Shown here: in pieces, positions 1 through 64,000 of the stretch
How the letters are laid out: each line of letters opens with the position of its first letter
Position numbering within the stretch: position 1 is the first letter of the stretch
Assembly (NCBI GenBank): GCA_023853785.1
Contig: JAJIRX010001025.1
Location: forward strand, 1-64,000
DNA from: Psilocybe azurescens
Lineage: Eukaryota; Basidiomycota; Agaricomycetes; Agaricales; Agrocybaceae
Direction of reading: 5' to 3'
Length of the DNA stretch: 64,000 nucleotides
Notes under the pieces: generated by a model
The model's database searches: none
Told to the model about the DNA's origin: nothing
What the model saw: the letters and a program-made list of their open reading frames with translations, nothing else
Program-made: the position numbers and the translations under genes

Positions 1-54
1 ATGTTTTAATTAATTCACCACGCGTGGCCATCATCGGCGTGTTGCAACCATCCC

Positions 55-225
55 ACACGATTTCAGGCTGACCAGAGCTTCGGCTCTAGTTAAAAGCTCC
101 GACTCGGAGATGGGACCGTATCGTGTCTTTCTCTAATATCTGTGCACTGATCGTCGGGGATTGTGGCCGGATGAGGCAAACAATGCGTTGAGAACGAGTG
201 GCACCCGGTTGAATTCGGCGAAATG
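55..225 (+). repeat. Dispersed repeat, copy 1 (inverted mate near 60 kb)
   Basis: The stretch from ACGATTTCAGGCTGACCAGAG to GTTGAATTCGGCGAA matches the reverse complement of about 59840-60015 over roughly 170 bp with scattered differences. Shared landmarks are ATTTCAGGYTGACCAGAGCT, CGTGTCYTTCTCTAA and GAGTGGCACC(A/C)GGTTGAATT. It has no coding potential and is probably an old mobile-element fragment of unknown class. Confidence 0.6.
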
Positions 226-236
226 AGGGCATCTCA

Positions 237-293
237 TCCACTGCGAGCAAAGTTCGCCGAACCGCGGACCTCGAACCGCGAACTTGTCTGTAC
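237..293 (-). repeat. GTTCG-rich dispersed repeat, short copy
   Basis: Read on the minus strand, the stretch starts with ACAAGTTCGCGG, passes through GGTTCGAGGT and ends CGAACTTTGCTCGCAGTGG. The same start and end landmarks bracket a longer copy at about 5243-5352 on the plus strand. Function unknown. Confidence 0.5.
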
Positions 294-898
294 CACTACC
301 TCCTGGAACATACAGAATACGGCACGGCTGCCACCAAGAGTCACATGGCATCAACACCGCCATGGCCTTGCCACCGCGCGCACATGCGCTTTGACTAGTT
401 ACAACACTTGTGCGACGACGCCAATGCATACCGACTCTGGTAGACGCCATTTTAGCTGGAAGCGGTGCCAACGCTCCGCATTAAAGGCGATCTGGTACTG
501 GCTTATCCCACCTGACGAGAAATAACGTAGAGATCAAGATATGAACAGGTGAAATGTTTGCACGCCTCATGGCCACGCACCATGGTCTCCACATGATCGA
601 ATCTCCGTCTCCAGACCCAGAAAGCTGCACAAATACCTATTCCATTGAATCTGCAAGTTGTAATATCTCTGGAAATGATTATGTCAATACGCCACGAAAT
701 CATATGTGAACCTTTACCTCTGGATGTCGGCCAGACAAATCCAGAGAACCCTGTCGTAAAGAGGTTACATATGAGAAAGGAAAGTGGCATATACAGCAAC
801 GAAAACGTAACGCACCTTATGGAACCCCCTGAGAGAATCGAACAAACGAAGTAGATGGTAGATGGTCGGACGATTCGGCTCGGCCATCTCCTTGCTCG

Positions 899-1102
899 TC
901 AATCCAGAGCTGGATCCACAGCTGCGAACGGTTCACCCCACATGGGCTGCTCGCGCGACTCCTCCTCGTCGTACAACGAGAGAAAGACATTGCTCGAAAA
1001 CGTCGCGTGTCCGCCAGGATAGCAATAGTTCGAGTCCGCGCTCGCGGACAGCTGGTAGATAGGCTCCTTCCACGAACGCTGCTCCGCCATGGGGAACTCC
1101 AT
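899..1102 (-). CDS. Small hypothetical protein (67 aa)
   Basis: An uninterrupted frame of 67 codons begins MEFPMAEQRSWKEPIYQLSA and ends ...FAAVDPALD. It has GC-rich third positions like the nearby real genes. I chose the methionine at 1102, which precedes the charged start; a second in-frame ATG lies four codons later. A TATAAAA-like box on the minus strand lies near 1402-1411, so a 5' UTR intron is possible. No domain, signal peptide or membrane segment is visible. It could equally be one exon of a larger gene. Not recognised. Confidence 0.35.
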   Translation of the reverse strand: MEFPMAEQRSWKEPIYQLSASADSNYCYPGGHATFSSNVFLSLYDEEESREQPMWGEPFAAVDPALD

Positions 1103-1993
1103 GATATGGTATGCTTGTTTTGGGTGTGCGTAGGTATGTCTGTCCAAGGGCGAGACGAAAGAATGAAAGAAAGAAATGGATGAACAACTGCTTCCAGTTC
1201 CAAGCCGACCGCTCAGGTCCCCAGTGATAACCCAAAAGAACAGTCACTGCGTACCCCTCAGTGTTTTGTATTATTGTCGTCGCCGTCAAGTACCCAGTAC
1301 CGAAGGGGGCCAGGACGCTCGAAATGCGTGTTCGTGATGTGAAAAACTGCGAGGGTATACTTATCAAAGAGAAGAGAAGGTCGGCATATTGCTTAACCCT
1401 CGATTTTATAGGCAGGCAGACTGCAGTGCCAAAACCGGATCCGATGGTTTAATCTTGAACAAAGTGATGCCTCGACGTTCTCTCCGGGTTAAACGCATTT
1501 GAGATCATACGAAGCCAAATAAAGAAAATCCATGAAAAAGGGGCAGTTGTGCAAGATCGGCTCTGGAAGTGTGCTTCGCCGTCTGATTTCCAGCTATTCG
1601 TGCCCTATCACTACATGGTGATGTGCTATTCCCAGACCCAGGCCATCCATAGCTGGAGCCGTCATGTCCAAGTCATGTCGTCTTTGAAATGTTGAAACAC
1701 CCCTGATATGCATCACAGGCCGCATTGCTTAGAGAAAATTGCGCGCATGAAAATTTTACGGGGAGAGAATAAAGTTGAACACAAGAACTAGGCGGGAAAC
1801 TGTATGTTTCCCACGCCCCAATCGCGACGGTCCGGGTGCTACTGCACTGTGTCCGGGCCCATCCCGCTTCCATCTTATCCGTAAACTCGTCCGATGATAC
1901 AAGGTTTATTGCAACTATCCATCCTACGCGACACAAAACGGTAATCGTGGTACCATCTGCTATGCGACGGCATAATGTAATCTACAGAAATAA

Positions 1994-4372
1994 CTATATA
2001 ATCAGATATTCTACCAAGAAACACGGCAGCGCGCAGCTTTCTTCAGATTTCTCGCTTCTTGATAATGAGGGTAGTTGACTCTGCAGGGAATTAGATCCTT
2101 TGAGGACTGGGATCATCAAAAGACCAAGATTCCATGCAATCTCTTTGTCTTTAGGCACACTAAACTCCAGTGATTGGATCAATATAGCTATGACCACCCC
2201 TGACGGCTGATATCAGTATATGAACCCTATGAATGACTCAAGAAATATCTCACTCATTTCCAACTGTGCGAAATTGAAGCCACTACCCAAATGACGCGTG
2301 AGTTAGTGATTTTATACGGCTCCAACTCAACCGTCACTTACATGCAGGCACGGTTTCCGGCAATAAACGTCATTCTACATCAATAATAATCAGTCTTGTA
2401 TGGAAGAAGAGGACTCGACTGTGAGCACTCACTGGTGCGCAAATACCCCAGACAAATCGCGGATTTTGGCCACGCTTTCCGGCAGTTCCGAAAGCCAGCG
2501 CTCTGGCTTCCATTCGCTTGCATCCTCCCCCACGTCTTAGGGTTATGATTCGAGCCAATGATATTAACAAAGACGTCGGTACCCTTCTCGACGGGTACTT
2601 CGTGTATGACCGTGCCATTCTCCCCTGTAATAGGGTGTAGGAGGGGCAGCACAGTATCATTCAATGTCCTAACAACGACATCAATTCACAGTTAAACCTT
2701 GAAAAGCCAGTAGTCTGCTCACTGTCGGAACATGGTTGGAATAGGAGGGTACCTATTAGAGAAGGTGGATCGTCTCGTTACGGCTCTAGTACGGCGCTAG
2801 GACTCACACCCGCAGGGTTTCCTTGATAACAGCATCCAAGTAGGGCAGCGCAGTGACGTTGTTGAAGTCAATTGCCTCGTCCTGATGGTGGTAGGCCTCA
2901 GTCACTTCTACCCGAAGCTTTTCCTGTACGTCGGGATGTAGGGCCAGCAAATGAAGAACTCGAGCAATCGCAGAAGACGTTGTATCCATGGCGGTGAAAA
3001 CGAGTGTCCTCCAGGCAATATTAGCCATAAACGCAATGTATCACAACAAAATTAAGCAACGTACGATATCTGGGCAACGAGCTCTTCGTCTGACAGACGC
3101 TCCGTTTCAACAGAAGTACGGTTCGCTCTGACTAAATGTAATTCATTGTCAGGGACTCTAGGATAATCAGCCTCAAAAGCGCGTGTCCTCACGAAGAATG
3201 CCGATAATATCTTGTCCGTCTTTATCCGTAACATCGTTGTCGAGATCCTTCAGCTGCTTCTTCAAGATCTTCTGTGCTTCGTCCTCCATAACATCCACAA
3301 TGTACACAAGACGTTGGAGGAGCGACCATGGGATCAACTTCACCACAAACCGGCGGAACTGAGCCGGACCCAAATACTTCAAAAAGGAGTGAGAGCAGCG
3401 CCAGGAATCATCGCGGACACAGTAGCCCTTCAAAATCCATAAGTAAGTACCCAGCTCAATGGAATGGGGTAGAATTAAAAATATGCTTACACCAGCTGCT
3501 TTGTTGCATCCGAAAAGATACTGGCCTCGGAAAGCTTACCAAACGAATGTCCCATGCCTCCCCGACCGATCACTTCAAGCGCGAACCTGTTCAACCACCC
3601 CGTGACATCGATCTCCTTGGAGCCACTTTTGACCATCGAAGAAATCTGCGTTTCCAGCTTGGTAGGATCATATTGGGATGAGATATTTGCCACTGAATTA
3701 CAAAATTTTAGGCTGGGATACATACCTCTCTAGCGATGGATACGAACATGGGTGTCATGCCCCGAAGGTGCTTGACTGAGAATGCGGGCGTCAACATCTT
3801 TCGCTGTTTCTTGTGCTGGCCTCCAATAGTCGACAGCAGGCCGGGACCGAATAGCAGCGCATTGGTGCTTTGAGAAAGTATAGCACATGAGTTCCAACCT
3901 AATGATGCTTCTGCCCGAAGAAGACTTACTCGGCGAAAGCACTCCACTCCTCGAAGGAATCCTGCTCTTTAACCAGAATGTGATGCATAGCTCTGGGGTC
4001 ATTGACCACCAACGAACGCCCCTGTGTGTTATCCACCCTCTAGTTTCCACCCATGGCTGCGTAGGAATGAAGCGTACTCACCCCGAAGAGAGTTCCAAAC
4101 TTAGCCGCCCCGCCGTAGATGTTGTTAACGTCAACCAACCAGTCACGTCCCGTGGTAGGACCAACCACATCCAGCAAACTGCCTGCTAACGCTGAGACGG
4201 TGGCTTGGAACATGAAGACATAGATCGTACCAGTTAAGAACGACGGAGAGGGCGGACCAGGAAGGTTTTGGTAAGCCGAGACGCGTCTGTAGAGCCAGAA
4301 GCCACCAATACAGCATCCTGCGATAAAATAGACGGCGCTATTGCTAGTAACCAAATCAGAAATTAACGCCAT
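1994..4372 (-). CDS. Cytochrome P450 monooxygenase no. 1, with one frame break
   Basis: This is a haem-thiolate monooxygenase, presumably anchored in the ER membrane by its N-terminal hydrophobic segment (about residues 12-27). It is split into about ten exons. In order I see the proline hinge LPGPPSPSF, a C-helix region with KKQRKMLTPAFS, the I-helix FTAMDTTSSA (about 2980-3010), the K-helix KETLR (about 2815-2830), and a haem loop FIAGNRAC near 2350-2375, whose Cys is the expected haem ligand. A short exon GFNFAQLEM and a C-terminal exon with SLEFSVPKDKEI follow. The frame breaks in a C run at 2527-2531: the expected W-G-E-D-A-S-E-W-K-P-E-R-W is only recovered with one more base. The first exon needs a short internal intron after ...SFLTG. 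A TATA-like TATAAAC lies near 4441-4447. The exact 3' end is uncertain. The substrate cannot be inferred. Confidence 0.85.
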
Positions 4373-4440
4373 ACTGCTTGGCTCTGGTGGTGTTGGAGTT
4401 CAAGACGGGGAAAAGGACTGAGCCTTCGCGATTTTCAGAA

Positions 4441-4447
4441 GTTTATA
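4441..4447 (-). promoter_or_regulatory. TATA-like box of P450 no. 1
   Basis: On the minus strand TATAAAC stands about 70 bp upstream of the ATG at 4372, a usual spacing for a fungal core promoter. Inferred from position only. Confidence 0.35.
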
Positions 4448-4449
4448 TG

Positions 4450-6940
4450 ACGGCGCTGAGTTGATCAGTATGAAACTCAATATTTCTGGAGTCAACGCTA
4501 TGGCCTACAAGGCTTTAATAGGTTTCCCGGGGTACTATTCATACAGCTGTAATAGGACGGTTTAAGCTGTCAAAGGTCACGTAACTGAGAAGCTTTGGTT
4601 GGAGAAAAGCTACTCTGCTTACCCTGGTTCCTATGCAAATCCTTAGGGGATCCATCATCCTGCGCCGTTTCTTTCGGGCGTGGGTGGAGTTGGCTCATAG
4701 CTTCTGTTGAGCAACACAATGCTGAAAAGATTGAGAAAATCGTCAACAGAATGTCGGTATTACAAGTTGTTTAGCGTCGGCGAGGGAGTAGGGGACAGTG
4801 GCAATGCCATTGCTCAGAAGACAACTTTCCGCGATCCAAATTAAGTCCAGTTCATACCCCATATTCATAAGCTCGGCAATGGTCTATACTTATGGCAGGC
4901 CGTAACATATGTAGTGCGTGTACGTTCAATAGTGGGTGCAAGTGGGTGAGATGTGTCAGATTTGCAGTGGCGGCGACCATGACCTAGGCACAACCAAAGT
5001 TTATTTGTTTGGCCACTGCTGTGTGTAACGTTTCTGCCTAAAATGGAACATGCCGGAATTGCACACGGCACAACCGTTGGACTATCTGTCCCAAGATAAG
5101 TCTGAACCAAGTCAGGCTTCGACGTTACAACTCTCAGATCGTCACACCCGTTACTCCAGTACATGTTTCCTGGGGCGGCCGTGGACTTATATAGTAGCGG
5201 GAAACCCAGACCGCTACACTGTGCCACATCACTCAATGCAAACAAGTTCGCGGTCCACGGTTCGCCTTAGAAATGGAGGTTCGCGATTCAAGGTTCGAGG
5301 TTCAGGGGTTCGAGGTTCGCGCACCAAGTCACACGAACTTTGCTCGCAATGGGCGAGACTTTCTGGGCGAAATACTCTTTGCACGCCTGGTTGAACGGCC
5401 CAAACAACTACCTAATGGGTTTACTTGGCGGCTTCTATAATGCGCCTTGTTTACTAAAGTCTTGGCAACAATGACATAGAATTTATACGTGGAGATGTGA
5501 AATATCACCCAAGAGGACGCTTCGAAGAGGAGGAGAATGAGTCAAGCCAGTTGAGAACGATGAGTTGCCAATACCGCCTGCTCAACGAGTAAGCGCCTGT
5601 AAGCGCGGTGTTGATTCTTCCCCGACCTTACCATCAATCCGTGGTCGATAATCCTAATTCGTTTCGGATGCCGAAGAGAAAGACGGTGGAACTAAGAAGA
5701 GAACGATGAGTTCTGGGGGTGACCAGATTTTTGACTTAATATGCCTGTGTTTGCCAGGCGTGCAGATGCTGAGTTGGGATGGTGATGAGGTGTAAGACAT
5801 GTCTAGATTATGTGACGTGAGTGTGATACACGAGATGCAGATCTGATTGAGCAAGATGTCGAATTGAAGTCGTATTTAGAGCTGGGAATAATTAATGAAC
5901 AGTACTTAAGGGGAGACATCTGAGTGTAAGTGAGAGGGGCGAAGGCACCATGAACGGCTCTTATGGGGACGATATTCGATCACTTCGAACAAGCGCCGCT
6001 ATCTTGAGTTCTGCGTATATTGCACGCATATGCGCATATATTCATACTTTAATTGAGTTCAGGTCTACAGAATTTATTCAGCCGATAATTTGAAATGGCT
6101 GAGTATCAATACGCACAACAAAAATAGAAAATTTAATGTCGAAACTACCTCGTGGACATCGTTCGGCCAATGCTGCGCAACGACTTGAGGGGAAAGGGTA
6201 CTGGTCGCCAGACGGGTTGGATTACTGCGTTATTTAAGGTGCGTATTTTCAGGTCCCTAGCCGTGTACGACAAGAAGGGAGTGGAAGTGAAAGAGATGTA
6301 ATTGTGTACGAGAAGAGAGTGAAAAAGGAAGAGATGAATGGTATTTGGGGAGCTTGGAGAATGTATATAAGGTGCGCACTTTAAGATGTTTGAATTGTGC
6401 CTTTTCTGCCTCTCTCACAGCCCTTCTTATTTTTCTTTCGGTCGTCTCACGTTCGTAGTCGCTTTGCTTCCCTTCTCTCCTGTATTCTTTCCATGTCATT
6501 GACCAAGCTGATTTCTTCATTTTGCGATAACTGCACGTATTGATTGGCCGTCTGCCTACCTAGTGGTACTGTACAAAATTGCGCCAAAATTGCGCACGAT
6601 ATCAGACGCGTCGTCTAGCAAGAAGAGTACAAGACCATCTTTCAAGTTGTCGGAGGTAAAGTTAGTGCCAATCAATGTCGTTTTCGTCGTCGTCAGTGGA
6701 CTGTCGCTTCTGTACCGGCGCTAGATGTGGTTTGTCTTTCTTTCGTTCTTTCGCCTTATTCTCCTTGAATTTGATGTCGTGCGCAAGTTAGTGCCAATGA
6801 AGCCGGCGGACAGTGGACATCGTCGCCGACACGCCGCACGGCGACAACGGCGCGCAACCGCCGCAAATGAGAGGTCACGTGTTAAAGAGAAACGAGAAAT
6901 TTGAGAAAAGATTTTGAAAAGGGATTGTAACCAGCGTCGA
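4450..6940. other. Intergenic, no supported gene
   Basis: About 2.5 kb between P450 no. 1 and RPO41. The short open frames have no recognisable motif. The stretch contains the GTTCG-rich repeat (5243-5352). The minus-strand frame at 6257-6520 starts with a charged MKKSAWSMTWKEYRREGK but drifts into low-complexity sequence. I do not call a gene here. Confidence 0.5.
5243..5352 (+). repeat. GTTCG-rich dispersed repeat, long copy with internal tandem units
   Basis: Irregular GGTTCGAGGTTC/GGTTCGCG units are clustered between ACAAGTTCGCGG and CGAACTTTGCTCGCAATGG. The same bounding sequences occur in inverted orientation at 237-293 with fewer internal units, so copies differ in repeat number. Confidence 0.5.
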
Positions 6941-6945
6941 TACTA

Positions 6946-9900
6946 ATGATCCCTAGAACAGCACGGAGACTTGAGGCGACTTTACTGTCTGCTCGTCAGT
7001 CTCTGCCCCGCCCGGCTCGTCTCTACTCTACACCCTCCAAAAGGCATAATGCGCCCGCCACAGCGACTGCCACGATACCCACTCTGGACCCGTACCCCCC
7101 TTTTCTACCCCAAAACACCCCCAACCTTCACCCTACAATGAGATTCACGCTTTCCTCAGTAGAGGGATGCCCTTGACGCTCTTGCCGACCCCAGAACCTG
7201 GCACATCTGTATCTGCGGAGGCTGAGCGGTGGTTTGTCGATTCTCGGTCGTTGGACATGGCTGGGATCATCGACGCGTGTCTCCATAACCTCCACGATGT
7301 CAATAGGGCTCACGAGGTCTTCCAGCGTCTGCGGCAGAAGGTGGGATCTACTGTCGTGCAGACACCCATGTACAACGCTTTTCTGGCCGCATACATCAGT
7401 ATGGCGGAGAAGGAGACGGTGACAGAGAAGAAGCAGTATTGGATCGACGAGGCTTGGAAACTTTACGAAGTAATGGAATCAGAGGCAGAAGAGGTCAAAC
7501 CTAATGCGCAGACTTACGGCTACATGCTTTTGCTATGGCAAAAGTAAGTCATAGCCCATTGAAACTGACGTGTGCTCATTTTCTCTTGATAGATTCGACC
7601 AAGATATATCCTCTCTTTTGCCCAAGGACCAAATCATCTGCTATCCAAAATGCAGAAGCGCCAAATACCCGTGCTGGATGTCGTTTGCAACTCTGCCATC
7701 TCCGACCCCGTCGCATTGACGGCTATCGCAAAACGACTGGCCGTCGACGCCGTGGATCTCAACTATACCTCGGTTCTGACCGACCTCGGACATGCGCCCG
7801 TCGAAGTCAAGGCTCCCCAAGAGCAGTACGCCGATGTTCCAGACGTCAGGCCTGTTACTGTCGGTGCCGACCATGTACCCTTCAACATCGCCGGCCTCCG
7901 CCGCCACCTGAGCGGTCTCTCGGAAACGCGGGACCTGCTGCAAAACGATGCCTACGCCCGCCAGCGCCAGCTCGAAGCGTCCGTGTACGAGCTCGCCAAG
8001 GAGCAGCTCGAGCACCAGAAGGAGCAGTTCGCGGAGAAGGGGATCGACAGCCTCACGATACGGGACGACCAGCTCAAGCGGTGGATGTGGGAGTGGCACG
8101 TCCGGCTGCGCGACAGGCTCGAGAGGGACCACGCCACCCTGAGGAAGGGCGACCACCTGTTCAGCGGCCCCGATCGCGATGTCGAGCCGTACCTGCTCAT
8201 CCTCAAACCGGAGACCCTCTCGCTGCTCACGATTCTCGAGGCCATTCGTCTGCACGGATCGGGCGGCGTCATCGCAGGCATGAAGACCGCGCGCGCGATC
8301 ATTTCCATCGGCAAAGCGGTGGAGAACGAGCACAAGTCCCAGATCTGCAAGAACAACAACATCACGACCGCTAGTGCTCCTCACGGATCGGGGAACATCT
8401 TCACGCCGACGGGGTACCAGGACTTGTATCAGCGCAGAGTCGCGGCGGCGCAGACGGCCTCGGACAACGAGGGCTGGTCGGCTGCGTGGAGTCAGGCGTT
8501 GCGAGCGAAAGTTGGCTCGGTCCTCCTCGACCGCTTCATCGCTGTTGCGGAAGTCGCCTTGGAGAAAATCGACCCCATACCGGTGCCAAATTGTAAGTCG
8601 TTCTGTTCTTCCTTTCGTTCTTCCTGACGACGATGTCTTTTAATCCAGGGTCGAATCTCATCCCGCCTTTTACCAATCGTACGAGTACGTCCGTGGCCAG
8701 AAATTGGGTGTGATCAAATTGCACTCTATGGTCATCGAACGGTTGGCACAAGACAGTCTGCATCGTACCATCCATCCCCGCCATCTCCCTATGCTCGTTA
8801 AACCCAGGCCTTGGATTCACTACAACAACGGTGCCTATCTCTTCAGCCGAAGTACGTTGCCATTACTACCTTTTCCCCCTCAATAGTTCAGGTATCTAAA
8901 CATAATGTCACTTTCAAGGTTTTGCGATGCGGTTCAAGGAATCAATGGAGCAGGAATCGTACATGAAAGCAGCGACGGAGCAAGGGAACCTCGAGCTCGT
9001 GTACGCCGGGCTGGATTTCCTCGGCAGCACGCCGTGGAGGGTGAACAAGGAGCTCTTTGACGTCGTCCTCAAGGTCTGGAACTCGGGCAAGCGGATGGGC
9101 AAGATCCCGCCGGCGGTGCACGACGAGCCCGAGCCGGTGCTGGATGAGGAGGCGGCGAAGGATCTGCAGGCGCGGAGCCATCATATCATCCGGCACAGGG
9201 CGTGGACGCAGGCTCAGGCGAACAATCATTCGGATAGATGTAGTGTGAATTATAAGCTTGAGATCGCGAGAGCAGTACGTTCACTTTTGCTTTCTTTTTT
9301 TTTTTTTTTTACTCCCTCTGTGTATCAACTAACCTGCGCGTTTTGTAACTATAGTTCCTCCCCGATACGTTCTACCTGCCGCACAACTTGGACTTCCGCG
9401 GGCGCGCGTACCCCATCCCGCCGCATCTGAACCACATGGGCGACGATCTGTCGCGCTCGCTCCTGGTGTTCGCGGACGCGAAGCCCTGGGCGTGCGCGGG
9501 CTCAGGTGGCTCAAGATCCACGCGGCGAATCTGTTTGGGTACGATAAGGCGCGGTTCGACGACCGTGTTGCTTGGGTGGACGAGCACATGGCGGGTATCA
9601 AGGAGAGTGCTGAAAATCCGCTTGATGTACGTTTTCATTTTTCATTTCTTGTCTGCATAGGACGCGCTGCTCATCAGCTGTTTATTTATTTCTTTTAGGG
9701 ATCTGGGTGGTGGAGAAAGGCGGACGACCCTTGGCAGTTCCTCGCCACATGCAAAGAGCTCAAAAAGGCGCACGAGCTGGAGGACCCGACGGCCTACGCC
9801 TGCGCCCTCCCCGCATCAGGACGGAACCTGCAACGGGCTGCAGCATTATGCTGCGCTGGGCGGCGACACCCAGGGTGCGGAGCAGGTCAACTTGGCAGCG

Positions 9901-11580
9901 GCGGATAAACCGTCGGATGTTTATACTTTCATCAGTTTGAGGGTGCAGGCGGCGATAGATAGAGATGCGGAGAAAGGGATTGAGATTGCGAAGATTTTGA
10001 AGGATAAGATTACGAGGAAGGTTGTTAAGCAGACGGTCGGTTTCTTTTCTGCTCTTTCTCTCTTTTGTTGTTTCGAGACGTCGGTGCTGATGCTGACGTC
10101 TTTCTGTTTTTCGTATTGTGCTACAGGTTATGACGACTGTATATGGCGTTACGTTTATCGGTGCTCGTGAGCAGATTGAGAAGCAGCTGCGCGACCGAAC
10201 GGATCTGCCCAAGGAGATGTGCTGGCAAGCTGCGACATACATCGCCAAGCAGGTTCGTCCCCCCAAAGCCTCCCCTTTCCTTCCTTTCTTTTCCTTCTCT
10301 AACCTCCTAATTCTCCACAGCTTCTAGCCACCATCGGCGACACCTTCAAAGGCGCCAAAGGGATCCAAGACTGGCTCAACCTGTGCGCGCGGCTCATCGC
10401 CAAGTCGATCCTGCAGGCGCGCTCTGGGCATGGTGGACGACGTCGACGGCCAGCGGTATATCACGATTGATAAGCGCAATATTAAGAAGGAGCAGATGAC
10501 GTCGGTCATCTGGACGACGGTGCTGGGCCTGCCGATCGTGCAGCCGTATAGGAAGGTGTCGCGGAAGCAGATCAAGACGAGCATTCAGAGCGTGTATATC
10601 TCGGATCCGCATAGGAGTGAGGAAGGTGAGTTGCCTTTTCTTTTCTTTTCTTTTTTTTTCATTTTTTATTTTTTTTAAAAATCTTCTTCTGCTATTGCAT
10701 GATGATGGATGGCTTATGACTCTTTCTCTCTTAGTGAACTCGCAAAAGCAGGCTACGGCTTTCCCTCCCAACTTTATTCACAGTCTGGACGCGACGCACA
10801 TGCTGCTCACCGCTATCAAGTGTAACGTACGCATATCATATATCTACATGAAGCTTTATTTCAGCTGGTTCTGATGTCCAATATATTTTATGCTTATAGG
10901 ACCGTGGCTTGACATTCGCATCGATTCACGACTCGTACTGGACACACGCGTGCGATATCGATACCATGTCGGAGGCGATTCGGGAAACGTTCATCAGCTT
11001 GCATCAGTCCGATATTCTCATCAAGCTGCACCAGGAGGTAAGTAATGCCTGTCTGCCTGTCTGCCTAGCCAGCAACCGGTGTATCCAACTTTCTTTCTTT
11101 CTTACTTACTTTTCGTTGTGCATCAGTTCAAAACGCGCTATGCGAACCACCACATCCCGCTCTCCGACCTCGGGTCGCGGAACAAGGGCCGGCCTGCGCT
11201 GCTGGTCGAGAAACTGAAGGCCGCGGGCACGCGGGGTGTACGCGAGCAAGGAGATGACGGCGGACCTCGGCGCGCTGGCGCCGCTCGTAGAAGTCACGGA
11301 GGACAAGGAGCAGTGGGCGGTGGTCACGAAGGTGAAGAAGTTGAGCAGTGCGAAGGATAAGGAGGCGGAGGAGCAGGAGGATATTGTGGCAGCGATCGAG
11401 GCGGAGAAGCAGGAGAAGGAGGGACTGGAGGAGCAGGAGCAGGAATTGGAGTCAATGCTGGTCAACACGAAGGGCCAGACGAACTTGTTCGTGCGGTTGA
11501 CGGATCTGATACCGCCGTTGCCGGAGAAGGGAGATTTCGAGGTGGCCAGTATCAAGGCGTCGCCGTATTTCTTCTCATAG
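6946..11580 (+). CDS. RPO41: Mitochondrial DNA-directed RNA polymerase (T7-like, Rpo41 family)
   Basis: This is the single-subunit phage-type polymerase that transcribes mitochondrial DNA. The start at 6946 opens an Arg-rich mitochondrial presequence ([19 protein letters not shown]). An N-terminal region with [14 protein letters not shown] follows. The palm and fingers carry the T/DxxGR element [15 protein letters not shown] (about 9390-9425), motif A with the catalytic Asp in [13 protein letters not shown] (about 9810), motif B with Lys and Tyr-Gly in [13 protein letters not shown] (about 10030-10150), and motif C HDSYW (about 10930). The protein ends ASPYFFS. Roughly ten exons with short introns. 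The frame slips by a base at about six places, for example 7090-7135, 7594-7650, 9483-9487, 9806-9812, 10400-10430 and 11222-11240, some in C runs. No in-frame stop disrupts the conserved blocks between slips. I therefore read it as a real gene with consensus errors; a very young pseudogene is the alternative. Confidence 0.9.
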
Positions 11581-12172
11581 GAACAAATCTCCTCGGTTTT
11601 TTTTGGCGTGTTTTTGGATTTTCCTCTCATTTTCTGTGTGTGGAGTATTCCGACGACGACGACTTGCTTTCTATCCCTATTCCTATTCCCCTCTTGTCCC
11701 TGCCCTCACCCGACGACTCGCGTGTGTTTTATATATAATTTCTAGTTGATTAACATATCACTATTACCTGCCCCCTGCCTACCTTTCTACCCCCTCATTA
11801 AAGTATCTGCGTCGTTGACATATAGCATAGTAGTAATTATGTATTTTAGAAAGATAGATTTATAGTTGCGCATTCATTCATCTTAGCGCTAGAGTTTGCG
11901 CATTACCCGATTACATACCTTGGTTGGAGTACATTCTGTGTTTGCAGGTACTTCTGTATGAGAGATGATAGTTTGATTTAGTCGCGTGGTGGGGTTTAAC
12001 GTTCAACTTCATGGTCTTCGGGTATCGTTGGTTCAACATGACCAACAATTCTCAGCAGCGAGCAAGTGCGAATGTAGAGGACGGTGGATTCACAAATCCC
12101 CATGTCATGTTTTGATCACAACTTCTACCTCTACAAAAAGCCGTAGTCGTACTCTGTAGTCGTCTATAGAAG
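11581..12172. other. 3' intergenic between convergent RPO41 and ATP14
   Basis: About 590 bp, AT-rich, with the likely 3' ends of two convergent genes. No open frame or RNA gene is recognised. Confidence 0.5.
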
Positions 12173-12807
12173 TTAATGGTGGTGCACGGGCTTGGGAAGG
12201 TCCTCCTCGAGGAACGCGAGGAAGGCGTCAGCGCCGCCGGAGGAGGCCTCGCTCGACTCGGTGCTGGCCTTGGCGGCGGGGGCGTCGGCAGCGGTGGGCT
12301 CGGTGGCGGCGTATGCGCTGAGCTCGGCGGCGAGGTCCGAGGGGAGCGCGGGTGTCGCAGGCGCGGCGGGGGCGCTGAAGTTCTTCACGACGCCGACGTG
12401 GGCGTCTTTAGACTGTCAGATGCGCACAAATGGGATAGCCAGTCAGTACCGGGTTTCTTTCGTCAAAACTCGGGAAGGACGGGTGGTGAAGCTGGGAAAG
12501 GGAGGAGAGGCTTACAGCGGGTACGGGCTTGTAGGCTTTGATCTCGCGGACGTAGAGGTCCTGGACGAGGTCTGCGGGTGTATTCGGGATGAGCATGAGC
12601 GTGTGCGGGATTTGATGACGGGCTCCATCAAACAAATTAACTGCTTACCCTTGCGCGACACGGCAGAAGAAGCAAACGCGCGCCGGGACACTGTCTGTCG
12701 GGCCTGCGGAGTAAATATAGGTCAGCGGGTGGGGTGGCGGCGGGAAATGGGGACAGCGGAAGGGGACGCACGATGCTCGCAGCCTGCCTGAGGATTGTAG
12801 TCGACAT
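12173..12807 (-). CDS. ATP14: F1Fo ATP synthase subunit h (Atp14), mitochondrial
   Basis: This is a small peripheral-stalk subunit of the mitochondrial ATP synthase. The four-exon reading is: exon 1 MSTTILRQAAS; exon 2 VSRRAFASSAVSRK, which together form an import presequence with the fungal R-R-x-F-A-S-S motif; exon 3 DLVQDLYVREIKAYKPVPA, the conserved Atp14 N-terminal block; exon 4 KDAHVGVVKNFSAP, an Ala/Pro-rich linker, then ADAFLAFLEEDLPKP and a terminal HHH. The ADAFL..LE acidic end with terminal histidines is characteristic of Atp14. About 125 residues, normal for the family. It is head-to-head with the ATP synthase inhibitor gene, with about 160 bp between start codons. Confidence 0.85.
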
Positions 12808-12967
12808 GGTGGTTGCAAAGAAAACTAGGGTAACGTGACGAGTGGCGTCACCGTCACGGGTGTCACCGTCCTTCTAGGAGTAGCCGGGCGTGCGCAAGCC
12901 GTTCAGGTTCCCGAACTTGTTATCGACCTACCGCCACTACCACCACAAACAACTCGAATTTGCAAAT
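12808..12967. promoter_or_regulatory. Bidirectional promoter between ATP14 and IATP1
   Basis: The 160 bp between two divergent start codons must hold both promoters and both 5' UTRs. It contains a cluster GTGACG-N5-CGTCACC-GTCACGG-GTGTCACC around 12833-12870, alternating TGACG/CGTCA half-sites of the kind bound by bZIP factors. The binding factor is inferred, not shown. The right part of the cluster (GTGTCACCGTCCTTCTAGG) is repeated at the junctions ahead of IATP2 (about 14402) and the IATP pseudogene. Confidence 0.5.
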
Positions 12968-13527
12968 ATGCTCTCCGCTGCTCGTCGTCTCCCCCGCGCT
13001 GTTGGTGTCTCTGCGAGACTGTACACCACTGGACGCACTGAGGGCTCTGTCGCTCAGTCAAAGGGGTTCAAGTACGTGGCTGCGCTACGCGTGTTTACCC
13101 GATGTCTCTGATGTCTTCCCTACTTTTTTTCTTTTCGTCTTTTGGCGTTTACAGTAAGAAGGAGAAGGCTCATGAAGGTGCGTGTTTGCGTGTTATATGT
13201 ATGCTATCATAGCGTTCTCTGTTGTCTGACTCTGGCGCGCTCGCTCTCTTTCTTTGCAGATCAATTCGTCCATGCTCATGAGATGGAGCAACTCGCTAAG
13301 TTGAGAGCACAGGTGCGGACTTTGCCGTTGTAAGGTTTGTGTTTGGTTTAACGTTGCTGACATTTTCGCTATGTAGATCGAGGCGAAGAAGGATGAGCTT
13401 GTTAGTCCCTACCCTACCTATCCTATCCTATATCGACGTCTGATGCTTATATACCTTGCTACCTCCACAGTCCGAGCTGCAAAAGGACGCCGACGCTATC
13501 ACTAACAAGGCGACGCCCAAAGCATAA
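12968..13527 (+). CDS. INH1: Mitochondrial ATP synthase inhibitor (IF1/INH1 family), copy 1
   Basis: This protein blocks ATP hydrolysis by the F1 sector when the membrane potential collapses. Five exons give about 86 residues: presequence MLSAARRLPRAVGVSARLY, then GFNKKEKAHEDQF (the inhibitory F-x-K-x-E-K-A-x-E-D core), then a helix HEMEQLAKLRAQIEAKKDEL that would form the antiparallel dimer, ending NKATPKA. Intron borders are GTACGT..CAG, GTGCGT..CAG, GTGCGG..TAG and GTTAGT..CAG. Its position opposite ATP14 suggests co-expression with the enzyme it regulates. No lesion is visible. Confidence 0.88.
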
Positions 13528-13904
13528 ATCATAAATCGTAAATCATGCACATTGTACATGGATCATGTAGGTCAGTTCCGCGTCCGTCTCTGGAGACATT
13601 GGACAGTTAGCTGATGGAACCTGTTGCAGTCGTCTTTTCGTGGTTTTTTTCTTCTTGTCAAATGCATATTTTCTTATAACAATGAATTCTGAATGAACCC
13701 AAACTCGAGGCTTCATCTCATTCTACCTTCTTCTCTTCGCGCCGTCGTGCGGAACGAGCTGTATGAGGATGTTGTGATAGAATCATACCGCATATTGAAT
13801 GTCATAGCGGAGTCGAGACACACATCCTAGAATCTTAATGCCGATTCTATGCGCTATGGACCAGGAACCTCAACATTTGCCTCGACCATGTGTATGTCGA
13901 TCGA
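13528..13904. repeat. IATP1 3' flank, shared with copies 2 and 3
   Basis: The 3' flank (GGAGACATTGGACAGTTAGCTG..., AATCTTAATGCCGATTCTAT) is repeated behind IATP2 at 15080-15360 and, decayed, behind the third copy at 27300-28070. After CCGATTCTAT the flank joins sequence upstream of the F-box fragment here, but OYE-side sequence (CGATAAAACT) in copy 2. This marks a duplication or deletion breakpoint. Confidence 0.6.
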
Positions 13905-14405
13905 GGCTTGAGCTATGTTTGGAACTCGAGGAAGTGTAGGTCACCGGGACATCTGCTTTTGGGTTTAAGTTCCGACTTTCGATTTTGAGTTCTTGATAAG
14001 ACTACGGCAGGATGCGTCGGCTACATTCACAGTTTCTCGGTCACGGGGCCCAATGTCTACCTCAAACTTGCCTCGAACCACAGCGTTTGCATTTGCGTTC
14101 AAGTTGCCATCGCTGTCAAATCGCTGTCAACCTTTTCATTTCGCTCATATTTCTTCTTCGTACTTGAGTACTGCATCAGAAATCCCCCATACTAAGTTCG
14201 AGAGTAGAGCTGAGATCAACAAGCTGGTGACCCCGAGTCCCCCTAAAATGTCTGATCTTGCTGCTACTCCCCCAGTCCCAGTCCCAGTCCCAGCGCTAGC
14301 GCTAGTACACCGAGCACAGGCAGCAACACACCAGGCACCACCACCGCCACCGACACCGCCACCGCCACTGCTCGTTCCGGACCTCATCTTCCGAATCTCA
14401 CTGGT
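13905..14405 (+). pseudogene. 5' fragment of the F-box gene, copy 1 (truncated, fused to IATP2 promoter)
   Basis: The region from GAGCTATGTTTGGAACTCGAGG through ATG (14248) to ...CTTCCGAATCTC matches upstream and first-exon sequence of the full F-box gene (34795-35515). The match stops in the middle of the F-box and continues directly into the IATP upstream sequence GTGTCACCGTCCTTCTAGG. The CCCAGT repeat is read here as Pro-Val, against Ser-Pro in the full gene, so the frame is also shifted. It cannot make an F-box protein. Confidence 0.8.
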
Positions 14406-14541
14406 GTCACCGTCCTTCTAGGCTCGTTTGAGGAGAGGTCTTAAGCTCTTAAGCCGGGCGTGCGCAAGCTGTTCGGTTTCCCACTTGTTATCGACCTACC
14501 ACCACCACCACCACCACCACAAACAACTCAAATACGCAAAC

Positions 14542-15061
14542 ATGCTCTCTGCTGCCCGTCGTCTCCCCCGCGCTGTCGGCGTCTCTGCGAGACTGTACGC
14601 TACTGGGCCAAGGGGGTTCAGGTACGTGGCTGCGTTACGTGTGTTTGCCCTAATGTCTCTAATGTCTTCCCTACTTTTGACTTGTGCAGTAAGAAGGAGA
14701 AGGCAGAGGAAGGTGTGTTTGCGTGTTGCATGCTGTCCTAACGTTCCCTGTTGTCTGACTCCAGCGCGCTCGCTCGCTCTGTAGATCAATACGCCCGTTC
14801 TCATGAGATGGAGCAGCTCGCTAAATTGAGAGCACAGGTGAGGACTTGTTGTAAGGCTTGTGTTTGGTTTGACTTTGCTGATATTTTCGCTGTGTAGATC
14901 GAGGCAAAGAAGAAGGAGCTGGTTAGTCCCTATGCCGTCCTATCCTATATCAACGTCTGCGTTGAGGCGATTTCTGATGCTTATATACTCTGCTACCTCC
15001 ACAGTCCTCGCTGGAAAAGGACGCCAATGCTATTGACAACAAGACGACGCCTAAGGCATAA
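14542..15061 (+). CDS. Mitochondrial ATP synthase inhibitor, copy 2
   Basis: A paralogue of the inhibitor at 12968, with the same five-exon structure and about 78 residues. It has the same presequence start MLSAARRLPRAVGVSARLY, a deletion shortening the linker (ATGPRGF), core SKKEKAEEDQYA, helix HEMEQLAKLRAQIEAKKKEL and end NKTTPKA. It differs from copy 1 at several positions around the inhibitory core (AEEDQYARS against AHEDQFVHA), so it is not a pure duplicate. All splice borders look intact. It lies behind a chimeric junction with the truncated F-box gene, so its promoter contains only the right part of the ATP14/IATP1 spacer. Confidence 0.85.
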
Positions 15062-15079
15062 ATCATAAATCATGCATAC

Positions 15080-15700
15080 ATGGATCATGTAGGTCAGCTC
15101 CGCGTTCCTCTCTGGAGACATTGGACAGTTAGCTGATGGAACGTGTTACAGTCTTTTCATAGCTTTTCTTGTTGTCGAATGCATATTTCCTTATAACAAT
15201 TAAATGAATTCTGAATGAACCAAACTCTAGGTTTCATCTCATTTTACCTTCTTTTCTTCGCATCGTTGTTCGGAACGAACTGTGCGATGTTGTAATAGAA
15301 TCATGCTGAATGTCATAGCGGAGTCAAGGCATACATCCCTAGAATCTTAACGCCGATTCTATCGATAAAACTAAAAGGAAATCCCCCTTCTTAGGGTTTC
15401 TGCGGGAGAAAGGGGGATGGTTGTTGGATGTTTGCCGCCCTAAGAAACAAGAGGATGCTCATCAATGACTCACGAGAACCATAATGTCAGGGGGAACTGA
15501 ATTGTGATTATGTCTACCTAAGTATACACAGGCTATGTATGACAAAGCCTATATTTTTGAATGAGAAAAAAAACATGGAAGATGGTAAATGAGAACGAGT
15601 ACTGAATTCCGAGAACCAGATAGATGACGAACATGTACTGCCGCATGCCCTCCCATTTGGCAAATGTGCTGAGTACTCATGAGTCGGCGTTCGTTGATCT
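15080..15700. other. Duplicated spacer between IATP2 and OYE1
   Basis: Non-coding. It contains GGAAATCCCCCTTCTTAGGG...CCCTAAGAA inverted motifs and TATGTCTACCTAAGTATACA, all of which recur, decayed, at 28900-29450 in the other duplicate. Confidence 0.5.
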
Positions 15701-16451
15701 TACCTAGAAGAGATGGTGGCTGGTATCAAAGATTTGAGATTATTGAAGGTGGCTACGGCCTGGGTACTGGGCCCAAGTGAGGATGGTCGACTCCAGACAG
15801 ATTTTTGGGGAGGGAGAGAAAAGGATGATACTTCAAGCTTCAAGCTTCAATTGAAGAAGCACTTTGATTCCCTTGAAGTTGGTTTCGTGCTCAGTAGGCG
15901 ATAGAAGGTCAGAGAACTTTGAGGAGCATTTGCCTCGAGGCTCACAAATCTAACGGGGCCACAAATGGCAATTTGTCATACATGAATTCGGTCCTTGTTG
16001 AGGGTTGGCGGATACAACAGAAATGACGGCACATGGCGATGCTGAATAGAGCCCATTCGACACGACAGTGAACAGCAAAATAGAAGAAGGTCGACATCAG
16101 TGTTCTTTCATTGTAAATCTTTGGCAACTCTACGCCTCATAACCGAAGAAATGATCGCACAATGCCGAACCCCAAATAGGCGCCAAATGCTTTACAGTAT
16201 TCAAGAGTCCCAAACTTCCAAGATCCGAATTATGGTTCACGCGCTTTTACTCTCTCAACGTTGCTCCAACATCGACAAATTGGTGTTGTCAAGGACACCA
16301 TGCGAAACCCAAAATTGATTTTCAAGGCAAATATTAACTGGGAAAGTGGCATAAATAAATTTGGAGCTCAGTTTACTATCTAAGTCACTTTGCTCCTTGA
16401 CTGCATCGTCACTGTCCTATTCCACTCCACGACTATCCCAGAAATGGCTCG

Positions 16452-18061
16452 TTATACCGCTGCGGGATAATCTGTATATCCACTGGCATAGTCATCTTGA
16501 CTGGCTGGAGCTTGGAGTAATGGCACCTTAGGAGGGTTGTTCAACGCAATTCCCTGCTCCACACGTTTCGCTAGATCTGGATGGGTAGCCCAATTCAATC
16601 CTATGAAAATGCCGTCGATTTTTCCGGCAGAGATAAGTTCCTCCCCTTCCTCCGGTGTAACATCTGTGTTGAGGAATACTTTTGAGTTTCTAATGTAGGG
16701 ACGATATGCTTCGAGGATGTCATGGTCGGTTCCCCGGAGTGTTCCTAATCGTAGAAATACACAGGTCGCGTCAGACACGTTTCCACTACAGAAAGGTACG
16801 TGCTTCGTCCTACTGACCGTTCAATGCGGCATCCCATACGGCGTTGTAGCGCGCGAGAGCGAAGTACGAAAGGTTTAGCTTATCGGCCTCGCTAATAAAG
16901 TAGGAGAAAGTGTCGAGTGTGTCCTGCAGGGGCATTCTATGAAACTCAGGTAAAGATAAGTGGGGTATATATTCTGCAATATACACTCACCCTAGATCGT
17001 TCAACCCTGCAGCAGGGCTAAGCTTCACCCCTACATCGGGGCCGTAGACGTCTTTCAACGCCTTCAACAACTCGAGGCCGAATCTGGCACGGTTTTCAAT
17101 GCTACCTCCCCATTCGTCGGTGCGTTGGTTGCTATTATAATCAAGGAATTGATGCGGAAGCACACCACTAGAAGCCATTACTAATAGGAAAATTGTTGGC
17201 CATATAGAAGAGACCGAAGAGTGTCTGGCTTAGACATACGTTCAACACCATCGAAGCCCGCTTTTTGGCATTGATGGCGGCATGTACATATTTCCCGATT
17301 AGAACTCGAGGATCGTCTATTGCTGTAGGCTTAACAAAAAGGCGTCAGAGTTTTTGTTCGGTAGTCCTTGGATAGACATACTGTAACAAAGCCAGGTTCT
17401 CCTGGAAGCTGACGAAATTTGCCACCGCGAGCGGCTATCGCAGAGGGTGCATATACAGGCTGTGTATTATGTTCCAATCATGGGTATTGTATCTGAAATC
17501 AACATCTCAATAGAGGACGCACCTCTCCCGCGAGCTTCTGCTCTGGTGTGTCTGGATGAGAAAGCCTTCCGGCTAGACCAACGTTCAATCAATCGAATCT
17601 GGAAAGTTTCCAAAACACATACTATGCCAAAGCTGAAAATCGAAGCTTGGATCAGATCTAGCAGACCAATGACGCCAAACGTGAACGAACCTGGGCGTAT
17701 ATTTTACTGCCTGCACTGTGGACAGCATCCGTGATAATTTTCCAGCCAGCGACATGTTTCTCGTCCCAGAGTCCAGGAGCATTGGGCCATGCGGATCTGA
17801 ATAAAAATAAAAACGACAATTCATGAAGCACACAAGACACGGCAAGTAAAGTCATTGTACTTACCCTTGACGACATATCAGTATGCCTTCTGAAATTATT
17901 AGGCCAGCACCACCAACGGCGCGCTGTACATAATACTCCTTCATAAGTTCAGTAGGATATGTGCCATCGGCACGATTCCTCGTGAGAGCAGACATCCCAA
18001 TGCGGTTCTTCAAGCTGAGACTTCCTACTTGAATCGGTTTGAAGAGATTTTTGGTTGACAT
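16452..18061 (-). CDS. Old yellow enzyme family NADH:flavin oxidoreductase, copy 1 (one frame break)
   Basis: An FMN-dependent TIM-barrel ene-reductase of the fungal OYE/xenobiotic reductase type. Exon 1 begins MSTKNLFKPIQVGSLSLKNR, has the FMN-side SALTRNRADG and ends GLIISEGIL. Further exons give WPNAPGLWDEKHVAGWK, the FMN-binding LWHTGRLSHPD, APSAIAARGGKFRQLPG, DDPRVLIGKYVHAAINA, HQFLDYNSNQRTDEWGGSIENRARF, GVKLSPAAGLND, EAYRPYIRNSKVF-NTDVTPEEGEELISAGKIDG and the terminal GYTDYPAAV. About eight introns. A T run at 17262-17266 leaves the frame one base short just before GFDGVE, and copy 2 shares this. The usual His-x-x-Asn that holds the substrate appears as Met-x-x-Ser (ELMASSGVLPHQF). Activity is therefore doubtful even if expressed. 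Confidence 0.85.
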
Positions 18062-18138
18062 GATGGCAGATACTATTTGACTGTTCTGGATTCTTGAAGG
18101 TGGGGTGTTATTGCTTCGTTGTTCTGAGCGGCAGGTCG

Positions 18139-18145
18139 TTTTATA
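18139..18145 (-). promoter_or_regulatory. TATA box of OYE1
   Basis: TATAAAA on the minus strand about 80 bp ahead of the start codon at 18061. The same box is kept in OYE2 at 33218-33224. Confidence 0.5.
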
Positions 18146-18169
18146 GGTGCATGGTGTTGTAATCCGGGC

Positions 18170-19305
18170 CGTAGTCAATCCTTGAATGTCAATTTCATAT
18201 CCTTATGGAATGAATACAGATCCATACTTGGTCTTAAGCGCAGTTGGTGTTTGTAATCAGCAGTACCGGAGCATTGACACGGATGGACTGTAACAGTGGA
18301 TACAAGACTTGACGGTATGAAAATAGTGATGCTTACTCAAATCATATTACGCATAGATCACGACTGTGTAAAGAGTGGGCGTAAATCCACAACCAAGCAT
18401 GACGCTAAACTGTCACTTTTGTCAGCCTGCTGAAACATGATCCCAATCTCGTACCAATACGATCTACTAATAGTCCTACTAGTCAATTAAATTGCGTTAT
18501 GCAAAAGTGGTAATCGTCACATACTTACTATATACAGATACATCGCTTTAGCTCCTAGATAACGAAATTTGTGACGTGAAAATCTAGCTAGTAAAGCAGC
18601 AGTGCGACATGCGTGCATGTCAATAAGGGGTTTCACGGTAGGCCATTTTCAACTATCCAAAAACAGCTCCCTCCTCTTAGTTTTACATCATTTTTCGTTC
18701 GTTCTTCCTTTTGTTCGCTTTTTGCGCACTCCCACTATCCAGATATTTAAAAAAGAACACACGAAAATGGAGCTGTTCCGGGGCTTTCACGAGGTGCCGT
18801 TTTTTTATGATTTTTTCAATTCAAAAAAGACATTGAAAAATGACTCAAAAACGGCCAGAAAATGTATGACTATGAACGCCATCTGAGCGTCTCAACCGGA
18901 ACGTCTACTGCAGGCTGTGGCAGTGAGTGGCTTGCGGAATCCATATATCAATGTAAGCCCATGCGTCTACGAATCCATCGCCGTTCATTGCAATCTGACC
19001 ACTCATTTGCATCTTTTATGGCTGCCGTCTGACGAGCCTGGTAGCAAATCTTTCCTTTTGTTATAAATGTCGTTGTTTGTTGAAGGAAACGAACGAGGCC
19101 CGAGAGGCGCCTCACCAAAAGCACCGCCGTGCTTGGCATCGGCATATGTACACCGCAGGCGCCCAACGCGTGTGCGCGATCGGAATTTTTTTCCCTTTTG
19201 TGTTTACATTTATTTCTATCTACTAAATTTTCCATACGATAAATTCCCACCCTTCTCATCCAATGCACCTCAGTCGGTTCTTTATCTGACTGAGGTGAGC
19301 ATCCT
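18170..19305. other. Duplicated non-coding flank upstream of OYE1
   Basis: No gene is recognised. Most of it matches 33245-34165, including GACTATGAACGCCATCTGAGCGTCTCAACCGG. From about 19070 to 19300 the two copies diverge. Confidence 0.5.
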
Positions 19306-19545
19306 CCACTATGAGCCCGATTGGTGCAGAACGAAGGGAATGTACATTGTACACACAAGAAATTTACACGTCTACCGCTGATCTAATGGCATTTACATTG
19401 TGTTTGATAAACATTGATGTCTCAGCAGTTTGATATCGGACAAAGAGGCTGGCTCTGTACAGTTTCGTTTTAATTCGACGCCCAACTGAACATCCGTGAT
19501 ATGCAATGGTGTACTCATCTTCAGCACTACCGTGCTTCACTATGA
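19306..19545 (-). repeat. Segment inverted relative to the other duplicate
   Basis: This about 240 bp stretch (landmarks TGTACGTCTACC-like, GTGTTTGATAAACAT, GATATCGGACAAAGAGGCTGG) is the reverse complement of about 34525-34760. The preceding 3.4 kb is in direct orientation. It is bracketed by direct repeats of CACTATGAGCCCGAT at about 19308 and about 19540. Confidence 0.65.
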
Positions 19546-19559
19546 GCCCGATCGGGCCG

Positions 19560-19966
19560 GAAATTCCATTTTTAACCGCCCTTAAGTGTCTGAAACGGGT
19601 ATTTCCGCCCCAAAAGTTGTGAATCTAAAAATGGAGGAATTGCATGCTGAAATTCCGAGTGCCAAAAACGTACATTTAAGGTATGAAATATGGCTCAGGA
19701 GAAAGATTGCGTTTCAGATCGAAAATCCGCCATCATATTCTTACTAAAAACAGTGGAAATTTTATACTTCATGTTAAATTTATGTCCAAAAAGATATTCT
19801 GCCTTTATTCTGCCTAAAGAAGTCTATATTTCATCACTTTTCAATTATAACCTCACAACCGCTGCTCCATTAAATTTAATTTTTGGCACTCTCATAGAGA
19901 CAGCTTATATGCACATTAATTTAAATTATATATATTTTTGTATTCCATGTAAGGGTCAAAATATTA
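19560..19966. other. AT-rich low-CpG stretch left of MITE
   Basis: No gene recognised. The frame at 19690-20085 runs into the MITE terminal repeat and is not credible as a gene. Confidence 0.4.
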
Positions 19967-20466
19967 GGCAGTTTGTGTGGAGCCACGGGAGCCACCCGTG
20001 GCAAAATGTTGATGTGTCATTCCGGCCCGTGGCTTGCTTGTGGCTGGCCTGTGGCTTTGATCGACGATGTTGGCGGGTTTTCTGAGGCGCATATTGCACA
20101 AATATTAGACCCTTTTCATTGTAGTGACTGTACGATGTAAATATTAATCTCCTGCAGGTTCAGGCTGTCATATCTTTGTAAAATTGGTAGAAAATTTGAG
20201 GTAAAAGTAAGCTTAAAAACTAGTCTTTTTGTCAACTTCTCATGTTTAGATTTCTTCACAAACACTTAAGATGGAATGTAGGCATCTCATGGTAACTTTT
20301 AAACTTTTTTTCATCCTTTTGCACATCTTATTATTAGTATTATAGACATATGAAAACTGGTGAAAACAGTCATTTAGCCACAGAAAAGCCACGAGCAAGC
20401 CACAGGCCGGAATGACACATCAACATTTTGCCACCGGTGGCTCCTCGTGGCTCCACACAAACTGCC
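19967..20466. mobile_element. 500-bp MITE with about 95-bp terminal inverted repeats and TA target site
   Basis: The left end GGCAGTTTGTGTGGAGCCACG is matched by the inverted right end, and similarity extends for about 95 bp on each side (AAAATGTTGATGTGTCATTCCGGCC... on both arms). TA dinucleotides stand directly outside both ends (19965-19966 and 20467-20468), as for Tc1/mariner/pogo-type transposition. No transposase is inside. The arms keep CpGs although the surrounding sequence is CpG-poor. Confidence 0.85.
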
Positions 20467-21235
20467 TATTGTAATGAATGTGCCAAAAAGTGTAATATCA
20501 GGCTCTGACATTGCAAAATGGCTTCTTTTTCTCCAGTTTTTTTTTTCATTGTGCATAACAAATAATTTAGTATCTTGCTTATAATTTTTTGAAGCTATAA
20601 GGTGTAAGGAAGGATGGTAAAAATACAGGTGTGACAAGACACTGAAATAGTCAACAAAGATTTTAAACCCCAACATATACATTTAGGCTTCCCTCGGATT
20701 TTAAATATTCATTACAATTCATGTTGATGATTGCAAAATTGTGTGTGACCTGTGTGTGACAACTATTCTAGACACTAGGTCCCTTTCTTTTCCCTGATTC
20801 CTCTCTTTCAATGTCAACTCTTAGAAATAAAAAACATATTATTGTAGCTGAAATGCCAAGCTTTACAATGGTAAACATTTTATAAAAATTAGTGCAGAAC
20901 TCGTAAAGATATGCTTTGGTCTTTAAAAATTTACAAACACTGGGTTAGTGATAGTAACAGGGCATGGGGTGGAATTTCTTATCTTTCTGCAACATTTCTG
21001 CACTTTTGTAAATCCTTTATTTATTACACAATCTCTGCTTGGGCAAGAGCTCCACTATGGTCAATAATAGCCCATTTTCCATGATCATAAACATGACCAA
21101 CAGTACACTGAATAGCATTGAGGTCAACAACCTCAATGGGGCCCATCTTGCTCATAATACTTTATTCCCAAGGTATTTTGACTATCAAGTTTGACAGATC
21201 AAATGGCAGCAAGACACAGTGTGGTCTCATGGCTT
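20467..21235. other. CpG-poor AT-rich sequence without a gene
   Basis: Nothing coding is recognised between the MITE and the solo LTR. CpG is nearly absent. Confidence 0.5.
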
Positions 21236-21659
21236 TGTTATGAACACTTTATTTTTCTTTTGCTTTTGCTTTTCTTTTTCTTTTCTTTTCATTTTTGCAT
21301 ATAAAAACCTTCTTATCACATGATGGACAACATCATGTGATCGTGATATTGACTCGTTCTACTCTGACTCATGTTGTCGACACCATTATGACTCGCTTCC
21401 GTTCTGACTCACGTTCTGACTCACGTTGACGGCACTATAGTGACTCATCCTATGCTTGACTCATACTTGGACTCATTTCATACTATCTTTGTAGATACTC
21501 AAAATGCTTAAATAGCCAGTAGACACTGCTATTGTTCCTTAGCTAGTTCTTGAGAATCTAATCTACTCTTACCCAATACCGGCTTGGAAACTCGCTGTTC
21601 TTGACTACTTGACTGTCGGCTTTATCCATGCACATGAATATAAGCCTGAAGTTGTAACA
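21236..21659 (-). mobile_element. Solo LTR A (424 bp) with GGCTT target duplication
   Basis: The sequence begins TGTTATGAACAC and ends AAGTTGTAACA, with perfect 5-bp flanks GGCTT at 21231-21235 and 21660-21664. It contains a long T/C-rich run near one end and clustered TGACTCG/TGACTCA units (21350-21470). It is related to the solo LTR at 27415-27840 in opposite orientation: both share the pyrimidine/purine run and TAGCTAGTTCTTGAGAATC. No internal element is attached. Confidence 0.85.
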
Positions 21660-21810
21660 GGCTTGTTCCAAGAGTAGCACTGGCTGGAAGAGTTAAAATA
21701 AAGATACAGAGAAGCTGGCCATAGAAATCTTGTTGTTCAAATGCAGGTGTTCAGCTTCGATGACAGGCATGTCTGTTAACAAGAAGTTGGTACTAATTAA
21801 AAAAAAATGA

Positions 21811-22510
21811 TCAACTAATTATAACACATTGTAAATTTATACCTACCTGGCAATAAGTTGCATCATGAGCATCATTTGGTGATTTGACAAGTTCTGATGC
21901 ATGGATGATATCACCTCCTCCAATGTGTTGAACCTTTCCAAATTGTAAGACTTTGGTTTCTGGATTAGGAAGCACTTGGTGAATAGTTTGAATAGGCTTT
22001 TCAAAAAATGTTGCAAGTGCAGCAGATACCTTGTTCCATAAATGAGGTGATAGCATCTCTTGTTGACGTGGTGGTAATAGATGGCTATGATCATCTGTAC
22101 ACAATGAAACAGTCAGTAAAATTCAAGCAAAAAGAGTACATGACACACATTTTCAACATGGAACCCAGCTGCATTATCTTCAAATTTCTTGAATGAGAGC
22201 TCTGAATATAGATCATACATTGATTTGATCTGTATAAGTTGTGCTTGGTCCATAATGAAGTTGTCAATATTGGTGTATGGTGAGCAGTGGTTTTGATGGC
22301 AGGCAATATGTTACCACAGAATTTCTCCATTGGAAAGGCCCAATAAGCCCAAAACTGGACCAGCAACTCTAATTTCTGGACCAATATGAAGTAAACTTTG
22401 AACTGTAAGAAGGCAGAGAGGAAGCCTGGTTTTGGAGTTCCCAATTTCCCATCTTCTCCAGAGTGTTTAATTAGCAATTTATCCAGTTCATTTGATCCTA
22501 TCATCTTCCA
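21811..22510 (-). pseudogene. Decayed CACTA/tnp2-type transposase C-terminal region
   Basis: Two minus-strand blocks resemble the C-terminal part of basidiomycete tnp2/CACTA-like transposases. The upstream block has YFILVQKLELL, then a W-A-F-P-M-E-K-F-C-G-N-I-L-P-A-I-K segment (about 22290-22400). The downstream block has LPPRQQEMLSPHLWNK and VLQFGKVQHIGGGDIIHASE (about 21880-22090). Frames are broken between the blocks. No catalytic residues remain and no terminal repeats were found. Family assignment rests on my recognition of these motifs. Confidence 0.5.
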
Positions 22511-22915
22511 AACTCTTCATTCTTCCTCTACACTTAGATCCTCAACTCTCCATCACTTCCATTGTTCAGGAATATTTTATTCAGCAACCTTGGTCTTGGT
22601 GTCATGTTTATCCATCACTCTAGTCATCCTTTATCTGCAAAAGCCACAAAGCCAGAAGTAAGGCCTGGTGACAGAGTAATGGCTAGAGCAGTCAAAGGTG
22701 ATGATGTAAGCAATATTCTTGGACCACAAAGTCAAACAGAGCAGCAAGGCAGATAAAGGATGACTAGAGTGATGGATGAAGATGACAACAAGACCAAGTT
22801 TGCTGAATAAAATATTCCTGAACAATGGAAGTGATAGAGAGTTGAGGATCTAAGTGTAGAGGAAGAATGAAGAGTTTGGAAGATGATAGGATCAAAATGA
22901 ACTGGATAAATTGCT
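22478..22915. repeat. Long palindrome: about 160-bp arms around a 110-bp loop
   Basis: The arm at about 22478-22640 (AATTTATCCAGTTCATTTGATCC ... CATCCTTTATCTGC) is repeated in inverted orientation at about 22750-22915 with few mismatches. The transcript would fold into a long hairpin. It overlaps the upstream end of the decayed transposase, so it probably arose by inverted duplication in it or is a foldback element. No target duplication was identified. Confidence 0.8.
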
Positions 22916-23129
22916 CTGGGATGCAAGAGTGTGAATGGAGAGTTGTCTGTTCCAACCCTTGAAGGACATCTTGAATAACTGGAATAACTGCTGATTTTTG
23001 TGCTGAATACTGATGATAACTTTCTTGAGTGCCTACTGGAGTGCTGAAACTGAGTGCTGATAACTTGAAAATTTTCTGTGAAGAAAGTTGGGGCTTGTAA
23101 CTTCCTTGCATTCCAAGCAATACTACTAC

Positions 23130-24410
23130 ATGGTTTATATATTAGAGAACATAGAAAAATATTTAAAAGAGGTCAAACATCCAAACTATACTAATCTTTC
23201 TGTAGAACAACACCCAGTAGTCCTATCTGCCAACTACATACACTAGAATGAAGGCTGATGGAGTTTAGTAGTGAAAAACAGAAGGATGAGTAGGTAAGTA
23301 ACATAGGATGAGTAAGTAAGTAACATAGGATGAGTAAGAAGTATAAGCAGGATTATGAAAAGCAAAGTGAGATGAGTAAGAAAGAAGTGAAGCTGAGTAA
23401 GTACAATAAGCAAGAATGACAAAAGAAAGGAAGGATCAATCATATGAAAGTGTCAGACAATAGAAAAGAGCCAAAATAGCAAACAAGTACCATGCTAATG
23501 AATAGAACCAGTCTATTCATGGCACAGCTCAGTCATCCATTACCAAGACTGCTGAGTGAGACAAAGATTTTCTGTATATGTGGAATCCAGTTAAGAACCA
23601 AATAGTTGTAGATTACCAAATGCTGATGATGATGGTGATATATGATGCTGTGCAGTGCAGTGCATACCAGGATGGATAGGGATGAAGTCCAGAAATAAGT
23701 TGTGCATAGCCTTGAGGTTTGAAATGGTTAGATGATTTTGTTGAAGAGGAGACTGAAAGTTGGAATGGAGATTGAAGTGGACTGTGAATGGGCTTTGACA
23801 TTGAATATTGAGGGATGTGTTTCAGATAAAAATGTGAAATAATAACCCTGGCTTCTGTATGCAATGGGGAGTTAAGACAGACACTCTAAGATTATAGATA
23901 AATCTCATATCCAATCAAAATTGGTGTATGACAGCAGGTGATTGCCTAATTTAGTGAACAGCCTTTGTGAGGTCTGGGCACAGGGATTGCTTTAATTAAG
24001 GTTTCCACCACTTGGTGATTGCTTGTAAGAGACTGATGGGTGTTACCCCTTGTAAGATCCAAGGTCACTTCTTCTTAGAAGTTTTTCTGTGCATGGGACT
24101 AATAGCATAGTCAATGGTGCAGGTGATTGCCTCAGTGGCTTGGTTAGGGCTGCTTTGATATCTGTGTAGAAAACTAAAGGTAGTCTTTGGTTTGTAGTGC
24201 TGATTAATAGGCCACACTACCCCTTAGTTAGTTTGTAAGATTTACTATGCTCATTGGTCCCACTAGAAAGTGAAGTCTCAAAGCCTAATAATCTGGTGTA
24301 TCTTCTACCCTTCACTAGTATAATATATTGGCTTATTACAGATAACAATCACAAAAATAAGGACCTCTGTGTCTCACTATGAATTGTAAGCTCAGAATGG
24401 TTTACACCTT
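23130..24410. other. CpG-free non-coding stretch
   Basis: No gene recognised; practically no CpG. It contains a minisatellite (23245-23400). The short frames are translations of low-complexity sequence. Confidence 0.5.
23245..23410. repeat. Degenerate minisatellite, AGGATGAGTAAGTAAGTAACAT-like units
   Basis: The unit GGATGAGTAAGTAAGTAACATA is repeated nearly exactly two to three times and then decays into GATGAGTAAGAAAGAAG/GCTGAGTAAGTA units. It gives spurious leucine-rich frames on the minus strand. Confidence 0.6.
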
Positions 24411-24850
24411 TCAGTGACATTCACAGTTTCTTGGTCACAGGGCCCAATGTAACTGTTCACCTCAAACTTGTCTTTGCATAATGAGTTTCTTATAAAGATC
24501 AGTCATGGGTCTACCACTGTTCTTGTTGCTTGCTGTTTGTATTCAAGTTGCCATCTCTGTCAAATAGCCTTTTATTTTGCCTGTAGTTCTTCTTTGTACT
24601 CAGGTACTACATCAGAAATTCCCATACTAAGTCTATGAGAGTAGAGCTGAGATCATCAAGCTGGTGACTCCTGAGTCCTCCTAAAATAGATTTTGCTGCT
24701 GTGCCTTCCAATCCCAGTCCCAGACTCCCAGAGCTAGCACTAGTACACTGAACACAAACAATAGCACACCAAGCACCACTGACATTGACACTGCAACCAC
24801 CACTCCTTGTCCTGGACCTCATCTTCCAAATGTCACTGGTGTCACTGTCT
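24410..24850 (+). pseudogene. 5' fragment of the F-box gene, copy 2 (CpG-depleted)
   Basis: It matches 14025-14405 closely, including the same truncation point fused to IATP upstream sequence (CTGGTGTCACTGTCTTTCTAGGCTC). Almost every CpG of copy 1 is TpG or CpA here, for example TTTCTCGGTCACGGGGCC has become TTTCTTGGTCACAGGGCC. The start ATG is lost (AAAATAG). Non-functional. Confidence 0.8.
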
Positions 24851-25462
24851 TTCTAGGCTCATTTGAGCAGAGGTCTTAAACTAGACATGCACAAGATGTT
24901 TGGTTTTCTACTTGTAATTGATCTACCACCACCACCACCACAAACAACTCAATTTACAAACATGCTAGACTGTAAATTACTGGGCCAAAGCTACTTGGGT
25001 ACATGGCTGCATTACATGTTTGCTCAATGTCTATGATGTTTTCTCTACTTTCTCTGGTATCTTCTCTACTTTTTCCTCTTGTTTTCTTTTTCCTCTTCTG
25101 ACTTGTGCATTAAGAAGGAGAGGGCAGAGAAAAAGTGTGTTTGTGTGTTGCATGCTATCCTGACATTTGTTGAAAAGACCAAATTGATCAGATAAAAACA
25201 TGTGATTGGGAGGTAAACACGTAGTGTACAATAATGTAAATACTGTACTTATATACTGTAAATACAATTTATACTAACTAAATTTACTCTATAACGGAGA
25301 ATTCAGTTTATATAAAAATTCTACATACTTGTGGCTGTGTATTCAGTGCACGGGATCACAGGAATTGTGCCATTTGATTCCCATATTCCAACACACCCTC
25401 GCAAACAGCAAAATAACCAGAAAATAAGACAAAAATAAAATAAAAAATCACACCCTCAGAAA

Positions 25463-26261
25463 CTAAAAAGCTTCATCATCATCAGAGTCATCTTCCAAAG
25501 CAAGAGCAGCATGCCCTATAGATCCAGATTTGATGGGATGGGGACTGGAAGAATTGGTGCAGTTGGACTGATAATGACCTTTCTTACCACATGAAAAACA
25601 AGTGATGTGGGCAATACCATGAGAGGGGGGCACCAGTAACAGCCATAGCTTCATTCTGGGGGTCCTCAAGCTTGTGCTTGGTGTGGGGGATATTGGTGTT
25701 GGCGCTGGTATTCATTCATGAGGCAGGTGATAATGTAGGTGAGTGTATATTCATTGTCTGGGGTGGCATCGAGTGAAATAAGAAAAGAGACATATGAATG
25801 GGGAAGTCCTGAAGTAATGGCAAGAATAAGGTTGTCCTCAGTGACCTTCACACCTGCTTCCTCAAGAAGAAATGCAATATGGCAGACATGGGCAATGTAG
25901 GCAGACATGACTTCACCACAATCAAGGTGGAGATGGTGAAAACAGCGACAGAGAGAAATAATGGTGGAGCGACCACGTGATGTATGAATATCTGAGAGTG
26001 TTTTCCAGATGACAGAGGGGTCCGGGTTACAGCAATGAGCAAGCTGGGAAGGGGTTACACAAAGAATGAGCTCTGCACAAGTCTCAGATTGCTTGCACAT
26101 AAATCCTTGACTTTCTTGGTCTGTTCAGTCCCCTCAGAGTGTTCTGCAGTGCCATCCACATAATCCAATAAGCCCTTGCAAGTGAGTAAGGCTTCCATGT
26201 AAATCTTCCACTCAAAATAATTCCCATCAGTGAGTTTGTCAAAGGTGGTTTCGGACAGCAT
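25463..26261 (-). pseudogene. Copia-type gag, frame-broken
   Basis: In order on the minus strand: MLSETTFDKLTDGNYFEWKI with the Y-x-x-W-K start of copia gag (26261), LILCVTPSQLAHC and DPSVIWKTLSDIH, ITSGLPHSYVSFLISLD, then a CCHC zinc knuckle CFSCGKKGHYQSNC (about 25570-25610) and an acidic end. Frame changes lie near 26085-26105, near 25670, and in the C run near 25625-25633. These are typical of an element that is itself decaying. Confidence 0.8.
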
Positions 26262-26652
26262 GATGGCACACTAAAAATAGATTTGATGATAGCAACGATG
26301 GTAACAATGATAAAATGATGGTTCCGGCTGTGATTTGGCTTCTGCAAGCAATTCAGATTTGGTGGTGATTTGGCTTCCACAAGCAATATCGGCTCTTGGT
26401 GAGCAAGGTTACAATGACAATGACAATGATAACAATTTGACAAAAGGGATTTGGCCCCAGTAGGCAAGAACAACAAACAGAAACAAAGAGAGTGCAAGGG
26501 ATGGCAAGGAACTGGCAGCAGAAACAGTTAGGGTCACGTGTTTATGTTGAAAGACCAAATCAATCAGATAAAAACTGTGTGATTGGGAGGTAAACGTGTA
26601 GTGTACAATAATGTAAATACTGTACTTAAATACTGTAAATACAATTTATACT

Positions 26653-26860
26653 TGTTGGGAATGTGCTCGGACATTCCACACATTTAGCTTATAGATTTAC
26701 CTTATTAATTATCTTACTAATAATCTCTCAGGCTCAGTTATACCATACATAGAAATATTTAGATGCTGGTAGATTATTCTAGTTACAGTATATACATGTA
26801 TATAAGTAGCTGCAAAGTCTACACAATAAAATCGAGTATTCCAAACATAAATTGTCAATA
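26653..26860. mobile_element. 208-bp solo-LTR-like insertion nested in the retrotransposon LTR
   Basis: Absent from the left LTR, where the uninterrupted sequence is TTTATACTAACTAAA. It starts TGTTGGGAATGTGCTCGGACATTCC and ends ATTGTCAATA, flanked by ATACT at 26648-26652 and 26861-26865. The right end AATA would be the expected AACA with one C-to-T change. It must be younger than the host retrotransposon. Confidence 0.75.
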
Positions 26861-27414
26861 ATACTAACTAAATTTACTCTATAACAGAGAATTCAGTTTA
26901 TATAAAAATTCTACATACTTGTGGCTGCATATTCAGTGCACAGGATCATGGGAATTGTGCTGTTTGATTTCCATATTCCACCAACATTCTCTGTTGTCTG
27001 ACTCTGCCATGCTTGCTTGCTCTGTAGAACAATACACCCATTCTCATGAGATGGTGCAGCTTGCTAAATTGAGAGCACAGGTGAGAACTTGTTGTAAGGC
27101 ATGTGTTTGGTTTGACTTTTCTAACATTTTTGCTGTGTAGATCAAGGCAAAAAGGATGAGCTGGTTAGTCTCTATCCTATATCAATGTCTGCATTCAGGC
27201 AATTTCTGATGCTTATATACTCTGCACCTCCACAGTCCAAACTGCAAAAAGGATGCCAATGCTATCAATAACAAGACAACACCTAAATCATAAACCATAT
27301 AGGTCAGCTCTGTGTCCCTCTCTAGAGCATTGGATAGTTAGCTGGTGGAATATGTTGGAGTCTTTTGTAGTTTTTTCTTGTTGTCAAACACATATTTCCT
27401 CATAGCAATAAACT

Positions 27415-27840
27415 TGTTACGATCTCAAGTTAGAATCACGCAGTGTGCATAATCTAACCACCAATCGTTACAAGAACAAGTTCAAGTTCAAGTTGAACAG
27501 GTTAAGCAGGTTGGATTCTCAAGAACTAGCTAAAGAATACAGTGGATCCTTCCTGGTATAAATACTATGAACTGTACAGCAAGTTGAAATGAGATTTGAA
27601 TGTTCATCAGCAGATGTATATAAGAATAGTTGAAACGAGATCAAGCGTTCATCAGAGGATGTATCATAAAAGATGGAAGTGAAAGTCCATCAAGGATATG
27701 ATGGAGTTTTGTAGATATGATGGAGGTGAAAGTTCATCAGAACATACAATGATGTATCAATGATGTGAAAGATAACAAAGAAAAGGAAAAGAAAAGAAAA
27801 GAAAAAGAGAAAAGAAAAAAGAAAAAGACTTGTCATAACA
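27415..27840 (+). mobile_element. Solo LTR B (426 bp) with AAACT target duplication
   Basis: It begins TGTTACGATCTC and ends TTGTCATAACA, flanked by AAACT at 27410-27414 and 27841-27845. The empty site is visible behind IATP1 and IATP2 (AACAAT..GAATTCTGAATGAAC). An A/G-rich run near its 3' end and GATTCTCAAGAACTAGCTAA relate it to solo LTR A in the opposite orientation. It keeps CpGs that its surroundings have lost. Confidence 0.85.
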
Positions 27841-28071
27841 AAACTCCGAATGAACTAAACTCAAGGCTTCATCTCATTGTACCTTCTTCTCTTTGCATCA
27901 TTGTTCAGAACAACCTGTGATACTGTAATAGAATTGTGCTGAATGTCATATCACAGTCAATTTCCTTATAACAATGAATTCTGGAGGAACCAAACTCAGG
28001 GCTTCATCCATCTTGTTCTACCTTCATCTCTTCACATTATTGGGCAAAACAAACTGTGTGATGTTATAATA

Positions 28072-28897
28072 CAGTCAGACCCCTTTTAATCTATATCTCT
28101 TAAAACTCATAGCCCCTTATAACCCATAGCCCCAGTTGTCCACCAACTTGGTTCACAGAGAACTGCATACCATAACCCATACCCCTCTGCCAGAAAAATT
28201 CATAGATTTTGCCTACTATAGATTGGCTTGGACCTTAATTTAGTAGTAAAATATTTAGTTCACTGACAGCTCATTTGAGTAATGCACTGGTGAAGCCTCT
28301 AATGACTAAAAAAACATTTTCACATTTTCTAGCTTCTCAGTCAGAGCAGTGGTGCATCACAACTAGGACTTGCAAGAATACTCTAACAGCAAGGCTGGCA
28401 AAAGGAAGCCATGTTACCATATGATGAACTCTGGTTGGATAATGAAGCAAACACTATCAACAAGGAACATATTCTTCAAATACTGGAGTCAGCTTCAGAC
28501 TATGAGCATGTGGTGGCACAATTGATGATACAGAGAAAGCAATTATTCAGAAGCTTCCAATATGTCAGCCACATTATCAATGACTCTGCTGCCTGCAAAA
28601 TTAAAAGCACACCTAGGCTCATTGAACAGGAAGCTACATCTTGACTCTTGAGGAGATCAGGACAATAAGAAATACTGTAGTGACTCACTTTTTCAGACCA
28701 GGGGTATCAAAAATCATAGTGCATTAAATATATGAGTAGTATTTGTTTTGTAGTCTTCAAATATTTTTAATAAATTTTAACAATTTTTTCTCAAAATTTC
28801 AAGCCTATTTTTAGTATACCTCTTGAAACCCATAAACCCTCATAACCCATAGCCTGGGCTATCCACTGAAAGATATGGGTTAAGAGGGGTCCAACTG
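28072..28897 (+). mobile_element. Internally deleted pogo/Tigger-like DNA transposon
   Basis: The left end CAGTCAGACCCCTTTTAATC and the inverted right end CAGTTGGACCCCTCTTAACC form terminal inverted repeats that continue, more weakly, for about 70 bp (CATAGCC.. and ACCCATA.. blocks). TA precedes the left end. The right flank reads TG, and comparison with IATP2's flank suggests a small deletion or mutation there. Interior coding sequence is only a transposase tail. Confidence 0.65.
28411..28680 (+). pseudogene. C-terminal remnant of a pogo-type transposase
   Basis: The frame MLPYDELWLDNEANTINKEH followed by an acidic/helical tail resembles the region after the DDE domain in fungal pogo/Tigger transposases. 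The stop at about 28643 is followed by an in-frame-like THFFRP block (about 28685). The DNA-binding and DDE domains are absent. Confidence 0.4.
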
Positions 28898-29521
28898 TGG
28901 ATAAAACTATAGAGAAACCTCCTTTCTTAGAGTTTCTCCAGGAGAAAGAGGGGTTGATAGTTTGCTTATTGAGAAACATCTCTAAAAGTACTTGAGTATA
29001 CCCAAAACAGAACTGGTCAGCAATCAATTGATTAGTCAGAGGCTGCATGTGTGAGTGTGTGTGATGCCTCAACACAATTACAAGTTCTTGTGTTCAAGCC
29101 TTTCCAGTCCAACTGGCAGCACTTTCCACTGTAGGCTAAATAAAATTGTTGCTCAATGACAAACTATCTACAACTGGCATATATATGGACAGAGGTGAAT
29201 GCCTTGAAACTTGCTTGAAAACTGTATTCTTAAGTGTTGTCAAATTAACATGAATTCCCTACCTTTTACCAATCTCATGATGATTGTTGGATGGCTGTCA
29301 TCTGAAGAAACAAGAATAAGTTCATCAATGACTCACAAGGACCATAATGTCAAGGGGGACTGGATTGTGATTATGTCTACCTAAGTGTACATAGGCTATA
29401 TATGACAAAGTCTCTATATTTTTAAATGAGAAAAAAATGGAAGTTGGTAAATGAGAACAAGTACCAAATTGTGAGTACATATCAAATGATTCATTAGTGC
29501 AGCTTAAATGATTGAAGCTTA
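28898..29521. other. Decayed duplicate of the IATP-OYE spacer
   Basis: Matches 15365-15620 with nearly every CpG lost and an additional insertion of about 200 bp near 29080-29280. No gene. Confidence 0.55.
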
Positions 29522-30668
29522 GAGTCAGTTCAGCAACATGACACCTGGCATGTCATTTGCCCTGGCATATCATATTTGGTGTGATAACTATCATGTGATG
29601 TTACCATATATCTTTTGTCATCCATTTTCAACAAACATCATGAGATGTGACTAATAAGGGACAAAGGAGTCCAAAATGGAAGGTGCTTGCAAAAAAACAC
29701 AGTAAATGCAAATTGATGGAACAGTGGGCTCAAAATTAGAATTCTGCTTTCCACAAATGATAGTAATAAGTGTTTTAAATATTATACAAAAATTTTGTAG
29801 TGATCTGTGAAGAACCAAGTGAGTTATTTTCCAAAGAAGGTCAATCAATGTTTGATTGGCAATGACCATGACAGATTGGTTCCACAACACTTCCTTTTTG
29901 ACTCTGAAGACAGCAAAAGCACACTTCTAGCATGCTGTGTAGTAGTGGATATCTAAAAACATTTCTATCAAGAAAATAACAATACTAATACATGAAACTG
30001 CACATTTTTCTTTCTGATTGGATCCTCTAATTCTGTATTATGACATTTTTTTGTATTTTTAAGGGCCTCTCCTCTGATCCTCCATGAAGATTTTGGATAT
30101 TGATAACTTTTTGACATTTTGGTCAGGCCATATGAATAAACAAGAGTAATTCACAAAAGAATAATCAGATATAGAGACGCAATGTGTACATCAGGTGGGG
30201 TACACTAGTACCATTGTTTTGGAAACAACTCTGTAAAATCACTCTATTTGTCTACAAAATTTTGCATGAGCATGTTTTTTTATAATCTCTACACTTTGTG
30301 GGAAGCACATTTGTCAAAATCTATACCAATTTCTTTAAATTTGTGTTTTGTGTCTAATTACCACCTCACCTTCCTTCTTACTTTTTCACCACATCCTTTG
30401 GCCCTCTCTCTACTGTTGATGGCCCATAATTCTTTGGTGTTCAGGCCTTTAAGGAGTGGGCCCATTACACGCAGTATAAAACCCTCGACTTTTATACACA
30501 ACCCTAAGTATTAGTAATCTGTAGAATGTACCGAAACAAATGTTTTGCGTGGCATCACATGATAATTGTCATGCAGGAAAGTACAAATATAATCAAATCC
30601 GAAAGATACTAAATAAGTCAAGTCGGTAGTAGGATGACACGCCAGGTGTCATGTTGCCAAACTGACTC
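29522..30668. mobile_element. 1.15-kb MITE/non-autonomous element with TA target site
   Basis: The left end GAGTCAGTTCAGCAACATGACACCTGGC and the inverted right end GAGTCAGTTTGGCAACATGACACC pair over about 40 bp. Subterminal similarity (ATYATCATGTGATG) continues inside. TA flanks both ends (29520-29521 and 30669-30670). It is missing from the equivalent site in the other duplicate (about 15630). No transposase frame. The left arm has CATGTC where the right arm keeps CGTGTC, so CpG loss affected one end only. Confidence 0.8.
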
Positions 30669-30789
30669 TAATTATACTGTTCAGATGGTTGCATTTATCA
30701 CACAACCAGGTGGATGACGAACATGTACTGCTGCATCCCCTCCCATTTGGTAAATGTGCTGAGTATTCATGAGTCATTGATCTTGCCTA

Positions 30790-33700
30790 GAAGAGATGGC
30801 GGATGGTATCAAAGATTTGAGATTATTGAAGGTATCTAAGGCATGGGTACTGGGCCCAAGTGAGGATGGTGGACTGCAGACAGATTTTTGGGAGGGAGAG
30901 AAAAGGATGATACTTCAAGCCTCAAGCTTCAATTGAGGAAGCACTTTGATTCTCTTGAAGTTGGTTTCGTGCTCAGTAGGCGACACAAGGTCAGAGAACT
31001 TTGAGGAGTACTGCCTCGAGGCTCACAAATCTAGTGGGACTATAAATGGCAATTTGCCATACATGGATTTGGTCCTTGTTGAAGGTTGGCGGATACAACA
31101 GAAATGACGGCACATGTCGATGCTGAATAGAGCCCATTCGACACGACAGTGAACAGCTGAATAGAAGAAGGTCGACGTCAGTGTTCTTTCATTGCAAATC
31201 CTTGGCAACTCTACGCCTCCATAACCGAAGAAATGATCGCACAATGCCGAAAATAGGCGCCGAATGCTCTACAGTATTCAAGAGTCCCAAACTTCCAAGA
31301 TGCGAATAATGGTTCACGCGCTTTTATGCTCCCAGCGTTTCTCCAACATTGACAAACAGGTGTTGTCGAGGACACCATGCGAAACCCAAAATTGATTTTC
31401 AAGGCAAATATTAACTGGGAAAGTGGCATAAATAAATTTGGAGCTCAGTTTACTATCTAAGTCACTTCGCTCCTTGACTTTATCGTCACTGTTCTATTCC
31501 ACTCCACGACCATCCCAGAAATGGCTCGTTATACTGCTGCGGGATAATCTGTATATCCACTGGCGTAGTCATCTTGACTGGCAGGAGCTTGGAGTAATGG
31601 CACCTTAGGAGGGTTGTTCAATGCAATTCCCTGCTCCACACGTTTCGCTAGATCTGGATGCGTGGCCCAATTCAATCCTATGAAAAACCCGTCGATTTTT
31701 CCGGCCGAGATAAGTTCCTCCCCTTCCTCCGGTGTAACACCTGTGTTGAGGAATACTTTTGAGTTTCTAATGTAGGGACGATATGCTTCGAGGATGTCAT
31801 GGTCGGTTCCCCGGGGTGTCCCTAGTCGTAGAAATACACAAGTTGCGTCAGACAGGTTTCCGCTACAGAAAGGTACGTGCTTCATCCTACTGACCGTTCA
31901 ATGCGGCATCCCATACGGCGTTGTAGCGCACGAGAGTGATGTACGAAAGGTTTAGCTTATCGGCCTCGCTAATAAAGTAGGAGAAAGTGTCGAGTGTGTC
32001 CTGCAGTGGCATTCTATGAAAGTCAGGTAAAGATCAGTGGGAATATATCTTCTGCAATGTACACTCACCCTAGATCGTTCAGCCCTGCAGCAGGGCTAAG
32101 CTTCACCCTACATCGGGACCGTAGACGTCTTTCAACGCCTTCAACAACTCGAGGCCGAATCTGGCACGGTTTTCAATGCTACCTCCCCATTCGTCGGTGC
32201 GCTGGTTGCTATTATAATCAAGGAATTGATGCGGAAGCGCTCCACTAGAAGTCATCACTAACAGGGAAATTGTTAGCCATATAGAAGAGACCGAAGAGTA
32301 TCTGGCTTAGACATACATTCAACACCATCGAAGCCCGCTTTTTAGCATTGATGGCGGCATGTACATATTTCCCGATTAGAACTCGAGGATCGTCTATTGC
32401 TGTAGGCTTAACCAAAAGGCGTCAGAGGTTTTTATTCAGCAGTCCTTGGATAGACATACTGTAACAAAGCCAGGTTCTCCCGGAAGCTGACGAAATTTAC
32501 CACCGCGAGCGGCTATCGCAGACGGTGCATATACAGGCTGTGTATTATATTCCAATCATGGGTATTGTATCTGAAATAGACATCTCAATAAAGGACGCAC
32601 CTCTCCCGCGAGCTTCTGCTCTGGGGTGTCTGGATGAGAAAGTCGTCCGTCTAAACAAATGCTCAATCAATCCGGATCTGGAAATTTTCCAAAATACATA
32701 CTATGCCAAAGCTGAAAATCGAAGCTTGGATTAGATCTAGCAGACCAATGACCCCAAGTGTGAACGAACCTGGGCGTATATTTTACCACCTGCACTGTGG
32801 ACAGCATCCGTAATAATTTTCCAGCCAGCGACATGTTTCTCGTCCCAGAGTCCAGGAGCATTGGGCCATGCGGATCTGAATAAAAATAAAAACGACAATT
32901 CATTAAACAGACAAGACACGGCAAGTATAGTCATTGTACTTACCCTTGACGACATACCAATATGCCTTCTGAAATTATTAGGCCAGCACCACCAACGGCG
33001 CGCTGTACATAATACTCCTTCATAAGTTCAGTAGGGTATGTGCCATCGGCACGGTTCCTCGTGAGAGCAGACATCCCAATGCGGTTCTTCAAGCTGAGGC
33101 TTCCTACTTGAATCGGTTTGAAGAGATTTTTGGTCGACATGATGGCAGATACTATTTGACTGTTCTGGATTCTTGAAGGTGGGGTGTTATTGCTTCGTTG
33201 TTCTGAGCAGCAGGTCGTTTTATAGGTGCATGATATTGTAGTCGGGACCGGAGTCAATCCCTAAATGTCAATTTCATAGCCTTATGGAATGAATGCAGAT
33301 CTATACTTAGTCTTAAGCGCAGTTGGTGTTTGTAATTCGCAGTACCAGAGTCATTGATACGATGGACTGCAACGGTGGATACAAGACTTGACGGTACGAA
33401 AATAGTGATGCTTATTCAAATCATATTACGCATAGATCACGACTGTGTACAGAGTGGGTGTAAATCCACGACTAAGCATGACGCCAACTGTCACTCTTAT
33501 CAGCCCGCCGAAACATGATACCAATCTTGCATCAATACTACGATCTACTAATAGTCCTACTAGTCAATTAAAATTGCGTTGTGCAATAGTGGTAATCTCC
33601 ATACTGACTATATATACAGACACATCGCTCTAGCTCCTAGACGACGAAATTTGCGACGTGAAAATCTAGCTAGTAAAGCAGCAGTACGACACGCGTGCAT

Positions 33701-34165
33701 GTCAGTAAGGGGTTTCACGGTCAGCCATTTTCAACTTTCTTTTGATGTCTGTTTTTGATGTCTTTTTGACATCTCAAAAAAACTGTTTGTCAACTATCCA
33801 GAAACAGCTCCCCTCCTTTTACATCAATTTTTCGTTCGTTTTTCACTTTGTTCGCTTTTTGCGCACTCCACTGTGCAGATATTTTAAAAAGTGACTCAAA
33901 ACGGCCAGTAAATGTGGCCGTTAATTTATGCTTGAGTGCGATCCTGCAACCATTCATTCATATTTCCGTATGACTATGAACGCCATCTGAGCGTCTCAAC
34001 CGGAATGTCTACTGTAAGCTGTGGCAGTGAGTGGCTTGCGGAATCCATATGTCAATGTAAGCCTATGCTCTTCGTCTTCGATGTTCATTGCAATCTGACC
34101 ACTAATTTGCATCTTTTATGGCTGCCGTCTGACGAGCCTGGTACATAGCAACCTTTCCTTTTATT
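30790..34165 (+). repeat. Segmental duplication carrying OYE2 (mate at 15700-19070)
   Basis: Direct duplicate of the OYE1 region. CpGs are retained here although the sequence directly left of it, in the same duplicated unit, has lost them. Confidence 0.85.
31529..33140 (-). pseudogene. Old yellow enzyme, copy 2 (two frame breaks)
   Basis: Same exon plan as OYE1: MSTKNLFKPIQVGSLSLKNR at the start, APGLWDEKHVAGWK, PEEGEELISAGKIDG and GYTDYPAAV at the end. It shares the one-base shortfall before GFDGVE (T run 32339-32343). In addition it has three C where OYE1 has four (32106-32108 against 17028-17031), which puts a stop after YGPDVG. The HxxN substrate pair reads Met-x-x-Ser (LMTSSGALPHQF). 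It is a pseudogene if the run lengths are correct. The TATA box at 33218-33224 is intact. Confidence 0.75.
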
Positions 34166-34524
34166 AAGAATGTCGTTGTTCATCTGAATCTTGACACCGT
34201 GATTTAGAAGAGATTTCACGCCTAATGACGTTCTGATACTAGAACGCGTGTATTTTTACCGGTCTGACTTCCAACAACTTTTGTCTTTTAGGTCGACTCG
34301 TACGCGAGCACAGAATTGAGTAGTTTATTATCTTTAAAGCATCACTCATCGTATTTGGGACTATAGCAGCCTTGATAGCTTGGACGCGCATGAAAACGCT
34401 GCCAAGATTTTTGGTCCAAATGATCAATTAGTCCAGCGTCTGTCTATTTCTCAATGATATCATTCCTAGCGACTACGCATGTGGAACTGACTCCGAAATC
34501 ATTGAAAGACGCTTATTGCAATAT
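33245..34524. other. Duplicated non-coding flank upstream of OYE2
   Basis: Matches 18170-19070 up to about 34165. No gene recognised. The frame at 33936-34148 is part of the duplicated non-coding flank. Confidence 0.5.
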
Positions 34525-34760
34525 CCATGTCAAGCACGGTAGTACTGATGATGAGTACACTATCGCAGATGTCCAGTTGGGCGTCTAAGCGAAACGGTAC
34601 AGGGCCAGCCTCTTTGTCCGATATCGAATTGCTGAGACATCCATGTTTATCAAACACAATGTGAATGTCATTTAATTAGATCAGCGGTAGACGTACAAAT
34701 ATCTTATGTGTACAAATGTACACTCCCCTCATTCTGTAATCTGCACCAATCTCGATTCTC
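34525..34760 (+). repeat. Mate of the inverted segment at 19306-19545
   Basis: Read in reverse complement, it matches 19306-19545 (GTGTTTGATAAACAT, GATATCGGACAAAGAGGCTGG, CTACCGCTGATCTAAT). It lies directly left of the F-box gene's upstream region. Confidence 0.65.
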
Positions 34761-35329
34761 AGCAGAAACTGTGCTTCTACTGCGTCAGGAAATGCTTGAG
34801 CTATGTTTGGAACTTGAGGAAGCGTAGGCCACCGGGACTTGCCATTCAAATTCCAATTCTTGGTAGGTTTCTATTCCAGACCCTTGACTGAGGCTCCTCC
34901 CCGAGATCCATTGGTCGCTTTAATTTGGAGGGGGTATCTGCGTGGTGGCGAAGTAGAGTCTAATAGAGGGCCATGTTCCGATATGATTTCTTCCCCATCG
35001 TTGAGCTGTGATTTTGAGTTTAGGTTCTGACTTTTGATTTTGAGTTTTTGATAAGACTACGGCGAATGATGGCAGGGTGTCCGATGATGGCGATGAGTTC
35101 GTCGGCGACATTGACAGTTTCTCGGTCACGGGGCCCAATGTTCACTCGAACCAACTGCGCTCGCCGCTTGCGTTCTAGTTGCCATCTCTGTCAAATCTCT
35201 GTTAGCCTTTTCACTTGACCCGTATTTCTTCTTCGTACTCGAGTACTGCATCAGAAATCCCCATACTAAGTCTACGAGAGTAGAGCTGAGACCAACAATC
35301 TTGTGACTCCCGAGCCGAGTTCCCCTAAA

Positions 35330-38062
35330 ATGTCTGATCTTGCCGCTGCTTCTCCCAGTCCCAGTCCCAGTCCCAGTCCCAGTGCTAGTGCTAGTACACC
35401 GAGCACAGGAAACACCACACTAAGTGCCAACACCAGCACTAGCACCAACACAGATCACACCCCGAATACACGTCCGGCCCCAGTCCTCGTCCTGGACGTC
35501 ATCTTCCGAATCACGCAGCTCATCCTCACAGACTTCGCAGACTACGCGCTGCTCGCGCGCTGTGCGCGAGTGAGCTGGGCGTTCAACGATGCGGCGTCGA
35601 CGGTGCTTTATGAGAGGGTTGTGTTGGCCCCGTCTCTGTCGACGACCGGAGGTGGGGGTGGAGGGAGAGGGCACGCGGCGGTGCTTGATTTGAGGGACAG
35701 GGGCGATGGGATCCCGGTGGGTGTTGGTTTTGATTTAATGTGACTTCCGCTTCCGTTTTGTGTGCTTGTCGTGGATGATCGACTCTCGAGTCGTACGCGT
35801 TTACTCCCTCCATCCATGCACACTATGCTGTCGCATGAAACTACTCTAGTGTTACATTTCCATCCTTCTGGCAGGCCACGACGATCTGCTCGCATTTCGT
35901 ACATTACATTTACGATCCATTCTTTCGTCTGTTACGCAGAAAACATCCAACTTCGACTCTGCGTGTCTTCCCAAATACGCGCCGTACGTCATCTCGCTCG
36001 AAATTAGCGGTACGTAACTTGGCTTTAACCCCATTCCCTTCCATAGCAAATGTCCACTACTAAAACATCGCCTGTTTCCCATTCCTCTGATCTGATCTAA
36101 CTCCAATATCTCGTCACCAATGTCTGAAATAAAATAAAATATCGTCACCGCCGCAGGATATATCTCCCCGCGCCCGCCCCCACGGAACACCCTCCCCGCC
36201 AAAATCGCGGCCGCGCTCCCCTATTCGTCAACCTCGCGCGCGTGCAGCTCACACCGCGCACCTACCCCTCGCCCCTCTTCGCGGAGACGTGTGTTCCCTC
36301 TTGCGCGGGCTGCCTGTGCTGGTGGAGGTGTGTGTCGGGCCGGCGTGTACGGCGGAGGATCTGGGTGCGGAGGCGCTTGTTCATGTTGGCGTGGGCGAGG
36401 GCGGGGGCGGTGGGACGCGGAGTAGGCTGCAGAGGCTGACTCTCGTGAGCCCTGGGAGGCGGATCCTGCAGCTCCTTCCTGGCTGGCTGGAGCGGCTCGC
36501 GGGGAGCTTGACCGAGCTGCATTTAAAGGTACGTATATATTACTTCCTGTTCCTATCCGAATAATCTTTCTTCGACGTACTGATTATGTACGTGAAACAT
36601 AAAACACACAAAATACAGGATAATTGTGGTTCCGTGACACCAGGCGTGCTGCGCTCGTTTGTCCCGCACGTGGCGGCGACGCTGACGGCGCTGACGCTCG
36701 GCCTCTCGTACTCGCTCACGAACCAAGACGTGTTCGACTTCGTCGCGCAGCTCGAGCGCCTGGAGCGCCTGCATCTGCGGTATTATTGGGCAAGTGACCG
36801 CTTTTCTTTCCTTTTCTTTTGTCTATCACATTCTTCCATCTTTAAGATTCCTTTTCGAGAGCTATACTCTAATACTAACCTCCCGCGCATACCGCAGAAC
36901 AGCAACTCAAATACCCTGAACGTGTACCCGCTCTCCGCGCTCTGCGCGCCTTCACCGCGTCGTACACCACCATCCGCACGCGCACGGAGGCGGACGGACT
37001 CGACGCGTGGGTGCGGTGGGTCGTTGGCGGCTCGCCCAACCTCGAGGCGTTGCACCTGAAAAGCGACGCCGACCCCTCCCTCCTCCTTGTCCAACACCAA
37101 CGACTCGGACTCGGGCGAGGGCGAGGGCGGCCCATACATCTCGCACGATGCGCTTGTGGACCACGTCGTCAGCAAGCACGCGGGAGCGCTGAAGGTGCTG
37201 AGTATGAAGGAGGCGTGTGCGTGTGTGCGGAAGGAGAAGCTGCGCGGTTTGTTGGAGCGCTGTGGATGTGTTGAGAGGTTGGAGGTGCGGGTGTCGGAGG
37301 GTGCGCTTGTGAGTGGTTTTGTGGTTTTGTTTTGTTTTTATTCTTTTATTCTTTGCTTTGCTTTTCTTTCCATCTCTTGCTTCCTTTTCTTAAGTTCAGA
37401 TTTTTCATCCAGCAGGCAGTTGCCCATGACGGATGTTACTCTGTACATATATGTCCTTTATCTAATCTACCGCCAGGTCCTCCCCCTGGCTGCCTTTGGC
37501 TCCCTCCTTGCTTTCCTTCGTTCTTTATTCCTTTTCTCGTTATTTCAGACTAATCACGATTTCCTCTTCCTTGCGCTCAAATATTTTCTTTTCTTTGCCC
37601 TTTCAGGCGCTCTTTGCGGAACATCCATTCGAGCTACGCCATCTACGATCTGCCTCCTTCCACATATGCAACGCGGCTCGGCAGCCGCAGCTGCGGCGCT
37701 TCGAGGTAGACGCGTACGACGCGCTAGCTACGGATATCATGAACAAGTACCGGCCCTCGCTGAGGCGCCTTGCGGTGAACGGGTCTGTGTGGGAGGTGAG
37801 TGTTGGTTCGTTGCTCTCTCTGCTGTTTTTGTTTTGCTGAGCTCGAGTGCGAGCTCTGGCTTCGCTTCGCTGCGTTCTTGGAGCTTGCCCTTCGCTCATG
37901 CTCTCCTGCTTACGCTCAATTTCTTTTCTTTTCTTTTTTTTTGTATAGGCTTCATGTGTCCCAGATATCGATATGGAGGGCAGCGGCAGTTCGATTCAGA
38001 CGGTCGTCGCGAGGAGAGCTGAGATATTGGTGCCTCCGTGGGATAGAAAATCGAGCGAGTGA
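35330..38062 (+). CDS. F-box protein with leucine-rich-repeat-like C-terminal region
   Basis: Probably a substrate receptor of an SCF ubiquitin ligase. Exon 1 starts MSDLAAASPSPSPSPSPSAS (a Ser-Pro tract from a CCCAGT repeat). It then has the F-box V-L-D-V-I-F-R-I...ADYALLARCARVSWAFNDA...LYERVVL, with the hydrophobic spacing usual for fungal F-boxes. Later exons give SACLPKYAPYVISLEI, FVNLARVQLTPRTYPSPLFA, irregular LRR-like blocks (LQRLTLVSPG, LTALTLGLSYSLTNQDVFDF, LERLERLHLRYYW, NLEALHLKSDADPS, LKVLSMKEACACV, LRHLRSASFH, LRRFEVDAYD) and end PPWDRKSSE. About seven or eight exons; a few borders are uncertain. Two truncated copies of its 5' part lie at 13905 and 24410. Its target is unknown. 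Confidence 0.75.
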
Positions 38063-39216
38063 TAAAATTTGTAGGCGTTGGATTACATGCAGTGTATTGT
38101 TCAATAAATCAGATCCCCCTCCCCCCTCCTTCCAGTCCATCCACAATTTTTTTTCCGCTAGATTAATTAGGCTACTATTGCGGTGACTTCGTGTACATAC
38201 AACGAACGTCATTGACCTGTCAAACGGAATGATGATCCCTGGGGCCTAAGGCCTGATCAATTGCAGCAATCGTATCTCCGTCTCGTCTCTCAATCCACTA
38301 TCCACTCCACCCGCGAAGAAAAGAATCCTGAGAAAAGACGCAGGAAGGGAAGAAGAAAAAAGAAAAAAAGAAGCGATGACAGTGAGCTCCGAGTCGAGTC
38401 GGGTTCGAGTAAATATAGAAAGTAGTACGCGTCGCGTCGGCGCCACCCCGCTGCCTGTCCCTGCTGGGCGACTCCGACGGACACTCGACTTCGACTTCGA
38501 TTTCGACTTCGATGTTATGTTTACGGCCGAAAATCCGACCCGACAGGATATGATAGGATGGGCGATACTATAGGGTGGGGGTCGACGACGGACAGTCGAT
38601 TTTTGTATTCTGTATTATATTACATATCTTGCAACAGATAGGTTGCCTCGACTTCAACTTCAACCCCGCTATGTACCGTCTCTGCAAAACAAAACAAAAA
38701 CATCCTGGATCAGTGAGTCAATCCGTACAACATCGACGACCTTGCCTTGGCGCTCCGAGCCGAAGACAAGAATTCGGATAGGAGGTAAATTGAATGCAAG
38801 GACATACATTGACTGGCATGCGACTCCGCCGACGTCGTTCCCATAATTGACAGTGGCTGTTCCGACTCTCGTGCAGACCCGGACCCGGACTCGGACTCCT
38901 GAGCGTCTGCGTGTTCTCGCTGCTTCTTTTCCTCGTTCGCTATGCGGAGCCTGCCCAGTGTGGACCGTGGCCGGGTGGGGCAGTGCACACGAGACGAGGC
39001 AAAGTGACAGTACGGAAAAAAAAGAAAAAAAAAAGAAAAGAGGAATACAGTCAGCGACTAGCCTTCGCATGTTAATACTAGCAATGAAGCCCCGAAGTGA
39101 TGCAAAAAGCAGTAGACATATTCGCTTGTTATAGCGTGTCCCATGCATGAATAGCCAATTTTGTACATGTGCGCCACATAGTGGACAAGAGCGAATAATG
39201 GCGCGCGGGAGCCGAT
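38063..39216. other. Intergenic with simple repeats
   Basis: No gene is supported. It contains a GACTTC/GATTTC hexamer tract (about 38487-38512) and GGACTC/GGACCC repeats (about 38875-38900). The long minus-strand frame across this region crosses homopolymers and repeats and is not credible as one protein. Confidence 0.5.
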
Positions 39217-39552
39217 TCAGAGCCGCGAGGCTGGCCATCCCCGAATCATGGGCGGGTAGCGAGTCATTGCCATACAATATGGTATGTATATGCGGGATGT
39301 AAACTCTACAAGCGGCTTGCCTTGCAGAAGGCAACAATAAGTAACCCCACTCACCTATTTCTAGCGGAAAGAATGCGAAGCGTCCGCTCGCGCTCGGAGA
39401 GCCGTCATGCTCGTCCAATTGCCTATCCTCGAGAGCGTCTGGCCAGGATAAGAAATCGCCACGCAAGTTATAGTATAAGCGGAACCCAAAGTTAACGTCG
39501 GATGAATCGATCAGTGTTCGCGGTACAGCCAAGTCCAGTCAGCCATTGCCAT
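39217..39552 (-). CDS. Hypothetical two-exon protein
   Basis: Exon 1 encodes MAMADWT, then after a one-base slip LIDSSDVNFGFRLYYNL, FLSWPDALEDRQLDEHDG and FAFFPLEI. A GTGAGT donor follows, and a plausible exon 2 reads EFTSRIYIPYCMAMTRYPP to a stop at 39217. The composition looks coding. Not recognised; exon 2 is a guess. Confidence 0.3.
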
Positions 39553-39669
39553 TTGAGTTTTTGAATGAGATGCGAAGCGGGAGTCAAGAAAATATGTGAT
39601 ATAAAAAAGAGAATGAGATCGAAGGTCAGTGTCAATTGAAAAAAATTAGCAAATGTAAAATGGACTACA

Positions 39670-39804
39670 AACTCCGTCGCTATTGACCACCATAGGACCC
39701 AGATCGTCCAATTTTATTGTTTGAAGGGTTTCATTATCGAGTTTGAGTGCGGTGCCAGTATTACTTTGCTGAGAAATACCGGCTTGATTTTGACTATCGT
39801 CCAT
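39670..39804 (-). CDS. First exon of a small conserved fungal protein (partial)
   Basis: The frame starts MDDSQNQAGISQQSNTGTAL and reaches IKLDDLGPMVVNSDG directly ahead of GTTTGT, a possible splice donor. I recognise L-D-(D/E)-L-G-P-x-V-V-N-x-D-G as a motif of small fungal proteins that normally continue T-L-S-R-I-x-N-W. I could not find that continuation in the next few hundred bases, so the gene may be truncated. Function unknown. Confidence 0.35.
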
Positions 39805-40018
39805 GATTTACAGTACTTAGCGAACAGAGAGTATGCGAAAACGAGAGCGAAGTGAAAAGATAACAGTGAAATGTGGGAAAGAGGATCATATGCCAGTGGT
39901 TGCATGTACAATAAATATAATAATTCCTCTGCGGCCTCCAGAACATTCCAGAAAAGAAAACACCCGCTTAAAGAAATACAGCGAGAAAGAAATTAAGTTC
40001 ACGAAAGGGGAATGTCTG

Positions 40019-40048
40019 TTTTGTTTTTGTTTTTGTTTTTGTTTTTGG
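40019..40048. repeat. GTTTTT microsatellite
   Basis: About five GTTTTT hexamers in tandem, between the F-box gene and P450 no. 2. Confidence 0.7.
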
Positions 40049-40249
40049 GAGAGAAAAGGAAAAGAGAGCTGTTTCGAAGTTTGAACGATGGTCGATGAGA
40101 CATTAATGAAAAGCAGTAACTCTGTAGGATGAAATGGGTACCCCATGACAAGGGACAGTAGGTTGTCAAATCAATTTAGGCAAGGAGCGCGAAAGGTTGA
40201 GGTTGATATGCGATGCTACCTCGCCTCATGGGCATCGACGGAGTTCATA

Positions 40250-42593
40250 TCATGAGTCGAGTTCTAATCTTGCTTGGTTAATAATGTTGGAAAAGTTTGA
40301 TGATCGAGGTTTTATGGAGCACTTGAAGGGCTTAGGATGGCTGCGAGAGTGATGAATAAAATAATAAAAAGAAGAGAAAAAAGGCACGGACAAGCATCAG
40401 GAGGTCTGAAAAATAACGGTATAATGATAAATAAGGACTCACCGGACGAATCCATGGGTAAATTCGTATTTGGGGTTACCGACCTCGTTGCCGTGTTCGT
40501 CCAATACCTTGGAGATATCGAAGGCCGATACAATGGCTGCGGCCATAGTCCAATAACTAGCTTCTGCGAGATGTCTGCCGGGACATATCCTGTATTGTGT
40601 GGTGTTGGATTATCGATTGAATGAAATGATAGGATGATTTACCTTCGTCCAAAACCGAATATAACCCCTAGAGGATCGGGCAGAGTTTCGTCATCGAGAT
40701 AACGTTGCGGTCGGAACACATCAGGTTCATTACAGTCTCGTAAGATAGCACTTGTGGCGAAATGACTTGTCAGCTGGGATAGTTGAGCCCTAGTATCGGT
40801 AAGAGCTCACTATATATTTGCCATGACGATTGTTCCTTTTGGGATGTAGAAGTTTCGGTAGAAGTCATCCTCCATGAGCCGATGGGGCATTCCGAGAGGT
40901 ACCATAGGACTCCAACTTCCCAAAGGTATTGTCCAGTCAGCCATCGCGCTGAATAGTAAGGGGGAAAGTCGCCTGCGTACCGAAGAACCTCCTTCAAGAC
41001 GCAATCGAAATATGGAAGAGAAGGCCTATCGTCGAGATTAGGCAGGCGATGTTGTCCTACTACCATATCTATCTCTTCCTGCGCCTTTTTGAATTCGTGC
41101 GGGTTGAGAACCATGGCAAGAACGAACGTATGCATAGAGGCGATGGTCTGAGATGAAATGTATTCAGCTTCGTCTTATTCTATTCCCGGGCACTTCTTAA
41201 ACTTACCGTATCCTCAGCCGCTGCAATAGAGGGAAGGACGCGTGATCAATTACGATGATGAAGCGAAAGGAGAAAGAGAGACTAAAAGACTCATACCAGC
41301 GAGCAGCGTTCCAGCCGATCCTTTGATATCCTCCTCGTCTTCAGGCGCAATAGAGCCGTCAGAATCGCGATGGTCATCGAGCAGCGTCGAAGTGTACGAC
41401 GGAACAGCGGTTCCTGATCTCTGGATAACCAATGAATGCGAATCCCTGCGCCACATATGTCTTTTCTGAGCCGAGAAATCTGACATACCATGTCGGTCTT
41501 GACTTGTTCGAATGGTATATCCATCATCGCTTCAACTGCTTTACGGCATTCTAAAGCCTTAATTTTGAAGGTTGAAAATGGCGCCCAGGTGGGTATGTGT
41601 CTGATGTTACCTCTGATGTTAGTAGTCCTATATTTCAGGCAGATGCAAGAAGCTTGCCTCATAAGAGGAAAGAAATCGACCATATTGGCGGCCGCAGAGC
41701 CTGCTTCTACTGTAAGGGTACCAGCACGCTCCGCTGATCGTAGAAACAGAAAAGAATCAGTGCATTGTTATATATTCGCATAAGCCAGTACACACCTAAT
41801 TGAACGAAAAGATCGTCGACAGAGACTACGTCATATCCATAAGTAATTTTCAAGATAGTTCCCGCAGCATATCTAGACAAATACTACAGTGTAAGTTCAT
41901 CGTTTATTGACTGAAAAAATCTATCACCGTCTAAAATGATCGACGAAAGAATCGGGGGTTTGTGACATCGCCTCCAGAAGAATTATTGTTTCCTTCTTTT
42001 GGAGAGGTCGGAATGCGGCAACGGCCCGGTGATTGAACACTTGGTTTATGAATCGACGATGCTTTCTGAATCGAGGCCCACTAGGCCGCAGCGATAAATG
42101 CGCATAAAGAGGCACAAGCAAAAGGCAAACGTACTATCTCACATGCGTGGATGCACTGCTCCAGCCCATTCTAAAATTGTCGTATTTCAGTGATAAATAT
42201 GGAAGACGTGGAACGAGGAAAAGATAGATGACAAACAGTTCTGACAAAAGTACAAAGCGAGGTCTATCTGAATATATAGCACTTCTTCTATCAAGTAAGT
42301 CCCTGGCGGCTTGGAGACTGTTTAGAACGAGCATTGGTTGGGCAAAAACCCTGGCATATACGACATCGCCTAATATGGTCTCAGTGCCGGGCTTCTATAC
42401 TGAACATCCAACTCACCGTACTGTGCCCCCACTCAGTAAACACCTCTTCCATCTGATCAGTAGGCATTTGTAAAGCGTTTCCGATTATCGGCAGTGGCTT
42501 AGGCCCTGGAGGCAGATTGTTACTAGAAGGTGAAAATGTCCGATAGGCAAGAATGGCAGATAGAAAAATGGCCGCGCCAAAGGCGTTCTCCAT
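40250..42593 (-). CDS. Cytochrome P450 monooxygenase no. 2
   Basis: An ER-anchored haem-thiolate oxygenase of the fungal type related to O-methylsterigmatocystin oxidoreductase-like P450s. MENAFGAAIFLSAILAYRTF gives the membrane anchor. Then come LPPGPKPLPIIGNALQMP, RPRF, the C-helix KHRRFINQVF, the I-helix AAEDTTIASMHTF, LPYFDCVLKEVLRWSP, VPLGMPHRLMEDDFY, VMANIYAILRD and the haem loop FGFGRRICPGRHLAEASYW with the Cys ligand (about 40600-40650). The protein ends HPKPFKCSIKPRS. At least ten introns, one of which after FFPLMR seems to use a GC donor. I chose the ATG at 42593; an in-frame ATG at 42626 would add 11 residues. No lesion is visible. Substrate unknown. Confidence 0.88.
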
Positions 42594-42692
42594 AGACAGA
42601 AACCAGGAAATTAAAGAAAGACCCATAATGAAGGGCGACAAAAATGAGGGGAAGCGCGAGTTAACAAGTCTGTCGAGTAGAAAAGGGGCGCC

Positions 42693-42698
42693 TTTATA
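42693..42698 (-). promoter_or_regulatory. TATA box of P450 no. 2
   Basis: TATAAA in GTTATAAAGG on the minus strand, about 100 bp ahead of the chosen ATG at 42593 and about 70 bp ahead of the alternative at 42626. Confidence 0.45.
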
Positions 42699-42739
42699 AC
42701 AGGTCCCGCTGGATTTTTGACAGGTGGCAATATCCATAT

Positions 42740-45700
42740 CGCCAAAATAGAAATCGAAAATTATAGTTTGAGCAGGCTGTCACAGACAGGGTCATCGGTG
42801 TGTCCTTTCTGAGGGCACTCGTGATAACTCATATCAGGGAGGAGGACCTAAGTGAAAACACGGACCGAGAAGAACACAAACGGAACTACACTGCTTGGAC
42901 ACTGCCGTTCTAAGCGCAGATAGCGAAATCCCGTCGTGAAAATGTGGCAGAAATGACGTAGAACGGGGGTGCGAAGGCAAATCTGACGCTTGCCGCGAAA
43001 ACGGTTGAATGGTGAAGGTCCGAAAGATAGAATAGGCATGGCTTGCGGTATGTCAAGTCAGCTCAAGAAGCTGCTACTGGACAAAGGAAGGGCACGTTCA
43101 TATATACCTTGGTTCTTTTGTCCCTTTCGTCTGCCGTTGATGGCCTGATGAAAAGAGATAACTTCACAAGGAAGGTTATGAGAAGATGAAAACCCCCGAT
43201 CTTGTCGCTCTCCTGATAGACCATACGGGAAGTTATCGAACTTCCGACCCCAAGGAGCTGACTGAAAAACTATCCTTTATGGCAAAAAATGGCTGGAGTA
43301 CGGTTGGAGTAGTTTTATTTGCATTGAATTTCCCAAGAATCGTCCTAAAATTGTAGCTTTAACATCGTTTCAAGTTTCGTGAACCATGGGATTATCCGCA
43401 TGAAATTGAACAAGATAGTCGTCGACAAGTCTAAAATTGTGGACCCAGAATATCTGTGTAGAGGATTTTTGGTCGAGAAGCGGTCAAATCGGGGTGGGAT
43501 TCAAATTGAACATGAGAATATTGAGGTTCGAGATTCAATGGTAAAACCATTAACAACAAAACGAACATTTATTTTCAAAATAGCTTCTCATCACGTGAAC
43601 TTGATATGAAGCCAACGCGAAGGGAAAGGAGTTGGCAATTGGCAAGGAGCCTGGAGGCCTGCCAGAGAAGCCTTGTAGTATGCATATTTAAATGTAAATG
43701 TTTCCCAGTAATCTTCTTGGAATCTTATATTGAAAAATGCAGTCTTGAACAAGTACAACCAAAAGGTTGCCAAAAGGGGAGAGGACACTGTACAAGTATA
43801 GTGTTGATTTACAGGGTCTCACGACATGCCACTCTCCGGACCAAGTCTATCTGCTATCGGATTGTCTTTGTAAATTTTGTTGACAGGACGACGGTATAAA
43901 TTCATAGTCATAAATTTGAAACTATGTAATCAAGATGGCTGGTCTATTCTAGGCTTGCAGTATTTTACCGTTACGTCAATGTAGCATGTACGAGTACTGT
44001 AATATGTTTCCCTCATCTTCCCAAGCCTATCTGGCCCTATGCCCGATTACCGGTCAGGTGCCCTTCTATACCTGGAATTCGGTGCTTCCGAGGTATACCC
44101 ATGTGCAAATAACACCCCGATCTAACAACGAGCCCGGTCAATTTGAGTGTTCGAGAGCCGAGAAGATTGTCTGGAGCTGAGTCAAAACTTCACTGGAAAA
44201 TGGGTGAGCTCTCTATTCTTTCTCACAACCAGTAAGTACTTGAGTTCCAATGACTGACTTGCAGTTGCGTCATGCCTCATGAGAGCTATCGTTCCTCAAA
44301 TAGAATTGTATGTATTCCAACCGCATGATGTGGCGTTATTCTAGACAGCCTTTCGGGACCGACATTCCTCTTTCTTCACTAGAAAAGCCACATTCACCAG
44401 AGTGCCTGTGAGCCTTCGATCACGGCTCAGCATGACCTGTCCGGTGTCAAGAGTCAATTTGTCTTGATAAGTGACACCCAGGAGGAAGAAGATTACTAAC
44501 TAGCGTCTTTTAATATACTTGCATAACGCTAGCCAGGTATGGACATTTAGGCTCACTGTAAACTCGTTGTGATCTCCTATTTTATCGAGGACTCCAATTT
44601 CTGGCAGTCAAAGAAAAAAAATCAAATGCAGACTAAAGCCACAACGCATTGGATCAGGCGCTAGTACGATGAATTGATCAAATTTTCAACAGGCGCCGCA
44701 CCTAGAAAAATTTGGAGCGTCATTACAGGTAGTCAAACATCCTGTCCGGATGCGATGAGCTAAGTAAGTTAAGCTAGTTTGATTGTTCCAAAAATTGAAC
44801 TTGGTGAATGGCGATCATTAAGTGACTATCGAAATAAAATCCCGAGAACGTCGATCATCCTTCCGAGGTTATAGGCTTGCGCCACAATGAGGAATAGAGT
44901 GATTTGGCGACGTCCTAGAGACGTCCATGAACATCGAGCAGTATGGCTTTAAAAGCCGTCTGCTGTGCCTTATTACTTAAGGACCTGAAGTTCGATTTAT
45001 TTCTGTCAGAATAGAGCCCATGGCCAGGGTACACCCTTTGGATTGCATGTACATGCGATGGTTCTTCTGCCGTTGATCGTTCAACGCTACTCTCAATCAC
45101 TCTAATAGGCGTTAGCGTGCGGACCGATATCAGGCACGAAATTTTGTCATAGTGGATGGGTGCACATTATCTGAGAGGATAAATATAGAACAGCCTACCA
45201 CTCGCGTGACCATTGACGCCAAAACGCCATTGCCTTGAAGAATAAAAAATAGGGTACATATCGGTGCCAGCTGAGAGTCTATTCATCTGGTTGACAGCGT
45301 CGGATTTGCTTTAAAAGCTATTGGGGTGAGGTATACCATTGCATCGTGTATGGGGGATTTAAGAAACTTCCACAGCGCTAAAATAGACCATTTACTCATA
45401 CCGAAGCCCCGCGTGGCCGGGAGCCCTAAGTATAGCTCCATTGAGCCACGTACCGGAAGCAGAGCATGTTACCGAAGAACAAAGTTGTCCCGGGCATCTA
45501 CGTTATAGAAACAAAAACTAACATTGGTATACAGCCAAGACTCGAACGAGTGCCTTAGCACTGGCTCAGTCCCAAGTCTCTGCAATGACGCACTGACAAT
45601 CCAGTACGTAGAATCTCTATTCAACAGCTAGCTTTCATCAGGCTCTTACCCGAAGGCCGGCCAATATCGTGGCCCGTCGGTAGCATGAGAGACTGGGGCG

Positions 45701-46610
45701 ACCACTAAGCCCACGAGGTTAAGGAATAGCTGACACTGCTTGTATTCTCACCGCATCGTCCCATGCATCTTCCTAGGACCATCATGGAGATTATTGCAAC
45801 TCTCGTTGGCACACTGGATGGAAAAACTGCCCAGAATACCGGAACAAGCAGCTGCGGCGGGTCCGGTTGTCGAGGAATTTGTCACCATAGACTGTATTGG
45901 TCAGACTCGACGTTTTCAAGCTTGTTGAAATTCTCCGAAAGCGTTTATGCCATATCGTAATATCTAACCCACTCCCGAGCGGATATAGTCAGATGGTGTT
46001 ACAAAGTTACCTCATGCCACCAGCAGGTATCAAACGCAGCAGAGAAAACAAAGAGAGCAAAAGAAAGACTTCCCTTTGGAGCTTGAAAAGTAAAAAGCTA
46101 GCATTTCGAGGGCCTTGGAAAGAGCGGTAGACCCAACGGCATCCGAATTAGTTGGTACTATTTGGAGCTTTCCAATTCCGTGTTAAGAGTGACAATAGGT
46201 TCTGTGGATCCAAGGTCCAAGGACGGGACATCGACCTCTCGAAGCCTCTCTTATTCCCTATCTTCCGGAATAGTAAGCAACACAGCCGTAGATAAAGAGA
46301 GGCTGCCGCCCCTTGTGAACTTGTCCTGGCTCGCATTCACGCTGTAAAGGATACTGTTATTGTTGTTGACATCCAAAAAAATGTGGAGGGGCGAAGCTTT
46401 ATCCTGATCTGTGAAGCTGGAAGGCCGACCAGAAACCAACCCTTTCGGGTGCTCATTGGCGCTGGCCATGTTGCTACCCATGAGCGGATTGGGCGAACCG
46501 GAAAGTTCTGTGTTCAAATTCGAGTCTGAGCCACCACTGTGTATCCAAGTGCCGACAATATATCGATGATAATTGTATTTTAAGCCTGCAACCGTTGAAG
46601 AGCCGCTGAT
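42740..46610. other. 3.9 kb without a supported gene
   Basis: Scattered frames under 100 codons with no family motif on either strand. No terminal repeats, target duplications or tRNA-like folds were recognised. Confidence 0.45.
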
Positions 46611-46619
46611 ATATTTTTG

Positions 46620-47360
46620 TAAAAGATGCATGAAGATTGATCATCCAGTTCATCGCTTACTTTGATTCTGGTAATGAATTCCGCCCATCGTCTGCATCGA
46701 AGGAAGAGAGAATCTATTGAGTCATATGTTAATCGAAAATCTACGAAAGATTTTGTATACGAACCAACCTGTGTAATTGTCCCTTCAATATCGCCCAGTA
46801 CCGTCTCACTCCAGGAGAGCATAGTCTCTTGCAGTCCTTTCGTGCGAGCCAGATTGAACAGAGGTTTTAACCTATCTTTCAAGCCTTGATCAATATTAAC
46901 ATCACTGCCTATCCGCATCTGTAAATCGTTGCGTAGGACCGATACAAGTTCAGTAGACAATGGTTTTGATATTTTTGCAAGCAGCGCCTGTGAATGAGAC
47001 GGGAGGGCAGAGCGCGCGTGCAAAGAGGATAGAGGTATCGAGTGCTGGACGGAGAGCGGACTTTTTCAAGTTGTTAGTGAGGCATTGGCGACATGTTGGT
47101 CTCCCATAACTTCTGTATCTCTTCAATGACGTCCAGAGCTTCGCCCCACTCTCCTGCATGTACCAATCCTCTTGCAACGCCAGCCATCTCCGTGACAATC
47201 GCGATCATCTTTATGCTCCCTCACTTTGCCGAGCCTTGACATTTTGGATTTCTTTCGTATCATCTCGAGCCCACGCTTGACCCCGCTGTTGTCGACATCC
47301 TGAAGCTGGATACATAGCTTGCCGATTTTACTCGGGCAACGTTCGGACTCATATTGAAGG
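46620..47360 (-). pseudogene. vps54 (GARP complex) pseudogene fragment
   Basis: Blocks typical of the Vps54 middle region occur in the right order but in shifting frames: VDNSGVKRGLEMIRKKSKM (about 47260-47310), EMAGVARGLVHAGEWGEALD-VIEEIQKLWE (about 47100-47195), SIPLSSLHARSALPSHSQ (about 46990-47040), then LSTELVSVLRNDLQMRI and TKGLQETMLSWSETVLGDIE (about 46790-46960). Vps54 tethers endosome-derived vesicles at the Golgi and is normally over 900 residues. Here only about 200 residues are present, with at least two frame changes and no N- or C-terminal parts. Probably a decayed partial copy of a gene located elsewhere. Confidence 0.65.
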
Positions 47361-47999
47361 TCAAAACACCCTAAATGTGCTTTTGAAATGAACTGCGGGG
47401 GCTAAATACTAAATACCGTGAAACCTAGTCCGTGAGCTGCTCCAGTCATTGGCAATGAATAGATTGTCAAGTTCAAGAGAAGTGGTCGAAGTTTTCAATA
47501 ATGCAAGGGGATGCTGAGCCTCACCAAGCCCGTCGCCTCCTCTATCCTCGGTGAAAGTGCTCGCGCGCATATAGTCACGAAGAAAGTCGTAGAGTACAGC
47601 GGCGAAAGAGGGTCTCTAATTTTAATTGCAGTTGTCTCCCGTGTATATGAACAGTTCGATATATTTCTTCCCAAGACTGAACGTTAAGCGACATTGAGCT
47701 CTGGAGCTTTGGGGTTGTCAACGATAGGTAACAGTGGGATATTAGAATCATATCCTCTCATAGTGAAGATCATGAAGGTCACACCTGGCAGACACGCATG
47801 CTCGTAAATTCAAGCAAAAACGAACAAACAAAAATTGATCCAAGTGAAAAAAAAATGAAAAGATGAAAAAGAGAACAATAAAATAAAAAAGAAAATTACA
47901 AACCACAACTGTATGTATACGAAAAGGAAGGCAAAAATCCAAGGCCATCCTGTCTCATTATCCTACTCTAACACCCGAGGAACAAGAAACTAACACGAA

Positions 48000-50727
48000 C
48001 TAGAACAGCCCGAGGAGATCATCCTGCTGCTGTGGCGGTTGCGCATTCGGCTTGGACGCAGAATATCCAGGCGTGGGGGTAACAGGAGCAGGTGTCATGG
48101 GCGCCCCACCGAATCCAACAGCATTAAACCCACCGCCGAAGGCCGCCGGCGTCACAGACAATCCTCCTCCACCACCTCCACCACCCCGCCGAAGATAGAC
48201 ACCAGGTCGTCCAGGGGTTGCTTGATGTACCAGCGAGCAAGTTGGCAGCGGCAGGTGTATTGGAAAGAACTTGGGTGGCGGCTAACCCTGATGGCTGACC
48301 CTCCAACCCAGTGGCATCGTCGAAATCCCTATCGAAAATGAAAAAAAAATAGTCAATAAGATAAAGTAAGCCCTACAGATAAGCGAAATAATGACATACA
48401 GCAAATTCTCCGCCTGTTGTCCAGCAACGACGGTTTGCAGTGCCTTTTGAGTAGAGAATTGATCCTCTCCAAGACTGTGGTGGATGGTTAAACCGATTAG
48501 CTATGATCTACAAGCAAAAAGGTACTATCACTTACTCTTCACCTTTGCGCACAGAGTCGGCGCCGACCCGCCCTTTGCCAATGAAAGTTTCGGCAGGTTT
48601 ATGATACACGCTCGCTAGACTTCCGACCTCTCCGAGGAGCTCTTCCAGGAGTGCCGGCGCCACAGTTGTCCGAGGGATTGAAATCGGAGGACGATGAGCC
48701 AGAACGACAGCCTAGTCAAGAAATAGGTCATTCAGGGGTGTGGTGTCTAGCACATGAAGCAACGTACCTTCGCTGCAGCTGGGTCCATGGATAGCAGACG
48801 CCAATAGATATATGCGCGATCGCGAACGTCGGGCGAATCGCAATCTTTGGTTGCCGTGTTCAGAATTTTCTGCACAATAGCTTGTGACGAGTCGGGTTTC
48901 TTCAAGAACAATTTAACCACCGCTGTTAGTGTTTGAAGTTGTACCTATTGAATGATCCTAATCAGTCGGGATTATTACGCGTCAAGTCGGGAAGGGACGT
49001 ACGGGGTACGCCTCTTCAGTGAAACTATCAACGAAAATTCCAAGCAATTCGTCAGCGTTGTCGATAGTGTTCGCATATTCTCCAATGATCCAGATGAGAG
49101 AAGCTTTAGCCTCCGGCTCATCGAGTTCGTCGAGATTAGAACAAAGAACGGGGATGATGCCCTCGTATGTGGATGGGTATTTTCGGAAAATATCCTATAG
49201 AATGAATATTGTCAACCTGTATGATTTGCATTAAAACCATGAGTCGATTACCTTCATAACCACGACTGCTTCTTGTACGACGTAGCTAACACGTGTGGAT
49301 ATCAAATCTAGTAGGACATTGACGCATCGCTCGGCGGCAGATTCAATTTTGATAGCTGTTTGACCAATAGCCTTGATACCCTTCCGCACAAAGTCAACAT
49401 CCACCTCAGAAGAATACCTAGGTCAAGACAATCAGAATAAGAGCATAAATATAGAAGATCAACAGCACGTACTCCTTGAGCTCGCTCAACAGTGCGTCAA
49501 CGTTGTTTTCGGAAGCCAAGCGAACCATGATATCCAGTTTTTCAACTTTCACGTATAGGGGGTCGTTGTATTTGCAGAAAAATACGCGCATTTCGTTGGA
49601 CAGGACATCGGGCCGTTTTTGGAGTAGTAGATTGATGTTTCGTAATGCGACCCATTGAACTTCGGGAGGCGAAGAAAGCAATGTAACTAAAGGAGGGGCC
49701 ATTTTGCGGACAAGTTGTTTTGTGAGTTCTTCTCGGCGTACACCGCGCATGTGAATCATAATAACCTATGCAATATCGATTGATTAGACCGAACGTGAAT
49801 ATGAAACTCAGAGAACATACTTTAACGGCGGCAAGAACAACGCTACCATTGACGTGTTGGAATTGGGGCACAACACGCTCACAGATATGCTCGCTCTCTT
49901 TCTCATCTTGAGCGACATAACGGGCCAACGCATTCAGAACAGCCACGCGGCCCCATTCGGAACACTCGTTGAGGGCAATCAGGAGTTTGTTGAGAATGGA
50001 GGTGGTAATGACGAAGATACCAGGATCCGAAGAGGACGTCCCAGGCTGTGAAGTGGCGGCAATATGAATATCTGTCAACGCCGCGACGGTATTCGCAACG
50101 ACCTGTCCGGATGATTAGACAATAAAGAAAACAACAGAAAGGTGAGCACTCACCATAGGATTACTATCCGCAATCATCTCCTGCAGTTGTTCCAAGAAGC
50201 CGTTATCGATCACAAGTTCTGGCTTCAGATCGTAAAGCTTTGCTACGCAAAGAGCGGCCGTCTTGCGAACGTAAGGGTTCTCGTCCCGGAGGCATTTCTG
50301 CAAGGGGTCGCAAAGGTAGTCGATGATCTTTTCCGCACGTAGACAGCCCATCGTACGAATCGCAAGGGCCCGTACGAGAGGATTCGGATCATCTGTGTCC
50401 TTGACGAACGTGTTCACGGCCAGAATGACGAGCTCTGGTTGTGTCTTCGCGTAGTTCATGAGATAGAGGTACACAAGCTTCTTCTGCTCGAGATCGTCCG
50501 TCTGCATGTTCTTAAGAACATCAGGAAAGAGTCCGCTGACATCTTAGAGAACGCTTGTAAGGTTTCGGTTGTCGGGATTCCATGCCATGACATGGTGTCG
50601 CACCTTTCCCAACAGTCATAGATGCGATGGTGCGTTTGATGGCATCCTTCCGCTTTTCGCGATACTCGCTGTTCAAGTCGACGCTAAGCTCATAGTTTTC
50701 GCCCTTGCGAGGAGCGCGTATGCTCAT
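48000..50727 (-). CDS. AP-1 complex subunit beta (beta-adaptin), with frame breaks in the hinge
   Basis: The large adaptin subunit linking clathrin to cargo at the trans-Golgi and endosomes. It starts [20 protein letters not shown], then a long HEAT/armadillo trunk: [132 protein letters not shown] and [19 protein letters not shown] short Gly-rich hinge follows and the protein ends QDDLLGLF, a clathrin-box-like end. There is no C-terminal appendage, as usual for the basidiomycete protein (about 730 residues). The hinge frame is broken by a missing base in a G run at 48213-48216 and another in a C run at 48184-48187, read on the plus strand. About nine exons. Confidence 0.9.
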
Positions 50728-51066
50728 GGAGATCGTATAAGATTGGGACAAGAGGATATAACAGATGTGAGGTCGATGGTCACGATCAGAGCTGCTTTGA
50801 TTGTCCTTGCTTGCTCTCCTAGTCAGCTCCAGCTGCGGCTCAGCTTGCCACCAACGCCGACAATTGATACCTTTCATGTCTCTTCAGATAATCTTCGGAC
50901 ACGCGAACAATTGCAAATCGTTGGGCTATATACGAAGTGTACTTATTACTGACATGGACCCCCTTCTAGGCAGCCTGGGCTCAACTTGGGCGTAATGACA
51001 ACTACAACAAACTTTCATACTGGCAAAAGGCTTGCAATTTGGGAACTATTCATGAATACGACTACT

Positions 51067-51321
51067 CTAGTGGCCATCAACCTGACTCGCGCTTTGGAGA
51101 TTATCGAAGATGTTTCCTGGACGACCTAGAGGAACAAATCGAGGCGGTGAACAAGGCCCCAAGCCTTCCGTGCCTAGGATGGCGGCGCAACGGATGGTGG
51201 AGAGCGTCGTCTCTCCTATGTCCCTTTGGGCGACATCGAGGATCGAACGGCTGGTAATAGGGGCAGACAATGCAAACAGGACGTTATTGCATATTATGAG
51301 GGTATAGAGCACCAGTTTCAT
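51067..51321 (-). CDS. Small secreted-protein candidate (84 aa)
   Basis: One intron-free frame. MKLVLYTLIICNNVLFALSA is a good signal peptide (K in the n-region, about 15 hydrophobic residues, Ala-Leu-Ser-Ala before the cleavage site). A mature part of about 64 residues with two cysteines (IRCAAILG, GPCSPPRF) follows. No known domain. It lies about 340 bp upstream of the AP-1 beta start on the same strand. Effector-like or cell-wall roles are only guesses. Confidence 0.4.
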   Translation of the reverse strand: MKLVLYTLIICNNVLFALSAPITSRSILDVAQRDIGETTLSTIRCAAILGTEGLGPCSPPRFVPLGRPGNIFDNLQSASQVDGH

Positions 51322-51339
51322 TTGCTAATTTACTATTGT

Positions 51340-52146
51340 TAATTGACCTTTTGAAATGTTTTGATTGCTCACCGTTACAGATAAAATATTTTGTGCGGTT
51401 TTCTTTGAAATCGAATTCACCTATTTGGAAACGAGGGCCGCTTCAGCAGAACATTTATACTTCTTCAAAGGATATTTCAAATTTATCAGTCACAGACACG
51501 ATAGAAGGCCCAAAGTACGTGGATTGCTTTATATGTGCATTGATGTTCTGACGGCCACGTCATTCCACTTCGTTTAGTGCGACAGGACTAGTTTACCAAG
51601 GCTCTAATTCGCTTAACACTAGCAGCTAGACCCAGGCTTAGTTCTTAACATGCCTAGCCTCTAGGCCGCTGAAAGACCTCCGTGTTATTGACTTTGCCAT
51701 GAAAATCTCAACTCAAGCCTCAAACGGAAGCCATGCCCCTAGCTATATTCGTGGAAACGAAGACGGCGATTTTATTGGCATTGGTTGTGTCTTACTCTAC
51801 ACGAAGAGGCCAATGCTTCAAAATGAAGTCATAGCCGCTGACCGCAGCATTTGCAGAAAACGTGTTTATCTTTCCTGTGGGAATAAATCGCCAGTAGATG
51901 CATCAGCAACGAAGGGACAGGAATAGACTAGATCGAAGGGCCAATCCTGCGACTCACAGCAAGCAAAGTAACCCAATCGGAAAGAGAAACTGGACGAGTA
52001 AAGCTAAGCTTCCTTTCATGGGTGAGAATTTTCCACACTACTTACTATGGCCGACAGAATCCCGCAAGGTCCATATTTTGCCGAACGCTGATGTTCTCCT
52101 CTAGCACAGCGTCCATATACTACAGTTCAATATCCACTGGACCGGT
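51340..52146. other. Intergenic, no supported gene
   Basis: Short overlapping frames only, without motifs. Confidence 0.4.
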
Positions 52147-52557
52147 TCAAAGGACGTTTTGCATCAGGGTTTCCATAAACATCGAGGGATAAGACCAAGG
52201 CAAGGAGAAAGATGCCAGAGTATGGTTTACGAAAGCCATCCGACAATTTGTCAGGTCAAACGTAGAAGACAGAAAATCAACCGACGCACACTCAGATTGA
52301 TATCTATTTCCAACATTCGCAGCTCTTGTGTACACAGTCTCGCCAGGAGCTGGGATCTGCGCCATTTCTGAGGGCGCCATTCCTCTGCATTCTCCATGAT
52401 GTCGTCCGTTGACAGGTGCTTGCGAATACGGATTGTAAGCATATCCACTTGCGTGTGGGTATTGATCATGGAAAGTGGGCCTTCCTTTGCTTCCTCCGCA
52501 CTCATTTGAGTGCTGAATATAAGAAGGTGGGGCTGAGCGTTCGTACACTGTCTGCAT
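52147..52557 (-). CDS. Hypothetical protein with PPxY motif (136 aa)
   Basis: The ATG at 52557 stands in a favourable context (AACAAAATGC). The protein begins MQTVYERSAPPSYIQHSNE, with a PPSY motif that could bind WW domains such as those of Rsp5-type ligases. A Tyr/Pro-rich stretch (PHASGYAYNPYSQAPVNG) and a less convincing tail follow. An intron is possible in the second half. Not recognised. Confidence 0.35.
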   Translation of the reverse strand: MQTVYERSAPPSYIQHSNECGGSKGRPTFHDQYPHASGYAYNPYSQAPVNGRHHGECRGMAPSEMAQIPAPGETVYTRAANVGNRYQSECASVDFLSSTFDLTNCRMAFVNHTLASFSLPWSYPSMFMETLMQNVL

Positions 52558-52619
52558 TTTGTTCTCAGGAGGAATGGAAGGGACTCGATCTTGATACAGA
52601 GAGAGCTGAACTGAGGTGA

Positions 52620-53181
52620 AACCTGTGATTTGGATGCTTCCTAGGATGTTACCCTTTTTATCTGGAAGGTTGGATGCGAAACCGAGTCGTACATGTGATT
52701 CAGCTGATTCATCGCGTTCCTAACTCCTATCATATTTTTGGGAAATTCAAGTCTCAAAGCTCGGGTTGGTATCGTTCGTCAGTTGCCGAATTTGTCCCTG
52801 TTTGACATCTCCTAGGGTGGGCGCTTAACTAGTTATTAATGTGCCGTGCTTTGCGACGTCTCCTATGTTACAAGATAGCAAAGCCCATAAACCACCAGCA
52901 TCTTTGACATTAATTGCAACAGTTACTCCACATGGTAGATGTTATAACGACTGTAACATCGTGTAATCGGCGATAAACTCTGTTCAGGTAGATAAAGTCG
53001 TTGTCAAAATCGGCAGCCCTTGATTTTACCACATTGTTTACGTCTAGGATCTGTGGCTATAACAGTCTAGATAAGGTCTCGATTGCACATCGTTTTTATT
53101 CGTAAATCATGTTGGCGAAAAAATCACGGATGGTATTGGGAGTTACAAGACCGGAATTCTTGCTTCAAGGGAAGGCATTAT
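52620..53181. other. Intergenic, nothing recognised
   Basis: Stretch downstream of the O-methyltransferase gene; no frame with conserved motifs. Confidence 0.4.
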
Positions 53182-54032
53182 TTACTTGCGGATTGCGTAT
53201 ATAAATCCATCGAATCCCCTCACACCGGCCGTACCAATAGTTGTAGCCTCAACCTCTTTATCATCCTTAAGGAATGAAAGGAGATCACGCGTTCCTATGG
53301 CCCAGGAATCTTTGACCTCTGGATCGGCGACCTTACCCTCGTAAACCGCGTTGTCTACAATCTAAATGCAAAAGTGAGAATCAATCAAGCTACTGTATAA
53401 TGCGTAGAAATCTTACAATGACGCCACCCGACCGAATCAGGCGCTTGGCTTCAGTGAAATAGGTAACGTTTGAGCTTTTATCGGCGTCAATGAACACCAA
53501 ATCGAATTTCTTCTCCGGATGCAAAGTGACCAGCGAGTCGGCTGCACGTCCGACGTGGAGAGTGATTTTATTTTCAACACCAGCGCGTTTGAAGTTCTCA
53601 GATGCGACCTGTAGGGTATATAGGTTGAGTTACGAACAGCTTTTCTGAATCTCAGAAGACGTACCTTAGCGTGAAGAGGATCAAACTCAAGGGTTGTCAC
53701 ATTGCCATCGGCTTGGGACAGCGCGGGCGAAATGGATGGTGGAGAATCTATTATAAGGGCGCAATATTAGAATTATTGAGAGTATCATATGCGATGAAAG
53801 CTTACCCTCCAAGGGTTCCTATTTCTAGAATTCGCTTTGCGCCGATGCTCCGAGCGAGGAGGTTCAAAAATTTGCCCTGAGCCTCAGACACAGCGATATC
53901 TGGGAGTCCCGAGTCCTTACTGTGCTTGGTGACAGAGTCCAGCACGTCGTCCTTGGGAAGCAGGAAAGAGTTGTGAAACTTCTCAGAACGAGTCCAATCT
54001 TGAATCGTAGCTGTGGATTGATAGAATGCCAT
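53182..54032 (-). CDS. Class I SAM-dependent O-methyltransferase (caffeoyl-CoA/catechol type)
   Basis: Transfers a methyl group from S-adenosylmethionine to a hydroxyl, usually of a phenolic or small metabolite, with a divalent metal. Exon 1 is MAFYQSTATIQDWTRSEKFH ... EAQGKFLNLLARSIGAKRI then SAM motif I LEIGTLGG. Exon 2 has TTLEFDPLHAKVA, which ends motif I's acidic strand. Then come KFDLVFIDADKSSNVTYF (metal-binding Asp and A-D-K) and GGVIIVDNAVYEGKV (second metal site D-N). The protein ends GFDGFIYAIRK. About 235 residues, four exons. Exon 2 appears two bases short in the GC repeat near 53722-53732, where F-A-R-A-L-S-Q is expected. A TATA-like TATAAATA lies at 54131-54138. Confidence 0.85.
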
Positions 54033-54130
54033 GACTATTGATGTCGGTGTTATAGAAGGTGGACTTGAGAGCTAGGTTGAAATTTGAGAGGCTTGTTGGG
54101 TCTTATATCGACTCTTTGATCATACCGACA

Positions 54131-54138
54131 TATTTATA
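54131..54138 (-). promoter_or_regulatory. TATA box of the O-methyltransferase gene
   Basis: TATAAATA on the minus strand, about 100 bp ahead of the ATG at 54032. Confidence 0.4.
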
Positions 54139-54139
54139 C

Positions 54140-55285
54140 TATTCTAATGGATGCTCGGATCATGCGAAGACGAATATTTTAGAACGAGAGCATGGTTATT
54201 TCATACATGGCCGCAGTTCGGTTGTGCATATCCGTACCGCAGTTATCAGATTACGTGCCAATGATCAAACACAACCATCGCTCCACTTGCTTGCTACTTG
54301 CTCACCTTGCCGCAGAAAGTTGCAATTAATCACGGAGTCGGCTATCAAAGATCTAGGCTGCCAATATCTTTATCAGATAAGATTAAGTAACTTTCGAAGC
54401 ATACTTTTGCGTAGCTTCTGACTCGCTTCCTAACTATGAAACTGCTCTCATTGGATGGTCAAGAAATGATTCGTAATGAGCAATCAATATCCTTACGAAT
54501 GGCATTATTATACAGGTCTTGATCCATGATCCAATGTTATTTCGTGGCACCGTTGATCGCGGAAATTTATCAGATAAGATGCGTATGACTCGCCCCTTAA
54601 GCTTGTTCATGATTGGAAACTGATGTAACTTGGCACTCCACGTAACAAAGTCGATCTACATGCGCAGCAGGCCAGTTCGTCAACGGTTAAATATACTTCT
54701 TCATTCCTCGGAAGAATGTCGCTGACGCATAGCATCTTAATAATGATTCAAGTTTTAAATCGTCTTCGCCGCTCACAATTCGCTGAACAGATAAAGCCGA
54801 CTATCATAGTATAAATACCAGTTTAAAGAAGATTCAGTGTGATTGCTGCTAGCATTACTGAATTTCATGTCGTTGAATATTCACCACTTCATTAAACGTG
54901 AGGATGGTAAGGAGCTGCTCTTTTGATGACGCCTTATTCCTGGGATCTATTAAACCCCTTTCCATTGAACTTGCGCTTGGTCTGAATCAACTACTCAGTT
55001 TCATGATGGAAATGTGCCGGTCAAGTATGAGAGCAGATAGATATCCACTGAGCATCTTCTAGGCCGTTTCATGCTTATCGTAATCACGTTAGTTCTGTGC
55101 TATTCGATTATTTGCTGACCACCGACGAACTAAACGCCGATTAAACGGACACTGCGTGATTCAGGACTTTAAATAGTAGACACGTACCAATCCCCATTCC
55201 TCTTCTTAGAACTATATTAGCAGAATTTAGCTCGCAAAATTTGGGTCGTAGTTTACAGGTAGTTCCCCGGTTACTCCAATACATA
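54140..55285. other. 1.1 kb without a supported gene
   Basis: AT-rich intergenic sequence; no motif-bearing frame on either strand. Confidence 0.45.
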
Positions 55286-55287
55286 GC

Positions 55288-56621
55288 TTACGGATTTTGT
55301 TTTGGTGTCGCTTTAGTTGATCCTTTAGCATTGGCAACGGGCTTGACTTTGAGAATGGAATAGCGTTCCACCTCTCCGTCTCGTAGACGAAGCGATGTAG
55401 TGCTAACAGAGCGGATGCGAACTTCCGGTGGGGGTAGATGGAGTGTGCTGGTAGGCGAGTTCAAGTACGTGCTCATTGACGCAGAAGGTCTGTTGGTATT
55501 GACTCCAAATTCCAAAGGGGCTGACCTTTTGAATAAGAGATCCGACATAGCTGTGTCGACTTTATCGGCGGTGATCTTGAGGTTTCGAAAAACTCGACAA
55601 GCCATAGAGGAGTATAATGCTAGATTTGGAACCATAAACATGGTTTGATAGATTTTGGGCACGGTAGGGGTCAAAATGAGAGCAGAAACGAGGATATCTG
55701 TGCATACACACATCCTGTCATTGATTATTCAAAGTTCCAAATCTCACTGCTAAAGATAGCACTTACAGGTAATACTGTTGGCCGCTTCTCAGCACAGCTC
55801 GCACGATACGAGATGATAAATGTCGAGGCATGATCGTATTCCAAGGTAGCGACTCCCCGGAGATTCCCTGCATAGTAACGACCTTGAATACAATGACCAA
55901 GTAGACACTGGAATCCAAAGCTAGGCGAAAAAATGTGGCAGCTGCGGTGTAAGGCTCGATGCCCGTGCTCACGCAGTAGCCAGTATTTGCCAACCTTCCA
56001 AGGTGGGAGCCGATAGGGACCAGGCAAGAAACTCCAACATTGATGAGGAATAAAAGAAAGAATCCCCAACGTATACATTTTTGTCAACATAAACGGTTTT
56101 CACTCTTTGGAAGAAGAGGAAAGAGGTTGACGTGGAAGCAAGAACCCAGCATATTGTAGTTCCACATTCAATGGCCTTACAATGCCAAACATCATGGGCT
56201 GTCTAAGAGTGAGTGATCGCAAGAGATACAGGCATCCTGAGTGGAGACCAACTTTTATCACGACTGATAGAAGTACATAAGCTAGAGCAGACGAGCTATG
56301 AAATGGAAATGAATACAGGTCTGATATAACGAAGAAGAGAAATGGATTTACCGTGAAAGGGTGTACGCAAACAAAGCTGGACAAAATCCAGACCTTAGGA
56401 GGAGAAGATCATCCGGTAAGGTCGCCAATATGTCCCACAATAGTGCCTGCTATCAATATTATTCAATGATACCAGAAATAAACCGCATGTGTGCATACCC
56501 CCAAGGTGGCAAGATAAAGATCCCGAGCATATTCAAATTGTTTCGCAGTCTTTGGCGGCAAGTAGTTTAGATAGAGATTTGGATTCAGTATTGGATGGGT
56601 GGATGGGTGAGAAATAGACAT
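55288..56621 (-). CDS. Multi-pass membrane protein of a basidiomycete-expanded family
   Basis: Six or so exons. Exon 1 is MSISHPSTHPILNPNLYLNY followed by LPPKTAKQFEYARDLYLATLG. Exon 2 is ALLWDILATLPDDLLLLRSG and FCPALFAYTLSR. Then come a short ASALAYVLLSVVIKV helix, ECGTTICWVLASTSTSFLFF and QRVKTVYVDKN, a longer exon with FFLLFLINVGVSCLVPIGSH, TGIEPYTAAATFFRLALDSS, VYLVIVFKVVTMQG and RAVLRSGQQYYL, and a last exon CTDILVSALILTPTVPKIYQ with YSSMACRVFRNLKI and a hydrophilic tail. The pattern (six to seven helices, Y-x-L-x-T-L-G and M-A-C-R-V-F/Y-R-N signatures) is that of the many agaricomycete plasma-membrane proteins of unknown function. Start chosen at 56621 from the family's usual N-terminus. 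Confidence 0.8.
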
Positions 56622-56739
56622 GATGGTATAGTCGGAGCGTCTACTATATTGCTCTGGTATATATGTAAGCAAATTTAAGTTGAGAAAGCTAAACTGGACT
56701 AGCGCACGGATGGTTCGTATCTGCCAATACATGGTACTC

Positions 56740-59700
56740 AGAAGCCAGCGATTTCGCATAGCCTACTTAACTGACAAAATTGACGTTTCAGTTGACAGTA
56801 GAATGGCATTGCGTTCCGACATCGATTTTCGGAACATAATGATCTGTGATGCTCGTAACGGTCCTTCGCTGAAGTCAACACCGGTGTTGTAGGTTCAGAT
56901 TGATCAAACTGTGCACTATGCGGGGTATCTGTGGATGATTGAGAGTAGGAGCATTGTCTAATACTTCGAGAAGCCGCGAAAGGAGGCGTGACAGAATTTC
57001 GGTTTTCCACTCCAAGAGAATTTGGCTCCACTGAATTGGAATCTAACGGAGGACGTTATGGAAACCCTCCGTTAAGCCGATTTCTAACTGCACTCGGAAG
57101 ACACTTTTAACTCTCGCGTAGGACATTTTTGTCGGTGTGTGGTGGGGTGTTGTTGGAACTTAGGCCTTTCGTGGTGGGTACGTTTGCTTTGCTTTGATCG
57201 GTAGCCGTTCTAGTGATAACTCGGAGTTTAATGGTACTCAAGCACGTAGAAATTTTCTGGTTTGACTGAGTGATATCGGATGTGTTTGGGATCGCGATCT
57301 GCTATGATGACTAGATGAAGTTGAGGGTGGTTGTGGTGGGTGTTACCGCCGTGTGAATTATTTAAGAATCAGCCATCAAACATCCATGTCGGCATTGTCG
57401 GAGTTCGGGCTTTCCTCGTTCCATTGCCACCAGCATACCACAGTAACAATATAAGGAATCAGGATCTTTTCACTATATACACATTATAAATCTCTAGCAA
57501 AAATACGTCACTGTAACAGGAGAGTTTCCAGCTGCAGACCAGGTTGACTTCGTTAATTGTATGTTCATCTGTTTTGTCTCTCAGAAATGTACAAGTTCAT
57601 CGCGATTCTCTGTTTACAGACATACACCGATGTATTTGACTTTTGAATGGATTAAATACCCTCTATGCGAGCATAGGATATAGAAACCACTGAGATATAG
57701 CACGCGACTCAATTACATGTCGCATATTGCGAATATTAAGGACAAGAGTTCGTTGAAAATGGACATCGCTTTTATGCTTCAAGTGTGCATGTCGGGTCGG
57801 CTTTTATACCGGGCCAGAAGACAGGGGCGCGTGGTTCAAAAGTTTCTAATGCATCCAAGAAGAAGATTGGGATTTCCTCGAACAAGCAGACGCACTTTTC
57901 TCTCTTAGAATATAACGGAGTGCGTTCACTTTCGTTACTTATAAGTAATTCGAAGCAAAGGTTTTTTCTCGTATCTCTTCCGACCGTCAGCATATCCCGA
58001 CTTCTAGTGCGGCCAGCAAGCGAGCGGTGCGGGACCAATTTGTTATCGAAGTAATGTTCATTGTCCACCGCACTGATTGGAATTAGGTTCAACATTTGAC
58101 ACAGGCGCCGTGAATTTCTCATCACTAGTGAACACCTGCACGTTCTCTTGATCCATTTCAATAATAAAAGGCGCATATATGGAGGTGAACTGTTCCCTTG
58201 TTAGTTTTCACATGAGTACGATTGCAGTATCCGTGAGCTATGGTTTATCCAATAGAATGGCTGTTTAGGCTCGTGATTGCTCAAGTTGATGCTTTTGGTC
58301 GCCATAAATCAAAGAACAAACACAGCGACTGCAGCAGAGTTTTCATGAACACATCCAGAGAGCTAGAATCAGCAAATTAGCGTGATGATATGAGGGTTCG
58401 AAGTAACAATCGGGTATGTTTTTAGTGTTTATCGTGCGTTCTTTTCACGTTACTGAAAATTCCAGCTGTTGCGACAGATGCCACTGAACTTAAGTTTATT
58501 TGCTACGCACTAACAAATGGATTGAAGAAAAGCACCGTAGTTATTTGCAACATATCAGAGTCGTTGGCCAATAAAGACCCACCCATTCGTAAAAAGCACG
58601 AGATGTCCTAATACGACTTTTACAGACCGGCCAAAGAGATATATGGCGGTCGTAGTCGAGAGAGTCACAACGATATGCCGTACCTGCGATGGTTGGAACC
58701 ACACTGATGATGGTCGCACATGGGCCTCGTCCATCGTGACTTGGATTCTTACGATTCGATCTTCTATATGAACAGGTCTGCCTGGCACGGGTTACACTAC
58801 AGCTATATCAGCAGCCTCTCATGTCTGGTGCCACGACAGCTTAGCAGTCTGGATCGTGGAGCATGCGAAGGTAACTATCAAGAATATAGCAGTAAGCTTC
58901 TCGAAGAAAGACGCCGATTATAAATTGCTGATTTCAAAAGAGTCCTACAAAGAACAGTAAGTATACTCGTAGCTCACTATTGGGCATTCATCAATTGCTG
59001 AAGCCTTTGACTCATATTATTCAATCTGATTACAGACTTGAAATTGTTCTGAGTTTTGAAGGGTTATCTATATAACCAGGTCCTGGAATATATTGACCAA
59101 GCGCCGAGTAGTGTACAAGCAGATTGCAGGCGAAGGGAAGGACTGAGTGAACGATAGTACCCTCATAGAACTTGAGTTGGAAGCATGGACATGGTGGTGA
59201 GCGATCCAAAACTCGGAAGCATCTCCGCTAGTAAAAGCATTCAAACCTCTATCGTTAGGGATGGACTTGACATTGTTGGAGTAGCTCGAGTAGAATAAGG
59301 CTCCTAGCATCAGTAAGACGTTAATCTCAGGTTTGAACAGAATATTGAAATATTCTCTAGTAAGGACATCCATCCAATTGACAGAAGCCTTGTCTATCTA
59401 AACAATTTATTGACAACATCGCCCTCTATCCTAATGGATGGGCTGAGAGTTGTTGAAGTAAATCGAGCAAAAAGGCTCCTAACTACGGATAAGAATGTCC
59501 TAGAACAGTGCATCCCTAGGAGTACACAGAGTGTGCGTTTGTATCCAAGAAATTTACTCGAGAAGTATATGAAGGGGTTGGTGAAGAAAAAGGGACAGTT
59601 AGGGAGGCTTTTATAGCTTCAGAGTTTGTAAACATCGGAATACACTGGCTGTCAACTCTATGAGGCCCAGAGGCCCGAAATTGGTAGAATTACAGGGCCA

Positions 59701-59835
59701 TACGCTCAAGCTGTCCGTAACATAATTGTCATGCGCTGGTGGACAATGCGTAATAGGCTATTGCGGCTCTCAAACGATTGTGTTACAAGTCGCATCACAA
59801 GTCGAGCAAGCAAACCCATTCAACGAGGTGTGAGA
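56740..59835. other. 3.1 kb with only weak fragments
   Basis: No gene can be supported. Minus-strand pieces at 56880-57020 (Ser/Thr/Pro-rich), 57785-57900 (FEEIPIFFLDALETFEPRAP) and 59068-59373 look protein-like but have no start or continuation that I could join. Two imperfect direct repeats of about 50 bp (GTTGRAGTARMTCGAG...GGCTCCTA) lie at about 59267 and 59442. Confidence 0.4.
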
Positions 59836-59839
59836 AATA

Positions 59840-60015
59840 GTACTTCGCCGAATTCAACCTGGTGCCACTCATTCTCACCGCATTGTTAGCTTCGTCCGGT
59901 TACAACTCTCAAAGATCATTGCTACAAATCGTGGAATGTTAGAGAAGGACACGATGCGGTTTCAGCTTCGAGTTGGAGCTTTCAACTTGGACAAAGCTCT
60001 GGTCAACCTGAAATC
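59840..60015 (-). repeat. Dispersed repeat, copy 2 (inverted mate at 55-225)
   Basis: Landmarks TTCGCCGAATTCAACCTGGTG, CGCATTGTTAGCTTCGTCCGG and GACCAGAGCT-complement match the repeat at the left end of the window in reverse complement. Confidence 0.6.
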
Positions 60016-60391
60016 GTGCTGACTGTGGCCTGTCTTCGTGGGTAGGCACGATAGCTAATAGTTCATACTACGATTCTCTGTACGTTGAAACGAGACGTAC
60101 GATTTTTGTAAATAAGAAAGATGAGTAACAAATTAAGAAATTTGTACACTAAGTTAGGTATCTTCCGCATCACAGATAAAGTCCACCAGTGTATCCGAAA
60201 ACTCTGATCATCGGCTTCCAGTAGTACTCCCGCGTCCTTTCATTTTGCACATACTGAATTCCGTGCAAACGGACATTTCTGATAGCGAAGTCTGATCTAG
60301 CGCCACCACCTCGCCTGATTCGAGGTCGATTAATGTCATGAGTTTTGCCCTTGTCGTCGGGGCTGATTTTGCATCCTAGTCTCTGTTTGTG

Positions 60392-60849
60392 CTAATACCA
60401 GGCGGGTCCAGGTTTGTGTTCAAGTTCAGTCAGTATTGCGGCGATGTTAATGGATTTACAGGAAATCACCTTGATGAACTGTATCACGACTATAGACACG
60501 TCCTTGACCAGCTCAGCTCTTGACTTTCCGCCAGCTATGAGGCACTTCTGACCTATTCCTTCATATCTCTCATACCCACGCCACTGTAGAAATTCGTCAT
60601 TTAGTTAGTAGATATACCGACTTCTTATGAACAAGAACGACTCACATGGATGCGAATATCAATAGCCTCGACTATGTCGATCTCCTTCCGTTTTATCCAC
60701 TTCTCTATATCCTCAGCACGGACTTTCTCGAGATAGTCCAAGGAGGGGAATGCGCCTGTATCGGACTCGAACAGAATTTGATGTCCAACTCGAATATCCT
60801 CTTGCTTGTCGTCCTGAAGCCTATCGTGGTTCAAAGCTGGTGGTGGCAT
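60392..60849 (-). CDS. Hypothetical two-exon protein (about 130 aa)
   Basis: Exon 1 starts MPPPALNHDRLQDDKQEDIR, continues VGHQILFESDTGAFPSLDYL and the charged EKVRAEDIEKWIKRKEID, and ends with a run to RIH before GTGAGT. After a short intron ending ..CTACAG, exon 2 reads WRGYERYEGIGQKCLIAGGK, LVKDVSIVVIQFIKVIS and ends KPGPAWY. The joined reading is open and soluble, about 130 residues, with no signal peptide or helix hairpin. I do not recognise a domain; the composition and clean splice sites make it a probable real gene. Confidence 0.55.
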
Positions 60850-60859
60850 TGTGATTTGG

Positions 60860-62070
60860 GAGAGGAATACGCTATGTATATATGTGTGTAGAGTCTAAAT
60901 TTTGTAATTTGCGTTATGTAGATGAGATGCGTCGGTCTAGGAAAAATAGGACTCGTATCTCAAAACTGTACCCTCAGATTTCGAATTATAAGGTTCAAGA
61001 TTTGAGTGGCACACTCGCAAAGCGGCGGTGGTATGCTAATTTGGGCAGGCCTTCCGGTGCTTTGTGCCAAGACCTCCAAGGGCCAACTAACGCTTTGCAC
61101 TGCCTACTAGTTAGTATGATGTCTATTGCCCGTATTTCTCCATTTAACCAATTATACTATTGTCTGATACTATTTTTGCTCCCGTTCGAAGTTATAATGA
61201 GGCGCCATTATATACGAGTCGATTTTACTTGATACCTAGTATATGAAAGAGATCCTACTATTTCGTATGTAGATATTTGCTCTGTTCCTCTTAACTGGGG
61301 CTCTATTGTTTTTGCGGTGCTTGGACCCTCTTCTATGACCTTGATTACCTCTCCGTCCCATAGATGATTGTTAGTTGTGTCCCAAATATATAATGAACAT
61401 TCAACAAGCTGCCGTAGCGAAGCGAGGCGCGGCTTGTACTCCAGTATAAAACAGTATATAGAACTAAAAATAGATCTGCATGCTCGGGTCGCTGCGCTGC
61501 GGCTTTGGGAGAAATAAAGTAAGGATATGCAAGCATGTTGAAGCAATATTTGACCAGATCATTGGAGTAGATTAGAACACCAGTCCATACTATGCCATGT
61601 GGGTCGTCCCTTGCAATTGGGATCATGGACATCCAGTAGTCTCAGTAGTAGGTGGCTTATACCGTCCTAATGGACATTCTCAAATCTGTTCAAGTATGAG
61701 GCTTGGATCATTTTGGCAGCTCGCATGGCCTCAAGCCTCGTTTATAGAAGAAAAAAATAGAGATTTACCTGGATGAGCGAGGAGCAGAAGAGCCGACATT
61801 ATTTTCACTGCTTTCCATACGATCCGGTATGACGCTGAGTGACACGCAGTGGTTCGAACTGATTAAATAGCTAACAGTGGACAGTGAAGTCATCTATATA
61901 TTTTAATTATTTATATTGAGACTCAAAGAGTAAGGAATGTCATTTTATCACAAGAACTGAGATAACCAACTGTTCGAATAGCTTAACAACCAAATATAAT
62001 GAAATGCTTTGATAAGAAAGAAGCAAGATAGTAGGAAGAATGAAACATTGAATTAAAACACGTAGACTAA
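60860..62070. other. 1.2 kb without a supported gene
   Basis: No motif-bearing frame. Small inverted GC-rich motifs occur near 61410-61500. Confidence 0.4.
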
Positions 62071-62298
62071 TCATTCTATGCGCGTAGTTGTAGAGGGAAA
62101 AGGTAGGGAAATTATACAGCCGGCGAGAGGTTTCACGAATTCTGGTAGATGTTTACAATCGTCACCGTCGACTTCCGTTGATAATGGTTGATACTGTATC
62201 GCAAGTCCGTAAACTTGGCCGCCCCGATAAATCGGAGAGCAAACAGTCTGCACAGCTCCATAGAAGAAAAAGAATGTGACGAGTGTGGCGAATCGCAT
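62071..62298 (-). CDS. Small secreted-protein candidate (75 aa)
   Basis: MRFATLVTFFFFYGAVQTVC is a plausible signal peptide with cleavage before or after VCS. The mature part has two further cysteines (GDDCKHLPEF, LAGCIISL). One exon, TAA-type stop, no known domain. The frame could be chance; support is the signal peptide alone. Confidence 0.3.
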   Translation of the reverse strand: MRFATLVTFFFFYGAVQTVCSPIYRGGQVYGLAIQYQPLSTEVDGDDCKHLPEFVKPLAGCIISLPFPSTTTRIE

Positions 62299-62299
62299 T

Positions 62300-64000
62300 G
62301 CTGTTTAGATATTAAGTGTGTTGAAAGGGGTTCTGGTCCTAAAGAAAGCGTAGTACCAAAAATAGATTCCGTTAAAATGAGCGTGATCTTCTCTGCTATT
62401 CTAGAGCCTAAGCGTCGACTAAGCGGTCGAGGTAAGCTATGCATTAAATTTTCACTACGTCAAGCAAAAATGATTTGACTTACGAGACAAATTGAACGAG
62501 ACAATGAGCTAGCAGAATCGGGAGGAACATGATTTTATACTGGAGTTTTCGGATAGAGATCGTCCCAAACGCTGGTTTCGACTGGACGGATCATACTATC
62601 CACGACTTCCATGGACTTCCGCAAAATCCAGTGCGAGCGTCTGGTCATAAATAGATCTATCCGTGCGCAGGATATTCTTAATTTAGCAGTTTCATTGCTG
62701 GATTTGGGCATCTGAAATGGACGAAATCGAGAATACATGCCGAAAGTAGTCACCTTAAAATCTCTTCAGGTATTCATATATACTATAGTCTCATATACTT
62801 AGTATAGCACTAGCCATGTGAGTTCGACGTGCTTATGTGCCCGCAGATTATCGTGTTGAATTTTTGATGGTGGCGATACACGGAACCAGACTGATAACAG
62901 ATATGAGTGATCAAATTTACCATCAACTGCACCAGACTGCACCTGCTCCCCGCACTACTAGTAAAAGGTTGTTAAAGGATCCATCTCAGTCCAATATCCA
63001 TCTCTTACATTCGCCAGTGTGTGTGAAAGGCATACAGAATTTTACAACGACTTTGCACAGCTAAGCAGCATGATGACTCGGAGCTAATATTAATAATGGC
63101 TGACTTTGTTCAAGAAAATTTGAATCGGGTCTCGGCTTTTCCGATCAAAATCACAGGTGTCGTGCTTTTACTACGGTACAAGACGGTACAAGACGGTCCA
63201 TCGTCATACACTGTCATACACCGTATTCAGTTGACTCGGAGTGCTTGTCGGCTGTAGCCAAGCTATGGCACTCTACCTAGATACTATAAAAGACTTTCGG
63301 TCTGTTTTGGTCCAACGACTTGGCCAGTTACCAGGCCCAAAACTGCCCCAAACTGGTTTTGTGCCTGTCCGACGTCCGTACAATCGGTATATGCAGGTGT
63401 ATGCTGGCGTACGCATGTGCGGACGACGTGGCGAATCTCGATACTTTAGCCCTGTTTTCTGCATTCAGATTTCAAGGGCGATTGGACGCAATTACATGCC
63501 ATATATGTACAATTTCCCGATGACAGCCGGCTTACATTCCAGTAAGGCTGAGTACAATACCTACTATCGGGATTCGGCTTCACAAAAGACTTGGAAATGT
63601 GCTCTGGGTTTATTCTAGTTTATTCAGTTTACTGCCTTTTATGTACTGTTCCAGGCCCGGCTGTATTTGCTGTATTTGATCATAACATCCTAAACATCCT
63701 CCGGCGACAAATTAGGATGATAAGTACTACCCAGTACAGCCCAGTACCCGCCGCTTTCATTTCTCCTTTCCAATTATTTGAAGTTTTTTCTGCTTGTCGT
63801 CGAACGATTGATCTCCGCTCACGACAGTGAGATCCGCATTCGGCGCCGAAGAAAAGTTGTGCATCCATTTCCTCTCCCGACACTCTCGCTTCGCCAATTG
63901 TAAGAGGGCCTTTCCTGTATCTAGTTCAATTGCAGGATAGCAGGTGCGCTTCTTCATGCATTGATTTCCGATTAACTTGCTAAAGCATTTTCAGAGGCAC
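62300..64000. other. Right end of window, no supported gene
   Basis: Short frames only. A direct repeat ACGGTACAAG (63174-63195) followed by CATACACTGTCATACACCGT lies near 63170-63225. The plus frame at 63241-63618 has no conserved motif. Confidence 0.4.

Follow-up and report, generated by a model that had tools for sequence, protein, structure and literature searches.

CpG decay in a transposon-filled domain of about 10 kb in the Psilocybe azurescens genome

The window analyzed here (64,000 nucleotides of Psilocybe azurescens contig JAJIRX010001025.1) contains a transposon-filled stretch of about 10 kb whose depletion of CpG was confirmed. The loss is specific to CpG, occurs in both haplotypes and is found in a genome that carries sequences of CpG methylation machinery. 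Very probably the stretch represents an island of transposons in heterochromatin, CpG-methylated now or long in the past, which lost its CpGs by deamination and whose edge is set locally.

Extent and composition of the CpG-depleted domain

Two-changepoint segmentation, with the left border scanned over 15-26 kb and the right border over 26-36 kb in steps of 5, gave 20134-30965 as the best domain, with 53 CpGs observed against 388 expected and a log-likelihood gain of 395 (Table 1). The CpG observed/expected ratio (o/e) outside this segment is 1.01, in agreement with the normal flanks reported in a preliminary description of this DNA. TpG and CpA are abundant in the domain, as also described (o/e 1.42 and 1.37, against 1.07 and 1.05 outside), and its GC content is 0.38 compared with 0.47 outside. 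The earlier readings of scarce CpG held as well: exactly two CpGs were counted in 21661-25160, at 21758 and 22067, and none in 27850-30170. The domain as a whole had been called CpG-free, which is borne out as to depletion and not as to uniformity, since three haplotype-specific insertions (21236-21659, 25168-26983 and 27415-27842) contain 34 of its CpGs; outside them, 7.3 kb holds 6.

A denser run of CpG does start at 30470, the proposed right edge, yet CpG remains sparse until about 31.0 kb (6 against 19 expected in 30704-31100). The proposed left edge, 20467, coincides with the point where a short inverted-repeat element ends, and the best segmentation starts at 20134. The proximal counterpart of 30704-31100 is also low in CpG (o/e 0.60 in 15501-16000). 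A tRNA scan of the window gave zero tRNAs.

Table 1. Features of the CpG-depleted domain and its surroundings
Feature	Position	Strand	Remarks
CpG-depleted domain, best segmentation	20134..30965	.	53 CpG vs 388 expected
Short element with ~93-bp inverted ends (92% alike), at left border	19965..20468	.	CpG o/e 0.58; no alignment >150 bp found in allele
Repeat family	20469..21235	.	2 CpG vs 23 expected; at least 58 matches (40 scored out of 101 candidates), many fragmentary
Solo-LTR-like insertion	21236..21659	.	TG...CA ends, 5-bp target duplication; CpG o/e 0.76
Imperfect palindrome, 443 bp	22473..22915	.	0 CpG; relative to allele, left part (to 22772) inverted, right part direct
High-copy repeat	22916..23944	.	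0 CpG vs 33 expected; at least 40 matches (all 40 scored out of 209 first-look candidates)
Decayed paralogue of ~14000-14740 (F-box-gene 5' part, IATP 5' part)	24415..25167	+	0 CpG
Short copia-type LTR element	25168..26983	.	CpG o/e 0.26; minus-strand gag at 25666-26124 (Pfam PF14223, E 2.3e-16)
Decayed paralogue of IATP exons and introns (14740-15203)	26984..27414	+	0 CpG
Solo-LTR-like insertion	27415..27839	.	CpG o/e 0.44, measured over 27415-27842
Decayed IATP 3' paralogue	27843..28077	+	1 CpG
Decayed paralogue of 15416-15616	29279..29478	.	0/4 aligned CpG kept
TIR transposon, ~38-bp inverted ends, contains right drop	29519..30671	.	
Distal OYE-family duplicate (control)	30704..33739	-	93% to 15614-18657; CpG largely normal
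Proximal IATP copies plus flanks	12915..15620	+	CpG normal; reference for decayed paralogue
Proximal OYE-family duplicate (FMN oxidoreductase, PF00724)	15614..18657	-	CpG normal

CpG specificity and course of the decay

The decayed IATP/F-box paralogue was aligned with its proximal copy. None of the 62 aligned CpGs was kept in the domain, where 26 had become TG, 27 CA and 9 other dinucleotides; 14 of the 72 CpGs of 14000-15327 were set aside because they fell in alignment gaps. The individual substitutions quoted earlier, at 14030 against 24425 and in the IATP exon, were found as stated. Between 14000-15327 and the domain, C-to-T change affected 50% of CpG bases, that is, about one change per CpG, indicating saturation, compared with 12.8% at CpA, 15.0% at CpC and 9.4% at CpT. 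With 53 of the 62 CpGs turned into TG or CA, C-to-T change is concentrated at CpG, and CpA is not preferred over CpC, which bears out the initial view that the decay is CpG-specific and not RIP of the CpA type. When a third IATP copy was used as polariser, all 24 ancestral CpGs were mutated, against C-to-T change at 24 of 245 non-CpG C/G bases. Non-CpG C-to-T change, too, was more frequent on the branch of the domain copy, at 42/377 vs 31/603 (odds 2.3, p 0.0007).

The strands of the mutated CpGs in the paralogue are not clustered (26 runs against 25.5 expected), and four TIR transposon copies gave no runs of one-strand changes. A preference for TCG was absent (TCG strand mutated 41 times and spared 31 times, p 0.29). 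GCG was slightly spared (23:42, p 0.025, uncorrected).

The allelic contig, C755, carries the same CpG-poor domain. Between the haplotypes, 16 of 18 domain CpG sites differ, each being TG or CA in the other haplotype, and 79-92% of CpG sites are common to both in the flanking segments. The three insertions are absent from C755 and retain part of their CpG (Table 1). CpG decay is in progress in the copia-type element, whose LTR pair has 8 CpG-derived sites with 12 of 16 states decayed; at 4 of these sites one LTR reads TG and the other CA. Only one site of this kind occurs in the 3052 columns of the OYE control pair. A search for further LTR pairs in seven CpG-poor or nearby loci revealed no clear pair, one locus (L019) having two short diverged repeats.

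Spared and decayed copies of the same sequence

A few comparisons support the view that decay depends on location and not on duplication or element age. The preliminary description had offered, beside methylation, a CpG-targeted premeiotic mutator; such a RIP-like mutator would recognise duplicated DNA and mutate both copies in the sexual cycle. It would suit the C-to-T changes mostly at CpG, the many repeats or duplicates in the domain and a decay far faster than other changes, and CpG-biased hypermutation has been termed RIP in Ganoderma (PMC4457147) and discussed as RIP in Tricholoma (PMC6980582). However, the 3-kb OYE duplicate, 93% identical and adjoining the domain, retains 111 of 137 aligned CpGs (2 of 139 were set aside in gaps), indicating that duplication did not trigger mutation there. 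CpG is also normal in the proximal IATP and F-box copies, a TIR transposon copy was spared despite equal non-CpG divergence, the drop cuts across one element, and the mutated strands show neither runs nor TCG preference. The two methyltransferase matches in the genome, moreover, look DNMT5- and DNMT1-like in a PDB comparison that did not include RID. A duplication-triggered premeiotic mutator is therefore not supported, and we regard it as very unlikely.

No local duplicate is longer or more similar than the OYE pair. Over the first 200 bp of the OYE flank, CpG was lost at 2 of 5 sites in the window copy and at 1 of 5 in its allelic counterpart. The bins farther in varied between 0 and about 2 in 7 and gave no visible trend of decay leaking into this flank.

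The sharp drop in CpG on the right side falls inside a single transposon. In the window, the TIR element keeps 1 of 25 CpGs up to 30465 and 7 of 14 beyond. The C408 copy is its mirror image, with CpG retained on the opposite side, at a cut picked post hoc; the window's cut gives 5/25 vs 0/14 there (p 0.14). Neither the copy on C716 nor that on C542 has a left/right split. CpG-normal DNA adjoins the element on the right in the window and on the left at C408. The CpG-normal copy on C2, a single locus, lies in CpG-normal flanks and keeps 39 of 48 family CpGs (o/e 0.93), compared with 11 of 48 in C716; the two are matched in private non-CpG changes (12/859 and 10/857). The multiple alignment excludes the partial copies L030 and L031 and the window's own copy, L024. 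Element o/e rose with the mean o/e of the flanks (rho 0.81, n=7, including the two partial copies; rho 0.71, n=11), with allele rows excluded.

Mechanism of CpG loss

Two PF00145 matches lay above the cut-off in an exon-wise search of the genome, one DNMT5-like (E 3.5e-84 to chain 7r76_A) and one DNMT1-like (E 3.5e-11), both exon-level matches; SRA and Tet_JBP matches were also above cut-off. CpG methyltransferase sequences thus accompany an excess of C-to-T change at CpG in transposon-rich DNA, as in decay of the Agaricomycete type. We infer from the sequence that the CpGs of the domain are methylated now or were so earlier, and that they were lost by deamination and not through an active mutator. 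Transposons would have entered a local gene duplication (F-box 5' part, IATP, OYE), landing both between its units and inside them. Over this block a domain of methylation would have formed, engulfing one IATP copy. Methylated CpGs would each have deaminated to TpG or CpA until nearly none remained, with fresh insertions beginning to decay in turn. The edge would be local: on the right side, loss is nearly complete until about 240 bp short of where the last transposon ends, then fades to about 31.0 kb and does not continue through the OYE copy.

The steepness of the decay weighs against this account: an equilibrium argument puts per-base CpG loss at about 61 times the T-to-C rate (39-99) and about 20 times the domain's non-CpG C-to-T rate. 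Long-term methylation with deamination, as first proposed, fits most of the tests; the raised non-CpG C-to-T change on the domain branch is left unexplained and counts against it, since pure CpG methylation does not predict it. Among the best-ranked matches in the open-licence literature there was no Psilocybe methylome.

A mutator confined to silenced chromatin and independent of copy number, for instance an enzymatic deamination, would agree with the dependence on position and with the fast change at CpG, and could account for the raised non-CpG C-to-T change. The candidate enzyme is hypothetical, however; the roughly 20-fold excess over local non-CpG change, an equilibrium estimate, may not need one, and the lack of strand clustering, like the incomplete decay of the insertions, looks like a gradual process, so that we hold this highly improbable. 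That the domain was CpG-poor by origin, as AT-rich transposons, or is an assembly artefact is refuted despite its low GC, because the paralogues prove that CpG was once there, the TIR element also exists as a copy with normal CpG, TpG and CpA are raised, and the allele on a separate contig agrees.

In the window and on C408, the TIR element keeps CpG mainly in the approximately 250 bases nearest CpG-normal DNA, as if such flanks held methylation off over a fixed short distance. The mutation pattern might then record, like a fossil and at almost the scale of a nucleosome, where a heterochromatin border lay, and in the boldest form an enzyme associated with silenced chromatin would deaminate methyl-CpG; we consider this proposal unlikely. 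If the border reading were true, copies of one element could be read genome-wide for border position over evolutionary time, and such an enzyme would explain why CpG changes so fast and why non-CpG C-to-T change is raised.

Comparison with known systems

RIP of Neurospora and other Pezizomycotina is characterized by C-to-T change in repeats, a preference for CpA and a homology trigger. This domain shares the C-to-T change of repeats and has neither the CpA preference nor the homology trigger. In Agaricomycetes it is disputed whether repeats undergo homology-triggered mutation or mere methylation decay. The locus helps to tell the two apart, since a duplicate that kept its CpG, a transposon copy that did so at equal non-CpG divergence and the retention of CpG on opposite sides of the same element all serve as internal controls.

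CpG-biased decay of transposons is already known from Ganoderma, Tricholoma and Rhizoctonia. A passage in one paper states that hypermutation was not detected in Agaricomycotina (PMC12730594), whereas RIP with a CpG bias, or patterns resembling it, is reported in other papers on Agaricomycetes (PMC4457147, PMC6980582). As described for Ganoderma sinense (PMC4457147), Tricholoma matsutake (PMC6980582) and Rhizoctonia solani AG8 (PMC4014442), the present domain has CpG-biased C-to-T change in repeats and no CpA preference, and the genome has a DNMT1-class enzyme; in Rhizoctonia, genes are affected as well. Unlike in the accounts of these three cases, decay here follows location and not duplication and its drop is resolved inside one element. 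The TpCpG hypermutation described in Pucciniomycotina such as Microbotryum (PMC4352252, PMC4014442) also has a target containing CpG, but its TCG preference is absent here (41:31).

RIP-affected transposable elements of G. sinense are described as almost all methylated, with a CpG bias (PMC4457147). In Agaricus bisporus, CpG methylation is reported as nearly restricted to repeats, with a clear border at large clusters (PMC7473861), which resembles the repeat-confined and bordered methylation that would apply here. The same source reports methylated repeats with no RIP-like AT shift and, because AT content was unchanged, inferred no RIP-like decay, whereas in this domain CpG is nearly gone; on that account methylation need not cause such decay.

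Other CpG-poor stretches

Several stretches rich in transposons are poor in CpG, this domain among them. The preliminary description had mentioned neither these nor the sharing of the domain by the allele, nor the position of the right drop within one transposon. The prevalence figures come from four 10-kb stretches, of which one was chosen for its TIR copy, and from the two domain-bearing contigs, whose choice is biased. In 500-bp windows, o/e was below 0.5 in 37 of 159 and 47 of 220 on the two contigs. Three of the 10-kb stretches were CpG-normal (o/e 0.95, 1.00 and 0.86), and C779:280-290 kb was CpG-poor (o/e 0.14). Windows of the same size were also CpG-poor over most of C755:181-190 kb and, on the contig of the window itself, across 67-68 kb and much of 70.5-79.9 kb.

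Extent of the CpG loss

The window scan gave an observed/expected CpG ratio (o/e) near 0 across about 20.1-31.0 kb and about 1.0 on either side. Two counts of the preliminary description, about two CpGs in 21661-25160 and almost none outside inserted elements in 27850-30170, were borne out by recount. Three insertions without counterpart in C755, the contig carrying the other haplotype, held 34 of the 53 CpGs of the best segment, and their empty sites were readable in C755, with target duplications. After their removal, 20469-30465 comprised 7329 bp with 6 CpGs and 1213 TpG+CpA. CpG-poor islands like this one are not uncommon in the genome: additional stretches were present on the window's own contig (C883:67001-68000 and C883:70501-79932), on C755 (181001-190000) and on a further contig, C779 (280001-290000).

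The domain lies within a local duplication with the unit order F-box 5' part, putative IATP gene (named so in the preliminary description; IATP below), OYE. The apparent frame break in both OYE copies would reflect either a missed intron or an old frameshift common to both.

Features of the window
Feature	Position	Remarks
Left duplication unit	13.9-19.5 kb	CpG largely normal
Repeats	20.5-24.4 kb	two searched, each with many genome matches
Imperfect palindrome, 443 bp	22473-22915	left part aligned inverted by the allele
Decayed IATP copy	between the units	split by two insertions, one a short copia-type LTR element, the other solo-LTR-like
TIR transposon	29519-30671	between the units
Distal OYE and F-box	30.7-35.5 kb	CpG largely normal
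Short A-run, both OYE copies	~17250-17290 and 32325-32365	frame seems broken (raw DNA read by eye)
170-bp repeat, inverted copies (78%)	56-222 and 59844-60018	one copy close to each window end

CpG loss and its probable dependence on position

The 62 CpGs aligned between the domain and the CpG-normal proximal copy were represented in the domain by 0 CG, 26 TG, 27 CA and 9 others. When IATP was polarised with a third copy, all 24 ancestral CpGs were hit (24 C>T among 48 bases), against 24 C>T among the 245 other C/G bases on the domain branch. The control pairs kept 111 of 137 (OYE) and 29 of 40 (IATP2 to IATP1) aligned CpGs.

In the few comparisons made, CpG decay followed position, not duplication. 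The OYE duplicate, the longest and most similar repeat locally, was spared. The comparison of transposon copies had one spared TIR copy, that on contig C2, with a CpG o/e of 0.93 between normal flanks (0.95 and 0.93); the copy on C716 had an o/e of 0.29, with similar private non-CpG changes (12/859 and 10/857, respectively). These changes numbered 16/871 in the window copy, and the copies on C542 and C408 were older (35/882 and 33/880). Up to 30465, 1 of 25 CpG sites of the C2 copy survived in the window copy, compared with 7 of 14 past that point (p 0.0014); the corresponding counts for the allelic copy were 2 of 25 and 9 of 14 (p 0.0004). In the C408 copy, which has its CpG-normal flank on the opposite side, 5 of the first 10 sites survived and none of the 29 that follow (p 0.0004, with the cut picked after inspection). 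No such split was found in the C716 and C542 copies (p 0.44 or more).

Age and continuation of the decay

The 70.4-Mb assembly (937 contigs) is probably that of a dikaryon. C755:97-179 kb is a collinear second copy with 2.2-4.7% divergence by segment (substitutions only). Among 120 of 7978 matches listed for the spliced OYE protein, the nearest was from Psilocybe cyanescens (87%) and the top named ones were from gilled mushrooms, which points to an Agaricomycete close to Psilocybe.

Haplotype divergence inside the domain was 2.6%, not above that outside, indicating that the bulk of the decay is older than the haplotype split. Of 18 domain sites that were CpG in either haplotype, 2 were common to both and 16 were TG or CA in the other, which fits fresh CpGs disappearing roughly at the rate of their origin.

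CpG decay is continuing in the domain. The LTR pair of a haplotype-specific element, presumed from LTR biology to have been identical at the start, now differs at 8 CpG-derived sites. These showed 12 decayed states of 16, and four of the sites had decayed on opposite strands between the LTRs; the 206 aligned columns otherwise held six base mismatches (three adjoining gaps) and some gaps. The CpG o/e of the three insertions was 0.76 in the CpG-richest and 0.26 and 0.44 in the others.

A 12.9-kb stretch at the left edge of the allelic domain (C755:118728-131630; CpG o/e 0.64), without aligned window counterpart, may be a transposon block that is younger and partly decayed. Within the allelic domain, a 3.5-kb insertion present in C755 only contained diverged tandem repeats with a period of about 170-176 bp (C755:138245-139264 and 140350-141292).

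Rates and methylation machinery

Non-CpG C>T was elevated on the domain branch (odds 2.3), at roughly threefold the A/T transition rate (42/377 vs 18/509), which CpG methylation alone as the cause would not predict and which counts against that reading. By the equilibrium argument the CpG rate was high, 39-99 times T>C. Divided by the threefold non-CpG C>T excess it comes to about 20-fold, a value that spontaneous 5mC deamination could yield, judged by the mammalian ratio.

Putative genes with PF00145 matches on contigs C550 and C582 resembled PDB chains labelled Rad8 (7r76) and DNMT1; we take 7r76 to be Cryptococcus DNMT5. A review describes DNMT5 as a Rad8-related SNF2-methyltransferase fusion (PMC13297926). 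Candidate SAD_SRA and Tet_JBP (PF12851) genes, recognised by sequence match, were over cut-off in 4 of 5 and 11 of 15 genome matches, respectively, and one report places TET/JBP genes on transposons in mushrooms (PMC12730594).

The domain is a well-resolved case of a known CpG-biased transposon decay. The Ganoderma sinense report describes such decay alongside methylation (PMC4457147), and CpG hypermutation is described in those on Tricholoma matsutake (PMC6980582) and Rhizoctonia (PMC4014442). Amselem et al. linked this CpG signature with enzymes of the Masc2 class, suggesting MIP-like methylation with deamination. The present case adds a separation, by internal comparison, of location from duplication and age.
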